Source: Desulfitibacter sp. BRH_c19
GTDB lineage: Bacteria > Bacillota > DSM-16504 > Desulfitibacterales > Desulfitibacteraceae
DNA length: 64,000 nucleotides
Assembly: GCA_001515945.1 (NCBI GenBank)
Contig: LOER01000034.1
Span: 1 to 64,000 of the forward strand
Reading direction: 5' to 3'
The position numbers and the translations under genes were made by a program. This document shows positions 1 through 64,000 of this stretch, piece after piece. Below the pieces are notes generated by a model, which had not been told where the DNA came from, did not search any database, and worked only from the letters and a program-made list of their open reading frames with translations. Position 1 is the stretch's first letter. Every line of letters starts with the position of its first letter.

Positions 1-36
1 AAGCGAAAGCCGGAGCCGCAAATCATCGTGTTAGGC
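1..36 (-). other. candidate integron attC site, cut by window edge
   Basis: Read on the minus strand this begins GCCTAAC, which fits the attC R'' core (RYYYAAC). It overlaps the TAA stop of the HEAT-like gene, as is usual for integron cassettes. It continues into a GC-rich stretch containing TTTGCGG and GGCTCCGGC, much richer than the gene beside it. The rest lies outside the window, so the second core site cannot be seen. A 7-mer alone is weak evidence; position and the matching site at 906 raise it. Confidence 0.35.
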
Positions 37-861
37 AGAGTTGCCGTTCAGTACAACAAATACTTCATTCACCTGGTGCCCGAATTTTTTTGTCAATCTA
101 GACTTGCCTAGATTAGACTTTATTATTTTCTTTATATCAGGATCATTTTTCTGAGCCCACTCCTTCATAAGATCAAAACCTTCAGTAGGTAGTTTTGCAA
201 CAAATACACTTATTGCGTACTCAAGTCCTTTCCTTAATACACGAAATTCTTCAGTCTTTCGAATTTCTCTCCCCAAGTTAATTATGTCTTTCAAAATTCT
301 TTCCGTAATTTTAAAGCAGAATAGTACATTATCTTTTTCATTCAAAACAGGAGGGTGTGCTAGGGCCGCTATAATTGCTCTTTTTTCTAAAATAGAAGCG
401 TCATCATCAATCCACTTATTAAAGATTAATTCTGCTTGTCTAAAATCATTCTCTTCAATCCATTGAAGACCTATAGCTACAGCTTCCCTAACTCGCCATC
501 TTGAATCATTTGCTGCAGCCTGCAATAGTTCAATAATTTTTTCTTTCTTTTCAAAATCGGCACATTTAAATATAGCTCCCAGAGCTTGTACAGCACAAAA
601 AGGGATGAATTCTTGAGGGCTATCTGATGGAGTATCTTCAGATGCTACTCCTGCCCATTCATTTAAAGTTAGCCATAATTTATCATCAATGTATTGCATT
701 TCTTTTAAGCTATCGGCAAATGCATAAGCTAACTCCAAATTACCTCTTGCCCCTGGTAAGTTGGAATTAAAAATTAATATGTCTTTCAGTTCTCTAAAAG
801 CACTCTCACTCTTAATTATTAACGGTTTCAATTGTATTCCATATTCTTCACGTTTGCTCAT
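31..861 (-). CDS. HEAT-repeat-like protein of unknown function
   Basis: A 276-residue soluble, helical protein without signal peptide or membrane segment. The middle (about residues 85-170) has paired helices with spacing like HEAT or DNA-alkylation-repair repeats, including the stretch around DSRWRVREAVAIGL, typical of HEAT motifs. No catalytic motif is visible, so a protein-binding scaffold is the most that can be inferred. The start has a good ribosome site (TAGGAG, 6 bases before ATG). Its stop codon is embedded in a GCCTAAC core-like site, and an inverted GTTAGGC lies 45 bases before the start, which suggests a mobile gene cassette. It could also be a distant AlkD-like protein, but the fold alone does not show that. 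Confidence 0.6.
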   Translation of the reverse strand: MSKREEYGIQLKPLIIKSESAFRELKDILIFNSNLPGARGNLELAYAFADSLKEMQYIDDKLWLTLNEWAGVASEDTPSDSPQEFIPFCAVQALGAIFKCADFEKKEKIIELLQAAANDSRWRVREAVAIGLQWIEENDFRQAELIFNKWIDDDASILEKRAIIAALAHPPVLNEKDNVLFCFKITERILKDIINLGREIRKTEEFRVLRKGLEYAISVFVAKLPTEGFDLMKEWAQKNDPDIKKIIKSNLGKSRLTKKFGHQVNEVFVVLNGNSA

Positions 862-905
862 TTTTGACTCCTATGACCTCAAAAAATTTCACCCAGGCAA
901 TTTTT

Positions 906-998
906 GCCTAACGTGGCGCGGGTTTGCGAAGTTGCTTTGGAGGACAAGTGGTTTTCTTGTCCGGAAAAGCAATTTTGCAAACCTGCTGATAAATTCAC
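906..998 (-). repeat. large imperfect hairpin with GTTAGGC end (attC-like)
   Basis: The stem is centred near 952. GGACAAG (942-948) pairs with CTTGTCC (956-962), and GGTTTGC (921-927) pairs with GCAAACC (977-983), with unpaired bases between. On the minus strand the structure ends in GTTAGGC (912-906), matching the attC R' consensus GTTRRRY. No T-run follows, so it is not an ordinary terminator. The expected partner R'' core near 992-998 is not recognisable, which is the main weakness. The rest of the 862-1163 gap holds only the ribosome site of the gene to its left. Confidence 0.4.
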
Positions 999-1163
999 CA
1001 ATTAAGGTTACTTTTTCTACATGATTATCCAAAATCCTCTAATAAAAGTAAATGCTTCTGATCTTACTCTTTGGGAGATATTTAATTTAGAACAGCGTGA
1101 AGGAAAAGATATGAAATGGTTTCATGGTAGGAAGTACTTAGTGGATGATAGCAGATATATTTC

Positions 1164-2087
1164 TTACCAGGGATTTTGATATTTTCGATAAAATTGCCCT
1201 ATTCCATGATTTGGATTGTAAAGCAATACGCCGATTAATCCTCCAAAAATAGCCATAGATATGGACACCTCAATAAGGTGTGCTATTCTTACCACACTAG
1301 GCATTAGCGGATTGGATAGCATTAACTGGGTTGTGGGTAGCAAGCCGAGCAATAAAATTAGTATCACTACAACTTTCCACTTATCCTCTCTCAACATCAA
1401 AACTATAGGTATCGCAAAGAGAATCCATAATGCTCCTCTAATAAATTGAAAAAGAAAGATTTCTGGGTTTGTATTTAAAACATGTAACAAGTGATTCCAA
1501 ATCCCCGTAATATCTGTACTTCCAGAGTAAAACTGACGGACTTCTGGGTACTGCCATGCTATAAAATAACCAAATATAAAGTATATGACTACATAAACAC
1601 CAGAAAGCAAGAGCCATTTCCAAGCCCAGCTCTTAAATACAATTATAGTTCTATTATAGAATTGAATATCTCCCAATTTTGGTTTTGTTTTTCCTAATAG
1701 CCAAACTAGAAAGGGTACAAAAAGAACAGCAGTAATAAAACCCCTTAGCACAAGCATTATAAAATCTGAATTATTTAATAATGGAAATGCTTCAATAAAA
1801 AAGTAAGTTTCTATCTGAGTCATAAAAGTTTGCAAGCCAAAGAAAACAATAATCATAGAACCAATTAGCTTTAACCCGCTCCACTTAGAGTAGATTGTTA
1901 GAAGAGAAAGCACCAGAGTGTTTATGGATAAGAATAGTATAAACATTAAAGATGTAGCTTGTGCTTCACTAGGAGAAATAGTTAAGTGAGGAGAAAGTGG
2001 GAATATAATCGCTGGAATAGTAAAACAGACACCATATATAAGGGTTAATAGTACTATTTTACTTACGGAAACAATAGCTTTTTTCAT
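1164..2087 (-). CDS. polytopic membrane protein of unknown function
   Basis: About 307 residues from the ATG preceded by GGGAGG at 9 bases; a longer reading to 2138 lacks a better site. The protein has about seven or eight hydrophobic segments separated by short loops, starting with an N-terminal membrane helix just after the basic MKK start. No transporter, protease or kinase motif is visible, and I do not recognise the family. It sits upstream of the attC-like hairpin and in the same direction as the HEAT-like gene, so it may belong to the same accessory block. It has no functional tie to the purine operon that follows. Confidence 0.6.
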   Translation of the reverse strand: MKKAIVSVSKIVLLTLIYGVCFTIPAIIFPLSPHLTISPSEAQATSLMFILFLSINTLVLSLLTIYSKWSGLKLIGSMIIVFFGLQTFMTQIETYFFIEAFPLLNNSDFIMLVLRGFITAVLFVPFLVWLLGKTKPKLGDIQFYNRTIIVFKSWAWKWLLLSGVYVVIYFIFGYFIAWQYPEVRQFYSGSTDITGIWNHLLHVLNTNPEIFLFQFIRGALWILFAIPIVLMLREDKWKVVVILILLLGLLPTTQLMLSNPLMPSVVRIAHLIEVSISMAIFGGLIGVLLYNPNHGIGQFYRKYQNPW

Positions 2088-2222
2088 ATTCTCTTTCCTC
2101 CCAGAATGATTTTTCATTTTTACCGCTTTTTCTGGCAACTATGTTATATTTCTACATAAATAACTACAATCCTCTAAAAAGAAAGAATAATCAATCAAAT
2201 CAATTAATTCTTTTAACATACG

Positions 2223-2254
2223 TAAGGCTCTTCAGTTATAACCGAAGAGCCTTA
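2223..2254 (-). terminator. hairpin at the end of the purine operon
   Basis: TAAGGCTCTTC (2223-2233) pairs perfectly with GAAGAGCCTTA (2244-2254). The stem includes the last codons and the stop of purD. The U-tract downstream is poor, so termination strength is uncertain. Confidence 0.6.
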
Positions 2255-3501
2255 CATCCTATATCCTTTCGAAAATGCATATCTGCAAAATTGACTTTCT
2301 TTATTGATTCATATACATTTTTTATTGCCTCATCAAGGTTATCACCCTTTGAAGTCACTCCTAAGACACGACCTCCAGAAGTTACTAACTGGTTATTTTT
2401 GCTTATAATTGTCCCTGCATGAAATATCTTTGTAAACTCGGGAATCTCACCAATGGCAATTGGCTTACCCTTCTCATAGTCATTAGGGTATCCCCCTGAG
2501 GCAGCAACAACGCATACAGCATAGCCTTGATGCCATTTAAGAATATCTTTATCTAATGTACCATTTATAACAGAGCTACAAACCTCTACAAGATCACTTT
2601 CTAGCAGAAGGAGAATAGGTTGTGTTTCTGGATCTCCAAATCGCACGTTGAATTCCAGGACCTTAGGTCCTTTTTTAGTAATCATTAGCCCCGCATATAG
2701 TACTCCTTTAAAAAGCCTGCCTTCATTTTTCATTCCTTCTACTGTAGGTTTTAGTATGTTTTGCTGTACCCATTCAAGCATAGCAGCATCACATATTGGA
2801 GCAGGAGCATACGCTCCCATACCACCCGTATTTGGCCCCTGATCATTATCAAATACTCTTTTATGATCTTGGGCTGGAAGCATGGGTACAACAGTTTTTC
2901 CGTCAGTTAACGCAAGCAAGCTAACCTCTTCTCCATCTAAAAATTCTTCTACTACAATCTGTTGCCCCGCATCTCCAAACCTTCTGTCTTCCATTATCTC
3001 ATCTACAGCCCTGATAGCTTCATCTTCTGTTATGGCAACAACAACACCTTTGCCTGCTGCAAGTCCATCTGCTTTTACCACACATGGAGCACCTATTTTC
3101 TTTATATATTCCTTTGCCTCAATTGCAGATACAAATTTCATATACTCCGCTGTAGGTATGGCATATTTTTTCATAAAATCTTTAGCAAAGGCTTTGCTTC
3201 CTTCTAGTTCTGCAGCCTTTTTTGATGGTCCAAAAATAGCTAGTCCTGCTTCTTCAAAGGCATCTACTATACCTTCTGTCAGGGGAACTTCAGGCCCAAC
3301 TATGGTTAACTCAATCTTGTTATTTTTGGCAAAATCTATTAGAGCATTAAAATCTAAGACATCAATATCGATACATTTGGCTAAATTTAAAATGCCACCA
3401 TTACCTGGAACACAGTATATTTCATCCACACCTGAACTTTCCGATAGCTTCCAAACTAATGCGTGCTCTCTACCTCCGCCTCCGATGACCAATACATTCA
3501 T
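2236..3501 (-). CDS. purD: phosphoribosylamine-glycine ligase (GAR synthetase)
   Basis: PurD makes glycinamide ribonucleotide from phosphoribosylamine, glycine and ATP in the cytoplasm, the second step of purine synthesis. At 421 residues it has normal family length. The N-terminal domain opens MNVLVIGGGGREHAL, the family signature. The ATP-grasp domain follows with VKADGLAAGKGV (about 143-154) and the metal and nucleotide site EFNVRFGDPE (about 284-293). It is the last gene of the operon, 15 bases after purH, with an AGGAGG ribosome site. The terminator hairpin overlaps its 3' end. Confidence 0.97.
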   Translation of the reverse strand: MNVLVIGGGGREHALVWKLSESSGVDEIYCVPGNGGILNLAKCIDIDVLDFNALIDFAKNNKIELTIVGPEVPLTEGIVDAFEEAGLAIFGPSKKAAELEGSKAFAKDFMKKYAIPTAEYMKFVSAIEAKEYIKKIGAPCVVKADGLAAGKGVVVAITEDEAIRAVDEIMEDRRFGDAGQQIVVEEFLDGEEVSLLALTDGKTVVPMLPAQDHKRVFDNDQGPNTGGMGAYAPAPICDAAMLEWVQQNILKPTVEGMKNEGRLFKGVLYAGLMITKKGPKVLEFNVRFGDPETQPILLLLESDLVEVCSSVINGTLDKDILKWHQGYAVCVVAASGGYPNDYEKGKPIAIGEIPEFTKIFHAGTIISKNNQLVTSGGRVLGVTSKGDNLDEAIKNVYESIKKVNFADMHFRKDIGCKALRL

Positions 3502-3516
3502 TTACCAGTTGCCTCC

Positions 3517-5043
3517 TTAATGCTTAAAATGTCTCATGCCTGTAAACACCATAGCAATTCCAAGCTCATCACACTTTTTTATGACTTCTTGATCCTTTAA
3601 TGAGCCTCCAGGCTGAATTATAGCAGATATTCCATGACTTGCAGCTAATTCTACTGTATCAGCAAAGGGTAAGAAAGCATCAGAAGCAAGCACCCCGCCC
3701 TTAGCATTTTCTCGTGCCTGTTCTAAAGCAATTTTTGCCGAGCCTACTCTATTCATCTGACCAGCACCAATACCTAATGTTACACCATCCTTGGCTATTA
3801 CTATTGCATTTGATTTAACCCATTTAGCTACCCTATTGGCAAATAGCAGATTACTCTTCTGTTCATTGCTTAGTTGATTTTTTGTAACTACCTCAAAAGA
3901 ATATTCAATAACCTTTTTATCATAATCTTGGACTAATAAACTATCACCCATTGATTTGATTTCCAACTCAGCTTTCGCTAGTGCTTTTAAAGGAAGTAGT
4001 CTTAGATTAGGTTTTGAATTAAGTATCTGTAGACTTTCTTCAGAAAAACCTGGTGCAGCTATTACTTCGTAAAACATTTTTACAAGTTCCTTTGCTATCT
4101 CAGCATCAATCTCCCTATTAAAAGCGACTATTCCACCAAAGGCCGAAATAGGATCACATTCTAAGGCTTTTTTATAACACGCGATCAAATTATCACCTAT
4201 GGCTACTCCACATGGATTATTATGTTTAACTATAACGGCTGCTGGTGTATCCAATTCTTCAACTAAACCCCAGGCAGCAAAAGTATCTAAATAATTATTA
4301 TATGAAAGGGGTTTGCCCTGGATAGGTTCAATATTTGCAAGGCTTTTTCCCTGTTTCTTCAAGCTATATATGTATGCTTTTTGATGTGGATTTTCTCCAT
4401 ATCTCAAGGTTTTACCTTTAGTTCCGCAAATTAGAATATCTTCAGTTAAAGGTTTTTCTTCATTTCCCTCTAGACTACCTAAATAATTAGTAATCATGCT
4501 GTCATATCTAGCAGTATGGGCAAAAGCTTCTGTAGCTAATTGTTTGCGAAACTCAAAACTGGATTTGCCTTTTTCTTTTAACATATCTATCAGATCAGTA
4601 TACCTATTTGGATTAACAACAATTGTAACGCGATGGAAGTTTTTCGCTGATGCCCTGACCATAGTTGGACCACCGATATCAATATTTTCTAATGCCTCAT
4701 CAAGGGTTGCTCCAGGTTTGCTGATTGTATCCTCAAATGGATATAGGTTTACTACTACTAGATCTATTGGTTCAATGTCATGCTGTTTTAATTGTTGAAA
4801 ATGTTCCGAAGTTCCCTTAGCTAAGATACCTCCATGGATTTTGGGATGTAGTGTTTTTACACGGCCTTCTAAAATCTCAGGAAAACCTGTAATTTCACTT
4901 ACTTTAAGTGCATTAATTCCTTTATCTTGAAGCAGCTTAAAGGTACCGCCCGTAGAAATAATTTCATATCCTAGTTCTACTAATTCATGGGCAAATTCAA
5001 CTATTCCTTTTTTATCATAGACACTTATTAAAGTCCTAGGCAT
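3517..5043 (-). CDS. purH: AICAR transformylase / IMP cyclohydrolase
   Basis: This bifunctional enzyme does the last two steps to IMP: 10-formyl-THF-dependent formylation of AICAR, then ring closure. It has 508 residues from the ATG with GAGGTG 6 bases upstream. The N-terminal cyclohydrolase domain (about 1-195) carries STGGT and GRVKTLHPKIHGG. The C-terminal transformylase domain carries VKHNNPCGVA and SDAFLPFAD. A 194-base gap separates it from purN, the only sizeable gap inside the downstream half of the operon, so an internal promoter is possible although I see no convincing one. Confidence 0.96.
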   Translation of the reverse strand: MPRTLISVYDKKGIVEFAHELVELGYEIISTGGTFKLLQDKGINALKVSEITGFPEILEGRVKTLHPKIHGGILAKGTSEHFQQLKQHDIEPIDLVVVNLYPFEDTISKPGATLDEALENIDIGGPTMVRASAKNFHRVTIVVNPNRYTDLIDMLKEKGKSSFEFRKQLATEAFAHTARYDSMITNYLGSLEGNEEKPLTEDILICGTKGKTLRYGENPHQKAYIYSLKKQGKSLANIEPIQGKPLSYNNYLDTFAAWGLVEELDTPAAVIVKHNNPCGVAIGDNLIACYKKALECDPISAFGGIVAFNREIDAEIAKELVKMFYEVIAAPGFSEESLQILNSKPNLRLLPLKALAKAELEIKSMGDSLLVQDYDKKVIEYSFEVVTKNQLSNEQKSNLLFANRVAKWVKSNAIVIAKDGVTLGIGAGQMNRVGSAKIALEQARENAKGGVLASDAFLPFADTVELAASHGISAIIQPGGSLKDQEVIKKCDELGIAMVFTGMRHFKH

Positions 5044-5237
5044 CCTTTTCACCTCATCCTTCCTGAAAAATTTTTCTACCTACAATACTATGACAAGAAA
5101 ATGATCATATAAAGCGACCCATAATTAATTATTGTGCAATTGTTAGTTTATGAAGGAAAAAAACGTAATGATTTGCATTGTTTGTTTTAAGATTTAATTG
5201 CCAGGGGAGCGGAGTTATGACATTTTCTTTCTCAATT

Positions 5238-5849
5238 CTATTTTATCCGTACCTTTCTGCCTTCTTTAACTATCCTCTCTTCACTAAAAAACTGAATAAC
5301 CCTTGGATAGAGTAAATGTTCTTCAACCAAAATCCTGTCTGTTAGACCTTCTAGAGTATCATCCGCTAGAATAGGTATTAACTGTTGAGCAATAATGGGA
5401 CCTGTATCCATACCTGAGTCTACAAAATGAACAGTACATCCTGTATATTTAACTCCGTATTCAAATGCCTGTTTTTGAGCATTTTGCCCTGGAAATGCTG
5501 GTAGTAAAGAGGGGTGGATATTGATAACTTTATCCGGAAAATTTTCTAAAAACTTTTGACTTAAAATTCTCATCCAACCGGCTAAGATTACCATGTCCGC
5601 TCCTTGCTGCCTTATCTTTTGTGCGAGCTCATGATCATATTCTTCTCGGTCTGAGTATTTTTTTGGATTCAGAAAAAGGTTTGGTATCTTATTAGTACCT
5701 GCTCTATTTAATGCAAAAGCATCTTGCTTATCACTTACTACCAAAACAATGGATGCATTTAGAGTTCTTTCCTCTATTGCTGCAATTATGGATTGGAGAT
5801 TACTTCCTCTTCCAGAAGCAAGTACAGCTATTTTTATAGGCCTGGACAT
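5238..5849 (-). CDS. purN: phosphoribosylglycinamide formyltransferase
   Basis: PurN transfers a formyl group from 10-formyl-THF to GAR. It has 203 residues, the normal size. The N-terminus IKIAVLASGRGSNLQ is the substrate phosphate loop. NIHPSLLPAFPG (about 111-122) contains the catalytic Asn-His pair, and the Asp of VDSGMDTGPI follows. The gene overlaps purM by 16 bases, which suggests coupled translation. No formate-dependent PurT is present in the operon. Confidence 0.96.
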   Translation of the reverse strand: MSRPIKIAVLASGRGSNLQSIIAAIEERTLNASIVLVVSDKQDAFALNRAGTNKIPNLFLNPKKYSDREEYDHELAQKIRQQGADMVILAGWMRILSQKFLENFPDKVINIHPSLLPAFPGQNAQKQAFEYGVKYTGCTVHFVDSGMDTGPIIAQQLIPILADDTLEGLTDRILVEEHLLYPRVIQFFSEERIVKEGRKVRIK

Positions 5850-6862
5850 TTTACTTCTCCCTTACCTGATGTTACTTTACCTATAACTTTTAATGTAGCA
5901 TCTTCCTGATCTATCAACCTAGTTGCTTCTTCTTTCTCCATGACAAGACAAAAACCGATACCCATATTAAATGTCTTAAACATCTCAGCCTTATCTACAT
6001 TTCCTAAGTCCTGGAGGATACTAAAGATAGTTGGTATTTCCCATGATGTTATATCTAATCTAATATCCACATTATTGGGAAGGCATCTGTTTAAGTTTTC
6101 CAAAAGTCCTCCTCCTGTGATATGGGCCATCCCCTTAATATTGTACTTATCTAACAAGGGTAATACTTGTTTAACATAAATTTTAGTGGGTTCCAAAAGT
6201 GCTTCTCCCCAAGTCTTACCCAAATCATCATTGATTCTTTTAAATGGAATATTATACTTTTCAAGTATTTTCCTAGCCAATGAAAAACCGTTTGAATGAA
6301 GTCCAGAAGAATTGATGCCGATTACCACATCACCAGGTTTTATGGTTGAACCATCTATAATCTTATCTCTTTCTACTATCCCAACGGCAAAACCAGCCAT
6401 ATCATACTCATCTTTATGATAAAATCCAGGCATCTCGGCTGTTTCCCCACCCAATAGAGAACATCCTGCTTCCTTACAACCCTGAACTACTCCGGAAACT
6501 ATGCCCTTTACTTTTACTGGTTCAAGGTTTTCGACAGCCAAATAGTCTAGAAAAAACAAAGGTTCTCCGCCAGTAACCAAAATATCATTAACACACATTC
6601 CAACCAGATCAATTCCAACTGTATGATGCATATCCATTTCTATAGCAACCTTAAGTTTTGTTCCTACTCCATCTGTTCCAGATACAAGAACTGGTTGTCG
6701 ATATCTAGTTAGGTCTAGAGCAAACATCCCAGCAAACCCTCCTAAAGGGGATAGTACTTCAGGACGATAAGTGCTCTCTACCTCTGACTTAATTAATTTT
6801 ACTGCCTCATTACCAGCTTCAATATCCACTCCTGCTTGTTTGTAATCCAAGCCTTTTTTCAT
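5834..6862 (-). CDS. purM: phosphoribosylformylglycinamidine cyclo-ligase (AIR synthetase)
   Basis: PurM closes the imidazole ring of FGAM with ATP to give AIR. It has about 342 residues from [14 protein letters not shown]; this ATG overlaps the purF stop as ATGA, a normal coupling arrangement, and has GGGGG 9 bases upstream. Visible family motifs are GGFAGMF near the N-terminus, VSGTDGVGTKL, MCVNDILVTGGEPLFFLDY, GGETAEMPGFY and HITGGGLLENL. It shares the PurM fold with the PurL encoded two genes upstream. Confidence 0.96.
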   Translation of the reverse strand: MKKGLDYKQAGVDIEAGNEAVKLIKSEVESTYRPEVLSPLGGFAGMFALDLTRYRQPVLVSGTDGVGTKLKVAIEMDMHHTVGIDLVGMCVNDILVTGGEPLFFLDYLAVENLEPVKVKGIVSGVVQGCKEAGCSLLGGETAEMPGFYHKDEYDMAGFAVGIVERDKIIDGSTIKPGDVVIGINSSGLHSNGFSLARKILEKYNIPFKRINDDLGKTWGEALLEPTKIYVKQVLPLLDKYNIKGMAHITGGGLLENLNRCLPNNVDIRLDITSWEIPTIFSILQDLGNVDKAEMFKTFNMGIGFCLVMEKEEATRLIDQEDATLKVIGKVTSGKGEVKCPGL

Positions 6863-8262
6863 GAATGAATTCCCCCTATACAATCAGGAATTTCTACAGG
6901 ATATTTTCCATTAAAACATGCCTGGCAAAACTTATCTTCTTCAAGTGCCTCTAACAAACCTGGTAGACTTAAATATTTTAAAGAATCTGCCCCTATATGA
7001 TTTCTTATTTCTTCAACTTCATTCTGAGCAGCAATCAGTTCTTCGCGACTAACAATATCAATTCCATAATAGCAGGGGTGTAGTACAGGTGGGGAGCTTA
7101 TTACTAGATGCACTTTTTTTGCTCCTGCTTTTTTCAAAAGACTTATAAGCTTTCTGCTGGTAGTACCTCTAACAATAGAATCATCTACCAAAATAATGTC
7201 CTTTCCTTCGATGACTGGTCGTATTGGATTCAACTTTAACCTTACACTTAATTCTCTTAATTCTTGAGAAGGCTGTATGAAGGTTCTACCCACATATCTG
7301 TTTTTCATTAAGCCTTCAGCTAATGGGATTCCAGAGCCTTCGGCATATCCAAAGGCTGCTACTATACCAGAATCAGGAACAGGACAAACTAAATCTGCCT
7401 CAATATTGTTCTCTTTGGCCAAAATATTCCCCATTCTCTTGCGTATGAGATTGACGGATTTTCCATCTATTATTGAATCAGGCCTTGCAATATATATATA
7501 TTCAAAAGAACAAAGTGCCCCTTTGCTTCTAGTAGGTACTTTGATACTTTTATAACCATTTTCATCAATTACAATTATTTCCCCTGGTTCAACATCTCTG
7601 ATAAATTCAGCTCCTACAACATCAAGAGCACATGATTCCGATGCTAGAATATATCCATCCTTTCCTAAACGACCTAGACACAAGGGTCTAATTCCAAAGG
7701 GGTCCCTAACTCCTACTAGCTTGTTTTCTGTCATTACTATCAAGGCATAGGCTCCCTTTAAATCTATCATACACTTCATCAAGGCTTCTTCTATAGGATT
7801 TTGGCTATACCTTGCAATTAGATTTACAAAAACTTCAGTATCACTAGTTGTTTGGAATACTGATCCTGTTGTTTGAAGATTGTTTCTCCAGTGATTAGCA
7901 TTTGTTAGGTTTCCGTTGTGGACCAATGCCAACTGTCCTTGAAGGTAATGAAATAATAAGGGTTGAGCATTTAAAATATTACTCTCACCTGTTGTAGAAT
8001 ATCTCACATGACCAATAGCCATTTTGCCAGAATACCTGGCCAATATTTCCTCATCAAAGACCTCAGAAACTAAACCCATGTTCTTATACAATTGAATTTT
8101 TTCACCATCGGAAACTGCTATCCCAGCACTTTCCTGCCCTCTATGCTGTAGTGAATAAAGACCGTAATAGGTTAAAGCAGAAACATCGGTATCAGGAGAG
8201 TAGATAGCAAAAACACCACATTCATCCTTTGGCTTGTCAGATAAAACTAATTCATTCGGCAT
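6859..8262 (-). CDS. purF: amidophosphoribosyltransferase
   Basis: PurF commits PRPP to purines: PRPP plus glutamine gives phosphoribosylamine. It has 467 residues. A short propeptide ends in DE before CGVFAIY, so the mature enzyme should start with the nucleophile Cys15. The N-terminal Ntn glutaminase domain has [10 protein letters not shown] and GHVRYST. The C-terminal PRPP-binding loop is [12 protein letters not shown]. Cys residues near the C-terminus (CQACF) and CSFEYIY fit the FeS-containing Bacillus type. A strong AGGAGG site precedes it, and it overlaps purL by 16 bases. Confidence 0.96.
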
Positions 8263-10448
8263 GGTATCTCCTCCTGCCAGGTTTTATTTATTTCCTGTAT
8301 GGTCAGGTCAATAACTGTACCCTGCTCTTCAACTGTAATGATAAACCTATCTCCTTTAACTTCTCCTAGTATTGTAAATGGTACATTATATTTTTTGCAC
8401 ATATTTTCAACTTCATGAATCTTGTCAGTATCCATACTCGCTATAATTCTAGACTGATCCTCTCCAAATAGAAGTGCATCTAATCTTTCAGCATATTTAG
8501 GTAGAGTTACATTAATGCCAAGACTGCCAGTTATCGCTGACTCAGCTAGTGCTACAGCCAAGCCACCTTCAGAGCAGTCATGGGCTGAAAGGAGTAATTT
8601 TTGAGTTGCTGCCTCCAAAACAACTTTCTGAAGATTGCCTTCAGTCTCTAAGTCTAATCTTGGTGGATTTCCAGCTGTTAAACCATAATTTGTATAGAGA
8701 TACTCACTTCCCCCTAGTTCTCCTTTGGTTTCACCAAACAGAACTATTTTAGAACCTTCTTTTTTAAAGCTCTGGCTTAATCTAGTCTCTATATTTTCCA
8801 GGAGACCAATCATTCCCACTACAGGAGTTGGATGTACAGCACCCTGAGGAGACTCATTGTATAGACTAACGTTTCCTCCTGTTACAGGTGTATTAAAATG
8901 CTCACATGCTTCAGCCATTCCATCAATAGATCTGCTTAACTGCCAGAAGACTTCCTCCTTTTCAGGGTTTCCAAAATTCAAGCAATTAGTTATAGCCAAA
9001 GGCAAGGCTCCTGAGCAAACTACATTACGGGCAGCTTCGGCAACTGCAATTTTTGCACCTTCATATGGATCAAGATAACAATATCTTCCATTGCAATCAG
9101 TAGATAGTGCTATTCCTTTATTTGTATCCTTAACTCTTATTACTGCAGCATCAGAACCAGGGTAGACTACAGTATTATTTCCAACACCATGGTCATACTG
9201 CTCATATACCCATTTTTTACTAGCAATTGTTGGTGATGAAAGGAGACTTTTAAAAACTTTATTGTAATCTTCGGGTTGGGGAACGGTATCTAAATTGAGT
9301 TTAAGCCTTTCATCTCTATCTGGGGTTTTAACTGGATAATGGTAAACAGGACTTTCCTCAACTAATGCTGTTACAGGAATTTCTGCTGCAACACTTTCTC
9401 CATCTTTGATCCTTAAGACAGGTTTTTCTATAACTGTTCCTACTTTGACTGCATTTAGTCCCCACTTCTCAAAGATTTCCCGTACCCTTTTTTCGCTTCC
9501 CTTTTTGGGAACTAAAAGCATTCTCTCCTGGGATTCCGATAACATGATCTCATAAGGTGTCATGCTTTCTTCTCTAACCGGCACTAAAGATGTATCTATC
9601 TCTAAGCCTGTACCTGCTCTAGAAGCCATTTCAGATGAAGAGCTAGTCAATCCAGCTGCCCCCATATCCTGCATCCCGACAACAATGTCCTCTTCAATAA
9701 TTTCTAGGCAGGCTTCTAAAAGGAGTTTTTCCATAAATGGATCTCCCACCTGAACAGATGGTCGACTCTCTTCGCTGTCTTCTGTTAGTTCTGCAGATGC
9801 AAAGGTTGCACCATGGATACCATCTCTCCCTGTTCTCGCACCAACAACCATTACCGGATTTCCTATTCCTTCTGCAAGTCCCTTTTTAAGTTTATTTGCC
9901 TCAATAAGGCCAACACACATGGCATTAACAAGGGGGTTACCTTCGTAGGATTTATCAAAAAACACTTCTCCTCCCACAGTAGGTATTCCCATACAGTTTC
10001 CATACCAACTAATTCCAGATACTACCCCAGAAAATAGATATTTCGTCCTGTTATTTTCAAGATCACCAAAACGCAGGGAATTTAATAAGGCTACTGGCCT
10101 GGCACCCATTGTAAAGACGTCTCTAACGATACCACCCACTCCTGTGGCAGCACCCTGAAGGGGTTCTACTGCGGAAGGGTGATTATGACTCTCTATCTTA
10201 AAAACAACAGCCTGTCCATCACCAATGTCAACTACCCCTGCATTTTCTCCAGGGCCCTCGATCACCTGCTTACCCTTTGTTGGAAACTTTTTCAGAAGAG
10301 GTTTAGAAGTCTTGTAGCTGCAATGTTCTGACCACATAACTGCAAATATGCCAACTTCAACAAAATTTGGATCTCTCCCGAGCAGTTCCTTAACCCTTGT
10401 ATACTCATCATCTCTTAGTCCCATACTTCTCCATACAGAAGGTTCCAT
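8247..10448 (-). CDS. purL: FGAM synthase, small-type subunit II
   Basis: This is the synthetase subunit of FGAM synthase, converting FGAR to FGAM with ammonia supplied by PurQ. The chosen ATG ([11 protein letters not shown]) has GGGGAGGAG 6 bases upstream and begins 2 bases after the purQ stop. The protein is about 733 residues, the small PurL type that needs separate PurS and PurQ, both present here. Motifs include MWSEHCSYK near the N-terminus, [38 protein letters not shown] and [16 protein letters not shown]. Confidence 0.96.
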
Positions 10449-10450
10449 TG

Positions 10451-11149
10451 TTAACTCCTCCCCTGCCACCAATTAATTATGGATTGAAAGATTTTTATAC
10501 CATCTTCGTTACCTAAAATGCTTTCTGAACATCTCTCGGGATGAGGCATCATTCCCAACACGTTACCTTCTTTGTTGATAATTCCAGCAATATTATTAAT
10601 AGATCCATTAGGGTTTGCAGCATCTGTTAGCTTTCCGTCTGACGTACAATAGCGAAAAATAATCTGGTTATTTTGCTCTAGCTCTTCCAACTCATCCGAG
10701 GTCACATAATAGTTTCCTTCTCCATGTGCTATTGGCACTTTAAAAATGTCACCTGGAGACATGGTATTACTAAAGGGTGTATTAGTATTTTCCACCTTTA
10801 GATATACAGGTTTACATATGAACTTTAAATCCTTATTTATTCTTAAGACTCCTGGTAATAATCCAGCCTCAGTCAGAACCTGAAAACCATTGCAAATTCC
10901 TAGAACTAATCCACCCTTTGAAGCATACTCCAAAACTCCATCCATTACCGGAGAGAAGCGGGCAATGGAACCAGTTCTAAGATAGTCCCCGTACGAAAAA
11001 CCTCCTGGAAGCACTACACAGTCCAGATTTTTAGGAAAAGTGTCTTTATGCCAGATGAAGCTTGTTTCTTGTTTTACAACTTCATCAAGCACATTCTTTA
11101 CATCTGCATCACAATTTGAGCCTGGAAAAACTACTATCCCAAATTTCAT
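10451..11149 (-). CDS. purQ: FGAM synthase glutaminase subunit
   Basis: PurQ hydrolyses glutamine and passes ammonia to PurL. It has 232 residues and is a class I glutamine amidotransferase. The nucleophile elbow is GICNGFQ (Cys about 95), and the His-Glu pair lies in [10 protein letters not shown] near the C-terminus. The start [15 protein letters not shown] is typical. It lies 3 bases after purS, consistent with assembly of a PurL-PurQ-PurS complex. Confidence 0.95.
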
Positions 11150-11152
11150 GAA

Positions 11153-11401
11153 TTAAACCTCCATAATTTCAAAACTGTATTCTTCAATCACAGGATTTGC
11201 AAGAAGCTTTCTACACATTTGTTCTAAGTCAGCCTCTATCTTTTCTTTGGAATCTCCATTCAGTTTTATTTCGAAAACCTTACCCACTCTAACATCCTGT
11301 ATTCCTTCAAAATCCATAGATGTTAAGGCACCTTGTATTGTACTTCCTTGAGGATCTAGCACTCCCTTTTTCAAAGCAACATACACCTTAGCTAGATACA
11401 T
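11153..11401 (-). CDS. purS: FGAM synthase PurS subunit
   Basis: PurS is the small bridging subunit that lets small-type PurL work with PurQ. At 82 residues it has normal length, with the family pattern KVYVALKKGVLDPQGSTIQGAL at its start (given in part) and VRVGKVFEI in the middle. Its start is immediately next to the purC stop. Confidence 0.94.
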   Translation of the reverse strand: MYLAKVYVALKKGVLDPQGSTIQGALTSMDFEGIQDVRVGKVFEIKLNGDSKEKIEADLEQMCRKLLANPVIEEYSFEIMEV

Positions 11402-12115
11402 TTATGCTAACCTCCTTAGTCTTTCTAAAACTTCCTGATAAGCATCAGTAACTTCTCCAAGGTCTTTTCGAAATCTATCCTTATCTAAAACCTTCTTTGT
11501 GTCAGCATCCCAAAATCTGCATGTGTCTGGTGATATTTCATCACCCAAATATATAATTCCATCTTGTACTCCAAACTCTAATTTAAAGTCCACTAGTATC
11601 AATTTTGCTTTAGATGTGATGTCTTTTAGTATTTCGTTAATCTTTAGGGTCATCTCTCTTATTTCACTTAACTGATCTCCTGTGGCTAGTTTTAAAGCTA
11701 TGACATGATCATCATTAATAAATGGATCACCTAATTCATCTGACTTTAAACACAGTTCTAAAATTGGTTTTTCAAAGGGCAACCCTGATTCTACCCCTAA
11801 TCTTTTAGAAATGCTGCCTGCGGCAATATTTCTAATTATTACTTCAACCGGTAGAATTTTAAGACTGTTAACTAGCATTTCCCTATCAGATATTAGCTCT
11901 TGATAATGATTTCTAATTCCCTTTTTTTGAAGCTTTTCAAAGAAAATGGCGGATATTTGGCAATTGTAATACCCTTTATCCTGAATGGTTCCCTTTTTCT
12001 GCCCATTAAATGCAGTTGCATCATCATGAAATTCCATTATCGCTACAGTCGGATCATCCGTATAATATAAAGATTTTGCTTTGCCCCTATATATCTCATC
12101 CTTTTTGGTTACCAT
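11402..12115 (-). CDS. purC: SAICAR synthetase
   Basis: PurC joins aspartate to CAIR with ATP. It has 237 residues. Seen are YRGKAKSLYYTDDP at the start, VEVIIRNIAAGS, ILVDFKLEFG and DEISPDTCRFWD, all family signatures. An AGGAGGG ribosome site precedes the ATG. A 102-base gap to purB contains a short direct repeat of the GTCAGA type (12136-12166) with no obvious role. Confidence 0.96.
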   Translation of the reverse strand: MVTKKDEIYRGKAKSLYYTDDPTVAIMEFHDDATAFNGQKKGTIQDKGYYNCQISAIFFEKLQKKGIRNHYQELISDREMLVNSLKILPVEVIIRNIAAGSISKRLGVESGLPFEKPILELCLKSDELGDPFINDDHVIALKLATGDQLSEIREMTLKINEILKDITSKAKLILVDFKLEFGVQDGIIYLGDEISPDTCRFWDADTKKVLDKDRFRKDLGEVTDAYQEVLERLRRLA

Positions 12116-12217
12116 TGATAATACCCTCCTAGTTAAAGTCAGAATCCAGAAGTCAGATGTCAGAAAACATCACCTAAACCCTGCTTATTTATTTAACTCC
12201 CAGTTACACTAAGAGTT

Positions 12218-13513
12218 TTACTTTATCCCTACACGATTAAAAATATAGTCTACATTTTTCAAATGATACTCATAGTTAAATATTTCTTCTATATCTTCTT
12301 GAGATAGCTTACTCATAATATCTCCATCCTTTAATACTAGTTCCTTTAAAGGTACCTTGCTTTCCCATGTTTCCATAGAATTTTTCTGTACCCATGCATA
12401 GGCAGTTTCCCTCATTACTCCTTTATTTACTAATGCCAATAGAACTCTCTGGGAAAATACAAGTCCAAAAGTTTTGTTAAGGTTAGCTTCCATATTATCT
12501 TTTTTAATGACTAGGTTCTTAACCACAGTTATGAACTTATCCAGCATATAGTAAACAAGCAGGGTAGAGTCAGGAATTATTACACGTTCCACAGATGAAT
12601 GGGTTAGATCTCTTTCATGCCATAAAGCGACATTTTCTAAAGCAGCTGATGCATTGCTTCTAACAACTCTAGATAATCCAGAAACCCTTTCACTTAAAAT
12701 AGGGTTTTTCTTATGTGGCATTGCAGAAGAACCCTTTTGACCCTTGGCAAAGCTTTCCTCTACCTCATGTATTTCTGTTCTTTGCAGGTTTCTAACTTCT
12801 AACGCAAATTTATCTAATGAGCTAGCAGTAACAGCCAGTTGAGTCATGTAGCTTGCATGAATATCTCTTTGGATGATCTGTGTGGAAATTGGTGCTGGTT
12901 TTAGTCCTAGCTTTTCACATACATACTCTTCAACATAAGGGTCAATATTGGCAAATGTGCCTACAGCTCCAGATATATTGCCAACTGAAACCTCTTCCTT
13001 AACTGCTTGTAACCTTTTTATGTTTCTATATATCTCATCGTACCAAAGTGCCATTTTTAAACCGAACGTAACTGGTTCAGCATGAATTCCATGACTTCTG
13101 CCAACCATTAAAGTATATTTATGTTCAATTGCTTTACTCTTTATTTCACCGACCAAAATATCTAACTTACTTAATATTAGCTCCAAGGCCTCCTTCATTT
13201 GTATTGCCAAAGCTGTATCTAAAATATCAGATGAGGTCATTCCCAAATGGATGTATTTTGAAGCATCTCCAACATTTTCAGCAACATTAGTCAGAAAGGC
13301 TAAAACATCATGCCTAGTAGTTTCTTCTATTTCTTTAACCCTGTTAATATCAAAATCGGCTTTTTCTTGAATATCCTTTAAAGCCCAATCTGGAATTAAA
13401 TCTAACTTAGCCATAGCTTCGCAGGCAAAAACTTCTATTTCCAGCATCTTTCTGAGTTTATTTTCTTCAGTCCAGATTGATTTCATTTCAGGTAGACTAT
13501 ATTTTTCTATCAA
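12218..13513 (-). CDS. purB: adenylosuccinate lyase
   Basis: PurB acts twice in purine synthesis, releasing fumarate from SAICAR and from adenylosuccinate. It has 431 residues. The fumarase/aspartase superfamily signature is GSSAMPHKKNP (about 261-271). The substrate-binding stretches TTRHDVLAF, GMTSSDILDT and GRSHGIHAEP are present. It lies 27 bases after purE, within the operon. Confidence 0.96.
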   Translation of the reverse strand: MIEKYSLPEMKSIWTEENKLRKMLEIEVFACEAMAKLDLIPDWALKDIQEKADFDINRVKEIEETTRHDVLAFLTNVAENVGDASKYIHLGMTSSDILDTALAIQMKEALELILSKLDILVGEIKSKAIEHKYTLMVGRSHGIHAEPVTFGLKMALWYDEIYRNIKRLQAVKEEVSVGNISGAVGTFANIDPYVEEYVCEKLGLKPAPISTQIIQRDIHASYMTQLAVTASSLDKFALEVRNLQRTEIHEVEESFAKGQKGSSAMPHKKNPILSERVSGLSRVVRSNASAALENVALWHERDLTHSSVERVIIPDSTLLVYYMLDKFITVVKNLVIKKDNMEANLNKTFGLVFSQRVLLALVNKGVMRETAYAWVQKNSMETWESKVPLKELVLKDGDIMSKLSQEDIEEIFNYEYHLKNVDYIFNRVGIK

Positions 13514-13540
13514 GTTTATACCACCCTTTCGTATTTTCTT

Positions 13541-14044
13541 TTAATAATTATCTATACCAATCCTAGACAAGTTAATATCCTTTTCTTCTACCTCTTTAGC
13601 CATATTTATCCTGTATTCCTTCAATTTTAGTGCTAAATCATCATACTTTAGTGCTAATATTTGTACAGCAAAAAGGGCGGCATTTTTCGTTCCATCTATG
13701 GCCATGGTAGCAACAGGTATTCCACCAGGCATTTGGACAATTGAGTAAAGAGCATCTACACCTTTAAGGGGTCCACCACTAATTGGAACTCCTATCACTG
13801 GTAAGATGGTAAAGCTTGCTATAACCCCTGGTAAATGCGCCGCTAAACCAGCTCCAGCTATTATAACCTCAACACCACTTTCCGAAGCCTTTTTTGCATA
13901 CTCGGCAGTTCGCTCTGGTACACGGTGAGCTGAAGAAATAGCTATCTCAAAATCAACTCCAAAATTTCGTAGAACATCTACAGCTTTTTTCATTATTGGT
14001 AAATCTGAATCACTACCCACAATAATCATAACCTTCTTGGCCAT
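13541..14044 (-). CDS. purE: phosphoribosylaminoimidazole carboxylase / N5-CAIR mutase
   Basis: First gene of the purine operon. It has 167 residues, with the family motif IIVGSDSDLPIM, SAHRVPERT and GAGLAAHLPGV. No purK is next to it, so it may be the class II enzyme that carboxylates AIR directly with CO2, or purK may lie elsewhere. Transcription starts about 250 bases upstream at a clear sigma-A promoter, and the intervening leader holds a ykkC-type riboswitch. Confidence 0.95.
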   Translation of the reverse strand: MAKKVMIIVGSDSDLPIMKKAVDVLRNFGVDFEIAISSAHRVPERTAEYAKKASESGVEVIIAGAGLAAHLPGVIASFTILPVIGVPISGGPLKGVDALYSIVQMPGGIPVATMAIDGTKNAALFAVQILALKYDDLALKLKEYRINMAKEVEEKDINLSRIGIDNY

Positions 14045-14131
14045 TTTACTCCCCCTCTTATAATTAAGTAGTTAACTATATTTTGTTCCTTATTTAGATT
14101 TATACTCTTTGTATCTATAAGTGAAAATAAT

Positions 14132-14181
14132 AAAACCCAGGCAAGGGAAGTTTCTGCGTTAAACCTCCCCGTCTGGGTTTT
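14132..14181 (-). terminator. riboswitch-controlled terminator of the pur operon
   Basis: On the minus strand AAACCCAGAC and GGGGAGGTTT pair with AAACTTCCC and CCTGGGTTT, forming a long hairpin followed by a T-rich stretch. Its 5' arm overlaps the last conserved segment of the aptamer (GGGATAAAAACCC), so ligand binding should prevent the hairpin. This fits an ON switch. Confidence 0.8.
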
Positions 14182-14275
14182 TATCCCTTCGGTGTAGCAC
14201 ACAAAGGTGCCTGTACCACTCGGACCTGACCAACAATATATACCTTGCGGAACCCTAGGTACACTTTCTTGCAGT
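14155..14275 (-). ncRNA. ykkC-family riboswitch, probably PRPP-sensing (subtype 2b)
   Basis: The minus-strand RNA contains, in order, the conserved ykkC segments CTAGGGTTCCG (14259-14249), CAGGTCCGAG (about 14228-14219), CTACACCG (about 14197-14190) and GGGATAAAA (about 14187-14179). ykkC subtypes sense guanidine, ppGpp, PRPP or nucleoside diphosphates. Those sensing PRPP are known to precede purine biosynthesis genes, and this one precedes purE. The ligand is therefore inferred from gene context. No guanine aptamer is visible in tandem. Confidence 0.85.
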
Positions 14276-14297
14276 AATAAGTTATTTATTTAACTAC

Positions 14298-14326
14298 ATA
14301 GTAACAAATGCAAGTTATACTGTCAA
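14298..14326 (-). promoter_or_regulatory. sigma-A promoter of the pur operon
   Basis: Minus strand: TTGACA (14326-14321), a 17-base spacer, and TACTAT (14303-14298). Transcription would start near 14290, just upstream of the riboswitch. Confidence 0.8.
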
Positions 14327-14330
14327 TAAA

Positions 14331-14374
14331 AAATCCGAACATTATTTAAGTTTTTATCATAAATGTTCGGATTT
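14331..14374. terminator. bidirectional-looking terminator hairpin
   Basis: AAATCCGAACATT (14331-14343) pairs with AATGTTCGGATTT (14362-14374). On the minus strand TTTTTT follows, so it ends transcription of the 104-residue gene before the pur promoter. Confidence 0.75.
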
Positions 14375-14385
14375 GCTATTTGAAT

Positions 14386-14700
14386 TTAAGATCTACTCAC
14401 CTTTACAGATGCATCCTTGGGTAAAGCTAAGTTCTCCTCTACTTCCACAGCTTTAAGAATTCCAGATGGCACTAAACAAGCAGGATGGGGTAGATGCTTA
14501 CTAGCTAGTTCATAAGTTAGTGTTGATGTAGCTCTTTTAAAAGCCTCACTAAATGCACCTACTTCAGTTAATTCTTCAGCCAGTTTTTTGACATTTGGAC
14601 AATCTGTTTCAAAAACTAGTTTTATTTTTCCCGCTTCATCTTTTGCAGTTACCTTTGTATTGAATCCACAAATACCACCAAAAATTTCACTAATTGCCAT
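14386..14700 (-). CDS. conserved hypothetical protein (DUF6951-like)
   Basis: A 104-residue soluble protein with no signal peptide. It has conserved-looking cysteines in GGICGFNTKV, ETDCPNVKKLAEEL and HPACLVPSG, the sort of pattern seen in a small Cys-containing family in anaerobes that I believe is DUF6951; that name is from memory. The cysteines could bind metal or FeS, but no function is known to me. It stands alone between two terminators, with GGGGG before the ATG, so it is a single-gene unit. Confidence 0.6.
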   Translation of the reverse strand: MAISEIFGGICGFNTKVTAKDEAGKIKLVFETDCPNVKKLAEELTEVGAFSEAFKRATSTLTYELASKHLPHPACLVPSGILKAVEVEENLALPKDASVKVSRS

Positions 14701-14781
14701 GTTTCTTACCCCCTATATGATTAGTTACTCCATTATAACACTAAATTGACCTTTCAATTGTTAAGTTTTTTCAAAGAAAAA

Positions 14782-14809
14782 CCTCACTCCGTTTTTAGTT
14801 GAAGTGAGG
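14782..14809 (-). terminator. terminator of the lipoprotein gene
   Basis: CCTCACTTC and GGAGTGAGG form a hairpin on the minus strand followed by TTTTTCTTT. Confidence 0.75.
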
Positions 14810-14832
14810 AACATGCTAATATAAAAACCTGT

Positions 14833-15441
14833 CTATTTTTTCTCAACCACTTCTATAAGTTTAGCCATATTTCCCAAGTCATAGCTTTCCGCAAAGTTAA
14901 TTTGGTAGTCATCAATTACAATAGTCGCTGTGCCTTTACTACCAGGCTTTCCAAAAGCTTCTTTAGCTTCATCTTGATTAGAAAAACTAAACCAAATGTA
15001 CCTTTCATCTTGCTCTAGTTGGGGTAAAACTGCTAATGAGTCTTCATTTACTACAAAAACCACTATGTTACCTAGTGTTTCGTGGTTGTCATAATGTACA
15101 TACTGACCACTAATCGTAGTAGCACCAGATAGGTTAATCAAAGCCTGAAAGTTAGCAGGATCACTATCTAAATGAATTATTGAAGTAATAGTCATGTCAC
15201 CTACGATGTCACCTAATTGAGCTTCTTTGGCATTAAAGAAGTGTTCGATTTTTTCTAAGTAAGGCTTAGGCTGGTCTTGGCCCTCTTTGTTATCATTGCT
15301 ATTAGTACCTTCCTGTTTACTGGAACCTCTATTTAAGTCTTCAATATTGGCCTTATCTAGGTCTAATTGACTTTCTGGAGCACCACACCCACTAACTACT
15401 AAAAAAATTGCTGCTATTATTACAATTAATACTTTTTTCAA
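14833..15441 (-). CDS. predicted lipoprotein of unknown function
   Basis: The likely start is a TTG codon at 15441, since AGAAGGAG lies 8 bases before it; the ATG at 15477 has no such site. The product then begins KKVLIVIIAAIFLVVSGC, a signal peptide with lipobox VSGC, so it should be lipid-anchored outside the membrane. About 202 residues. A low-complexity, charged linker rich in Asn, Glu and Lys follows, then a beta-rich C-terminal domain. I do not recognise that domain. It is a single-gene unit with its own terminator. Confidence 0.7.
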   Translation of the reverse strand: MKKVLIVIIAAIFLVVSGCGAPESQLDLDKANIEDLNRGSSKQEGTNSNDNKEGQDQPKPYLEKIEHFFNAKEAQLGDIVGDMTITSIIHLDSDPANFQALINLSGATTISGQYVHYDNHETLGNIVVFVVNEDSLAVLPQLEQDERYIWFSFSNQDEAKEAFGKPGSKGTATIVIDDYQINFAESYDLGNMAKLIEVVEKK

Positions 15442-15561
15442 AAAAAACACTCCTTCTGTAACTTGAAATTTAAGCATGTTAAAATTGTAACATTATTACT
15501 TCAGTAATACTAATGTAATTATTGCCACATAACCAAGTACAGGTAAGGAGGATGCGCTTTT

Positions 15562-17103
15562 TTATTCCCACTCGATGGTCCCAGGGGGTTTAGAGGTGAT
15601 GTCATAACATACCCTGTTCACATAATCTACTTCATTGACTATTCTGTTGGAGATTTTCTCCATTAAATCATATGGTAATCTTGCCCAGTCAGCAGTCATA
15701 GCATCATCACTTGTAACTGCCCTAAGAATAATTGGATAAGCATATGTTCTACTGTCTCCCATAACTCCTACACTCTTAATAGATGGAAGCACAGCAAATG
15801 ACTGCCAAATTTCTTTTTCTAAACCTGCGTTTCGGATTTCATCTCGGACAATAAAGTCAGCATTTCGTAATATATCTAGTTTGTCAGCTGTAATGTCACC
15901 AAGAATTCTAATAGCTAGTCCCGGTCCTGGGAAAGGCTGTCTCCATACAATTTCCGTTGGCAAGCCTATTTCCTCTCCCACCTTTCTTACCTCATCCTTG
16001 AATAAGAAATAGAGTGGTTCTATTAACTCAAATTGTATATCCTCAGGAAGTCCACCTACATTGTGGTGACTCTTGATAGTTTCAGCCGTATCTGTACCAC
16101 TTTCTATAACATCTGGGTATATTGTTCCCTGAACAAGGAAACTGAAATCCCCAAGTTTCTCAGCCTCTTCTTCAAAAACACGGATGAATTCCTCGCCAAT
16201 AATCTTTCTTTTAGTTTCGGGATCAGTAACATCCTTTAATCTACTCAGGAATCTATCCACTGCATCTACAACAACTAGGTTTAGCCCAAAGGTTCTTTTA
16301 AAGGTTTCTTCTACCTGTTCAGGCTCTCCTTTTCTTAAGAGGCCATGATTTACAAAAACACAAGTAAGCTGTTCACCAACAGCCTTATGAACAATAAGAG
16401 CAGCAACTGCTGAATCAACACCACCACTTAAAGCACACAATACCTTCCTATCGCCAACCAGCTCTTTTATCTTAGTTACTTCAGTTTCGATGTATGATTT
16501 CATAGTCCATTGTTTTTCACATTTACAAATTTTAAAGAGAAAATTCTCAAGTATTGTATTACCTTTAGGTGTATGCTTAACCTCAGGGTGAAACTGCACG
16601 CCCCATAGTTTTTTTTCCAAGTTTACTATAGTAGCTATTGGTGCATGGTTTGTCCCGGCCACTACTTCAAAGTCTTCAGGTTGTTTACTTATATAATCCC
16701 CATGGCTCATCCAAATCTGTTCATGACCACCACTAATTCCTTCTAGTAAATCCGATGTCTGAAGTATATTCAAGAGAGCCTTTCCATATTCTCTACTTTT
16801 ACAAGGCTCAACTTTTCCTCCTAACTGATGAGTCATCATTTGCATTCCATAACAAATACCCAGTATAGGTATATTGCTTTCATAGTATTTCATGTCTATA
16901 CTAGGAGAATTTTCTGCATATACACTAGCTGGGCCCCCACTAAATATAATACCCTTAGGATTCCTCTTAATTATTTCTTCATAGGAAATAGTGTATGGAA
17001 ACATCTCGCAAAACACACCCAACTCCCTTATTCTACGTGTAATTAATTGACTGTACTGTCCACCAAAGTCAAGTACGATTACTTCATCTACTTTATCAAT
17101 CAT
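15562..17103 (-). CDS. guaA: GMP synthase (glutamine-hydrolysing)
   Basis: GuaA aminates XMP to GMP with glutamine and ATP. It has 513 residues. The N-terminal amidotransferase domain has the nucleophile GICYGMQ (Cys about 83) and the His-Glu of GVQFHPEV. The ATP pyrophosphatase P-loop is [10 protein letters not shown] (about 223-232). The C-terminal dimerisation domain ends in KPPGTIEWE, the family end. It is 17 bases downstream of hpt in the same direction, so the two form a guanine nucleotide unit beside the purine operon. Confidence 0.96.
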
Positions 17104-17120
17104 ATTCAGCCTCCTATTTC

Positions 17121-17660
17121 TTATTTTCCATATACTTCTGGCTCAAGAACAGCTACGTATGGTAGGTGTCGATAATCCTCAGCATAATCCAATCCATATC
17201 CTACCACAAAAGCATCAGGTATTGCAACGCCACTAAAGTCAACTTTTACATCTACTTTTCTACGGTCAGGTTTATCTAAAAATGAACACGTTTTTATGCT
17301 AGCTGGTCCTCTAGCATTTAAAATCCCAATCAGGTATTTTAAGGTTAAGCCAGTATCAACGATATCCTCAACTATCAAGAGATGTCTGCCTTCCACACTA
17401 GATTCTAGGTCTTTAAGTATTTGCACAGCTCCAGAACTCTCTGTTAAGTCTCCATAGCTTGATACAGCCATAAAGTCCAATTTTAAAGGAACTTTAATTT
17501 CCCGAATTAAATCCGAACAGAAAATAACTGCTCCTTTTAATATACAAATAACCATTATTTCTTTGCCTTCATAGGTACTTGTAACCTCTTTTCCTAGTTT
17601 TGCAACCACTCTCTTAATGTCATCTTCACTTACTAATATTTGCTTTATATCTTTTTCCAT
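17121..17660 (-). CDS. hpt: hypoxanthine phosphoribosyltransferase
   Basis: Salvages hypoxanthine and guanine with PRPP. It has 179 residues. The PRPP-binding loop is [14 protein letters not shown] (about 99-112), preceded by DFMAVSSYG and followed by KPDRRKVDV and VGYGLDYAE, all typical of Gram-positive Hpt. Upstream of guaA. The gap up to 17884 holds a weak hairpin only, with no guanine riboswitch that I can see. Confidence 0.95.
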
Positions 17661-17839
17661 ATACAGCTCTCCCTCTATAAAATACTTGTAGGTCTTTGTA
17701 ATGTATTGCGTGAAAGTGAATCATTACTATTTAACAATAGTTTCTAGCTGGTAAATGAAAAATATTCTAGTAATAGAAAACAGCATGATTTTTGGACAAA
17801 ATTCCATAAAGCATATACTTCTCTCAAATAAAAAAAAAT

Positions 17840-17871
17840 CCTTCTTCAGAAAGGAATTTCCGAGGAAGAAT
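17840..17871 (-). terminator. weak terminator of the LolA-like gene
   Basis: TTCTTC and GAAGAA form a short stem; on the minus strand it is followed by GGATTTTTTTTT. Confidence 0.55.
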
Positions 17872-17884
17872 TTACATCTTTGTA

Positions 17885-18574
17885 TTATTCTGTAGAAGGA
17901 GCTTCAATTTTAACATTTTTATTAAAATCATAAAGGACTAATTGCATATGTAATCCATTTTGAGGATTATCTTTATGATTCGCAAATATCTCTGCTTTAA
18001 AAACCCGTTTTGTCCTTCTATCAATCCAAACTTTATATTTAAAATCATTCCAATAAGTAGTCAACATTTTGTTTGTAACTACCGGACTATATTCTATAAC
18101 AACTGCGGTAACACTGTCTTTCTCAACTCCAAGATAATAAATATTATTTAATGTTTCATACTCTAAACTAGCTATGGGATTGACTTCTATCATAAACAAG
18201 TCTTGCTGAAAAATATCACCACCATGATTAACCATCCAACGACCTGATACACTATCCCTCATGTAAACTTTATTTTCAACATAAATTACATCTACTTCTT
18301 GGCCAGCTATTTCTCCTTCTAGTTGAAACTCTTCTCCTTGTCTTTCTCCTTTAACCTTGCTTAAAAGCCGATCCTGATCATTTACGTTTAGCTCTAGCGC
18401 AACATGGTAGCGATAACTATCTACAGATGTGGTTTTTTCTATAGCTTGTGGAAGTAATTCCTCTGGAATCACTCTGTTTACCCATGCATAATACAGGTAA
18501 CCTGACATAGCCAAAATGATAACTAGGATTAAAATTATTAAAGTCTTCCAATTGAATTTATAGTTTATTGCCAA
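17885..18574 (-). CDS. membrane-anchored protein with LolA/LppX-like domain
   Basis: A 229-residue protein with one N-terminal membrane helix (about 11-31) and an extracytoplasmic remainder. The outside part is beta-rich, with repeated strands such as YRYHVALELNV, GRWMVNHGG and KVWIDRRTKRVFKAE. This pattern resembles the half-barrel fold of LolA/LppX-type lipid-binding proteins and MucB/RseB. Family membership is by overall look, not by a diagnostic motif. It forms a single-gene unit. Its role in an organism without visible outer-membrane genes in the window is unclear. Confidence 0.55.
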   Translation of the reverse strand: MAINYKFNWKTLIILILVIILAMSGYLYYAWVNRVIPEELLPQAIEKTTSVDSYRYHVALELNVNDQDRLLSKVKGERQGEEFQLEGEIAGQEVDVIYVENKVYMRDSVSGRWMVNHGGDIFQQDLFMIEVNPIASLEYETLNNIYYLGVEKDSVTAVVIEYSPVVTNKMLTTYWNDFKYKVWIDRRTKRVFKAEIFANHKDNPQNGLHMQLVLYDFNKNVKIEAPSTE

Positions 18575-18699
18575 CCTCCCACTTCCTTCCTTACTTTCCG
18601 CCTTTTAACTGCCTAACTTGGCGAAGTCTATATTACTTCAATTGTACTTATAAGGAGGGTGGATTATGACAGAAATTTTTCGATAATAAGTTCACATTT

Positions 18700-19659
18700 T
18701 TAAATATTTACTAATTGATAAACTATTTTCACCTTTTCTACTGGTAAGTTATCATCTAATATACCAGCAGATGTTCCAAATATGAATGGATCACATCTTT
18801 TGCCTATGTCGACAATTTGCTTCACTTTTTTGACTAATTCTTCACCATCATATTCATAAAAATTCTTTAGGTCAAAGCCGCCCAACAGACATATCTCAGG
18901 GCCAACAGCTTCACGTACTTTTCTAATATCCATGTTTGAGTCTTCTTCAATGGAATGGATACCGGAAATACCCGTTTTTGCAATATCAGGTAATACATCT
19001 GTTAGGTTACCGTCACTATGAAAAACTACTGGTTTGCTCGTATTGCCTGCAATCTCTTCAATCCTCGGGAAAAACATATTTCTTAGTATCTTTGGAGAAA
19101 CTATTAAGCCTTTTGAGTATGCAATATCCTCTCCTATAATTATGCCATCAGCACCATTTTCTAGTGCACTATTAACTAATCTTATTATTTCCTTAGTAAG
19201 TACCTCTACCCCTTGCTGCATGAGATCTTTTTTTAGCATTATATCCATTAAAAATTGATTATAGTCTAGTAAACTGCTTAACGTTTGAAATGGACCGTCT
19301 ATTAGAGCAAATATGAAAAGATCAGTTTCTTTTTTCCAACGAGAAAGACGTTCATAATTAAAATGATCCACTTTAAGATTAGTGCATAAGTCTTCAATAC
19401 TAGCATATACAGGCCTTTCATAGCCTCTTTGCCCAAAATCTAATCTTCCCCAATGGTCTCTTCCATCGAGCTTTTTATCAACACCTTGCGCTATATAATC
19501 CATCCCCAGGGTTTTAACAGCATCTTTTTTGGCCTGCCACTTATCTACATTACTGGCTAACTGCAAAGTTAATCCTTTTTCCAGAAAGAATTCACCTTTA
19601 GCCATAATATCAACTTTTTCTCCAGAAAGCTTTTTGGAAATTAATTCTCGAGAATTCAT
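18700..19659 (-). CDS. uroporphyrinogen decarboxylase (URO-D) family protein
   Basis: 319 residues with the URO-D TIM-barrel pattern: ALIDGPFQTL in the middle, GADGIIIGEDIAY, KPVVFHSDGN (a likely metal-binding His) and GISGIHSIEEDS, LLGGFDL. In anaerobes such proteins are more often corrinoid-dependent methyltransferases of the MtaA/CmuA type than haem enzymes, and no haem genes are nearby. Substrate cannot be told. It starts 20 bases after the sigma-54 activator gene, so the two are probably co-transcribed. Confidence 0.75.
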   Translation of the reverse strand: MNSRELISKKLSGEKVDIMAKGEFFLEKGLTLQLASNVDKWQAKKDAVKTLGMDYIAQGVDKKLDGRDHWGRLDFGQRGYERPVYASIEDLCTNLKVDHFNYERLSRWKKETDLFIFALIDGPFQTLSSLLDYNQFLMDIMLKKDLMQQGVEVLTKEIIRLVNSALENGADGIIIGEDIAYSKGLIVSPKILRNMFFPRIEEIAGNTSKPVVFHSDGNLTDVLPDIAKTGISGIHSIEEDSNMDIRKVREAVGPEICLLGGFDLKNFYEYDGEELVKKVKQIVDIGKRCDPFIFGTSAGILDDNLPVEKVKIVYQLVNI

Positions 19660-19678
19660 TTTAGACCCCTTTTCACTA

Positions 19679-21484
19679 CTAATTAAGTATTTCTGGTTCT
19701 ATTTTATACTTCTGAATTTTTCTGTATATAGTTGCTCTGCTAGTTCCCAAAGCTTTAGCAGCTTTTATTTTGCCTTGTTCAGACCACCCAAAGTGGTTTA
19801 ATGCATTTATTATAGCGTCTTTTTCTATCTCATCTAGGCTCTTGACAACAGTTTCTCCAGTCGCATCATAATCAATAACTTCTTTACCATTAACGTCCTC
19901 CCAAATCCTAGGCGGTAAACTTTCTACTTGAATAATAGGACTTTCTTCAATATTAATGGCATATTCAACAGTATTAATTAATTCTCTCACATTACCTGGC
20001 CAACTATAGTTTAAGCATACATTCAAAGCCTCTTTTTCAAAATCAATTACTTTTTTATTGAGGAGTTTGCCATATCTGATTCTATTATAATCCAAAAGTT
20101 GGGGGATATCTTCCTTTCTCTCTCTCAAAGGTGGTATCTCTAATGGAATGACACTCAATCTATAATATAGGTCATCTCTAAAAAGTCCCTTAGTTACAAG
20201 ATCCTGGAGGTCAGTATTTGCAGCTGCAATTACTCTAATGTCCACATGGACTAACTGATTTCCACCGACCCGTTCAATCTGCCTCTCCTGCAATACCCTT
20301 AATAATTTTGCCTGCAAATAGAGAGACATATTGCTTATTTCATCTAGAAAGATAGTACCACTATTAGCCAATTCAAATTTACCTATTTTCCCTCCCCTTT
20401 TAGCTCCTGTAAATGCTCCTTCTTCATATCCAAATAATTCGCTTTCAAGTAAAGTTTCTGGGATAGCACCACAATTTATAGATACAAATGGTTTGTTCCT
20501 CTGAGTACTTGCCTCATGTACTGCCCTTGCGAATAATTCCTTACCAGTTCCACTTTCTCCTAATATTAGAACTGTTGAATTGCTGCTAGCAATTTTCTTT
20601 GCCTTTTTTACAACTTCCTGCAGCGATGCACTTGAACCAATAATATCGTCAAAGGAAAGGTGCTGTTGTTTATTGAATGTTTCATATACATTTTTTTGGG
20701 TTTCACTATAATCCCTGTACGAAGCCACAGCACCTACAACTTCTTTTGTCTCAGATAAAATAGGTCTAGCTGTACTCAAAAGATGAAATTTTTGCGTGTT
20801 AAAATTTGCAAATACTTCTTTATAAGTAAAACCTTCTCCTCCATTAAGTAAGTCTAGTAAAGGCAGATTAGGAGCAAGATCATTTAAGTTTTTACCAACA
20901 ACTTTGCTTCTTTCAAGTCCAAAAATTTGCTCAGAAGATTTATTGAGGTGTGTAACATACCCACTTTTATCAACAGCCATTACACCTTCATGTACAGAAT
21001 CCAGAATAGCTTCTAATCTATTTACCATTACCGTTCTATCTGCTGCCATCTGTTTTTCTATAACCTTAGAACTAATAAAATCAGCCATTTTGCTTACAAA
21101 ATCAATCATAGACACTCTTTGATCCCTGAGTTTGTCTTCTTGTTCTTTATTAAAAGCACTTAGGCTAATATTACCAATTACTTCTCCTTTTACTTTTATA
21201 GGATATACAATATATGCCTTATAAAAACATCCACCTGCTAATGTACATTTCTTGCAAATCTCATGATGACCCGGAGAGCTGATATATAGGTATTGACCAG
21301 TCTCTAACACTTTCTTGTTAACTAGACCTCTTAACATTCTGGAACCTATGTTTTCTTTAACACGTCCAGTACCCGCCACTCTGACCAGATCCTCATCTAC
21401 TATTTCTACTTCAACATTTAAAACAGTAGCTATAGCTTCAGCGACTTTTTGACCTTTTTCTTTAACTTGGTATAATCTATTCAC
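19679..21484 (-). CDS. sigma-54-dependent transcriptional activator (PAS, AAA+, Fis-type HTH)
   Basis: The likely start is GTG at 21484, 6 bases after GGGAGG, giving about 601 residues. Order: an N-terminal sensor domain with a Cys cluster CKKCTLAGGC (about 78-87), which could bind metal or FeS; a PAS domain (about 165-270); an AAA+ domain with Walker A ILGESGTGKELFARA, the sigma-54 contact loop GAFTGAKRGGK and Walker B GTIFLDEI; and a C-terminal helix-turn-helix ending ALGTSRATIYRKI. The only strong -24/-12 promoter seen in the window lies 5.7 kb away before korDABC-gdh, a likely target. Confidence 0.92.
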   Translation of the reverse strand: MNRLYQVKEKGQKVAEAIATVLNVEVEIVDEDLVRVAGTGRVKENIGSRMLRGLVNKKVLETGQYLYISSPGHHEICKKCTLAGGCFYKAYIVYPIKVKGEVIGNISLSAFNKEQEDKLRDQRVSMIDFVSKMADFISSKVIEKQMAADRTVMVNRLEAILDSVHEGVMAVDKSGYVTHLNKSSEQIFGLERSKVVGKNLNDLAPNLPLLDLLNGGEGFTYKEVFANFNTQKFHLLSTARPILSETKEVVGAVASYRDYSETQKNVYETFNKQQHLSFDDIIGSSASLQEVVKKAKKIASSNSTVLILGESGTGKELFARAVHEASTQRNKPFVSINCGAIPETLLESELFGYEEGAFTGAKRGGKIGKFELANSGTIFLDEISNMSLYLQAKLLRVLQERQIERVGGNQLVHVDIRVIAAANTDLQDLVTKGLFRDDLYYRLSVIPLEIPPLRERKEDIPQLLDYNRIRYGKLLNKKVIDFEKEALNVCLNYSWPGNVRELINTVEYAINIEESPIIQVESLPPRIWEDVNGKEVIDYDATGETVVKSLDEIEKDAIINALNHFGWSEQGKIKAAKALGTSRATIYRKIQKYKIEPEILN

Positions 21485-21601
21485 CACGAACCTCCCATGG
21501 TTCAAACATTTCATTAATAAAAAATTCGCCATATTACATCTAAGTCCTTCAAAACCCTGAAAATCAGATTAGCAAATCTAATAATAGGATAGAAGTGATA
21601 A

Positions 21602-21640
21602 TTGACGAGAGACTTTCGTTCCGGTATAATTGTATACAAT
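21602..21640 (+). promoter_or_regulatory. sigma-A promoter with overlapping palindrome, citrate synthase
   Basis: TTGACG (21602-21607), 17 bases, TATAAT (21625-21630). The perfect palindrome ATTGTATACAAT (21629-21640) overlaps the -10 box and start point. TTGTATACAA resembles operators of GntR-type repressors, so repression at this site is plausible. Confidence 0.75.
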
Positions 21641-21682
21641 AATACGTGTGTACTACATTAGAATGGGGGGAATAAATATACT

Positions 21683-23056
21683 ATGGTAAGTTTAACTGTA
21701 AAGAACAATCCTTTTGAAGATCCATTTTTTCGCGAGCTATCCTTACTTGCAGAAAAGCACAACTGGATAGATCCTGAACTGTATAAATTACACAACACTA
21801 AGCGCGGTCTACGAAATAGCGATGGTACAGGAGTATTGATTGGCCTTACAGAAATTGGAGAGGTACAAGGATACTTAAAAGATGATAAAGAAAAGACACC
21901 TCAGGAAGGTAAACTTCTATATAGGGGTATAGATATTAAAGAAATAGTTGAAGGTATACAAGACGAACATAGACATGGTTTTGAAGAAGTATGTTACTTA
22001 TTGTTATTTGGAAATCTGCCAAATGAAGAGCATTTAAGCACATTTAAAGAAATGCTCTGTACCATGCGATATTTACCCAATGGCTTTCATGAGGATATGA
22101 TCCTAAAAACTCCAAGCAGAAGTGTCATGAATAAATTAGCACGGAGTGTATTGACAAGTTATTCCTATGATGATGATCCTGATGACACTAATGTTGAAAA
22201 TGTTCTCAGACAATCAATCGAATTAATTGCTCGCTTTCCAACAATGATTGCCTATGGATATCAAGCAAAGGTACACTTCTTTGATGGTAAGAGTCTAGTT
22301 ATACATTTACCCAAGGATGAATTAAGTACATCAGAATGTTTCTTGCACATGATAAGACCAGATCACAACTACTCAGAACTTGAAGCTGAAACCCTTGACC
22401 TAAGCTTAATGCTCCATGCTGAACATGGTGGTGGAAATAACTCCGCCTTTACCACTCATGTTGTATCATCAGCTGATACTGATACTTACTCTGCAATTTC
22501 TGCTGCTATAGGAGCTTTAAAGGGCAATAAACATGGAGGCGCTAACATTAAGGTTGTAGAAATGATAGAGGACTTAAAATCTAATGTAGTCGATTGGACA
22601 GATGAAAAACAGGTAGAAGAATATCTTACTAAAGTAAGTATGAAAGAGGCTTATGATAGGACAGGTCTAATATATGGTATGGGGCATGCAGTTTATACCT
22701 TGTCAGATCCACGGTCAATACTATTAAAAGCTAAAGCAAAAAAGCTAGCTGAAGAAAAAAATATGGAGGATGATTTTTACCTTTATAGTCTTATCGAAAA
22801 ACTAACTCCTCTGATTTTATCAAAAAAATACAATAAGGAAATAATAGTGCCATCTAATGTGGACCTTTATTCAGGCTTTGTATATGAAATGCTTAATATT
22901 CCAAAGGAGCTTTATACACCTATTTTTGCAATGGCCAGAATACCCGGATGGTGCGCCCATAGGTTAGAAGAAATTGTAAGTGGGGGGAAAATAATTAGAC
23001 CTGCATATAAAAGTGTACAAGAAACAGCCAATTATCTGCCATTGTACAATAGATAG
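21683..23056 (+). CDS. citrate synthase family protein
   Basis: Condenses oxaloacetate and acetyl-CoA to citrate, or a close relative such as methylcitrate synthase. It has 457 residues, somewhat long because of an N-terminal extension. The active-site His regions are LHAEHGGGNNSAFTTHV (about 248-264) and ALKGNKHGGAN (about 278-288), and GMGHAVYTLSDPR carries a further His; the catalytic Asp should be the one in that stretch or nearby. With the 2-oxoacid oxidoreductase and glutamate dehydrogenase opposite, it suggests an oxidative branch from acetyl-CoA to 2-oxoglutarate and glutamate. It is transcribed alone and ends at a strong hairpin. Confidence 0.88.
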   Translation: MVSLTVKNNPFEDPFFRELSLLAEKHNWIDPELYKLHNTKRGLRNSDGTGVLIGLTEIGEVQGYLKDDKEKTPQEGKLLYRGIDIKEIVEGIQDEHRHGFEEVCYLLLFGNLPNEEHLSTFKEMLCTMRYLPNGFHEDMILKTPSRSVMNKLARSVLTSYSYDDDPDDTNVENVLRQSIELIARFPTMIAYGYQAKVHFFDGKSLVIHLPKDELSTSECFLHMIRPDHNYSELEAETLDLSLMLHAEHGGGNNSAFTTHVVSSADTDTYSAISAAIGALKGNKHGGANIKVVEMIEDLKSNVVDWTDEKQVEEYLTKVSMKEAYDRTGLIYGMGHAVYTLSDPRSILLKAKAKKLAEEKNMEDDFYLYSLIEKLTPLILSKKYNKEIIVPSNVDLYSGFVYEMLNIPKELYTPIFAMARIPGWCAHRLEEIVSGGKIIRPAYKSVQETANYLPLYNR

Positions 23057-23060
23057 GATA

Positions 23061-23101
23061 GAAAAGATCTAGCAAATCATAGCTCTGCTAGATCTTTTCT
23101 A
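23061..23101. terminator. bidirectional terminator between citrate synthase and gdh
   Basis: GAAAAGATCTAGCA (23061-23074) pairs perfectly with TGCTAGATCTTTTC (23086-23099), with A and T runs on both sides. It serves convergent genes. Confidence 0.88.
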
Positions 23102-23116
23102 TTTCAAAAGAACTTT

Positions 23117-24361
23117 TTAACGTACCCAGCCCCTTAACCTCATTGCTTCTACTACCCTTTCAATACCTGCTAAATGAGCTGCAAGTCGTAAATCAACTTT
23201 CTTCTCCTGAGCTATATCCCAAATCCTATTAAATGCCAATCTCATCTTTAGCTCTAATTTTTCATGAATTTCATCCTCTGACCAGTAATAACCTTCATTA
23301 TTTTGTACCCACTCGAAATAACTTACTGTAACTCCTCCAGCATTTGCTAGAATATCTGGTACAATAAGTACTCCTTTGTCTTGTAAAATAGTATGTGCTT
23401 CTGGTGTAGTCGGACCATTTGCTGCTTCAATAATCAACTTAGCTTTAATATCATGAACATTATCCATGGAAATAACATTTTCAATTGCAGCGGGAATTAA
23501 GATGTCACAGTCTATTGTTAAGACATCCTTAGGTGCTATTCGTTCGCAATCCTCTAAATTTCTAATAGTTCCACATGTTTCCATTTCTTTTCTGATTTTT
23601 TCATAGCTTATTCCATTAGGGCAGTATAACCCACCTTTTACGTCACAAACAGCAACTATCTTGGCCCCCATTTCCTCAGCAAACTTAACCATATAGGAAC
23701 CTACATTGCCACACCCTTGGATAGCTATAGTTGATTTGGATATATCTAAACCAATTTTTTTTGCTGCCTCATCCATTGTAATTGAACATCCCTTAGAAGT
23801 AGCAGATGCCCTACCTAAAGATCCTCCTAAACTAATTGGTTTACCAGTTATAAAGCCTGGCGAATCATATTCTCTTATTTTGCTATATTCATCCATCATC
23901 CATGCCATTACTTGTGGGTTTGTAAAAACATCTGGGGCAGGAATATCTTTTGTTGGACCAACAATCTGACTAATAGCTCTTACATAGCCCCTGCTTACCC
24001 CTTCCAACTCATCCTTGGACATTTTCTCAGGATCACATATTACTCCACCTTTTCCTCCACCATAAGGCAGACACATAATATTACACTTCAACGTCATCAT
24101 TATGGATAATGCTTTTACCTCATCTATATCAACTATAGGATGAAAGCGGATGCCACCTTTAGTGGGTCCAACTGCATCATTATGCTGTGCGCGAATACCT
24201 GTAAAAATTCTGATGGTGCCATCATCCATCTTTACTGGAAAACGTACATATAATACTCTTTGTGGATCTTTTAAAATTTCATAAACATCTTCACCATAAT
24301 TCATAATCTCAACTGCTTTTTTAAGCCAGACACGTGTAGCCTCAAGAATACTTAGCTTCAT
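23117..24361 (-). CDS. gdhA: glutamate (Glu/Leu/Phe/Val) dehydrogenase
   Basis: Reversible NAD(P)-linked oxidative deamination of glutamate. It has 414 residues, the size of hexameric clostridial and Bacillus enzymes. The catalytic Lys lies in LPYGGGKGGV (about 100-109), the Asp in PAPDVFTNPQ, and the dinucleotide-binding loop is IQGCGNVGSYM (about 213-223). It is the last gene of korDABC-gdhA, 18 bases after korC. This links glutamate to 2-oxoglutarate oxidation under the sigma-54 promoter. A branched-chain amino acid specificity cannot be excluded. Confidence 0.9.
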   Translation of the reverse strand: MKLSILEATRVWLKKAVEIMNYGEDVYEILKDPQRVLYVRFPVKMDDGTIRIFTGIRAQHNDAVGPTKGGIRFHPIVDIDEVKALSIMMTLKCNIMCLPYGGGKGGVICDPEKMSKDELEGVSRGYVRAISQIVGPTKDIPAPDVFTNPQVMAWMMDEYSKIREYDSPGFITGKPISLGGSLGRASATSKGCSITMDEAAKKIGLDISKSTIAIQGCGNVGSYMVKFAEEMGAKIVAVCDVKGGLYCPNGISYEKIRKEMETCGTIRNLEDCERIAPKDVLTIDCDILIPAAIENVISMDNVHDIKAKLIIEAANGPTTPEAHTILQDKGVLIVPDILANAGGVTVSYFEWVQNNEGYYWSEDEIHEKLELKMRLAFNRIWDIAQEKKVDLRLAAHLAGIERVVEAMRLRGWVR

Positions 24362-24379
24362 ATTGCTTTTCCTCCTTAA

Positions 24380-24949
24380 TTAGGAACACATTTTAACTAG
24401 GCTCTTCTTACCAGACTCAGCTAATTCCACTCCAGCTTCATAACCTAAATTTAATGCCTTTTTATTAAGTTCTTCTGTCCCCTTTGGTATTCTAGCAAGG
24501 ACAGCCCTTTGCAAAGCTTCAAATGTCACTACTTCTGTCAAACCAACAAGGGCACCTAAGGCTACCATGTTAGATACTATTCCCTTGCCTACATCATTCT
24601 TGGCAATTTTTGTGATGGGTATTTGGTAGATATTCTTAAAATCCGGCAAATTGATAACATAAGTGCTGTCTACAAGGACTAAACCATTGTCCTTTAAAGA
24701 TGTAATATACTTATTAGCAGCTTCCTGTGTCATTGCGAGAACAATATCTGGCGTTATGACCTTTGGATAATCAATATCGTCTTCCCCTATAATCACTTCC
24801 GCCTTACTTGCTCCCCCCCTTGCCTCAGGACCATAAGACTGGGTTTGTAGCACATTTTTGCCATCAATAATGCCTGCTTCTGCTAATATAATTCCTGCAA
24901 GTATAATACCTTGGCCACCAGAACCACTTAACCTTACTTCCTTGTTCAT
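24380..24949 (-). CDS. korC: 2-oxoacid:ferredoxin oxidoreductase, gamma subunit
   Basis: 189 residues, normal for the gamma subunit. It begins EVRLSGSGGQGIILAGIILAEA, of which SGSGGQGI is the family signature; QSYGPEARGGASKAEV follows. It completes the four-subunit enzyme that oxidises 2-oxoacids with CoA and reduces ferredoxin. Its ATG overlaps the korB stop by one base. Whether the substrate is 2-oxoglutarate or a branched-chain 2-oxoacid cannot be read from the sequence; gdhA next door favours 2-oxoglutarate. Confidence 0.88.
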   Translation of the reverse strand: MNKEVRLSGSGGQGIILAGIILAEAGIIDGKNVLQTQSYGPEARGGASKAEVIIGEDDIDYPKVITPDIVLAMTQEAANKYITSLKDNGLVLVDSTYVINLPDFKNIYQIPITKIAKNDVGKGIVSNMVALGALVGLTEVVTFEALQRAVLARIPKGTEELNKKALNLGYEAGVELAESGKKSLVKMCS

Positions 24950-25770
24950 CAGGATTGTCTCCTTTCACGTAAGGTACTTATCAAATTTTCGTATTGATCG
25001 CAAAACTCCGGTGCTTCTTGGTTGTGAAGCTCTCCAATGATCGTCTTGCCTCTTAACTCTTCAGGCTGCATTTTCGCAGCTGCCTTTACCATTACACTAT
25101 TGTCTTTTTGTGACTGTATCATCTTAACTGGTGACCCCATTTTATTCTTTCTACCATAGCTTATTGGACATCCAGTTATGGCTTCTACTAGACTAAAGCC
25201 CCTGTTTTTTACTGCTTTAACTATAAGATTGCTTAACATTTTTGCGTGATAGGTTGTACTTCTACCAACATAGGTAGCCCCCGCTGCTATGGCGAGCTTA
25301 GCTATATCAAAATTTCTTTCAAGGTTCCCATAAGGACAAGTTGTAGCCATGCTCCCAGTAGGAGTAAGGGGAGAATATTGTCCACCAGTCATCCCGTAAA
25401 TACTATTATTAAATACAATAGCAGTTAAATCAATATTTCTTCTAGCTGCGTGAATAAAGTGATTGCCACCTATTGCAGTAGCGTCACCATCGCCCATAAT
25501 TACTATTACATTCAATTTGGGTTTAGCAACCTTGACTCCCGTTGCAAAACCTAACGCTCTACCATGGGTAGTATGCAAGGTATTAAAGTCCAAATAACCT
25601 GACGCCCTAGAAGAACACCCAATACCTGAAACAAAAACGGTATTATCCTTACTAAGCTGTAATTCATCAACTGCTCTAATAATTGCCTGTAGTACTATGC
25701 CATTTCCACATCCCGGGCACCATATATGAGGCATTTTGTTCATCCTTAAATACTTTTGTGCTAATAACAT
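24949..25770 (-). CDS. korB: 2-oxoacid:ferredoxin oxidoreductase, beta subunit (TPP-binding)
   Basis: 273 residues. The N-terminus KMPHIWCPGCGNGIV is the FeS and substrate region of Kor/Vor beta subunits. The thiamine diphosphate motif is IVIMGDGDATAIGGNHFIHAARRN (given in part: GDGDATAIGGNH). It has GIGCSSRASGYL and HTTHGRALGFATG. It is directly adjacent to korA, whose stop precedes its start with no gap. Confidence 0.9.
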   Translation of the reverse strand: MLLAQKYLRMNKMPHIWCPGCGNGIVLQAIIRAVDELQLSKDNTVFVSGIGCSSRASGYLDFNTLHTTHGRALGFATGVKVAKPKLNVIVIMGDGDATAIGGNHFIHAARRNIDLTAIVFNNSIYGMTGGQYSPLTPTGSMATTCPYGNLERNFDIAKLAIAAGATYVGRSTTYHAKMLSNLIVKAVKNRGFSLVEAITGCPISYGRKNKMGSPVKMIQSQKDNSVMVKAAAKMQPEELRGKTIIGELHNQEAPEFCDQYENLISTLRERRQS

Positions 25771-26907
25771 CTATAATACCTCCTCTACTTTAGCCAGAAT
25801 CTCAGCAGGAGTTATTAATTCTCCATCAACTTTATCAACAGGTTCAACCTTAATCATCTTGCAACCTAGATGTTTTTGAACTTCCTCTAATATTTGACCC
25901 ATATTCATTTCAGGAACTATGACAGCCTTTGCATTCTTTGTAGCTCTGAGTAATACTTTATCTGGAAATGGCCAAATTGTTGCCGTTCTCAGCATGCCTA
26001 CCTTTTTTCCTGCTGCCCTAGCTTCCTTTACGGCCTTCCTAGCTGGCCTAGTAATACATCCATAACAAAAAATAATTACATCTGCATCTTCCACCATATA
26101 TTCTTCTGTGATGGTAATCTCATCTTTGTATCTTTCAATCTTGTCATGAAGTCGCAATATTAGTTCATTTGTTAGTTTAGAACTCCCAGTCGGAAAACCA
26201 CTTTCGTCATGTGAAAGTCCAGTAACATGATATCTATATCCTTCACCAAAGTTTGCCATTGGAGGAACACCGTTTTCGTCAGGTTTATAAGGAAGGTATT
26301 CCCCTGGTGGTACTGTAGGTGCTTTTCTATTCACTACTTTGACCTCAGAATGATCTGGTAATTCTACACTTTCTCTCATATGGCCAATAACTTCATCTAA
26401 TAAAATAATAACGGCAGTTCTAAATCTCTCGGAAAAATTTACTGCTTTGACAGTAAGATCAAATGTTTCCTGTACAGATGATGGAGATAATGCTATAACT
26501 GGATGTGCTCCATGTGTACCCCATCTTGCCTGCATCACATCACCCTGTGAAGGCGAAGTGGGCAAACCAGTACTGGGCCCTCCTCTTTGAACATCTACTA
26601 TTACACAAGGTACCTCTGTCATTATTGCATAACCAATGTTTTCCTGTTTTAGAGAAAACCCCGGCCCACTTGTAGCAGTTAAGGATTTTACTCCAGTCAA
26701 AGAAGCTCCAATTATTGCTGCCATAGCGGCTATCTCATCTTCCATTTGCAGAAAATGTCCACCATATCGAGGCAGTTTTTCTGCTAAAATCTCTGCTATT
26801 TCAGTAGAAGGAGTGATAGGGTATCCAGCAAAAAATCTTATGCCTGCAGCCAAAGCTCCTTCTGCACATGCTTCATTACCTTGTATTAAACGTGTTTTAG
26901 TTGGCAT
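25771..26907 (-). CDS. korA: 2-oxoacid:ferredoxin oxidoreductase, alpha subunit
   Basis: 378 residues. It opens RLIQGNEACAEGALAAG and FFAGYPITPSTEIAE, typical for the alpha subunit, and contains TATSGPGFSLKQENIGYA and VDVQRGGPSTGLPT. The C-terminal domain has the phosphate-interacting NMGQI. It overlaps the end of korD by 11 bases. It forms the core heterodimer with KorB. Confidence 0.9.
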   Translation of the reverse strand: MPTKTRLIQGNEACAEGALAAGIRFFAGYPITPSTEIAEILAEKLPRYGGHFLQMEDEIAAMAAIIGASLTGVKSLTATSGPGFSLKQENIGYAIMTEVPCVIVDVQRGGPSTGLPTSPSQGDVMQARWGTHGAHPVIALSPSSVQETFDLTVKAVNFSERFRTAVIILLDEVIGHMRESVELPDHSEVKVVNRKAPTVPPGEYLPYKPDENGVPPMANFGEGYRYHVTGLSHDESGFPTGSSKLTNELILRLHDKIERYKDEITITEEYMVEDADVIIFCYGCITRPARKAVKEARAAGKKVGMLRTATIWPFPDKVLLRATKNAKAVIVPEMNMGQILEEVQKHLGCKMIKVEPVDKVDGELITPAEILAKVEEVL

Positions 26908-27118
26908 CTTGAACCTCCCCTACAAGGATGCTAAAATCAGGGCAGTGCATCTCGCATATTTTACATGCACTACAATCATCTGGTTTTACTACTTTTGCTT
27001 TTCCCATTTCATCTAGTGCTAGTACTTTTTTTGGGCATAAGTGCACACATATGCCACAACCCTTACACCATTCTGCTTTGATGTGTACTAGGCCCTTCTT
27101 CTTTAGTTTATCAGTCAT
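26897..27118 (-). CDS. korD: 2-oxoacid oxidoreductase delta subunit, 2[4Fe-4S] ferredoxin
   Basis: About 73 residues from the ATG 6 bases after GGGGTGA. Two cluster motifs are seen: CKGCGICVHLCP and CSACKICEMHCP. It carries electrons from the oxidoreductase to free ferredoxin. First gene of the korDABC-gdhA unit and closest to the sigma-54 promoter. Confidence 0.88.
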   Translation of the reverse strand: MTDKLKKKGLVHIKAEWCKGCGICVHLCPKKVLALDEMGKAKVVKPDDCSACKICEMHCPDFSILVGEVQDAN

Positions 27119-27160
27119 AATCTTCACCCCTATATTGTCTGGCCTTCATATCATTATATA

Positions 27161-27177
27161 GCAAGAACCGTGCCAAA
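27161..27177 (-). promoter_or_regulatory. sigma-54 (-24/-12) promoter of korDABC-gdhA
   Basis: Minus strand: TTGGCACG, four bases GTTC, then TTGCT, a near-exact match to the consensus TGGCAC-N5-TTGC with GG (27175-27174) and GC (27163-27162) correctly spaced. Transcription would begin around 27150, about 30 bases before korD. Confidence 0.88.
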
Positions 27178-27213
27178 AACAGGGCATTATATTTATTCCC
27201 TAATTTGTATATT

Positions 27214-27229
27214 TTTGCAATATGGCAAA
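27214..27229. promoter_or_regulatory. inverted repeat, possible activator site
   Basis: TTTGC-N6-GCAAA lies about 40 bases upstream of the -24 box. Sigma-54 activators bind such symmetric sites, although usually a little further upstream. The rest of 27230-27418 shows nothing else that I can name. Confidence 0.4.
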
Positions 27230-27418
27230 TATGCAGAACCCGTTGATAACAACTGATAAAGTAAAAGATGCACCAAGTACAGGAATACTTGCCGCATCTG
27301 TATGGTGGTATTTATTCATCTCATTATGAGAGTAGGGTTTAGGAGTACCTGATAGCATTATCCTCTCAATTTGATACTCATGTCATTTTGAGATGTTTGT
27401 ACACCACAAACGTAAAAA

Positions 27419-27438
27419 CCCCAGCTATAAAGCTGGGG
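27419..27438 (-). terminator. terminator of the His-rich small gene
   Basis: CCCCAGCTTTATAGCTGGGG on the minus strand, followed by TTTTTACG. It separates the small gene from the kor operon. Confidence 0.88.
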
Positions 27439-27505
27439 CTAAGTGAGGAAAATAACTAATTATGCTTCGCCATTATTAAAATGTTTATTATGATGATTAT
27501 GATGA

Positions 27506-27640
27506 TTATGATTTATGGTGGTGATGATCATGGTGATGATGATGGTGTTTTGGCATTAAGCAGCAGAAGAACAGAATAAGAATAAGAATTAAGTTATCAT
27601 CAAAGATTGGCAATACTGGCCCCGGACCTGGTCTTCCCAT
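27506..27640 (-). CDS. 44-residue small protein with hydrophobic core and poly-His tail
   Basis: ATG at 27640 has GGGAGG 7 bases upstream, and a terminator lies about 70 bases past the stop, so this is a complete gene. The product starts MGRPGPGP, then has a short hydrophobic segment NLILILILFFCCLMP (about 16-30) with a Cys pair, and ends KHHHHHHDHHHHKS: ten His in eleven residues. The hydrophobic core resembles small spore or membrane proteins of Bacillus (YjcZ-like), but the tail is unusual and should bind Ni, Zn, Co or Cu. The His codons alternate CAC and CAT, and DNA just past the stop continues as imperfect ATCATA repeats. Function unknown. Confidence 0.75.
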   Translation of the reverse strand: MGRPGPGPVLPIFDDNLILILILFFCCLMPKHHHHHHDHHHHKS

Positions 27641-27742
27641 AATTAAGCCTCCCTTAATTTAATTCTTATACATAATATGGTAATTATTGTTATGTTGTTA
27701 CTATTGAGGTCCACATTAGGGCATTTATCTTCTTTAAAAAAA

Positions 27743-27782
27743 AGAGTCCCCTCAGAAATTACTAAATTAATGAGGAGTCTCT
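27743..27782 (-). terminator. terminator of groESL
   Basis: AGAGACTCCTCA and TGAGGGGACTCT pair on the minus strand with two weak positions, followed by eight T. A shorter hairpin with CCCTT/AAGGG arms lies just after the groEL stop near 27837-27853. Confidence 0.75.
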
Positions 27783-27867
27783 AAATTTGACCAATGTTAC
27801 CTTTTTGTTACCGCAAATAGATTTTCAAACGAGCGGCCCTTGATACTTAAGGGCTGTTGGGCTTTTA

Positions 27868-29517
<1,650 letters not shown>

Positions 29518-29547
29518 TTATCTTTACCTCCTTAACTATTTTAATAT

Positions 29548-29838
29548 TTATCTTTCTACTATACCTAGTAAGTCTCTTTCAGCTAAAATCAAGTAATCCT
29601 GGCCATCTAATTTGATTTCATTTCCAGCATATTTTGAATAAAATACACGATCTCCAACACTTACTTCTAATTCAACCTTCTGTCCATTCTCAAGAACTCT
29701 ACCTGAACCGATAGCAACTACTTCTCCTTCTTGTGGCTTTTCTTTTGCAGTATCAGGAATAACTATACCGCTCTTGGTAGTTTCTTCATTTTGTAAAATT
29801 TTAACAACAACTCTGTCACCTAATGGTTTAATGTTCAT
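29548..29838 (-). CDS. groES: co-chaperonin GroES (Hsp10)
   Basis: 96 residues, the lid of the GroEL chamber. [14 protein letters not shown] at the start, the mobile loop around [20 protein letters not shown] (about 17-36) and [13 protein letters not shown] are typical. First gene of groESL, with an AGGAGG site. The CIRCE element lies about 50 bases upstream. Confidence 0.98.
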
Positions 29839-29887
29839 TCTATTGCCTCCTTTTTTTATATATGTATTTTAATTTTACAACTTATTG

Positions 29888-29914
29888 TTAGCACTCGTTA
29901 GTGGCGAGTGCTAA
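29888..29914 (-). promoter_or_regulatory. CIRCE operator (HrcA site)
   Basis: Exact TTAGCACTC-N9-GAGTGCTAA. It lies between the promoter and groES, where HrcA would block transcription until heat stress. Confidence 0.96.
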
Positions 29915-29926
29915 CACTTACTACTT

Positions 29927-29955
29927 ATAATATTAGAGGGGTTGAGTATGTGCAA
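29927..29955 (-). promoter_or_regulatory. sigma-A promoter of groESL
   Basis: Minus strand: TTGCAC (29955-29950), 17 bases, TATTAT (29932-29927), directly upstream of CIRCE. The 320 bases beyond it (29956-30278) are AT-rich and show no gene or clear hairpin. Confidence 0.75.
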
Positions 29956-30278
29956 GTCTCGAAAATGGCTAAAATGGCTAATTATTGTTTGTTTACCTTG
30001 TTTTTTCCTACGATAACCCCTCAAATCTTCCATTCAGAGCTAGTTTTCCCTATATTTTCTTATTAATACACTTCCATCAAAAATAATTCCACAAATGGCC
30101 GAAAATTATACACTATTATTTTGTAAATATGCAGGAATTAGTATAATTATTTAAAAAAATATATCATAAAATATACTATTTTCGTTAATAATTGCACCTA
30201 TACAATTATCTTTAAAATCAGCTTAACTTATGAGACAATAAACTTGCAATATAAGTTTTCTAAATGGAGGTGACATAT

Positions 30279-31391
30279 ATGAATTTAGATTTCTTTTCTA
30301 GACTTTTTTCCAGCTTATCACCTTTAAAGGTTCGTTCAGAATTGTGTAGTAAGCAAATAACTCCCCGATCTTCCTGTAGTAAATGTTTAGAAATTTGTCC
30401 TACAAAGGGCATCTCTTTTGCTAATGAACAATTAATTGTAGATCAATGCAACTATTGTGGAAATTGCGTTTTTGTATGTCCAAACCACGTATTTAAACTG
30501 GATGAAGACTTTATACTAAATAAAGTAATAAAAAATCAAAAACTAATTATAGCATGCCCTCCAATGTTGAAAAATATTAATATAGCTAATCACGAGGATA
30601 TTCTAAAAGTAAACTGTTTACATCAATTATATCCTGAGCTGATTATTAAAATGATATGTATTATAGAAGAATTAGTTGTATTGATAGACACAGACTTCTG
30701 CAAAAAGTGCCAAGGATATGACATAGCCAATCTACATTCTTCTATAAAAACTTTTGCACCACTTATAAATACTAATTTAAGCAATAAAGTTAGTATAATT
30801 ACTAATCCCAATGACTTAAGTTTATCCAAAAATAAAACTAATAACCCTAAAGAAAATGCAAATAGAAGAGAATTCTTTAAAACTATAGTCTCAAACACAA
30901 AAAAAGCGCCTCAAGAGGTTCTTAGCTATACTTTGGAAAACCTTGATATCCAAAAATCAACTGAGTCCAAAACAGGAAGCTTAGAAAAATCTAAACCTAC
31001 AAAGAAGAAACATATTTTAGACTTAGCAAAAACTGTTCACTTTAAGCCAGACACATTACTACCATATAAACACTTAGCAGTTATTGACTGTAACTTTTGT
31101 TCTGCCTGTACAAAATTATGTCCCACTAAAGCCCTGACAATCATTGAAGAAGAAAATAGCAAAAAACTAATGTTTCAACCCCAATTATGCACCGAATGTA
31201 ATATCTGCATGGATATTTGTTTTACTGGTAAAATTCAATGGCAAGGCAATATTTCTAATGAGGATTTTTTATCTGGTGAGCCAAAGCTTTTAGCAACTGG
31301 AGTGAGTATGGAATGCAAAGAATGCAATGACGAATTTTGGTATGTGCCTGGTGATACTATTAAAACCTGTCCATGGTGTAAAAAAGGTTAA
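30279..31391 (+). CDS. multi-[4Fe-4S] protein with C-terminal zinc-ribbon-like tail
   Basis: About 370 residues from the ATG 8 bases after GGAGG. It has four ferredoxin-type Cys groups: CSKCLEICP and CNYCGNCVFVCP near the N-terminus, CNFCSACTKLCP and CTECNICMDIC near residues 270-320. The end MECKECNDEFW...TCPWCKKG has two CxxC pairs like a rubredoxin or zinc ribbon. The middle has an additional Cys group (CKKCQGYD). This architecture resembles coenzyme-F420-hydrogenase-like or CCG-type soluble electron carriers, but I know no characterised match. A diverged copy of its last 44 codons survives at 33947-34081. Confidence 0.7.
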   Translation: MNLDFFSRLFSSLSPLKVRSELCSKQITPRSSCSKCLEICPTKGISFANEQLIVDQCNYCGNCVFVCPNHVFKLDEDFILNKVIKNQKLIIACPPMLKNINIANHEDILKVNCLHQLYPELIIKMICIIEELVVLIDTDFCKKCQGYDIANLHSSIKTFAPLINTNLSNKVSIITNPNDLSLSKNKTNNPKENANRREFFKTIVSNTKKAPQEVLSYTLENLDIQKSTESKTGSLEKSKPTKKKHILDLAKTVHFKPDTLLPYKHLAVIDCNFCSACTKLCPTKALTIIEEENSKKLMFQPQLCTECNICMDICFTGKIQWQGNISNEDFLSGEPKLLATGVSMECKECNDEFWYVPGDTIKTCPWCKKG

Positions 31392-31605
31392 TATTTTATC
31401 AAATAGCATCAAAATCAAAATCGTTACTCTCCAATAGTATGTTACTCCCACAAAAAACTAGCATTTGTCTAAAAGTACCAGCTTTTCTATGGTTTAGATA
31501 TCACACAGTCTGCGTCCCTATGCTTCCCATCTGGACACAAGAGAAGCGTGCCATGCTTTAAAATAGTCTACTTTATTATTCCGTTGATAGTATTCCATAG
31601 TATAT

Positions 31606-32376
31606 TTATGCCGTCTTATGCTTGTAGATTTGCATTGCAGCAATATAGGAAGCAATGAGAATACCCAAGCACCATAAAACTGCAATCAAAGCATTGTTTC
31701 CAACAGGTTCATTCATCATCAGGGCGCGTACAGCCTCAATAATCGGCGTCATCGGTTGATGCTCGGAAAAAGCACGGACAACCCCAGGCATGGATTCGGT
31801 CGGCGCAAAGGCGGAGCTGATAAAGAGCAGTCCCAGTAGAGGGTAGGAGAAGACCGCTGCCCCTTCGCCGCTGTTTGCCAATAGACCAAATGTTACCGAA
31901 ACCCATGTCATCGCAAGCGTAAACAGCAACAGAATTCCAAAAACAAGCAGCCATCCGGTGAACCCCGCCTCTGGACGGAATCCGACCAATAATGCAACCA
32001 GCAGAACCAGCATGGTTGAAAACATATTAAACACCACCGATCAGCACATGCCCCCCAGAATCGAGGATTTCGAGATAGGCATCGAATAAAAACGGTCGAA
32101 AATCCCCGCTGTGACATCGTTGTTTATACGGAAGGCTGTATAAGCCACGCCGCTGGTAGTAAGCAGAACGATACCGGGCACCACAAAATTGATATAATCT
32201 ACAGAACCGGTGTTCATCGCTCCACCGAGCACATAAATAAACATTAGCAGCATCATAACCGGCATTATGACGACCGTGATCAAGGTGTCAATGCTCCTGA
32301 AGGTATGGCGCAGTAGACGTCCGCCCATCACCGCTGTATCGCTGAAATTATGTTTCATTCCTGATATGATTTTCAT
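31606..32376 (-). pseudogene. ABC-2 type exporter permease, disrupted
   Basis: Two pieces in one frame together cover a full permease of about 256 codons. The first (32376-32041) starts MKIISGMKHNFSDTA with three membrane segments and ends at TGA. The second (32037-31606) continues VVFNMFSTMLVLLVALLVG to a normal end. Around the TGA, the +1 frame reads GGHVL, the expected permease sequence, so a one-base loss followed by a compensating gain explains the break. Visibly richer in G+C than its neighbours, it looks like acquired DNA in decay. A sequencing error is an alternative. Confidence 0.75.
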
Positions 32377-32495
32377 TTCACATCTTCCTTTCCCTGATTT
32401 CTACCGATAATCGCAAGGAACACATCCTCTAGTGTTGGCAGCTTTTGTGTAAATTCAACAACCGAAATCCCTGCTTTTTCAAGAAACTGTGACAT
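32373..32495 (-). pseudogene. 3' remnant of ABC exporter ATPase
   Basis: The frame reads FLEKAGISVVEFTQKLPT and then LEDVFLAIIGRN to a stop that overlaps the permease start as ATGA. This is the usual C-terminus of a DrrA/CcmA-type ATPase. The Walker A, signature and Walker B parts are missing. The break lies where the pentapeptide gene ends (32479-32495), so a deletion removed most of the ATPase and joined the two genes. Confidence 0.8.
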
Positions 32496-33267
32496 TGGTC
32501 AGGTTAGCATTGTACCCTTTCAAAGCAGCGTAAGTCAGTTTATCCATTGTGGAACCGTCAAAGATAGCTTTAAGGATAGACTTTTTTGGAACATTGCGAA
32601 AGGAAACATTTCGAAGGACAGCGTTTCTAAAAGATGTCCCCGCCAATCCTGCTTTATCAAAAATTGTGCCGTTGAGCGTTTGATTTTCAAAACATATCCC
32701 GGATAAATCCGAACTGCTAAAATCCGTATTATTTAAGACACAATTCTTAAAAGTACTATCTTTCAGGTTGCACATGATTATTTTTGCTCCAGTAAGATCA
32801 GCACCATTAAAACTTACATTTCTCAGGTCAGACATATTTAATCTTGCTCCGGTAAGATCAGCACCATCAAATCTCACATTTCTCAGATTACTGCATTTAA
32901 AAGAAGCGTTAACCAGATCAGAATTACTAAAATCCGAACCTCTCAAGTCGCTCATATCAAACTTTCCATCTTGTACTGCTATCCCTTTTAAATCCGAATC
33001 TTGGAGGTTGCTCGTAGACAAATCTCTTTTCACAGTCTGCCGCAGTTCTCTTGTCTTATCGGTGATGCTTTCTATAATCTCTTCAATATCTCCCACGGAA
33101 TCGATGGTCATGCGTAAAGCCGCTTCGTCATCATAACCCTGATTTTTAAGATCTCTGACTTTCTCCTGTAAATTAACATGCAACTCTTCTTTCAATCCCT
33201 CAACCGTATACAAGTCTTGATAGGGTGCAAATACCCCGTCTAAATATTTCATTAATTTCTCATTCAT
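32479..33267 (-). CDS. pentapeptide-repeat protein with N-terminal helical domain
   Basis: About 262 residues from the ATG 8 bases after GGTGG. The first 75 residues form a helical region (KYLDGVFAPYQ, TIDSVGDIEEIIESI) like the HAAS/DUF1700 domain that accompanies PadR regulators. From about residue 85 to 225 it has A(D/N)Lxx-type repeats (SDLKGIAV, ADLTGARL, SDLRNVSF), which build a right-handed beta helix. Such proteins beside PadR are known in Firmicutes, with unknown function. Its last few codons run into the deletion joint with the ATPase remnant, so the natural end may have been altered slightly. Confidence 0.75.
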   Translation of the reverse strand: MNEKLMKYLDGVFAPYQDLYTVEGLKEELHVNLQEKVRDLKNQGYDDEAALRMTIDSVGDIEEIIESITDKTRELRQTVKRDLSTSNLQDSDLKGIAVQDGKFDMSDLRGSDFSNSDLVNASFKCSNLRNVRFDGADLTGARLNMSDLRNVSFNGADLTGAKIIMCNLKDSTFKNCVLNNTDFSSSDLSGICFENQTLNGTIFDKAGLAGTSFRNAVLRNVSFRNVPKKSILKAIFDGSTMDKLTYAALKGYNANLTNVTVS

Positions 33268-33284
33268 TGTTTTTACCACCTCTC

Positions 33285-33614
33285 TTATAATAATTGATCA
33301 AGAATACGCTTAGCGGATTCCCAATTCTTTTTATTTTCAAGATAAGTCATTTTTCCTCTTTCAGTAATCGTATAGTATTTTCTTCTTCCACCTTGGGTTG
33401 CATCACCCCAATATGAAGTTATACCACCATCAATCTCTAGCCTCTTCAGGCTGGAATACATAGTAGCCTCCTTAAGGTCATACTCACCACTAGAGTTTGC
33501 ATGTATCAATTTAGATATTTCATACCCATATTTATCGCCGCCCTTTAGTAACTTCAAGATAATGGTATCCGTATGTCCTCTCAATAAATCCGAGGAGATT
33601 TTATTATCGACCAT
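33285..33614 (-). CDS. PadR-family transcriptional regulator
   Basis: 109 residues, the short PadR type. Winged-helix features are seen: HTDTIILKLLKGGDKYGYEIS at the start, LKEATMYSSLKRLEIDG as recognition region, and TQGGRRKYYTITERG as the wing. It lies upstream of the pentapeptide gene and would regulate it and the former exporter genes. The promoter region includes a GATGTATATTG segment that could serve as its operator. Confidence 0.9.
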   Translation of the reverse strand: MVDNKISSDLLRGHTDTIILKLLKGGDKYGYEISKLIHANSSGEYDLKEATMYSSLKRLEIDGGITSYWGDATQGGRRKYYTITERGKMTYLENKKNWESAKRILDQLL

Positions 33615-33634
33615 TGCGTCACCTCCATAGATAC

Positions 33635-33663
33635 AATATACATCATATTACCCTGGCTGTCAA
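33635..33663 (-). promoter_or_regulatory. sigma-A promoter of the PadR/pentapeptide unit
   Basis: Minus strand: TTGACA (33663-33658), 17 bases, TATATT (33640-33635). The AT-rich dyad ATATGATGTATATTGTAT overlaps the -10 box. Confidence 0.78.
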
Positions 33664-33750
33664 GGTACTTTTATCATCGCTATACTGTCATTAGTTTTAT
33701 ACATTTGATAGAATATAATACCGATTTATTTCCGCTTATAGTGATAATGG

Positions 33751-33825
33751 CTGTTTGTATAGAAAAAGCCATGTGCCAATGATTTTTTCATTGATACATA
33801 GCTTTTATTTGTTTATCTTTCAAAC
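33751..33825. repeat. dispersed hairpin repeat, copy 1
   Basis: Contains AAAGCCATGT and ATACATAGCTTT arms around a CAATGATTTTTTCATTG core. About 75 bases align with 35367-35445, which lies on the far side of moeA. The remainder of 33664-33946 holds nothing else recognisable. Confidence 0.6.
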
Positions 33826-33946
33826 TTCCAGCCCCTCAACTTACCATTGAATAATTTTCCCCGACAGTATAACTATATAGGTGAAAAGATTTCAGTAGGT
33901 GTAATAGATGCCATACGAAACATGCTAACCTAAAATGAGTCTTTGA

Positions 33947-34081
33947 GAAGATTTTCTATCTGATGAGCCAAGGACTTTAGCATCTGGAATGAGCACAAAA
34001 TGCAAAGAATGCGACGAGGACTTCTGGCATTTGTCTGATGATAATTCAAAGAAAACCTGTCCCTGGTGTAAAAGGGTTTAA
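33947..34081 (+). pseudogene. orphan 3' end of a paralogue of the multi-[4Fe-4S] gene
   Basis: The frame reads EDFLSDEPRTLASGMSTKC and then KECDEDFW...KTCPWCKRV before TAA. It matches the end of the 30279-31391 product (EDFLSGEPKLLATG...KTCPWCKKG) at about two thirds of positions, with both CxxC pairs kept. Upstream, similarity stops abruptly. It is therefore the end of a diverged duplicate whose front has been lost. A 30-codon ORF starting at an internal ATG could still encode a tiny zinc ribbon, but there is no good ribosome site. Confidence 0.8.
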
Positions 34082-34083
34082 AG

Positions 34084-35319
34084 TTAATCTATTTCGTTTT
34101 TTAGTAATATAGCATTGACCAACGTCCCCTTTTCAATAGGATCTGAACCAGCAGGAATATCAATTAAGGCATTACATCCAATCATGGATTTTAGCACACT
34201 TGACTGCTGGTTACCCGTAAGTACAGCTACCAGAGTATCCCTTTCATAGAAAACCTTTGCTCTCAAAAACCTTCTATGTGGGCTACTCTTTTTAAATCCA
34301 TCAAGAATTGGAATCTGTATCCTTTTGAAGTGATAATTTTCAAACCCTCTCATTTTTTTAATTAAGTTCTTAATCAGAAGCTCAAAGCTAATTAAGGCCG
34401 CACCTGGATTTCCGGATAAAGCTACTATTAATTTACCCTCCTTTTTTGCTGCCATGGAAGATGTGCCAGGCTTTATATTTAATCGATTATATATAACACT
34501 TGCACCAAGACTAACTAGGGCTTCTTCAACTAAGTCATAATCTCCAACTGAAACTCCTCCTGTGGTTATCACTAAATCATTTTCCTTGATTGCTCTATTA
34601 ATTACGTCTTTTATTTGCTCAATGTTATCATCCACACACCCATATCCCTTACCACTAGCTCCCAAACTATTTATTAATGCAACTATGGTGTATAGATTAC
34701 TATTATAAATTTGTCCATACTGTAATTCTTCTCCCAATTCTTTGAGCTCCCCGCCTGTACTTATAACGCCAATTCTGGGTGTATTATAGACTAAAACCTC
34801 TGTCATACCCAAAGCTGTAAATGCTCCTAAGTGATAGGGGCTAATAGAATCTCCTGCTTTAATTATTAGATCTCCATTTTTTATGTCTGCGCCTTTTTCT
34901 ATAATATTACTGCTGCTATCGAGTTTTTGCTTTATGCTTATTGTGCTGTCAATATAATCTACATCCTCTTTTTTAACAACAGCATCTATTCCCCTAGGAA
35001 TAGGAGCCCCTGTCAAGACTTTTACTCCATTATTCTGTTCTATTTTATAGTCTTGTCTAGTATCACCAGCCTTTATTTCCGTTAGGATTTTAATTTTGAC
35101 AGGACCTTCCTGTGTAGCCCCAATAGTATCTGAGGCCTTAAGTGCAAATCCATCAAAGGCTGATTTTGAAAATGCAGGCACATTTGTACTTGCATGGACA
35201 TCATTATAGACCACTTGATCCAAAGAAGCTTCAATTGGTGTTCTAATTGAAACCATTTTCTCAAGATTAGTAAGCAATAACCTTTGAGCTTCCTCTAATT
35301 CTTTTACAAGTAATTTCAT
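34084..35319 (-). CDS. moeA: MoeA-family molybdopterin molybdotransferase
   Basis: Inserts molybdenum into molybdopterin-AMP. It has 411 residues with the MoeA order: domain opening with VHASTNVPAFSKSAFDGFAL (in part: SKSAFDGFAL), [36 protein letters not shown] and LSGNPGAAL. The last gene of the sulfur molybdoenzyme operon, so probably dedicated to that enzyme. It is one of three MoeA proteins in the window. The other two lie in the molybdopterin operon near 47-50 kb. Confidence 0.88.
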   Translation of the reverse strand: MKLLVKELEEAQRLLLTNLEKMVSIRTPIEASLDQVVYNDVHASTNVPAFSKSAFDGFALKASDTIGATQEGPVKIKILTEIKAGDTRQDYKIEQNNGVKVLTGAPIPRGIDAVVKKEDVDYIDSTISIKQKLDSSSNIIEKGADIKNGDLIIKAGDSISPYHLGAFTALGMTEVLVYNTPRIGVISTGGELKELGEELQYGQIYNSNLYTIVALINSLGASGKGYGCVDDNIEQIKDVINRAIKENDLVITTGGVSVGDYDLVEEALVSLGASVIYNRLNIKPGTSSMAAKKEGKLIVALSGNPGAALISFELLIKNLIKKMRGFENYHFKRIQIPILDGFKKSSPHRRFLRAKVFYERDTLVAVLTGNQQSSVLKSMIGCNALIDIPAGSDPIEKGTLVNAILLKNEID

Positions 35320-35366
35320 AGCGACTCCTTATATTTTTTAATGTAGTTATAAGCTAAGGGGTAAGC

Positions 35367-35445
35367 AGTTGTTTTCTAGTATAATAGAACAAGCCATGTA
35401 ACAATGTTATTGATTGATACATGGCTTTAATTGTTTCTTTAGAAA
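35367..35445. repeat. dispersed hairpin repeat, copy 2, also a likely terminator
   Basis: AAGCCATGTA (35391-35400) pairs perfectly with TACATGGCTT (35418-35427). On the minus strand GTTCTATT follows, so it may weakly terminate the rhodanese gene. It aligns over about 75 bases with 33751-33825. Confidence 0.65.
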
Positions 35446-36689
35446 CTATATTGGCCCTCTGCATCTACATGAATTCTGCCATCTAAAAAGAAAGTATTTG
35501 CATAACCCAGAGCGGCAATTTTCTCAACTACTCCTGCAGATCTTGCACCTGTAGCACAGTGAATCAACAAGGTAGTTTCCTTATCATCTGGTAATTTTGA
35601 TGCAATTGCTTGAGGATCTTTGTGAATCTCGCTATCTGGAATATGAATAGCTCCCTTAATCATTCCACCTGCAACTTCAGTATCATTTCGTATATCAATA
35701 ACTACTACCTTGCCTCCAGCTTCTAATTTCTTCTGCCATTCTTCAGCTTTTAAACCTCTGTCAACTTTATTACTACCTGATACATCGAAGCTGCCACCGG
35801 ATGATTCGGCACCGAACAATGGATAACCCAAATCTGCCCAGGCAGGGTTGCCTCCTGCTAGGACTTTCACATTTGTATAACCATTATCAACTAAAATCTT
35901 TGCTACAAAATGACTCTTACCACAGAAAAAGCCACCACAATATGTTATAATTTCTGTACTCTTGTCAGCAGGTACTGTATTTAAGTATTTTTCTTCAAAG
36001 ATAGTATCATCCATTTGAATAGCAGTAGGTATATGTCCCTTAAAATACAGATTATAAGGTCTAGCATCAATTATTACTACTGGTTTATTTTCTATGTCAT
36101 TAACGTAATCTTCTGTAATTAGATTTACTACATACTCTGGTGTTATAGTCAGATAATTCCCTGCTTCTGTCCAGAATGGTGTACCTTCTTGATATACATG
36201 GACATTGGTATAACCAAGTTCTACTGCCTTTCTAGCTGAATTAGAACTTAATGGGCAATCTAATCCTCCGCAGTAAAAGATAAGCATTGTGTCCATTTCA
36301 ACTGGGAGTCTGCATGGATACTCATCAAACTGTGCATCTGGAATACTTACCGCCCCATTTATATGACCTTCTATATATTTCACATCTGGCCTTGAATCTA
36401 CAAGCACAAAATTCCATTCGGGTGGTGATTCATCATATGCGACTCTCTCACTTGTGGGAAGTTCATTTTTCATTAGATTAGTAAGATACTCTGTGTCAAT
36501 ATAGTTTAAATTTGGATCTAGAGGAACAGCATTTATTTCTTCCTTCTCCTGTTCTGTATTATCCTCAATTCCTTGAGTTTGTTCCTCAGAAGCCGGAGGT
36601 TCTACATTATCTTCCCCAGTACTGCCACACCCCGTAAACACCCCAGCAGCCAGCATTAGTACAAGCAACAACACAAATAATTTTTTCAT
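35439..36689 (-). CDS. lipoprotein with three rhodanese domains
   Basis: 416 residues. Signal peptide and lipobox end at Cys21 (GVFTGC), then an acidic linker to about 50. Three rhodanese domains follow: domain 1 (about 60-180) has active loop YCGGLDCPLS at 139, domain 2 (about 185-300) has YCGGFFCGKS at 250, and domain 3 (about 305-416) has HCATGARSA at 377. All three keep the catalytic Cys; the first two have an unusual loop with a second Cys. It should handle sulfane sulfur outside the membrane, next to the exported molybdoenzyme. Single-lipoprotein triplication of this domain is unusual. Confidence 0.9.
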   Translation of the reverse strand: MKKLFVLLLVLMLAAGVFTGCGSTGEDNVEPPASEEQTQGIEDNTEQEKEEINAVPLDPNLNYIDTEYLTNLMKNELPTSERVAYDESPPEWNFVLVDSRPDVKYIEGHINGAVSIPDAQFDEYPCRLPVEMDTMLIFYCGGLDCPLSSNSARKAVELGYTNVHVYQEGTPFWTEAGNYLTITPEYVVNLITEDYVNDIENKPVVIIDARPYNLYFKGHIPTAIQMDDTIFEEKYLNTVPADKSTEIITYCGGFFCGKSHFVAKILVDNGYTNVKVLAGGNPAWADLGYPLFGAESSGGSFDVSGSNKVDRGLKAEEWQKKLEAGGKVVVIDIRNDTEVAGGMIKGAIHIPDSEIHKDPQAIASKLPDDKETTLLIHCATGARSAGVVEKIAALGYANTFFLDGRIHVDAEGQYSF

Positions 36690-36705
36690 TTTGTTTTTCT
36701 CCTCC

Positions 36706-37332
36706 CTAATATTGATGCTTTTTATCTTTACCTAACTCACCTATGCAATCTATTAACAATTGAGTAATTTGAATATATAGACTTGCTGCTTCAACCTCCT
36801 TTAACGTTTTTAAAAAATCCTCCAGCCAGTCAAAATGCTCCTGAAGAAAAAGATAAATCTCATCCGACTGACAGTTAACTAACATATGGGATAGAAGCTC
36901 TAGTAAAATAGCAAGATGATCAGGAGTTTTAGAAAATTCCTCTGGAATTTCCAGCCCCATTGTTTCAATAATGTGCAATATATGTTGGGCAGAATCACCC
37001 ATTAGATATCCTTTTTGACTAGCAATATTTATTTGAAAAGATTTATCTGCTGTCCATACTTTATAGACTGACTCAACTGGAATAGCATAGTTCTGTCCCA
37101 TCCCAATAAAGCATCTGGTATATTCCTGCTTCAAATCATGATAATTCAAGGTCATTTCTTCACATGGAATTCCTTCAGTAGAGAACTCAACTTCTTGAAG
37201 CAGGTCTTTCATCTGAGACCATAGCTTACCTGAGGAAAGCTGCCCATGGAATCCCTGGTCGGGATATTTATAAAACTCTGCGAATATTGTAAATAGATCA
37301 GCCAGCATCTCTTTTCGAGTATCAGGAACCAT
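36706..37332 (-). CDS. TorD/DmsD-like chaperone for the molybdoenzyme
   Basis: 208 residues, all helical. The central YKVWTADKSF and PDHLAILLELLSHMLVN resemble the conserved E(Y)xxW and PDHlxxeLefm regions of TorD-type cytoplasmic chaperones. These bind the Tat signal of molybdoenzymes and hold them until cofactor is inserted. Its position right after the membrane subunit and the Tat signal on the catalytic subunit support this role. Confidence 0.8.
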   Translation of the reverse strand: MVPDTRKEMLADLFTIFAEFYKYPDQGFHGQLSSGKLWSQMKDLLQEVEFSTEGIPCEEMTLNYHDLKQEYTRCFIGMGQNYAIPVESVYKVWTADKSFQINIASQKGYLMGDSAQHILHIIETMGLEIPEEFSKTPDHLAILLELLSHMLVNCQSDEIYLFLQEHFDWLEDFLKTLKEVEAASLYIQITQLLIDCIGELGKDKKHQY

Positions 37333-37361
37333 TTTTTCTAACCACCTCCATTTTCACCAAA

Positions 37362-37410
37362 GGGGACACACCTCTATTTTGGATCTAATCTTAATCCGAG
37401 GAATATCCCC
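37362..37410 (-). repeat. REP-like palindrome, copy C
   Basis: GGGGACACACCTC and GAGGAATATCCCC are inverted arms. Two further copies with the same arms in opposite direction lie at 51826-51939. Confidence 0.75.
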
Positions 37411-37430
37411 AGCTTATTCAAGTAGATTCC

Positions 37431-38594
37431 TTATTCATATTTGAAATTAGCTATAATTTTATGTGGAAGCTTTCCATTGCCTCTCATAATGTTTTCTTCT
37501 ACCCAAAGTGCAAGGAAAATAGCTCCACCTATTGTCCCAATTAGTATTGAAATCTCTGGCCATGAAGGGAAATAGAAATTGTAGGGGACTCCCGTCATAC
37601 CTTCTATGACAACAGGAGAAAATATCTGTCCAGCAATGACCATATTGTAATGACCAAAAAATATGCCAATCATGGCTAAAACGGAAGCTTTAAAGACCCT
37701 ATCAGATGCAAACTTTCTAGTAGTAAGCAATAAATACATGGGAATTACCATACCAATTCCAACTTCAAACAACCAGAAACTGATACTTAAAGGCCCTGCT
37801 AAGAGTGCCATTGCTGCCTCATATTTACCAGGCACCTGTCCATACAGGTTTATTATTAATTTCCATATGGTAAGAAAGGCAAATATTCCAATTAATGTTG
37901 CCAAAATTTTTCCAATTAAGGTAAGCAGTTTTTCATTATCATTTGACTCCTGACCTGGCTGTCTGCTGTTAAGCAGATAAGTAACAATTGCAAGAATAGC
38001 TGCACCAGACATGAAAGCTATTAGTAAAAACTGGAATGACATTGTTGATCCCTGCCAGAAAGGTCTGGCATGAATATTTCCAAATACTGCTCCAAGATTA
38101 CTAACTGCTGCTATACCTGCAAAAAATGTCAATCTACTAAAGGTCATAACCCTATTGTCATTACCCAGGTAAATATTATAAACAGTTAATACCCTCAGCC
38201 CTAAATACATCACATATAAGGTTCCCATCCACCAAATACCTGAAGTCAGGTTAGGAGATAATAACAGCCACACCATATTGAGTGGATTACCTAATTCAAG
38301 ACCAATGGCTATGAAACCAAGCACTATTGAGATAATCGCCAGGGTTAATGCTCTTTTAGTAACGACTTTAAAAACTTCAATTCTAAATATATACCAAAGT
38401 GATGCCATTATTGTTAATCCAACACTGGATGCTGCGAATAGCAAGTAAATAGCTATAAGAGATCCCCACGGGACTGAATCAGAGGTTCCTAATACCCTTT
38501 CACCATAGATTAGAATAGCTCCAGCACCGATAAGCCCAAATAATGTCATTATTAATGTAATAATCTTTAGCCTGCTGTTTAATAAACTATCCAT
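37431..38594 (-). CDS. NrfD/PsrC-type membrane subunit of the molybdoenzyme
   Basis: About 387 residues from MDSLLNSRLKI, whose ATG follows GAAAGGGGG. About ten hydrophobic segments, as in the quinone-reacting NrfD/PsrC family. It starts with a membrane helix and has loops such as GNPLNMVWLLLSPNLTSGIWWMG. It should pass electrons from menaquinol or a quinone-like carrier to the FeS subunit. It follows the FeS gene by 13 bases. No haem-binding motif is seen. Confidence 0.86.
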   Translation of the reverse strand: MDSLLNSRLKIITLIMTLFGLIGAGAILIYGERVLGTSDSVPWGSLIAIYLLFAASSVGLTIMASLWYIFRIEVFKVVTKRALTLAIISIVLGFIAIGLELGNPLNMVWLLLSPNLTSGIWWMGTLYVMYLGLRVLTVYNIYLGNDNRVMTFSRLTFFAGIAAVSNLGAVFGNIHARPFWQGSTMSFQFLLIAFMSGAAILAIVTYLLNSRQPGQESNDNEKLLTLIGKILATLIGIFAFLTIWKLIINLYGQVPGKYEAAMALLAGPLSISFWLFEVGIGMVIPMYLLLTTRKFASDRVFKASVLAMIGIFFGHYNMVIAGQIFSPVVIEGMTGVPYNFYFPSWPEISILIGTIGGAIFLALWVEENIMRGNGKLPHKIIANFKYE

Positions 38595-38607
38595 TCTAAT
38601 CCCCCTT

Positions 38608-39150
38608 TCATTTAGAAATATAATAGATACTCGGTTTTGTTCCCTTTTCAGGAAGCAGTTGATGTACATCTTTTGTTAATATAAGTTTGCTTATTTCACT
38701 ATTTGAATCATCCAGGTCTCCGAAAATTCGAACCCCATTCATACAAGTAGTAACGCATGGAGGCTTCTCTCCTTTGACCACAAAGTCTGCACAGAATTTG
38801 CACTTTTCAGGAACATGTTTTTCCTCATCTATTGTTCGTGCATTATATGGACAAGCAATCATGCAATACTTGCATCCTATACATTTTTTATGATCAATAA
38901 GTACTATCCCATCATCTCGCTTATAGGTCGCACCTGTAGGACATACTTTAAGACATGGCGGATTATCACAATGCTGGCATTGAACAGGAATAATGTCCAA
39001 TTTAGCTTTAGGATAAGTCCCTCTTTCGCGAAATTCTAACCGATTAAAAGCAATATTAGGTGGCAGCTGCCACTGCATCTGACAGGCAATACGGCACGCT
39101 GAGCATCCTGTACAACGAGAGGCATCAATTAGCATTCCATACTTGGCCAT
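38608..39150 (-). CDS. four-cluster FeS electron-transfer subunit (PsrB/DmsB type)
   Basis: 180 residues. Four Cys groups suit four [4Fe-4S] clusters: CTGCSACRIACQ, CQHCDNPPCLKVCP, CIGCKYCMIACPYNART and CKFCADFVVKGEKPPCVTTC (exactly at limit). It links the membrane subunit to the catalytic subunit. The protein has no Tat signal and is probably co-exported with the catalytic subunit. It is directly adjacent to the catalytic gene. Confidence 0.92.
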   Translation of the reverse strand: MAKYGMLIDASRCTGCSACRIACQMQWQLPPNIAFNRLEFRERGTYPKAKLDIIPVQCQHCDNPPCLKVCPTGATYKRDDGIVLIDHKKCIGCKYCMIACPYNARTIDEEKHVPEKCKFCADFVVKGEKPPCVTTCMNGVRIFGDLDDSNSEISKLILTKDVHQLLPEKGTKPSIYYISK

Positions 39151-41352
39151 TTATAGTGCCCCCTTTCTTACTTTTACAACTACTTCCTGACCCATAACAC
39201 TTCCAGCTATTGGTTCAACCATGGCAGGAATAAAGTCATTATAGTTTATTCCAACTCCATAGGCCGTCCTGGCTTTTTTGGAAAAGCCTCCATAAGCTGA
39301 AGGTACCCATACACAATCAGGATGCAGCAATTCTGTGACTTTTACTTTAGCCTGTTTACTTGCTTTTGCAGACTCCAAAACTATGTTGTCATCATCCTTT
39401 ATACCCAATTTATCCGCTCTGCCTTTATTCATCCACACCCATGTTCCTTTATAGACTTCTGTAATGGCCATGAGATATGGATTATTGCTGGTAACGTGGT
39501 GGGAGTGATATGGCTGCTTCCCATGAATAAGTCTAAACTCATCATCTCCATCAGGCATAACCTTTGGAGCAACCCATCTTGGAACTCCACTAAAACCATT
39601 TACTTTATAATTACCAACCGAAAACTCCACTTTACCCGAAGGAGTAGTTAAATTAGGGTTTCCATTTCTAAGCGGAAAGCCTTCCTTTACATTTGCAGGA
39701 AATTCTATACACCCAGACTCCTTAAGCTCTTCAATAGTGATCCCCAGGGGTTTAATCATTGCCCAAACCTGCTGTTCAATTGTAAAGTCAAAGTACTGCC
39801 TAGCACCAATTTTAGCTGCAATTCCCTGCATCATATCAAAGAGTTGTTTGGTATCATTAATAGGATCTATGACTTTTTGACGCCAGGCTACCTGAGGATG
39901 ATCATGGGTAATATTTCCGCTAGTCAATACAGGTAGTTCTGTTCTTTCAAGAAAATAGCTTTCTGGCAAAATATAATGAGCTGCATACAGGGAAGTTTCA
40001 TTCCAATCTGTTGGAATTGATACAACCAGTTCTGCATTTTTCATTTTTTTCTGGTATTCAGGATCTGGACCTGTCCGAAGAGGATTATAGTGATAAATAA
40101 AAAGTGCTTTTACTTTACCTTCTTCAACAAGCTGCGGAACTAACTGTGGTATCCCCCTGCTTGGTTCCACAGTTGGGTATTTGCCTTCGACCCCTGCACC
40201 ATCCACTCTAGGACCTTTCTCTGTGGTTGGTGGCTTGGTAATGTTTAATTCGCCTAATTCAAGCTTAGCTGTTGGAAGAAGGCCTCCCTTCATAAACATA
40301 TTACCTAGCAGGGAGTTAATAATTACATTCATTTGTGCTTGCTGAACACTATTCTTATAATGCGCATTTAAACCATGGTATCCCGTTTCTAGAAATGCCT
40401 TGGGTGCATTTGCAGCCATTTCTCTAGCTATTTCTCTTATTTTTGCTGCTGGAACATCAGTAATTTTTTCTGCCCATTCAGGGGTGCAGCTCCTATTTGC
40501 ATTCCAGAATTCATCAAATCCTTCAACATATCTATTTGCAAAATGCCTATTATACAAGTTTTCAGTAATCAAAACATGAGCGAGTGCCAGGAAAAAAGCT
40601 AAATCAGTACCAGGACGAATAGGAATCCATTCATCTGCTATTATGGCCAACTCGCAATAACGTGGATCTACCACAACAATCTTTGCACCCTTTTCCCTTG
40701 CATTTAAAACTTTTTTCATGCCATTGGGAATTATCCCCCCAGCAAAATTACGTCCTACAAAAAGCATATAATTGCTGTTTTCATGATCACCATACAGGCT
40801 GTCACCTACCATATTGGCCCAGACATTACTTTTAGATGTAAAACAAGTTGCATAATGGGTAATATAGTTTGGTGATCCAACATAATCCAAAAGTATATCA
40901 GCATAGTGTTTTCCTTTTACTCCATGCTCTAACCAAACAACAGAGTCCCCCGAGTAATTCTCTACAACCTTATTAAGTTTTTCACCTATTTCCTCAAAGG
41001 CTTGATCCCAGGATATGGGCTCAAATTCCATGTCTCCTACTCTTTTCATGGGTCTGGTTACTCTATCTGGATTATAAACATCTGCAATCATTCCATGTCC
41101 CCGTGCACAAATCTTTCCCCTACTTTTCAAGTGAATTGGATGGCCTTCTGCTTTCCATATCCTGCCGTTTTTTGTATATACAAACATACCACACTGATTT
41201 GTGCATCCATTACACAATGTAGGAATTTTGGTTACAGGAGCACTTTCTGCCATTTGACTAAATTTGCCAAAGCTCATGTAAACCGGAATTGTACTTACAG
41301 CTCCCGCTGCAGCTGCTCCTTTTAAAAAGGTTCTTCGTGTAATACTTCTCAT
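39151..41352 (-). CDS. Tat-exported molybdopterin oxidoreductase, polysulfide/thiosulfate reductase-like
   Basis: 733 residues. The Tat signal is RRTFLKGAAAAG at residues 6-17. The [4Fe-4S] ligands are Cys47, Cys50, Cys54 and Cys82. The Mo ligand is probably Cys170 in HYATCFTSKS, placing it with the PsrA/PhsA branch of the DMSO reductase family. KIVVVDPRYCE, IPIRPGTDLAFFLALAH and the C-terminal EGLYGGFSK-like VPSAYGGFSKKA are cofactor-binding regions. Neighbouring rhodanese lipoproteins point to polysulfide, thiosulfate or tetrathionate as acceptor; this is inference. Confidence 0.88.
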   Translation of the reverse strand: MRSITRRTFLKGAAAAGAVSTIPVYMSFGKFSQMAESAPVTKIPTLCNGCTNQCGMFVYTKNGRIWKAEGHPIHLKSRGKICARGHGMIADVYNPDRVTRPMKRVGDMEFEPISWDQAFEEIGEKLNKVVENYSGDSVVWLEHGVKGKHYADILLDYVGSPNYITHYATCFTSKSNVWANMVGDSLYGDHENSNYMLFVGRNFAGGIIPNGMKKVLNAREKGAKIVVVDPRYCELAIIADEWIPIRPGTDLAFFLALAHVLITENLYNRHFANRYVEGFDEFWNANRSCTPEWAEKITDVPAAKIREIAREMAANAPKAFLETGYHGLNAHYKNSVQQAQMNVIINSLLGNMFMKGGLLPTAKLELGELNITKPPTTEKGPRVDGAGVEGKYPTVEPSRGIPQLVPQLVEEGKVKALFIYHYNPLRTGPDPEYQKKMKNAELVVSIPTDWNETSLYAAHYILPESYFLERTELPVLTSGNITHDHPQVAWRQKVIDPINDTKQLFDMMQGIAAKIGARQYFDFTIEQQVWAMIKPLGITIEELKESGCIEFPANVKEGFPLRNGNPNLTTPSGKVEFSVGNYKVNGFSGVPRWVAPKVMPDGDDEFRLIHGKQPYHSHHVTSNNPYLMAITEVYKGTWVWMNKGRADKLGIKDDDNIVLESAKASKQAKVKVTELLHPDCVWVPSAYGGFSKKARTAYGVGINYNDFIPAMVEPIAGSVMGQEVVVKVRKGAL

Positions 41353-41430
41353 TAAACTACCCCCTACTGTATTGCAGTTTATGCGGTACTATTCAACCTA
41401 AACCCTAAACTAGGGTTTTGTATATTAGCT

Positions 41431-42510
41431 TCAGCCGCCTCCGTCTAAAATCTGTACTCTTGTGACAACTGTCGGCAAATTCTTCCAACTACACCCACCA
41501 ATGGTATTATCGTTTAAATCGTTAGATAAACAACTTCCCCACTGACAATCTATTGGTTCAGTACCTATAATTTCTTTTTCAATAGTCCAACCACCCATAC
41601 CGCCATCCATGGGTACTGCATTATATCCCAATTGGTTGAGCATTCTTGCTACTTGATTGGATCTACTACCATAATAATCAACCAATACAATTTCCTTTTT
41701 CATGGGCAGCTTTTCTAGGTTATTACCATCAACTACCTCTTCAAATGGAATACTGATTGCTTCTGGAATATGCCCCAGCATATAATGCTCTCTTGCACGA
41801 AGATCTACAACCAAAAAGTTATCTTCCCTATTGTCAATACTGTTTCGTAAATTGATAGGGTCCATTGTACCTGTCAATTCTTCTTGAAAGATTTTTTCAT
41901 TTATTTTCACCAACACTTCATTAAATTCCAATTCAGATTCATACATGACCTCTGGAATTTGATTATTTGAAGATGCACTTGTTTCATCACTTGAAATAGG
42001 ATTATCTGTGATTGCACACTCATGGGGGTCTGCTTTATTCCATGCATTCATTCCATTTTCCATAATCATGACTTGATACCCCATCATTTTCCACTGAACA
42101 GCCGCTTGAGCCGACTTTGTACCATCATCACATATTAATATTAATCTTTTATCCATTGGAAGCTTGTCAATTTGATCTTGTTGCCAGGAAGTCTCGTAGG
42201 GAATACTTACTGCTCCTAGAATACTTCCTCTCATAAAATCAATAGTTGATCTTAAATCCACAACATAATAGGATGGATCTGGCTGCAGATTGATTTTTTC
42301 ATAAACTTCCGCAGAGCTTATAACTGGAATCCCACCCGTTTTCAACAATTCATCAGCAACCGCAACAAGTTCATCAAACCTATCAACCTGCTGTATCTCC
42401 GTGCTGTGAGTATTGCTATCAACCTCAGCTAGCAACATATTTCCACAGGCTGCAGTTGTAATAGATGCTGCTATGAGAATAATTATTAAGGCAACACGTT
42501 TTGAAACCAT
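41431..42510 (-). CDS. lipoprotein with two rhodanese domains
   Basis: 359 residues. A signal peptide ends at Cys22 in a lipobox (TTAAC). Domain 1 (about 65-165) has the loop CDDGTKSAQ, an active-type Cys. Domain 2 (about 215-310) has DYYGSRSNQ where Cys is replaced by Tyr, so it is probably non-catalytic. The C-terminal tail adds three cysteines (CQWGSCLSN and GGCSW). First gene of the operon, 78 bases before the catalytic subunit. It may deliver or hold sulfane sulfur. Confidence 0.86.
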   Translation of the reverse strand: MVSKRVALIIILIAASITTAACGNMLLAEVDSNTHSTEIQQVDRFDELVAVADELLKTGGIPVISSAEVYEKINLQPDPSYYVVDLRSTIDFMRGSILGAVSIPYETSWQQDQIDKLPMDKRLILICDDGTKSAQAAVQWKMMGYQVMIMENGMNAWNKADPHECAITDNPISSDETSASSNNQIPEVMYESELEFNEVLVKINEKIFQEELTGTMDPINLRNSIDNREDNFLVVDLRAREHYMLGHIPEAISIPFEEVVDGNNLEKLPMKKEIVLVDYYGSRSNQVARMLNQLGYNAVPMDGGMGGWTIEKEIIGTEPIDCQWGSCLSNDLNDNTIGGCSWKNLPTVVTRVQILDGGG

Positions 42511-42534
42511 CTTTACCTCTCCTTTGTTTCAGTT

Positions 42535-42978
42535 TTACTAAGTATATTTCAAATTTTCCTGATCGTTTTCATTTAGTCCTGCACCAAAGAAAAAAATTAA
42601 TTAATATTTTTTAATCCTCGCTCTTGACGATTTCCTTATAAACTAAGTTTTTTTGCTCCTATGTGAATGTATTTTTCCAGATACACCTCCTTGCCTATTT
42701 TATTTTAACATTCAAGGCCATCATTACTTACATAATCAATATTCTGTTTCTACTAAGCAGATATTCTCATCATTTTCTTGTTTATAAGCATGCATTTATA
42801 TTGATAATATAGTCTATTAGTTCTGCAAGTGTTACTTAATTCCTCCTTTACTAAGTGTATTTTTCAAATTTATTTTCTACATAAAATTTTCTTATGGCTA
42901 CTTGTTTTAGTTATAATAAAATTCAATGTTAAATGGATTAATCTCTATTTACTACCTTACTAAGTTATTATTAAATTT
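42535..42978. repeat. three direct repeats starting TTACTAAGT
   Basis: Copies at 42535-42556, 42848-42871 and 42957-42978 share TTACTAAGT, then TATTT or similar, then AAATTT. They lie in the 641-base gap (42511-43151) between the rhodanese operon and the divergent three-HTH regulator. The gap is very AT-rich and has no gene. A TATAAT (43110-43115) serves the regulator. The repeats look like binding sites. Confidence 0.6.
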
Positions 42979-43151
42979 AAATATTTTTATATTAAACAGT
43001 TAAAGATTAAAAATTGCATCATACAAACATTCAGGTAAAGATAATATTTTCGTATATACTAATTATTTGTTTTTTATTTTTTTGAGATAGCCATATGTGT
43101 ACAAAGTGATATAATGGTTATGAGTAATAGAGTGAATATAGGAGGAGAAAT

Positions 43152-43925
43152 ATGATTTCAGGGGAAAATCTTATTAAAATACGGCAGGATAATAAAATGT
43201 CTCAAGAGGAATTTGCAGAAAAACTTCAGATTCCAATCAATTATTTAATTGACTTGGAAAACGGAAAAAGGAAAGTACCAAACAGGATAGGAGATCGTAT
43301 TGCAAAAGTCTTTAACATTTCTAATGAACAACTTGATATAGATCATTCTAATGAGACCACCCTCTATATCGGAGATAAAATAAGGGCTTTACGGGAAAGC
43401 AAGGGATTAAGTCTCGCCCAACTTGGAACACTTACTGGTTTGTCTATTACCTATTTAAGTGAACTTGAAAGAGGGGAAACAACCCCATCCCTGACCGCAT
43501 TAAGGCAAATAGCTACGGTCTTTAATGTTCCAATAAGCTTATTTATTGGCAACAAACGTAAAAACACTTTGGTAATAGAGAAGCTTAAAAGGGCAAGGCA
43601 AAACAGGAATATTAGCCAAAAAGAATTGGCTGATAAGGCAGACCTTTCCCCTGGACTAATTGGACAGTTGGAAACCGGAAAAGTACATCCATCTTTGAAA
43701 ACTTTAGAAAAAATTTGCGATGCCTTGGGAGTGTCAGTCTGCTCATTAATCCTAGAACAGGATGAAATTGAGGATATTATAGGTGCTCTAAGCCCTGAAT
43801 TAAGAGATTTACTTTTTCAACCGCAAGTACAGACAATTCTCGGATCCACATGTACAATGACTCCTGATAAACTTAAAATGGTATTAAACTATATAGACAT
43901 GTTAAACAACCCAAAGTTTAAATAG
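43152..43925 (+). CDS. regulator with three tandem XRE/Cro HTH domains
   Basis: 257 residues. Three HTH domains are seen: about 5-60 (KMSQEEFAEKLQIPINYLIDLENGK), 72-130 (SLAQLGTLTGLSITYLSELERG) and 143-198 (ISQKELADKADLSPGLIGQLETGK), each given in part. A C-terminal helical region of about 55 residues follows. Most family members have one such domain. Divergent from the sulfur reductase operon across the repeat-bearing gap, so it is a good candidate for its regulator. AGGAGG lies before the ATG. Confidence 0.88.
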   Translation: MISGENLIKIRQDNKMSQEEFAEKLQIPINYLIDLENGKRKVPNRIGDRIAKVFNISNEQLDIDHSNETTLYIGDKIRALRESKGLSLAQLGTLTGLSITYLSELERGETTPSLTALRQIATVFNVPISLFIGNKRKNTLVIEKLKRARQNRNISQKELADKADLSPGLIGQLETGKVHPSLKTLEKICDALGVSVCSLILEQDEIEDIIGALSPELRDLLFQPQVQTILGSTCTMTPDKLKMVLNYIDMLNNPKFK

Positions 43926-43963
43926 TAGAGGCTATAACAAAACTTGCTTTATCGGGTTACAAA

Positions 43964-44000
43964 AAACACCTCAGTTCACACATAGTGGATTGAGGTGTTT
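43964..44000 (+). terminator. terminator of the HTH regulator gene
   Basis: AAACACCTCA (43964-43973) pairs with TGAGGTGTTT (43991-44000). Confidence 0.75.
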
Positions 44001-44062
44001 ATAGTTTAAATAGATTATATCATTAATTTGTTTAAAAAACTGGGTTTTTCAACGACCTGAAA

Positions 44063-44085
44063 TGGCGTATATTTTATATACGCCA
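44063..44085. repeat. perfect 23-base palindrome
   Basis: TGGCGTATAT-TTT-ATATACGCCA. There is no U-tract on either side, so an operator or a cruciform is as likely as a terminator for the SHOCT gene. Confidence 0.6.
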
Positions 44086-44140
44086 TTGATGACAAACATA
44101 GAAAGCAAATTTATTATGGATGACTCATAATGGGCTAAAT

Positions 44141-44371
44141 TTAACGTCTCAATAATAAGGTTTTTTTCTGTTTATAATCTTCTTCGCTGATTTCTCCTCT
44201 AACAAATCGTTCGTTAAGGATTTCCAATGCACTGTCAAATTCTCTTTCGTTTCTTATATTGTTATTGCCTGTTAGATTAATAACCGCATATACAATAACT
44301 ACAATTAAAAGCAGAGGAATTAGCATCATTCCAAACCAACCTCCTGTCATACCGTATCCCCATCCCATCAT
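44141..44371 (-). CDS. small SHOCT-domain membrane protein
   Basis: 76 residues. The N-terminus is Gly/Met/Trp-rich (MMGWGYGMTGGWFGMM), then one membrane helix (LIPLLLIVVIVYAVI, about 17-32). The end, ALEILNERFVRGEISEEDY, is the SHOCT motif, a short C-terminal oligomerisation domain. Function unknown. The gene is isolated. Confidence 0.85.
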   Translation of the reverse strand: MMGWGYGMTGGWFGMMLIPLLLIVVIVYAVINLTGNNNIRNEREFDSALEILNERFVRGEISEEDYKQKKTLLLRR

Positions 44372-44686
44372 ATTAAACCCACCCTTCTTTATTTTTCATC
44401 ATGTGAAATTATAATTTTCAACAGTATTTCTTATCTTCTCGATGGACATTTTTTCGCTGTTATATAATAATGAAACAACTAAAACCGTTGCCTAGATTAT
44501 CTTATTTCTTCGTATATTCTCACCACTTTCCTTTGTATTATATTTTGCTCTTAACATTAACTTATAATGAATGAATTCTTCGTCGGTTTAAGTTTTTCTA
44601 TATAATACAATTATAAAGCATACTTATTAAGATATTATCAAGATAAAAGATTATTTTTAAAAATTACTGTTTTAAGTGAGATGACA

Positions 44687-44722
44687 CCCTATTAATGGAC
44701 ACATAAAAAGTCCTTAATAGGG
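44687..44722. repeat. hairpin in a 476-base gap
   Basis: CCCTATTAA-T-GGAC pairs with GTCC-TTAATAGGG. No U-tract follows. The rest of 44372-44847 is AT-rich without genes. Near 44800 a segment GTCCCCATGCTTCCC resembles one at 31515-31530 and may be a degenerate REP remnant. Confidence 0.5.
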
Positions 44723-44847
44723 CTCAGTTCATAAATAATCCTTTAGAACTTTTAATATACAAAAATCGCTTTTTCAATTTAAGATAAGTAGCAAAAGAAC
44801 AGTCCCCATGCTTCCCTCAGCACAAAAACAGGAGAACCAATTCTTGT

Positions 44848-45765
44848 CTATCGTGCACATTCTCCGCCTTTTCCTGTTAATATTTCTAAGCCGTGGTCTA
44901 ATACTGGTAGCACAACATCCAGGCATTCAGATACTGCTTTTGGACTGCCAGGCAAGTTTATTATTAGGGTTTGTTTTCTAATACCTGCAGCTGCTCTTGA
45001 CAGCATGGCCTTAGGAGTTATTTTATAGCTCTCTGCTCTCATTGCCTCAGGTATTCCAGGAACTAGCCTGTCACAAAGAGATATAGTTACTTCAGGCGTG
45101 ATATCTCTTGGACTAAAGCCAGTCCCTCCAGTAGTAAAAATTAGGTCTACCTTAAGTTCATCTGTCATTTCCTTAATTGATTTTTCTAATTCTTCTTTCT
45201 CATCAGGAACAACTCTGTAATCAACCACATCCGCAAGGGGTTTTAATTTATCTTTAATCACTTTTCCACTTATATCTTCTCTTTCACCCCTTGAACCCTT
45301 GTCACTTGCTGTAATTATGCCAAGTTTGTATCCTGGCACCACTACTATTTCATCTTCCACATTTACCTGCCCACCTCTTAAGACTTCACCAAAAATTCCT
45401 TCTTTAGGCATTACACAATCCCCTGCTTGATAGTATATTGCACACCTTGTATGACATTCTTTTCCTATTTGGGTAACTCTAAGCAATGCCTCTTTGCCTA
45501 TTTTAAAACGCGTACCAATAGGTAGATTTACAAGATCTATTCCTTGGGTTGTAAAATTCTCAGCAAAATCTCCCGGACCAACATCAAGGCCCATCTTCTG
45601 CATTTTTTCTATGCTTTCCATGGCCAGAAGGCTCACTTGCCTATGCCAATCCCCTGCATGTGCATCACTTTCTAATCCCCTATTCAGAATAAGATTTCCC
45701 CGACCTACGTTCTTTTTACGTTCTCCTTTATTCTTCGAAACACAGACTGCTAGCACCTTTGCCAT
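44848..45765 (-). CDS. MOSC-MogA fusion protein
   Basis: 305 residues in two parts. The N-terminal MOSC-like domain (about 1-145) has GLESDAHAGDWHRQVSLL and GKECHTRCAIYY. The C-terminal domain (about 147-305) is MogA/MoaB: LGIITASDKGSRG, FTTGGTGFSPRD and INLPGSPKAV, the molybdopterin adenylyltransferase motifs. The fusion would adenylylate molybdopterin and perhaps handle cofactor sulfuration or delivery. Last gene of the molybdopterin operon, directly after moaC. Confidence 0.9.
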   Translation of the reverse strand: MAKVLAVCVSKNKGERKKNVGRGNLILNRGLESDAHAGDWHRQVSLLAMESIEKMQKMGLDVGPGDFAENFTTQGIDLVNLPIGTRFKIGKEALLRVTQIGKECHTRCAIYYQAGDCVMPKEGIFGEVLRGGQVNVEDEIVVVPGYKLGIITASDKGSRGEREDISGKVIKDKLKPLADVVDYRVVPDEKEELEKSIKEMTDELKVDLIFTTGGTGFSPRDITPEVTISLCDRLVPGIPEAMRAESYKITPKAMLSRAAAGIRKQTLIINLPGSPKAVSECLDVVLPVLDHGLEILTGKGGECAR

Positions 45766-46251
45766 TTACTTCACCTCTACCTTTCTATATGTTCCGCTTT
45801 TACCTCCAGTTTTCTCAAGCAAACATATATCGCTTATTATCATAGCCTTATCAACTGCCTTACACATATCATATATTGTCAAGGCCGCTGCTGATACAGC
45901 TGTAAGTGCTTCCATCTCAACACCTGTCTGACCCATTACCTTTACTGTAGTTATAATTCTAATAGAATTAGTTTTCTTTTCCATCTCAAATTCTACATTA
46001 CATTTTGTAAGCATAAGAGGATGACACATTGGAATAAGTTCTGAGGTTCTCTTTGCGGCCATAATGCCGGCAACTCTTGCCACCCCTAAAACATCCCCTT
46101 TGCCCATTTTTCCAGCCTCAATCAGTTCCAGAGTTTCCTGTGTCATGGATATCCGACCTTCAGCGATTGCAACCCTAGCAGTTGTTTTCTTTTCTGATAC
46201 ATCTACCATAATAGCATTTCCAGTGCTGTCAAAATGGGTTAATCCCTCCAT
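45766..46251 (-). CDS. moaC: cyclic pyranopterin monophosphate synthase
   Basis: MoaC completes the conversion of GTP product to cyclic pyranopterin monophosphate. About 161 residues from [18 protein letters not shown]; the ATG has GGAGG 5 bases upstream, while a TTG at 46263 has none. Seen are [15 protein letters not shown] (about 70-84) with the catalytic His region, and [15 protein letters not shown]. It follows moaA with one base between. Confidence 0.95.
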
Positions 46252-46252
46252 C

Positions 46253-47227
46253 TTAACCTCCAATCTGGGACATAAGCCTGTTATGGCCTTCTTCCCACAA
46301 CTTCATATTATGACCTTCAGGCTTTGCTTTAATTGCCTGCAAGAATACTTCTTTTACCGCATCTTTGGAACTGCCGCTCCTTAAAACACTTATCATATCT
46401 ACTTCATAATCACTAGCCAAGCAGGGTTTAATTTTACCATCAGCAGTAACTCTTAATCTATTACATTTACTACAAAAATGATTACTTACTGCACCAATAA
46501 AACCAATGGTCCCTTTACCTCCTGGTAATACATATTGTTCTGCAGGTCCGTTAGTTGTCACCTTTGAGGAAGGAAGCAACCCATAGGTTTCCACAAGCCA
46601 GTTCTTTACAGGTTCGAGGGGTAGATAACCATCCTGCTTCTTTTGGCCTTCTCCAATAGGCATTAATTCAATAAATCTAATATGAAGAGATTTATTTTCT
46701 GCCATCAGAACAAATTTGTGTATCTCTTCGTTATTGAAACCATCTACTAAAACACAGTTTATTTTAACTGGATTTAGGCCTGCCTCTAACGAACTCTCAA
46801 TGCCGGCCATAACCTGCTTCAGATCTCCACCCCTTGTAATATACTTGTACTTTTCAGCATCTAGGGTATCAAGAGAAATATTAATCCTATCTAAACCAGC
46901 ATTCTTTAAAGCTGATGCACGTGACTTTAGCCTAGTTCCATTTGTAGTCAAGCTAAGCTCTTCAATCCCTGGAATACCTTTTATCATTGAAATTAGTTCT
47001 ATAAGACCTTTTCTAACTAACGGTTCCCCGCCTGTTAATCTAATTTTTCTGATACCTATTGATACTGCTACCTCAGCAATAGAATGTAGCTCTTCTAAGG
47101 TTAGTATTTCCTCATGCTTTTTTAAACTAACTCCTTCTTCAGGCATGCAGTAAAGGCAACGCAAGTTACACCTATCAGTAATACTTAATCGTAGATAATC
47201 TATATTTCTTGCAAATTGATCTCGCAT
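46253..47227 (-). CDS. moaA: GTP 3',8-cyclase (radical SAM)
   Basis: MoaA starts molybdopterin synthesis from GTP. About 324 residues from MRDQFARN, whose ATG has AGGAGGGG upstream. The N-terminal radical SAM cluster motif is CNLRCLYC (about 17-24). The C-terminal cluster motif is [18 protein letters not shown] (about 250-267). The GTP-binding C-terminal pair of glycines is present (QIGG at the end). It overlaps the end of the MoeA fusion gene by 28 bases. Confidence 0.95.
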
Positions 47228-49176
47228 AGTCTCCCCTCCTTTATTAGAAAATTGGACCAAACAATTTGTCCTGTTTGCTTTGTTCCGTATCCACCAAAGT
47301 TTTCCACTTCTTTTCTAAAATCTTCGCTACAAACAATATGCAATAATTTTTGTATTCTCTCATCAGCTATAAATGCTTTTGGAATACAAATATCATATCT
47401 TTCTTCGGTTATCGGTATGAAGTCTAAGTCTAGAGCTTCTGCAGCTGCCATTATTCCCATTCCCACATTAGCTGTATTTGCTACAATAGCTGCGGCAACT
47501 GCAAGGTGGTTATACTCTTCCTTTTTATAACCAGAAATTTGACTCCCCTTAATTCCTTCCTTTTCAAGTAAATAGTCTAGTAATATTCTGGTTCCTGCAC
47601 CCTTTTGGCGATTTATAAACTTTATTTCAGGATCTATTAAAGTTTCTATACCTTTAATTCCCAATGGATTTCCCTTAGCTACCATCAAACCCTGCTGACG
47701 ATAAACCAGGTTTAATAACAAAAGCTCTTCATTTGGTAAATACTTTTGCAAGTAAGATACATTATATTCTCCAGTTTCTGTGTCTAACAAATGCATTCCA
47801 GCTGCATGTGCTTCTTTACGTTTTAAAGCAGTAATACCACCTAAACTTCCAACATGGCTTGATGCCAGAGAAAATCCTGGATATATTCTGTGAAACAGGT
47901 CATTGATTACATCTAATGTTAAGTCATGACTTCCACACATCAAAATCGATTTTTCTATCTCCCGTAACGTTCTAAACAGTTCCGCTTCAACAGGTAGATC
48001 TACCTCAATTCCTTCAGACAAACGTGGTACCTTGATAATACCATCTGCTCTAACAAGAGACATCATCACACCTGCCCCTCTCTCAAGGGGAGTTGCTACT
48101 AGGTTTTCTCCAACCCTTCCTATTTTCACTCTAACCATTTCCTCCATACCAAGGGTTGAATAGAGTGGTTTAGCTACTTTAACACTCACCTTTTCTCTTT
48201 CTACCATTTCTACACCTAGCTTTTTATAGATTAATGGTTTCACAAACAATTCAAAGGTAAGGGCGGAAGAAACGGGATAACCTGGAATGCCTATTACAGG
48301 CTTGCCAGATACTACTCCTAGTACTACTGGTTTCCCAGGCTTTATTGCAACACCATGGGTATATACCTTTCCCAATTCTTCAATGACCGATGAAGTATAG
48401 TCATCTCTTCCGGCAGACGACCCAGCATTGATAATTATTATATGACTGTTTTCTACAGCCTGTAAAACTGTCTCTTTAATCTTCTCATATTCATCAGGAA
48501 CAATAGGGAAAACTACTGGTTTTCCATGCCACTCTATAGTAAGTCCAGACATAACTCTACTGTTAAATTCTACAATGTCACCTGGCTTAAGTTCAGTTCC
48601 TGGTTTCACCAACTCGTCCCCTGTAGGAATAATTGCTACCCTTGGTTTAGCCTTTACATTGACACTATCTATATTTGCAGCTACCATTGCTCCAATATCA
48701 TATGGTCTAATTTGGTGATTAGATGGCAAAAGCATTTCTTGTTTAACCATATCTTCACCAATTGCTCTAACATGCTGCCATGGAAAAGATGGGGCAATTA
48801 TCTGCAATCTGTTATCATCTGCAAAATTTACATGTTCAATCATGATCACCGAATCAAATCTATCTGGGATAGGGTCTCCTGTATCTACCACTTGGGCATC
48901 CTTTTCCAGGTCTAGAATAATAGGATTTGTTTCGGCTGCGCCAAATGTTTTTGTTGAGAAAACAGCAATCCCATCCATGGCAGATGCTCTATAATGGGGA
49001 GTTGAAACCTTAGCATAGATTGGTTCCGATGTAATCCTACCAAGGCTATCATCTACTGAAATTTCTTCATACTCTGAGTTAAAAAATTCTGCTTCTTCTA
49101 AAACCCCAACTAGATTTTCAAGGGCCTCAACCCTAGATTTATTCTCTAAATAAATCTTTCTACCCAACTGCCTCAC
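47200..49176 (-). CDS. moeA: MoeA fused to a periplasmic-binding-protein-like domain
   Basis: 658 residues. Residues about 1-405 are MoeA (SAMDGIAVF, RVAIIPTGDEL, NAGSSAGRDDYT, GIPGYPVSSAL). About 410-658 are a type-2 binding-protein-like domain (CGSHDLTLDVINDL, GGITALKRKEAHAAGMHLLD, RQKGAGTRILLD), without signal peptide, so cytoplasmic. This fusion is known in anaerobes; the second domain could sense molybdate, tungstate or a cofactor intermediate. The GTG start overlaps the preceding moeA stop as GTGA. Confidence 0.9.
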   Translation of the reverse strand: MRQLGRKIYLENKSRVEALENLVGVLEEAEFFNSEYEEISVDDSLGRITSEPIYAKVSTPHYRASAMDGIAVFSTKTFGAAETNPIILDLEKDAQVVDTGDPIPDRFDSVIMIEHVNFADDNRLQIIAPSFPWQHVRAIGEDMVKQEMLLPSNHQIRPYDIGAMVAANIDSVNVKAKPRVAIIPTGDELVKPGTELKPGDIVEFNSRVMSGLTIEWHGKPVVFPIVPDEYEKIKETVLQAVENSHIIIINAGSSAGRDDYTSSVIEELGKVYTHGVAIKPGKPVVLGVVSGKPVIGIPGYPVSSALTFELFVKPLIYKKLGVEMVEREKVSVKVAKPLYSTLGMEEMVRVKIGRVGENLVATPLERGAGVMMSLVRADGIIKVPRLSEGIEVDLPVEAELFRTLREIEKSILMCGSHDLTLDVINDLFHRIYPGFSLASSHVGSLGGITALKRKEAHAAGMHLLDTETGEYNVSYLQKYLPNEELLLLNLVYRQQGLMVAKGNPLGIKGIETLIDPEIKFINRQKGAGTRILLDYLLEKEGIKGSQISGYKKEEYNHLAVAAAIVANTANVGMGIMAAAEALDLDFIPITEERYDICIPKAFIADERIQKLLHIVCSEDFRKEVENFGGYGTKQTGQIVWSNFLIKEGRLCEINLQEI

Positions 49177-50390
49177 CTACCCTCATATAGATTTACTTCA
49201 ACCTTTTCCCCTTCTGCTACTCCTTCTTTATCTAATGGTATCACCACAAAGCCTTCACTTTCTACCATGGTAGATATAAGTCCAGATTTTCCTAGGATAG
49301 GTACTGCTTTTAGATGCCCATCCTCATCTATCAATTTTACTCTTACATAATCCTGCCTTCCCGGTGAAGATGCCACATTAGAACCCATTACTGCCATACA
49401 TTTAGGTCCTTTAGATTTGTCAGCTATAAGCGGGCCAACAATTACATCAAAAACGACCATAGCTGAAACAGGATGTCCTGGAAGACCTATAATTAATTTA
49501 TCTCCCTTTGTAGCAGCTAAAGTTGGTTTGCCTGGTTTTATTGATATCCCATGAAACAATTGCTTGAAACCTTGCAATTCCTCTAAAACCTTAGCTGTTA
49601 AGTCCTTTGTGCCTACAGAGCTGCCTCCAGAAAGTACAACTATATCATTTTCATTTAGTGCCTTTTCTACTATTTGCTTAAGCATCTCAAACTGATCAGG
49701 TACGATCCCATAAAAATTAGCTTCGGCATTCATATCTTTTACAAGTCCATATATTGTATAGGAATTCACATCTCTAATCTTTCCTGGTTTTAGTTCTTTT
49801 ACTTGGGGTTCTACCACTTCATTACCTGTGCTCAGGATGCCAACCCTCATTCTCTTAAAGACAGAAACCTCTGTTACACCTATTCCTGCAAGAATGCCTA
49901 AATCCTGAGGTCTAATAATACTTAGTTTGCAGCACACTTTTTGATCTGCCTTTACATCTTCTCCTTTAAATATAACATTTTCTCCAGGAGCTACTGGTTT
50001 GTGTACACCAATTGTATTATCATCTAACCATTCTGTTTCCTCTAGCATTACAACAGCGTTACTTCCTTCAGGTAATGCTCCCCCTGTGGCAATTTGAAAT
50101 GCCTCCTCAGAGTTTAGCTGAGCATCAGAAACCTCTCCCATTTTAATATCACCCACCACCTGTAAATAACCCGGCTGCGAAGGTGATGCTCCAAATGTAT
50201 CAGACGAGTTTACTGCAAACCCGTCCATGGTAGACCTGGTGAAGCCAGGAATTGGTTCCTCTGAGCAAATATCCTCTGCAAGAGACCTACCCAAAGCATT
50301 AAATAAGTCCACCCTTTCTACCTCTAAGGCAGGTTTAAAGTTTTCTTTTATAATATTAATTGCTTCGTCCACAGTTAAAACATCAAGCAT
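49173..50390 (-). CDS. moeA: MoeA-family molybdopterin molybdotransferase
   Basis: About 405 residues from MLDVLTVDEAI, whose ATG overlaps the stop of the small Cys gene and has GGGGTG upstream. MoeA motifs are STMDGFAV, RVGILSTGNEV, LSGGSSVGTKDLT and GLPGHPVSAM. Second gene of the operon. With the fused MoeA that follows, one may act on molybdenum and the other on tungsten, or one may modify the product; this is inference. Confidence 0.9.
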   Translation of the reverse strand: MLDVLTVDEAINIIKENFKPALEVERVDLFNALGRSLAEDICSEEPIPGFTRSTMDGFAVNSSDTFGASPSQPGYLQVVGDIKMGEVSDAQLNSEEAFQIATGGALPEGSNAVVMLEETEWLDDNTIGVHKPVAPGENVIFKGEDVKADQKVCCKLSIIRPQDLGILAGIGVTEVSVFKRMRVGILSTGNEVVEPQVKELKPGKIRDVNSYTIYGLVKDMNAEANFYGIVPDQFEMLKQIVEKALNENDIVVLSGGSSVGTKDLTAKVLEELQGFKQLFHGISIKPGKPTLAATKGDKLIIGLPGHPVSAMVVFDVIVGPLIADKSKGPKCMAVMGSNVASSPGRQDYVRVKLIDEDGHLKAVPILGKSGLISTMVESEGFVVIPLDKEGVAEGEKVEVNLYEGR

Positions 50391-50569
50391 TAAAAACACC
50401 CCAATTGACATTTATGGAGCTTTATTTTGAGCTTATCAGCTGTTTCTCCCACATCCCTATAGGGAACTTTTAAATCTTCAGCGAGCTTTCTTGCCTGTGC
50501 ACATGTGATTTTTCCATCCTTTGAGATCTTTTTCATTTCTTCAGCTATCTTGTCCCATTTTCCTTCCAT
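50390..50569 (-). CDS. small Cys-containing protein, first gene of the molybdopterin operon
   Basis: 59 residues from the ATG 7 bases after GGAGGG. It begins MEGKWDKIAEEMKKIS and then has ITCAQARKLAEDLKVPYR, resembling a small helix-turn-helix, and ends KLHKCQLGCF. The three cysteines and the CQLGCF tail look designed for metal or thiol chemistry. I recall similar small proteins next to molybdenum genes in Clostridia but know no function. Its stop overlaps the moeA start (TAATG). Confidence 0.75.
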   Translation of the reverse strand: MEGKWDKIAEEMKKISKDGKITCAQARKLAEDLKVPYRDVGETADKLKIKLHKCQLGCF

Positions 50570-50900
50570 TTTATATCCCTCCATTTTTATATAAAACAAA
50601 ACTTGGCTTGCGCCAGTAGTTCTAGCATTGTGCCTTTTGCAATTCGTAGAAATACCAGTACTATAGTGCGCCAAGTCCTTAGACGCAGGCGGAAACCTTA
50701 GTTTTTGTGAATACTATCTACCTTGTTTGAACTTATACTTCTTTCTGATAGTACAAATAAAAGACACCAATCCGGGAAAGGTGCCTTATAGTATACAACA
50801 GTCCTCCTTTCCAAACACGGGAGACATTAAGGTTTCCCTCAATACCTACAGGTCATAAGCCATAGCTTTATGCCTTAGACTTAATTGACTCGGAGAAAAT
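50570..50900 (-). ncRNA. structured leader of the molybdopterin operon, possible Moco riboswitch
   Basis: The minus-strand RNA has a 10-bp closing stem between GGAAACCTTA (50837-50828) and TAAGGTTTCC (50700-50691). Inside are three hairpins: GTCTCCC/GGAGGAC (50825-50801), AAGGCACC/GGTGTCTT (50787-50761) and TACTATC/GATAGTA (50753-50712). An additional stem, ACTTGGC/GCCAAGT (50676-50601), is followed by TTTTGTTTT, like a terminator. A hairpin with CATAA/TTATG arms precedes it. Size, junction layout and position suit the Moco RNA family, but I could not confirm its consensus. The patatin promoter shares this gap. Confidence 0.55.
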
Positions 50901-50960
50901 CTATTCTTTTGTCACATCCTTATACATTAATTCATACATTAGATAAGGAGAGTGATTACA

Positions 50961-51779
50961 TTGAACTTTGGTCTTGCTCTTAGTGGTGGAGGAATTCGTG
51001 GAGCTGTGCACATAGGTATCCTCCAAGGACTTATGGAAAACAATTTAAATCCAGATATTATAGCCGGTAGTAGTGCCGGTTCTATAGTTGGACTATTATA
51101 CTGTTCAGGAATCTCACCAACAAAAATGGTGTCATTGGTTTCACAATATGAAAGTACTCTTGTGCCTAAATATTCTACACAAGCACTTAAACTTCCTGCC
51201 GGTTTAATAAAAGGTGATTACATAGAATTAGCTCTAAGAGCCTTGACAAAAGGTAAAGGCTTTGATCAGCTATCCCCAAAATTGGCTATCGTAACCACCA
51301 ATGTTGAAACAGGTAAAGGAGTAGTCTTTACCAGTAAAGACTTAGCTAAGGCTAGCGCCCACGACTATACTTTTTCTGATAAGGCCAAACCGTGGGAAGC
51401 AGTCAGGGCAAGTATTTCAATACCTGCTATCTTCCTTCCCAAAAAAATAGGGAACGATACCCTGGTAGATGGTTCTTTGATAAGCCATGTACCTGTTGAT
51501 ATATTAAAGTACTTAGGCACCAAAAATATAGTTGGAATAAATTTAGGTTTTGGATTATCACCCAATATAAATAGTGCGCCTCAAATGATAATGCAGACCA
51601 TCAGCATTATGGGTAAAAGACTAAGTGAATCTATACTTACTTCTTACGCTAATATAATAATAGAGCCTAAAACAGGTAAAGTCAACTTCTGGGAGATTAA
51701 TAAAACCACAGAATTGGTAGAGTTAGGAAAAAAAGCAGTCTATGAGAACCTAACAGCTCTCAAAGAGCTGTTGGTTTAA
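50961..51779 (+). CDS. patatin-like phospholipase / RssA-type hydrolase
   Basis: About 272 residues from a TTG start 10 bases after AAGGAG; a GTG at 50952 is too close to the site. The oxyanion loop is SGGGIRGAVH at the start, the nucleophile Ser is in AGSSAGSIVG (about 36-45), and the catalytic Asp is in LVDGSLISHVP (about 170-180), where the usual DGG is DGS. Substrate unknown; bacterial homologues are lipid acyl hydrolases. It is a single-gene unit. Confidence 0.88.
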   Translation: MNFGLALSGGGIRGAVHIGILQGLMENNLNPDIIAGSSAGSIVGLLYCSGISPTKMVSLVSQYESTLVPKYSTQALKLPAGLIKGDYIELALRALTKGKGFDQLSPKLAIVTTNVETGKGVVFTSKDLAKASAHDYTFSDKAKPWEAVRASISIPAIFLPKKIGNDTLVDGSLISHVPVDILKYLGTKNIVGINLGFGLSPNINSAPQMIMQTISIMGKRLSESILTSYANIIIEPKTGKVNFWEINKTTELVELGKKAVYENLTALKELLV

Positions 51780-51783
51780 GATA

Positions 51784-51812
51784 GGGCCTTACCAAATATT
51801 TTGGTAAGGCCC
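51784..51812 (+). terminator. terminator of the patatin-like gene
   Basis: GGGCCTTACCAAA (51784-51796) pairs perfectly with TTTGGTAAGGCCC (51800-51812), followed by CTTATTCTTT. Confidence 0.9.
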
Positions 51813-51825
51813 CTTATTCTTTAGA

Positions 51826-51876
51826 TTGGGGACATTCCTCGGCTATATAGAAATACCTATATTGAGGTGTGTCCCC
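51826..51876 (+). repeat. REP-like palindrome, copy A
   Basis: Arms TTGGGGACATTCCTC and GAGGTGTGTCCCC. Confidence 0.78.
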
Positions 51877-51885
51877 TTTCATAAG

Positions 51886-51939
51886 TTGGGGACATTCCTG
51901 CCTTAGGAAATAGCTTCGACTTCAGCAGGTGTGTCCCCC
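51886..51939 (+). repeat. REP-like palindrome, copy B
   Basis: Arms TTGGGGACATTCCTGC and GCAGGTGTGTCCCC, in tandem with copy A at a 60-base period. It ends 5 bases before the fdhA stop codon. Confidence 0.78.
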
Positions 51940-51943
51940 TTCA

Positions 51944-54634
51944 TTATACTTTTTCTAATTTTACGGCACATACTTTAAATTCAGGTATTTGTGCCTTGGG
52001 ATCGTATGCCGGGTTTGTTAGTTTATTTATTGCTGCCTCCTTGAAATGAAAGGAACCAAAAACTAAACCAGGCTGTACCCTATCCGTTACTTCTACTGTT
52101 GATTCTATGCTACCTCTACGTGACATTAACTTCACCTTGTCACCACTCTGCAAACAGTATTTTTGCGCTTCAGCAGGGTTAACTTCTATTCTTTCCTCTG
52201 GTAGTTTCCAATCCAACCCTTTGGAACGCCTTGTCATGGTCCCTGTATGGTAGTGCCACAGTTTTCTACCTGTAGTTAATACAAGAGGATACTCTTCATC
52301 AGTCTGCTCAGCAGGTGGCTGATATTCAACAAAAGATAGTTTTCCTTTGCCCCTTGTAAACTTTTCAGTATGCAGGATAGGAGTACCAGGATGATTTGTA
52401 GTTGGACATGGCCATTGTAAACCATCTTTTTCTATGGCTAGTCTCTGATAGTTAATTCCTCCATAAGAAGGAGCTACTGTTGCTATTTCATCCATTATCT
52501 CAGATGGAGAAGAGTAATTCATAGGATAACCCATTGCCTGAGCAACTAACTGAACTATCTCCCAATCTTCCTTGCTATCTCCAACAGGATCAATAGCTTT
52601 ATTAACCTTTTGTACTCGTCTTTCAGTATTTGTAAAGGTACCTTCTTTTTCAGCGAAGGAAGTAGCAGGCAATACCACATCAGCATACTTAGCAGTATCT
52701 GTCAGGAAAATATCCTGCACTACTAAGAAGTCTACGTTTTCAATGGCTTCAACAACATGTTTAGTGTCAGGATCACTAATTACAGGGTTTTCTCCAATAA
52801 TATAAAGTGATTTAACTGTTCCCTGTCCAGCAGCTTTTAGGATCTCTCCTAGGGTTAAACCAGCCTTTGAGTCTAACTCAGTACCCCAAGCCTTTTCAAA
52901 TTTCGCTTTTACTTCTGGATCATCTACTTTCTGATATGCTGGGTATACATTTGGCAAACCACCCATATCGCAAGCACCCTGAACATTGTTTTGGCCACGA
53001 AGAGGATTAACACCTGTAGACCTTCTGCCAATTTGACCTGTTAAAAGGGCCAGGTTAGCAATAGCTAACACATTATCTGTACCTGTAATATGCTGAGTAA
53101 TACCCATTGTATAAAGAATTGTTGATTTTTCGGCAGTAGCATAGTCTCTAGCTACTTGTCTTATTACATCTGCTGGTATACCTGAAATGCTTTCAGCAAA
53201 CTCAGCTGTGTATTTTTCTATTCCAGCTTTAAGTTCTTCAAAACCTTCTGTTCTTTCTTCTACAAAGGATTTATTGTATAAATCTTCTTTGATAATTACA
53301 TTGGCCATTGCATTTAATAATGCCAAATCACTACCTGAAGTAAGTGATAGATAGGTGTTTGCCAGCTCAGCCATTTCTGTCCTTCTTGGGTCAGCAACCA
53401 CCAGGTTAGCTCCATTATCAATAGCCTTTCTAACTTTGAGACTAATAATTGGGTGAGTCTCGGTTGTGTTTGTTCCAATAGCCAAAATGAAGTCTGCATC
53501 AGCTATTTCCTCAATTGAGTTTGTCATTGCTCCACTACCAAATGCAGTCGCTAGACCAGCGACAGTAGCGGAGTGTCAGAGACGTGCGCAGTGATCAATA
53601 TTATTAGTTCCCATCACTACACGTGTAAATTTATTAAAAACATAATTGTCTTCATTGGTAACTCTGGCCGAGGTAAGGGCCGCAAAGCTATTACTACCAT
53701 GGTCTTTTTTATTCTTTAAAAGTTTATCAGCAGTATACTTTAACGCTTCTTCCCAGCTTGCCTCTCTAAACTCACCATTTTCTTTAATTAGAGGGGTCTT
53801 TAATCTATCAGGGTGCTGGATAAAGTTATAACCAAAGCGTCCTTTTACACATAACGCTCTGCCATTTACCGCACCGTCTTCTGTTGAAGTAACTCCTACA
53901 ATTTTCCCATCTTTAACATTAAGGTCAATTGTACATCCTGTACCGCAGTATGGGCAGGTAGTTCTAACTTTTTCCATTTCCCATTTTCTTCCTTTGCCCA
54001 TCATATCCTTTTCAGTTAATGCACCAACAGGACAAACTGATACACAGCTACCACAAAATACACAATCAGTCTTCTCAAGATCCTTCCCCAATGTCGGTAC
54101 TACACTAGTTTGAAAACCTCTATTGGCCCATCCGTAAATGTTTCTTCCAACAACTTCATCGCAGACTCTAACACATTTTCCACAAAGAATACACTTATTG
54201 TTATCTCTATAAATAAATGGATTTGAATCATCAAGTTCGTGACAGGTTACTTCTCCCTGATATGGTATTTCTCTAACTCCATACTCATAAGCATAATCCT
54301 GCAGATGGCAATCGCCAGTCTTTTCACAGGTCATACAATCTAGTGGATGATTTGCAAGTAGAAGTTCAAGAATAGTTTTTCTTGCTTCAATAACTTCTGG
54401 TGTACTGGTATTAACAACCATACCTTCTCTTACTTCAGTAACACAGGATGCAGGTAGATTCCTTGCACCTTCTACAGAAACTACACATATACGACAAGCT
54501 CCAGGCTTTGTCAATTCCCTATCATAACATAAGCTGGGAATATTTATTCCTATAAGGCGAGCTGCCTCAAGAACTGTAATTCCTGAAGGTACCTGTACCT
54601 GTTTCCCATCAATGGTTAAGGATACATTACCCAT
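51944..54634 (-). CDS. fdhA: selenocysteine formate dehydrogenase catalytic subunit, NAD-linked type
   Basis: A single gene of 896 residues read through UGA at 53578-53576. The N-terminal NuoG-like part has a [2Fe-2S] motif (CYDRELTKPGACRIC), HPLDCMTCEKTGDC, CILCGKCVRVC and CVFCGSCVSVC clusters. The catalytic part has CPYCGTGC (about 223-230). UGA follows NIDHCARL at position 353, exactly where formate dehydrogenases have Sec or Cys, and HSATVAGLATAFGSGAMTNS continues the family. A SECIS hairpin follows the codon. It oxidises formate (or reduces CO2) with NuoF- and NuoE-like partners just upstream. Confidence 0.95.
53530..53578 (-). promoter_or_regulatory. SECIS element in fdhA
   Basis: Just after UGA the RNA folds as GTCGCT-GGTCT-AGCGAC (53563-53547), with outer pairing of CTCCGCTAC and GTAGTGGAG. 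The loop GGTCT matches the SelB-binding loop of known bacterial formate dehydrogenase SECIS hairpins. Confidence 0.9.
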
Positions 54635-54690
54635 TTTAGATACCCTCCTTTTTTTACTCTATTTCTCCCCTATATACTCTAACTGCGAGT

Positions 54691-56538
54691 CTAAGCTAAA
54701 TAAATAGCACCTTTTTTACACTTGGTGATACAAACACCACATCTTGTACATTTGTCAGGATCGATGTAATGAGTTTCTTTCTTTTCACCTGTAATTGCAT
54801 CAACAGGGCAATTTCTTGCACATAGGGTACATCCATTACAAAGCTCTTCATTGATTCCGTAAGTTATAAGTTTTTTACATACTCCTGCAGGACACTTTTT
54901 GTCATTGATATGTGCCCAGTATTCATCTTCAAAATATCTTAATGTTGACAGTACTGGATTCGGTGCTGTTTGACCTAATCCACATAATGCTGTGCTTTTA
55001 ATATTTTTGCCAAGTCTTTTTAATGTTTCAATATCTTCAGGCTTGCCTTGACCTTCGGTAATCTTGATTAATATTTCAAGCATCCTCTTGGTACCTTCCC
55101 TACAGGGGGTACATTTCCCACATGATTCCTTTTGAGTAAAGTTCAAGAAGAATCTTGCCAAGTCAACCATACATGTATTTTCATCCATGACAACCAGACC
55201 ACCTGAGCCCATCATGGCACCCACTTCAACTAGTGAATCATAATCTACGGGTAAATCTAAGAGTTTTGTAGGAATACATCCACCCGAGGGTCCACCAATT
55301 TGTACTGCTTTGAATTCTTTGTCGTCCTGGATACCACCTGCTATACCAAAGATGATATCTCTTAACTTAATTCCCATTGGAACTTCAGCCAGGCCAGTTC
55401 TATTAACCTTACCTGTGATGGCAAATACCTTTGTACCTTTACTTTTTTCAGTACCTACCTTAGCATATTCACTACCACCAATTCTAAATATCTGTGGCAC
55501 ATTTGCATAAGATTCAACATTGTTGATATTCGTTGGTTTACCCCACAAGCCCTTTACTGCTGGGAATGGAGGCCTTACTCTGGGCATACCCCTTTCCCCT
55601 TCAATTGACGCTAATAACGCAGTTTCTTCTCCACACACAAATGCTCCTGCTCCAGCTTTAATATGCAATTCAAAATTGAAATCGGTACCCATAATATTTT
55701 TACCTAGGAGATTATATTCCTCGGCTTTTTTAATAGCGTTTGTCAGTCTTTTAATTGCTAGTGGGTATTCCGCTCTAACATAAACATATCCTTCTGAAGC
55801 ACCTACTGCATAACCACATATAAGCATCCCCTCAATAAGAGCATGAGGATCTCCTTCTAGGACACTTCTATCCATGAATGCTCCTGGGTCACCCTCATCA
55901 GCATTACAAACAACATATTTTTTATCGCCTTCTGCTTTAAAGGTGAACTGCCATTTTAAGCCAGTTGGGAAGCCTCCGCCACCTCTGCCACGAAGACCAC
56001 TAGTTTTTACTTCTTCTATAGCTGTTTCTTGGCTCATTCCTGACAATACACTTTCCAAACCAATGTAACCATCATTTGCTATATACTCATCAATGCTGTC
56101 AGGATTCATTTGCCCACAGTTTTTCAAGACTCCTCTTTTTTGTTTGGAGTAAAAGTCTAATGTGTTTATTTCGGGAACGCCTTCAACTACTTTACTTCCA
56201 GTTTGAGCTACAGCTTTTTCTTTAACAACCTGACCCTTTTCTAAGTGCTCTTCAACTAGACTAGGGACAAGTTCCTCAGTAATATCGCCATAAATTACCT
56301 TTGATCCATCTGGTAATTGTATTTCTACATTTACTTCACAGTAGCAAACACCTAGGCAGCTTGTATAAGTTAAATCCACATCTAAACCTTTTTTCGTAAT
56401 TTCTTTCTTAAAAACATCATAAACCTTGTTAGCACCAGCAGCAATTCCACAAGTACCCATTCCTACAATCACTTTAGGTTTATTTACAATGCCTTGTTCC
56501 TTTTTAAGTTCTATTCTTTTTTCATTCAAACTTATCAT
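54691..56538 (-). CDS. NuoF/HydB-like NADH-binding flavoprotein subunit
   Basis: 615 residues. The N-terminal thioredoxin-like [2Fe-2S] domain (about 1-110) has CGIAAGA and SCLGVCYCEV. The NuoF core has the FMN loop RGRGGGGFPTG (about 184-194), NAD-binding GEETALLASIEG, and the [4Fe-4S] motif SCGKCTPCREGT. The C-terminus adds two ferredoxin clusters (CNGCTLCARNCP, CTRCGVCITKC). This layout is that of HydB of electron-bifurcating hydrogenases and of NAD-linked formate dehydrogenases. With FdhA it gives a soluble enzyme, perhaps bifurcating. Confidence 0.92.
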   Translation of the reverse strand: MISLNEKRIELKKEQGIVNKPKVIVGMGTCGIAAGANKVYDVFKKEITKKGLDVDLTYTSCLGVCYCEVNVEIQLPDGSKVIYGDITEELVPSLVEEHLEKGQVVKEKAVAQTGSKVVEGVPEINTLDFYSKQKRGVLKNCGQMNPDSIDEYIANDGYIGLESVLSGMSQETAIEEVKTSGLRGRGGGGFPTGLKWQFTFKAEGDKKYVVCNADEGDPGAFMDRSVLEGDPHALIEGMLICGYAVGASEGYVYVRAEYPLAIKRLTNAIKKAEEYNLLGKNIMGTDFNFELHIKAGAGAFVCGEETALLASIEGERGMPRVRPPFPAVKGLWGKPTNINNVESYANVPQIFRIGGSEYAKVGTEKSKGTKVFAITGKVNRTGLAEVPMGIKLRDIIFGIAGGIQDDKEFKAVQIGGPSGGCIPTKLLDLPVDYDSLVEVGAMMGSGGLVVMDENTCMVDLARFFLNFTQKESCGKCTPCREGTKRMLEILIKITEGQGKPEDIETLKRLGKNIKSTALCGLGQTAPNPVLSTLRYFEDEYWAHINDKKCPAGVCKKLITYGINEELCNGCTLCARNCPVDAITGEKKETHYIDPDKCTRCGVCITKCKKGAIYLA

Positions 56539-56552
56539 CTATTTGCACCTCC

Positions 56553-57065
56553 TTACTTGTATTGCTTTAAAACTTTTGATACTAAATCAGGAGTTAACCT
56601 GGCATGAGTATCATCGTTAATCATTATTACTGGAGCCAAACCACATGCTCCGATACAGGCAACTGACTCTAACGTAAATAGTAAATCCTCTGTTGTTTCA
56701 CCATCACCAATTTTTAAAGTCTCCTCTACCTTTTCCATTATCTTCGCTCCACCTTTTACGTGACAGGCAGTTCCAAGGCAAACTCTAATGATGTTTTTGC
56801 CCCTTGGCTTTAGGTGAAACTGAGCATAAAAAGTAGCTACACCAAATATCTTGCTTGCAGGAATTTTAAGCCCTTTTCCAATTTGTACCATGGCCTCTTC
56901 GGGAAGATAGCCATAGATTTCTTGGGCTTCCTGCATTACTGGTATTAAAGCTCCCTTTTTACCGCTGTACTTTTGCAGCACCTCTTCTAATTGTACCATC
57001 TTGGGATCTACAACTTTTTCAGTTGAACAGCAGCATTGACACATATTTTTACCTCCTTCCATCAC
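56553..57065 (-). CDS. NuoE/HydC-like [2Fe-2S] subunit
   Basis: 170 residues. Thioredoxin-like [2Fe-2S] ligands are CLGTACHVKGG (about 96-106) and CIGACGLAPV (about 137-146). KIFGVATFYAQFHLKPRG is typical. The N-terminus has an unusual Cys run (MCQCCCSTEK) after the start; MCQCC may mark the true start, because MMEGGKN before it includes the likely ribosome site GGAGG. First gene of the formate dehydrogenase unit. Confidence 0.92.
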   Translation of the reverse strand: MMEGGKNMCQCCCSTEKVVDPKMVQLEEVLQKYSGKKGALIPVMQEAQEIYGYLPEEAMVQIGKGLKIPASKIFGVATFYAQFHLKPRGKNIIRVCLGTACHVKGGAKIMEKVEETLKIGDGETTEDLLFTLESVACIGACGLAPVIMINDDTHARLTPDLVSKVLKQYK

Positions 57066-57113
57066 TAAACTAAAATTAAACTCTGGATAAATTACTATAA
57101 ACAGGATTCTTGA

Positions 57114-57143
57114 CTTCAGGTGGAGTTTTTACTCCATCTGAAG
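57114..57143. repeat. strong hairpin upstream of the fdh operon
   Basis: CTTCAGG-TGGAGT pairs with ACTCCA-TCTGAAG around TTTT, with one mismatch. No U-tract follows on either strand. Confidence 0.7.
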
Positions 57144-57151
57144 GTTAGAAA

Positions 57152-57225
57152 CCGATATCCAGGGACATAGCACCGCTTATCTCCCACTTATAGAAGATGG
57201 GAGTCTTAGCGGTGATAGTCATCGG
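57152..57225. repeat. two-stage hairpin upstream of the fdh operon
   Basis: CACCGCTTATCTCCCA (57171-57186) pairs with TGGGAGTCTTAGCGGTG (57198-57214), and the outer CCGAT (57152-57156) pairs with ATCGG (57221-57225). It may be a cis-RNA or the end of an IS200/IS605-like element. Confidence 0.65.
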
Positions 57226-57263
57226 ATAAATTCAATTTTCATATTAATTTTAGAATAATAAAT

Positions 57264-57420
57264 CCATGGTTTCCAGAAAAAAACCTATAAAATATGGTAT
57301 TCGACAATGGTTTATAAATTCCTTTAGTTAAAATACCACTAAAATACACTAAAGGTTACAAATAACCTACGATATTAAAAGAATAAAGCAATTGCTCCTT
57401 AAAGTACATGGAAACCATGG
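57264..57420. mobile_element. MITE-like element with 12-base terminal inverted repeats
   Basis: CCATGGTTTCCA (57264-57275) is repeated in perfect inversion as TGGAAACCATGG (57409-57420). Inner inverted pairs CCTTTAGT/ACTAAAGG and AGGTTA/TAACCT are present. No ORF and no clear target duplication. With the hairpins it fills the 57066-57484 gap. No transposase is near. Confidence 0.45.
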
Positions 57421-57457
57421 AAAGGACAATGAAATCTTTTTGATAGTGCAAAAAAAA

Positions 57458-57484
57458 TAGGCTCTTAAGGTTTTAAGAGTCTAT
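57458..57484 (-). terminator. terminator of the radical SAM gene
   Basis: ATAGACTCTTAA and TTAAGAGCCTAT pair on the minus strand and are followed by eight T. Confidence 0.88.
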
Positions 57485-58822
57485 TCAAAGGGTTATTGTC
57501 TTTACACCTGTTTCTGCTTCGATCTCACCATAGAATTTGCCTACTAAGTCTCTACCTAGATGGTCAAAAGCTATGCTGGGCACTACTAAGACATCATAGC
57601 TTGTCACTTCATTTTTGGTTCTCTCAAAGGTTGTCAAAAAATCTTGAACTGTTAGTAACCCAGCCGACATAATTGAACCACCAAAAAAAACACTCTCTGT
57701 TTGAACTATTTCTATATTTGCATCGATACCTTTTATAAGCTCATTTAGAATTGGAGCTCCTAACTTAGATGCTAAAATCCATGTTCTACCCATTCTATAT
57801 TTATTGGATACTCTTTTAATATCCTTTTTTAAAGAACTTTCTACATCATAATCCATCACAAGACCAGACATTTCCCCTTGCTCTTTTTTCATTTCTACGT
57901 AAACTTCTGAACCATTTCTCTCAATCTTTAATTTAGGGTTTTTCTTCTTTTTTATAAGATTAAAAGCATCAACCCTTGTTAAAAGATTAATACCATCCAC
58001 TTCTTTTATGATGTCCTCTTTGGAAACACCATAAATATCAGCTGGGGAATTTTTGATAACCCCCACTACTTGTGGATTTAGTGTAGTTAATAGAGGAGGT
58101 TCTAATGTTATTGGAATGGTATATATTGATCTAAGCCTTTGAACATTATATTTTAACTCTTGTAAATAACCCTCTTGAAACCTAATCTTCTCTGATGCCA
58201 GCTTGGTATAGCCAGGCAAAAAAATACGCATTGTTGAACCAGCATTCTTTTCCGCTAAAGATACTGTTTCCTCCATATCTTCCCATCCAGTTAACCAGTT
58301 CATGGCTACCAAGCTTCCATGGTATTTAATAGAATGCTTTCCAAGGTTTTCCAGGACATATTTTGGATTATTAGATTTATCCATACCCATAATAGTTTTT
58401 CTAAGATTTGCATTTATACAGTTTATAGAATAATTAATTTCCAATGGTTTAATATCTGCTAAAAACTTGAACCACTCCTGGTCAAGCAAACTACCATTAG
58501 TAGTAATTGATAATGAAGTATCTGGATACATCTTTCTTAATTTGCATAATATCTCCTTGAAATCAGGATTACAAAAAGGCTCACCTTCTATAAGCCTGGT
58601 GGCAGACTCACCTATAAATATCTTCCTATTGTCATCTAAAAAGGGTAGTATTAACTCTATATCTTCTATTGAAAGATTACCAAATCTATATGTCTGTACA
58701 CTAGTTGGATTTTGTTTATGAGAACAAAAAATACAGGAAGTATTGCATATCGAGGTTACTGGTAATATATTAAATGATTGTGCATTTTGTAATAGTAATT
58801 GTTTTTGATAACCCATTTCCAC
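57485..58822 (-). CDS. radical SAM protein with PDZ and DUF512-like C-terminus
   Basis: About 445 residues from GTG; an ATG two codons later is possible. The radical SAM motif is CNTSCIFC (about 26-33), followed by GEPFCNPDF. A PDZ-like domain (about 245-305: VGVIKNSPADIYGVSKEDIIKEV, in part) sits in the middle. The C-terminal 130 residues (SVFFGGSIMSAGLLTVQD, VVPSIAFDHLGRDLVG) resemble DUF512. In the known DUF512 family PDZ comes first; here it follows the radical SAM part. Substrate unknown. Confidence 0.78.
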   Translation of the reverse strand: MEMGYQKQLLLQNAQSFNILPVTSICNTSCIFCSHKQNPTSVQTYRFGNLSIEDIELILPFLDDNRKIFIGESATRLIEGEPFCNPDFKEILCKLRKMYPDTSLSITTNGSLLDQEWFKFLADIKPLEINYSINCINANLRKTIMGMDKSNNPKYVLENLGKHSIKYHGSLVAMNWLTGWEDMEETVSLAEKNAGSTMRIFLPGYTKLASEKIRFQEGYLQELKYNVQRLRSIYTIPITLEPPLLTTLNPQVVGVIKNSPADIYGVSKEDIIKEVDGINLLTRVDAFNLIKKKKNPKLKIERNGSEVYVEMKKEQGEMSGLVMDYDVESSLKKDIKRVSNKYRMGRTWILASKLGAPILNELIKGIDANIEIVQTESVFFGGSIMSAGLLTVQDFLTTFERTKNEVTSYDVLVVPSIAFDHLGRDLVGKFYGEIEAETGVKTITL

Positions 58823-58838
58823 TTTTTATGTCAACCTT

Positions 58839-58977
58839 CTTTCCACAATATATACTACGGGATACTCTTTATCCACAGTATTTGTCCACATATCCACAGG
58901 CAATCGAACCTATATTCCATATTTTATCATCCACAGTCAAGATAATTGAGCCCCAAAACCTAGGGCAGTTTTCCACA
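58839..58977 (+). promoter_or_regulatory. cluster of six DnaA-box-like 9-mers
   Basis: All in one direction: CTTTCCACA (58839), TTATCCACA (58869, exact consensus), TTGTCCACA (58882), ATATCCACA (58890), TCATCCACA (58927) and TTTTCCACA (58969). Two overlap by one base. The intergenic DNA is AT-rich. No dnaA, dnaN, rpmH or other origin genes are nearby, so a DnaA-titrating or regulatory cluster is more likely than oriC. Confidence 0.7.
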
Positions 58978-59018
58978 TTTATCACAATTGTCATTTGTTA
59001 ATGTAGTATAGATAGGAC

Positions 59019-60452
59019 TTAATTCCTATTTGTTCGCAGCTTGTGTTTATTTAGAAATTTCCAGGGAGTTAATATCCTTTTAAGTATCCCCTGAATAAAT
59101 AAGACGGTTATCCATTTATACGGTAAATCACCTGTCATTAATGCCCGTAGCGCTACAATTAGAGGGCCACTATTTTGATGCTTTTCCTTTTCTATGTTAG
59201 CAGAGCGTATTAGAAACCTATTAAAAAAACTACTTCGGCTTAATATTGTGTTTAATTTAAACAATCCTATGCCAACGTGGTTATCATTCCTAATCCTCTT
59301 TATTGCTTTATAATAATTATCATGCAGGCTATGCCTATCTTTACCAATATATATTAAGGTCTCTGCAACTAATTTTCCGCTAAGAAGCGATGCTAGGTAA
59401 CCATCCTTTAACACTCTACCCAAACCATTTAAGTCCCCAATTATAGCCCAATTATCACCATAAAAGTTCTCGGCTGCTCCTATGTAGACATTTGCTTTGC
59501 ATATGCATTTACATCTTAAATGCCCGGAGATTTCAGGTAAATCAAGGTGCTCTTTCACTACAGGATGTTTGAATATAATGTCCAGTTCATTTTTAGTTAT
59601 TTTCTTACCTAGTGAAGTCAATGTAAGCCAATTTTTACCCTTGGAAACTAATCCTAAAACAGCTCCCGGAATTATCCCATCAACTATATAAAGCTTATCA
59701 TCCATAATATTAACTTTGGCATTACTAGTATCTATTTCTGTTACACTTGCTGGCATAAGGGGTGGTGGTTGATATCCTGTCAATTGCATAAACTTTTTCA
59801 AGACAGGTTGGTTAAGCATTTTCAGTCCACCCGCAATTGCAAGAAAATCTGCCTCCATTTCCTTTTTAATGCTCTCCCCTAGTGAATTTAATTCCTCATA
59901 ACAAATTTTCCACTTTTTATTAAGTTGTTCTCCGGAAATAATGTCAATTACTTTAGCAGGCTCAATAATGGTCAAAGCCTTCTCTACTTTGTCTGATAAA
60001 CCCCGAGTTATCATCTGTTTAAAGGCATCATCAAAACCAAGCACATTAAACCTGCTGGTTCTTAACACACCAAGCATGGTATAGTCAATATCAATATTAA
60101 TAGTTCCAGCCCTGTTTATATATGCAAGGTCCTTAATCCTAGTTAGCACCACATCTTTTGGAATTCTCAGTTTATACACATCATTAAAAGTCCTGAGGGC
60201 AAGGTTGGTTATTAAGCCCCCACAGTAATTACAGCTAATGGTGTTAATGATGGTTATTCTAATATCTAGATCTTCTTTTTCCATGAGCATTAACAGACGT
60301 CTCGCTAATGCGCTTCCAGCTATGCCCCCGCCAACGATTACTACATGATCACCACTACGTAATGGTTTAACAGGTTCTCCCTGAACAGATACTTCATCTT
60401 TTGGAGGAAACATTTTAAACCTATCATCAATAAATTTACTAAATGATTGCAT
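59019..60452 (-). CDS. FAD-dependent oxidoreductase of unknown substrate
   Basis: 477 residues. The dinucleotide-binding loop is VVIVGGGIAGSALARRL (about 38-54), followed by a CNYCGG motif (about 73-78) that is unusual there. Late in the sequence NWAIIGDLNGLGRVLKDGY is a second FAD-contact region, as in geranylgeranyl-reductase-like flavoproteins. CKCICKA (about 320) adds more cysteines. It has no signal peptide. It runs alone, with the DnaA-box cluster just past its stop. Function cannot be assigned. Confidence 0.75.
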   Translation of the reverse strand: MQSFSKFIDDRFKMFPPKDEVSVQGEPVKPLRSGDHVVIVGGGIAGSALARRLLMLMEKEDLDIRITIINTISCNYCGGLITNLALRTFNDVYKLRIPKDVVLTRIKDLAYINRAGTINIDIDYTMLGVLRTSRFNVLGFDDAFKQMITRGLSDKVEKALTIIEPAKVIDIISGEQLNKKWKICYEELNSLGESIKKEMEADFLAIAGGLKMLNQPVLKKFMQLTGYQPPPLMPASVTEIDTSNAKVNIMDDKLYIVDGIIPGAVLGLVSKGKNWLTLTSLGKKITKNELDIIFKHPVVKEHLDLPEISGHLRCKCICKANVYIGAAENFYGDNWAIIGDLNGLGRVLKDGYLASLLSGKLVAETLIYIGKDRHSLHDNYYKAIKRIRNDNHVGIGLFKLNTILSRSSFFNRFLIRSANIEKEKHQNSGPLIVALRALMTGDLPYKWITVLFIQGILKRILTPWKFLNKHKLRTNRN

Positions 60453-60482
60453 ATTATCACCAGACTTTCTTATTAAGTAAAA

Positions 60483-60535
60483 AAGCCCACTCCCATGAAC
60501 TATCCTTATTAGTAATGATAGTTTGAAGGTGGGTC
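60483..60535 (-). terminator. terminator of the tsa operon
   Basis: AGACCCACC and GGAGTGGGCT, with inner AAACTATC/GATAGTT, pair on the minus strand and are followed by TTTTTT. Confidence 0.85.
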
Positions 60536-60545
60536 TAGCATCCTC

Positions 60546-61556
60546 TTAAATAGAGGTTAAGGACATTTGTAAATTAGGAACTGCATTAAGTTCCAAATTT
60601 GCTGTCTGACCTTTTAATAAATTATAATGTCCAGCGCAAGCTATCATAGCAGCATTATCTGTACATAAAATTGTTGATGGAAAATACACCTTAATGCCTA
60701 ACTCATTGGCCTGATCTGTCATCTTGTTCTTTAAATTTGAATTGGCAGCAACTCCACCGGCTAGCACTATGGTTTTAACTCTTTTCATTTCTGCAGCCTT
60801 GATGGTTTTAGTTATTAGAACTTCAAAAATGGCCTCTTGAAAGCTTGCAGCTATATCAGGAACACTTACCTCCTCTCCTATCTGCTCTTTCTTATGCATA
60901 TAATTTATTACAGAGGTTTTTAAACCACTAAAGCTAAAATCAAAGCTATCAGGCTCAAGCCACGATCTTGGAAAATCAATTAGTGGCTGTCCTTTTGTAG
61001 CTATTTCTTCAATAGCGGGCCCCCCTGGATATCCCAAATTCATCTTACGTGCAATTTTATCAAATACTTCTCCAGCTGCATCATCTCTTGTTGCTCCCAA
61101 AAGTGTTCTTTTATCATGATCTTCCATATAAATAAGGCTTGTATGACCACCTGATACTACCAAACATACAAGTGGCATATCTAAGTTATGCTCCAGAAAG
61201 TTAGCATAAATGTGACCATCAAGATGATTCACACCAATTAAAGGCTTATTGAGAGAATACGCAAGCGCTTTAGCAGCAGAAACTCCAACTAATAGTGCTC
61301 CCACTAACCCAGGCCCATAGGTTACAGCTATTCCTCCAATTTTTTCAAAAGTCACATCGGCCTGCTCCATAGCCCCATTAATAACAGGTATTATGTTTTC
61401 CAAGTGTTTTCTTGATGCAATCTCCGGAACAACACCTCCGTAAGGCTGATGGGTACTAATCTGACTAGATATTATATTACTCAAGATAGTCTTACCATCT
61501 TTTATTACAGCTGCAGATGTTTCGTCACAGCTAGTCTCAATTCCTAGAATTAGCAT
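60546..61556 (-). CDS. tsaD: tRNA t6A threonylcarbamoyltransferase
   Basis: TsaD transfers threonylcarbamoyl to A37 of ANN-decoding tRNAs. It has 336 residues. MLILGIETSCDETSAAV is the ATPase start, HLDGHIYANF (about 110-119) gives the metal-binding His pair, and LVVSGGHTSLI and GGVAANSNL are nucleotide-contact motifs. It overlaps rimI by 7 bases. The operon holds its partners TsaB and TsaE, while TsaC is not in the window. Confidence 0.97.
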   Translation of the reverse strand: MLILGIETSCDETSAAVIKDGKTILSNIISSQISTHQPYGGVVPEIASRKHLENIIPVINGAMEQADVTFEKIGGIAVTYGPGLVGALLVGVSAAKALAYSLNKPLIGVNHLDGHIYANFLEHNLDMPLVCLVVSGGHTSLIYMEDHDKRTLLGATRDDAAGEVFDKIARKMNLGYPGGPAIEEIATKGQPLIDFPRSWLEPDSFDFSFSGLKTSVINYMHKKEQIGEEVSVPDIAASFQEAIFEVLITKTIKAAEMKRVKTIVLAGGVAANSNLKNKMTDQANELGIKVYFPSTILCTDNAAMIACAGHYNLLKGQTANLELNAVPNLQMSLTSI

Positions 61557-62038
61557 AGTATATCACCTCCTGGTTCATCACCACTTACTAGAATATTCTT
61601 CCACATTATAATAGCATTTTCATTGTTATCGGAATAATAACCCTTGCGAATCCCAGCTTCATTAAAGCCTAAGTCCTTGTATAGATTTCTAGCTATTAAG
61701 TTAGATACCCTTACTTCTAGAGTAATCCTATTAGCACCCTGCCTAAATGCCTGCATAATAAGTGTTTGGGTAAGTCTCTTGCCAAAATTCAATCCTCTAA
61801 ATTCTGGATGAACTGCAATATTTGTCACGTGCGCTTCATCAATAATCATCCACATGCCTGCATAACCTACTACTTTATGATCTTTAAAAACCACATAATA
61901 ATGAGCAAACAAATTATCATTTATCTCCGCTTCGAAAGAGCTCCTTGACCAAGGGCTCGGAAAGGAGAGATTTTCAACTTCTAGTACCTGGTCTATATCT
62001 TGAAATGTCATTTTTCTAATTGAGTATTCTTCAGCCAT
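61550..62038 (-). CDS. rimI: ribosomal protein S18-alanine N-acetyltransferase
   Basis: 162 residues, a GNAT acetyltransferase. VTNIAVHPEFRGLNFGKRL (about 70-88) is the acetyl-CoA binding motif, and LEVRVSNLIARNLYKDLGF follows. Its place between tsaB and tsaD is the usual one for rimI in Firmicutes. Confidence 0.94.
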   Translation of the reverse strand: MAEEYSIRKMTFQDIDQVLEVENLSFPSPWSRSSFEAEINDNLFAHYYVVFKDHKVVGYAGMWMIIDEAHVTNIAVHPEFRGLNFGKRLTQTLIMQAFRQGANRITLEVRVSNLIARNLYKDLGFNEAGIRKGYYSDNNENAIIMWKNILVSGDEPGGDILC

Positions 62039-62746
62039 TTATGTACTCCGTTTCCTTTGATCCAGTTTCATTTCTGCGTCTGACTTTCTTATATATAGCG
62101 GGGATAGATTAATTACATTGTCTGTTTCTCCCTTTAGGAGACGTTTCCAACCAAGATAGGCAACCTGAGAAGCTCTTGGCAGCCTATTTGCTGATGTGGG
62201 AATTGTAAGTCTGTCTCCAAGATTTTTCTCAAACACTAAAGCAAATTCCTCTATTGCATCTCCTAATAATGTGATCTGCCCCTCATTGGCATCTAATTTT
62301 TTTATTAACTTAACTGGATCAATTACCATATAGTCACAAAGTCGTTCTAATTCTCCATTTTTAATTCTATAAAGAGCGGTATACACTTCATTTCTTCGCG
62401 CATTTAATATGGGACAGATAATTCCTGATACTCCTTGAGCATTATACGCAATTCCGTCAAGACTAGGTATCCCTACCAGAGGCTTATTAAGAGACCAGGC
62501 AATGGCCTTTGCAGTTGTCATGCCAATTCTTAAACCCGTGAATGAACCTGGTCCTGAGGAGACTGCTACGCCATCAATATCAGTAATGTTTATACCTACT
62601 TCTTTTAGAATCATATCTATCGTAGGCATAAGCCTCTGAGAATGGTTCTTTCGGGTGTTCATTATTGTTTCGGTTAATAATCTTCCATGGTCAATCAAAG
62701 CAACTGTATTTACTTGTGTAGAACTATCAATTCCCAATACTATCAT
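62039..62746 (-). CDS. tsaB: t6A synthesis protein TsaB
   Basis: 235 residues. MIVLGIDSSTQVNTVALI at the start and SSGPGSFTGLRIGMTTAKAI (about 64-83) are TsaB signatures. It forms the TsaBDE complex with TsaD. It overlaps tsaE by 20 bases and abuts rimI. Confidence 0.95.
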   Translation of the reverse strand: MIVLGIDSSTQVNTVALIDHGRLLTETIMNTRKNHSQRLMPTIDMILKEVGINITDIDGVAVSSGPGSFTGLRIGMTTAKAIAWSLNKPLVGIPSLDGIAYNAQGVSGIICPILNARRNEVYTALYRIKNGELERLCDYMVIDPVKLIKKLDANEGQITLLGDAIEEFALVFEKNLGDRLTIPTSANRLPRASQVAYLGWKRLLKGETDNVINLSPLYIRKSDAEMKLDQRKRST

Positions 62747-63209
62747 GTTTATTCAACTCCTGTAAGAACTTTTCATAATCAGGATTATCTCCTTTAATGT
62801 AAATGCTAATATCCCTTTGATTATCTCCTTTAGCAAAAAAGGATAGAATTATCCGATCTTTAGGCAACAAATTTTCAATTAACTCAGGCCACTCAACAAC
62901 TGTAACTCCATCATTTGCAGGAAGGTAATCTTCCACTCCCAAATCAATCATTTCCTCACTACTTTCTATCCTGTATGTATCAATATGGTATAAATTATTT
63001 TTACCCTCATACTGATTAATGATTGTAAAGGTAGGACTAGTTACAGAATCATTTATCCCAAACCCTTTTACAATTCCCTTAGTCAGAGTTGTTTTTCCAG
63101 TACCTAAATCACCCTGAAGACAAATAACCATACCAGGGACAATGTAGTTCCCTATAACTTGTCCTAGTTTCATAGTTTCTTTTTCGTTATTAACATGGAT
63201 TTTTATCAT
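62727..63209 (-). CDS. tsaE: t6A synthesis ATPase TsaE
   Basis: About 160 residues from MIKIHVNNEKET, whose ATG follows AGGAGGCCACTA. Walker A is GDLGTGKTTLTKG (about 36-48), with SPTFTIINQY, HIDTYRI and VVEWPE following. It drives the TsaBD cycle. First gene of the operon; a longer reading to 63287 lacks a ribosome site. Confidence 0.95.
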   Translation of the reverse strand: MIKIHVNNEKETMKLGQVIGNYIVPGMVICLQGDLGTGKTTLTKGIVKGFGINDSVTSPTFTIINQYEGKNNLYHIDTYRIESSEEMIDLGVEDYLPANDGVTVVEWPELIENLLPKDRIILSFFAKGDNQRDISIYIKGDNPDYEKFLQELNKHDSIGN

Positions 63210-63360
63210 TAGTGGCCTCCTAAAACTGATTACCGGATATTGAGAAGTTTTCCCTGTAAAACCTCTTTTATGTCCTATATTATCCAAACATCATCAAGAA
63301 AGCAAAGAAAACTTAGATTACACCAATCTTTAACATTTAGGGCAAACAAAGGCAACGGAA

Positions 63361-63383
63361 AAACCCACCAAGGTAGTGGGTTT
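63361..63383 (-). terminator. terminator of the amidohydrolase gene
   Basis: AAACCCAC and GTGGGTTT pair on the minus strand and are followed by TTCC. Confidence 0.75.
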
Positions 63384-63396
63384 CATTAAGTATTAT

Positions 63397-64000
63397 TTAG
63401 TTTTTATAAACTGAATTACCATTTATAAAAACTTCCTTAACTTTGGTTTTTATCTCGAGTGGATCGCCATCCATAACAACCAGGTCAGCGTCCTTACCTT
63501 CAGCTATACTACCAACTCTATCAGCTATTCCCAGTATCTCAGCAGCATTTATTGTAATCGACTTCAATGCCTCCTCAGAATCCATACCTGCCTTAAGTGC
63601 TAAAGCAGCACATAGTGGGAGATATTCTATGGGGATTACAGGGTGATCTGTCATAATGGCTACCTTAACTCCTTTTTTAGCCAAAACTCCGGGAGTCTTA
63701 AATGTCCTTTGACCCATTTCAACCTTAGCCCTGGATGTAAAGCTAGGTCCGGTAACCACAGGAATCTTTCTCTTGACAATCTCTTCTGCAATTAGATGGG
63801 CTTCTGTTCCATGCTCTATAATGATATTTACTTTAAATTCCTCTGCAATTCTAATAGCTGTCATGATATCATCAGTTCTATGTGCATGAGCTCTTAATGG
63901 AATCGTTCCGTCTAATACAAGATTTATCATTTCCATAGCTAAATTTCTTTCCGGTTTTTTATCTGGGTCCCATTTAGCCTTTTGATGCTTATCTCTATAG
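63397..64000 (-). CDS. amidohydrolase family protein, 5' end outside the window
   Basis: The open frame runs off the right edge; the visible part is 200 residues and is the C-terminal half. RAHAHRTDDIMTA, IIIEHGTEAH and IMTDHPVIP carry the metal-ligand His and the catalytic Asp of imidazolonepropionase-like amidohydrolases. KSITINAAEILGI, GSIAEGKDADLVVMDGDPLE is the usual C-terminal composite. Substrate cannot be told. The ATG at 63936 is internal to the family. Confidence 0.85.
   Translation of the reverse strand, partial: YRDKHQKAKWDPDKKPERNLAMEMINLVLDGTIPLRAHAHRTDDIMTAIRIAEEFKVNIIIEHGTEAHLIAEEIVKRKIPVVTGPSFTSRAKVEMGQRTFKTPGVLAKKGVKVAIMTDHPVIPIEYLPLCAALALKAGMDSEEALKSITINAAEILGIADRVGSIAEGKDADLVVMDGDPLEIKTKVKEVFINGNSVYKN

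What the first reader, a model, noticed from the sequence alone, without database searches (positions are those of the whole stretch)
34084..42510. Molybdoenzyme operon bracketed by lipoproteins with five rhodanese domains
A Tat-exported PsrA/PhsA-like reductase with FeS, NrfD, TorD and a private MoeA is flanked by a two-domain and a three-domain rhodanese lipoprotein. Four domains keep the catalytic Cys, and two have the unusual CGGxxC loop. Extracellular sulfur relay proteins feeding a membrane-bound sulfur reductase would be a distinctive respiratory system.
Basis: partly seen in the sequence, partly recalled or inferred. Interest (0 to 1): 0.65.

Follow-up and report, generated by a model that had tools for sequence, protein, structure and literature searches.

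The report
Selenite-reductase operon with selenoprotein rhodanese lipoprotein
This is a respiratory selenite reductase (srr) operon like the one purified from Bacillus selenitireducens, and one of its two surface rhodanese proteins appears to end in selenocysteine, which ordinary gene calling cuts off and which points to a selenium-handling job for these little-understood partners.

Summary
The anatomy is as described: seven minus-strand genes (two-rhodanese lipoprotein, Tat-exported molybdoenzyme, FeS protein, NrfD, TorD, three-rhodanese lipoprotein, MoeA). Four of five rhodanese domains keep the Cys; two have CGGxxC. It is not an unknown sulfur system. Gene order and protein sizes match srrEABCDF, the respiratory selenite reductase operon of B. 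selenitireducens MLS10 (reached by its exact genome length); SrrA is 57% identical. All 21 genomes found with this SrrA type carry the multi-rhodanese genes; none of 16 PsrA/PhsA-like paralogs has them in its operon. The MoeA is window-specific.

New: srrE very probably does not end at 41431. Its TGA aligns with a C-terminal Cys codon invariant in 14 orthologs, is followed by Ser-TAA, and has an 8-bp SECIS-like hairpin downstream. All five TGA-type orthologs have such a hairpin; none of 14 Cys-type do. The genome has SelB, tRNA-Sec and, in this window, a Sec formate dehydrogenase. In congeners and Fuchsiella, SrrF also has Sec, replacing the second Cys of CGGFxC. A 2026 selenoproteome review lists neither form. 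Most likely SrrE/SrrF handle selenium at SrrA. Selenite as in vivo substrate, Sec insertion and the relay are inferred.

The parts
41425..42510 (-). srrE: two-rhodanese lipoprotein, probably a selenoprotein ending Gly-Sec-Ser (361 aa); mechanical ORF call stops at 41431
   Evidence: Pfam; SrrE tail alignment and TGA/Cys exchange; AlphaFold: two rhodanese folds and a disordered tail
41431..41433 (-). TGA read as selenocysteine (Sec360 of SrrE)
   Evidence: Aligns with TGC/TGT in 14 orthologs and with TGA in 4 others; followed by AGC TAA
41400..41418 (-). SECIS-like hairpin AAACCCUA-GUU-UAGGGUUU, loop begins 21st nt after the UGA
   Evidence: MFE -11.9 kcal/mol, z -2.2; such a hairpin in 5 of 5 TGA-type and 0 of 14 Cys-type orthologs
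39151..41352 (-). srrA: Tat-exported Mo-bisPGD catalytic subunit with one N-terminal 4Fe-4S site
   Evidence: Pfam incl. TAT signal; 57% identity to MLS10 SrrA; tree clade 100/100
38608..39150 (-). srrB: 4Fe-4S electron-transfer subunit, 16 cluster Cys
   Evidence: Pfam; conserved in the srr loci
37431..38669 (-). srrC: NrfD/PsrC-type membrane subunit (true start probably near 38594)
   Evidence: Pfam NrfD
36706..37332 (-). srrD: TorD-type chaperone
   Evidence: Pfam PF02613
35439..36689 (-). srrF: three-rhodanese lipoprotein, loops CGGLDC, CGGFFC, HCATGAR; the last Cys of loop 2 (Cys256) is Sec in G001, G002 and Fuchsiella
   Evidence: AlphaFold mean pLDDT 86
34084..35319 (-). moeA, molybdenum insertion; in the operon only in this genome
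   Evidence: Pfam; absent from other srr loci
43152..43925 (+). Divergent regulator with three HTH_3 domains, candidate srr regulator
   Evidence: Pfam; a homolog lies divergently upstream of srrE in G085 and G119 too

Best explanation
An srr-type respiratory selenite reductase operon. Electrons from the quinone pool pass through SrrC and SrrB to the Tat-exported molybdoenzyme SrrA, which reduces selenite outside the cytoplasmic membrane; SrrD is its chaperone. The lipoproteins SrrE and SrrF handle the selenium: nascent Se(0) or selenide is captured as thiol-bound perselenide on the CGGxxC rhodanese loops and released by the second Cys (Sec in relatives) or by the mobile C-terminal Cys/Sec tail of SrrE. 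In this organism SrrE is a selenoprotein. Shown by comparison: operon identity, co-conservation, the alignment of TGA with an invariant Cys, the hairpins, the Sec machinery. Inferred: that Sec is inserted, that selenite is the in vivo substrate, and the direction and chemistry of the relay.
For: Same gene order and protein masses as MLS10 srrEABCDF; SrrA 57% identical and in one 100/100 clade with it, apart from PsrA-like paralogs; rhodanese genes in 21/21 SrrA loci; both Cys of the SrrF loops invariant in 22 SrrF proteins apart from Sec exchange; SrrE C-terminal Cys/Sec invariant in 19; hairpin 5/5 against 0/14; SelB and tRNA-Sec in the genome; Sec formate dehydrogenase in the window. Rhodanese-selenite precedents: Ogasawara 2001 title and ExtH.
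Against: No activity or expression data; the window enzyme is 57%, not near-identical, to the characterised one; PsrA-family members change substrate easily; single hairpins have modest z-scores (-0.4 to -3.2); Sec in SrrE/SrrF does not by itself prove that selenium is the substrate; relay chemistry rests on analogy.
Confidence: 0.6

Rival explanations
1. A polysulfide, sulfur or thiosulfate reductase in vivo: the rhodanese lipoproteins carry sulfane sulfur to SrrA, as proposed for Sud and Psr of Wolinella, and selenite reduction is a side activity.
For: SrrA lies in the PsrA/PhsA/SrrA group (best model PhsA, best structure the Thermus polysulfide/thiosulfate reductase 2vpw); rhodanese loops normally carry sulfur.
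Against: Closest characterised homolog and whole operon are the selenite reductase; PhsA cut-off not met; PsrA-like paralogs in the same genomes lack the rhodanese genes.
Confidence: 0.2
2. SrrE/SrrF act before SrrA: their paired thiols/selenols react with selenite to form selenotrisulfide-type adducts that SrrA then reduces (substrate delivery rather than product removal).
For: Selenite reacts directly with thiols (established chemistry); two paired-Cys loops per SrrF.
Against: The MLS10 catalytic subunit was reported active as a single 80 kDa protein (from memory, paper not held), so prior binding is not needed.
Confidence: 0.25
3. SrrE/SrrF are thiol repair or protection proteins that reduce seleno-adducts and oxidants at the cell surface, not carriers.
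For: CxxxxC/U loops and a C-terminal Cys/Sec tail resemble thiol oxidoreductase redox centres; the Cys is lost in SrrE domain 2.
Against: SrrF domain 3 keeps a sulfurtransferase-type HCA[ST]GAR loop in all orthologs; strict link to one reductase.
Confidence: 0.15
4. The srrE TGA is a true stop and the hairpin is an mRNA stability or attenuation element between srrE and srrA.
For: TGA is also an ordinary stop here (srrB ends in TGA).
Against: In five genomes of at least three lineages TGA aligns exactly with the invariant C-terminal Cys codon, followed by the homologous Ser/Gly and a stop; hairpin only in TGA-type genomes; no U-tract follows; Sec machinery present.
Confidence: 0.08

Closest known systems
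srrEABCDF respiratory selenite reductase, Bacillus selenitireducens MLS10 (Wells et al. 2019; recited in PMC12481199)
   Same: Gene order, protein sizes, TAT leader, FeS/NrfD/TorD partners, two- and three-rhodanese proteins, even the lost Cys of SrrE domain 2
   Different: SrrE ends in Sec instead of Cys and has a SECIS-like hairpin; a moeA follows; different phylum-level lineage; 57% SrrA identity
Polysulfide/thiosulfate reductases (PsrABC, PhsABC)
   Same: Molybdoenzyme, FeS and NrfD subunit plan; about 38-46% identity to paralogs in Bacilli
   Different: Separate clade; no multi-rhodanese genes in their operons; PhsA cut-off not met
Sud protein with Psr in Wolinella succinogenes (own knowledge)
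   Same: Exported rhodanese working with a PsrA-type reductase
   Different: Sud is a single-rhodanese protein, not a multi-domain lipoprotein pair, and no Sec form is known to me; not tested by sequence
ExtH/ExtKL selenite reduction cluster of Geobacter (PMC5877670, PMC8981825)
   Same: Rhodanese lipoprotein tied to selenite handling, next to a Sec-containing partner (ExtKL)
   Different: Cytochrome-based, no molybdoenzyme; SrrF scores 24 bits against the ExtH cut-off of 200, over the signal peptide only
Selenoprotein rhodaneses, e.g. TsoB (UxxxxU)
   Same: Rhodanese loop with Sec at the second of two redox positions
   Different: SrrF has CxxxxU in a three-domain lipoprotein (105 bits against TsoB cut-off 805); SrrE has its Sec in a C-terminal tail; neither among the five forms listed in PMC13188914

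Membership tests
Respiratory selenite reductase (Srr) | Operon order E-A-B-C-D-F with the published subunit sizes | tested here: met
   Window E 39.9, A 81.7, B 20.3, C 45.8, D 24.2, F 45.7 kDa; MLS10 38.4, 82.2, 19.9, 43.1, 24.2, 45.6; published 38, 80, 17, 43, 24, 45
Respiratory selenite reductase (Srr) | SrrA in one clade with the MLS10 enzyme | tested here: met
   57% identity; clade support 100/100
Respiratory selenite reductase (Srr) | TAT leader, one 4Fe-4S site in SrrA, four in SrrB | tested here: met
   Pfam TAT_signal and Molybdop_Fe4S4; 16 cluster Cys in SrrB (sequence)
Respiratory selenite reductase (Srr) | Reduces selenite | not testable with these tools
   Needs the enzyme
PhsA thiosulfate reductase | NCBIfam equivalog cut-off (694 bits) | tested here: not met
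   416.6 bits
Selenoprotein (SrrE) | In-frame TGA aligned with Cys of homologs | tested here: met
   14 Cys-type and 5 TGA-type orthologs
Selenoprotein (SrrE) | SECIS-like hairpin at proper distance downstream of the UGA | tested here: met
   Stem 12-14 nt after the TGA, 6-8 bp, in 5 of 5 TGA-type and 0 of 14 Cys-type; no dedicated bacterial SECIS model was run
Selenoprotein (SrrE) | Host Sec machinery | tested here: met
   SelB G000:C47:100028-101908 and tRNA-Sec C47:99831-99923
Selenoprotein (SrrE) | Sec present in the protein | not testable with these tools
   Needs mass spectrometry or 75Se
ExtH | NCBIfam NF040901 cut-off (200 bits) | tested here: not met
   24.1 bits
TsoB selenoprotein | NCBIfam NF045694 cut-off (805 bits) | tested here: not met
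   104.7 bits for SrrF

The most novel reading that the evidence does not exclude
The accessory lipoproteins of the selenite respiration enzyme form a chalcogen relay that itself uses selenocysteine at two separate sites (second position of a CxxxxU rhodanese loop in SrrF, and a C-terminal Gly-Sec-Ser/Gly arm in SrrE), so that bacteria respiring selenium build their selenium-handling proteins with selenium.
Probability: 0.35. Interest if true: 0.78.

Novelty: new variant of a known kind. Interest (0 to 1): 0.6.

Why it matters
What SrrE and SrrF do in selenite respiration is unknown. Sec/Cys exchange marks the residues likely to do the chemistry (second CGGxxC position of SrrF, C-terminal residue of SrrE) and makes their role directly testable by mutation. 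The result also extends the srr operon beyond Bacilli, offers a genome marker that separates SrrA from PsrA/PhsA (flanking multi-rhodanese genes), and adds two selenoprotein forms that automatic annotation truncates or splits.

Tried and rejected
Sulfur-reductase novelty: set aside as first choice after the match to MLS10. ExtH and TsoB membership: cut-offs not met. MoeA as an integral part: absent from other srr loci. Terminator explanation of the srrE hairpin: no U-tract on the transcribed strand. The genome-contig scan used only two peptide patterns and missed MLS10; it was reached through class- and order-wide genome searches. PMC5317093, opened for the Sud-Psr precedent, treats a different enzyme.

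Full report
Observation. The seven genes are present as described on the minus strand, with the expected Pfam domains. Four of five rhodanese domains keep the loop Cys; E2 has lost it; F1 and F2 have CGGLDC and CGGFFC. Both rhodanese proteins carry lipobox-like signals.

Identity of the operon. The order two-rhodanese, A, B, C, D, three-rhodanese is that of srrEABCDF, the respiratory selenite reductase of Bacillus selenitireducens MLS10: a review gives srrA 80 kDa with TAT leader, srrB 17, srrC 43, srrD 24, srrE 38 and srrF 45 kDa, the last two rhodanese proteins (PMC12481199); another lists SrrA as reducing selenite to Se(0) (PMC10100899). The original paper is not held. I reached the MLS10 genome itself: G967 has one contig of 3,592,487 bases, the published length of NC_014219 (PMC3171730). 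Its operon encodes 38.4, 82.2, 19.9, 43.1, 24.2 and 45.6 kDa for E, A, B, C, D and F. The window SrrA is 57% identical to it and falls with it in a clade of 100/100 support, apart from 16 PsrA/PhsA-like paralogs of 38-46% identity. The MLS10 SrrE also lacks the Cys of its second domain.

Co-conservation. In 21 genomes with an SrrA of at least 57% identity (6 of the window's phylum, 15 Bacilli) the cluster includes multi-rhodanese genes, nearly always in the order E-A-B-C-D-F; in two Bacilli (G326, G347) the E-like gene follows F, and in the two MAGs G085 and G119 SrrE has one domain. None of the 16 paralogs has multi-rhodanese genes in its own operon; one (G372) lies beside that genome's srr operon and one (G367) has single-rhodanese genes on the opposite strand nearby. 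Fisher p is 1.4e-10 for 20 against 16 tree rows, not corrected for kinship. The moeA is not conserved.

Selenocysteine in SrrF. In both congeners (G001, G002) and in Fuchsiella alkaliacetigena (G298, named as L018) the srrF frame holds one TGA, exactly at the second Cys of the domain-2 loop: CGGFFU, CGGFFU, CGGFQU. More distant three-rhodanese proteins of SAR324, Thermodesulfovibrionales and Desulfobacterota have TGA at the equivalent position of loop 1, and one in both loops. Downstream hairpins are stronger than at Cys-type loops as a group (Mann-Whitney p 1e-5), though some Cys sites also fold. The window srrF has Cys.

Selenocysteine in SrrE, in the window itself. The mechanical ORF ends at TGA 41433-41431, followed by AGC and TAA. 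In 14 orthologs this place is a Cys codon in a tail [GS]-C-[GSR]-stop; in five genomes (window, G001, G002, Fuchsiella, and G786 of the Bacilli) it is TGA followed by Ser or Gly and a stop. Read as C/U, the column is one of 12 invariant columns among 19 SrrE proteins, kept even in one-domain forms. All five TGA-type genomes have a 6-8 bp hairpin starting 12-14 nt after the TGA; the Cys-type genomes have almost no structure there (MFE -5.8 to -11.9 against 0 to -3.2 kcal/mol; Fisher 8.6e-5). Single z-scores are modest (-0.4 to -3.2), so the weight lies in the perfect sorting and in the change of stem sequence with the stem kept: AAACCCUA/UAGGGUUU in the window, AGUCCC/GGGACU in G002. No U-tract follows, so it is not a typical terminator. 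The genome has SelB and tRNA-Sec side by side, and the same window encodes a Sec formate dehydrogenase. The AlphaFold model of SrrE has two confident rhodanese folds and a disordered tail bearing Sec360.

Novelty. A 2026 review of prokaryotic selenoproteins lists five rhodanese forms with motifs UxxS, UxxG, CxU, UxxG and UxxxxU (PMC13188914); neither the CxxxxU loop of SrrF nor the C-terminal form of SrrE is among them. A full-text search for rhodanese, selenoprotein, selenocysteine and selenite reductase gave three papers; the passages read in them describe neither. The operon kind is known; its Sec variants appear new within the literature I could search.

Mechanism. Shown: parts, order, co-conservation, exchange sites. 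Established for the families: NrfD, FeS and molybdoenzyme complexes couple quinol to an external acceptor; rhodanese loops carry chalcogen on Cys. Precedents: selenite and glutathione turn rhodanese into a perselenide (Ogasawara 2001, seen here only as a title cited in PMC5877670), and the rhodanese lipoprotein ExtH is tied to selenite handling in Geobacter. Inferred: SrrF loops take up Se from SrrA, and the second Cys/Sec and the SrrE tail release it. The direction (product removal or substrate delivery) is undecided; I prefer product removal because the 80 kDa SrrA was reported active by itself (from memory).

Limits. Activity, expression and Sec insertion cannot be tested here. Genomes other than MLS10, Fuchsiella and a few MAGs are unnamed. 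Counts of genomes are not independent events: TGA-type SrrE spans at least three lineages, TGA-type SrrF two within the SrrA clade.

Noticed in passing
window 51944-54634 (-): Two called ORFs are one NAD-type formate dehydrogenase alpha subunit with an in-frame TGA (Sec353, motif ARLUHS), next to an NuoF-like gene.
   Followed up: partly
L169 (G299, SAR324), L019, L027, L029, L031, L033: Distant three-rhodanese proteins of Desulfobacterota-type bacteria with Sec in the YCxGxxU loop, L169 with two; in L019, L029 and L169 beside a molybdoenzyme only about 30% identical to SrrA, a separate and apparently uncharacterised association.
   Followed up: partly
L022, L023, L024, L025: Single-rhodanese genes next to such three-rhodanese genes carry a YCRDFRU or YCRGFRU loop (Sec).
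   Followed up: no
L098:11050-11063 (Fuchsiella, G298): The srr operon lacks srrC (NrfD) between srrB and srrD, so electrons must reach SrrAB another way.
   Followed up: no
window 30264-31391 (+); L140:7429-8520; L168:3283-4410: A 375-aa ferredoxin-type protein near the operon has weak homologs (57-59 bits) directly upstream of srrE in two Bacilli; a possible srr-associated gene.
   Followed up: no
window 44848-50411 (-): Molybdenum cofactor genes (mog/MOSC fusion, moaC, moaA, moeA-PBP, moeA) lie upstream of srrE; in G002 the same genes directly precede srrE and groEL follows srrF, so the locus is syntenic in the genus.
   Followed up: partly
L185:8201-10503 (G1017): srrA is split into two overlapping frames, a frameshift or assembly error.
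   Followed up: no
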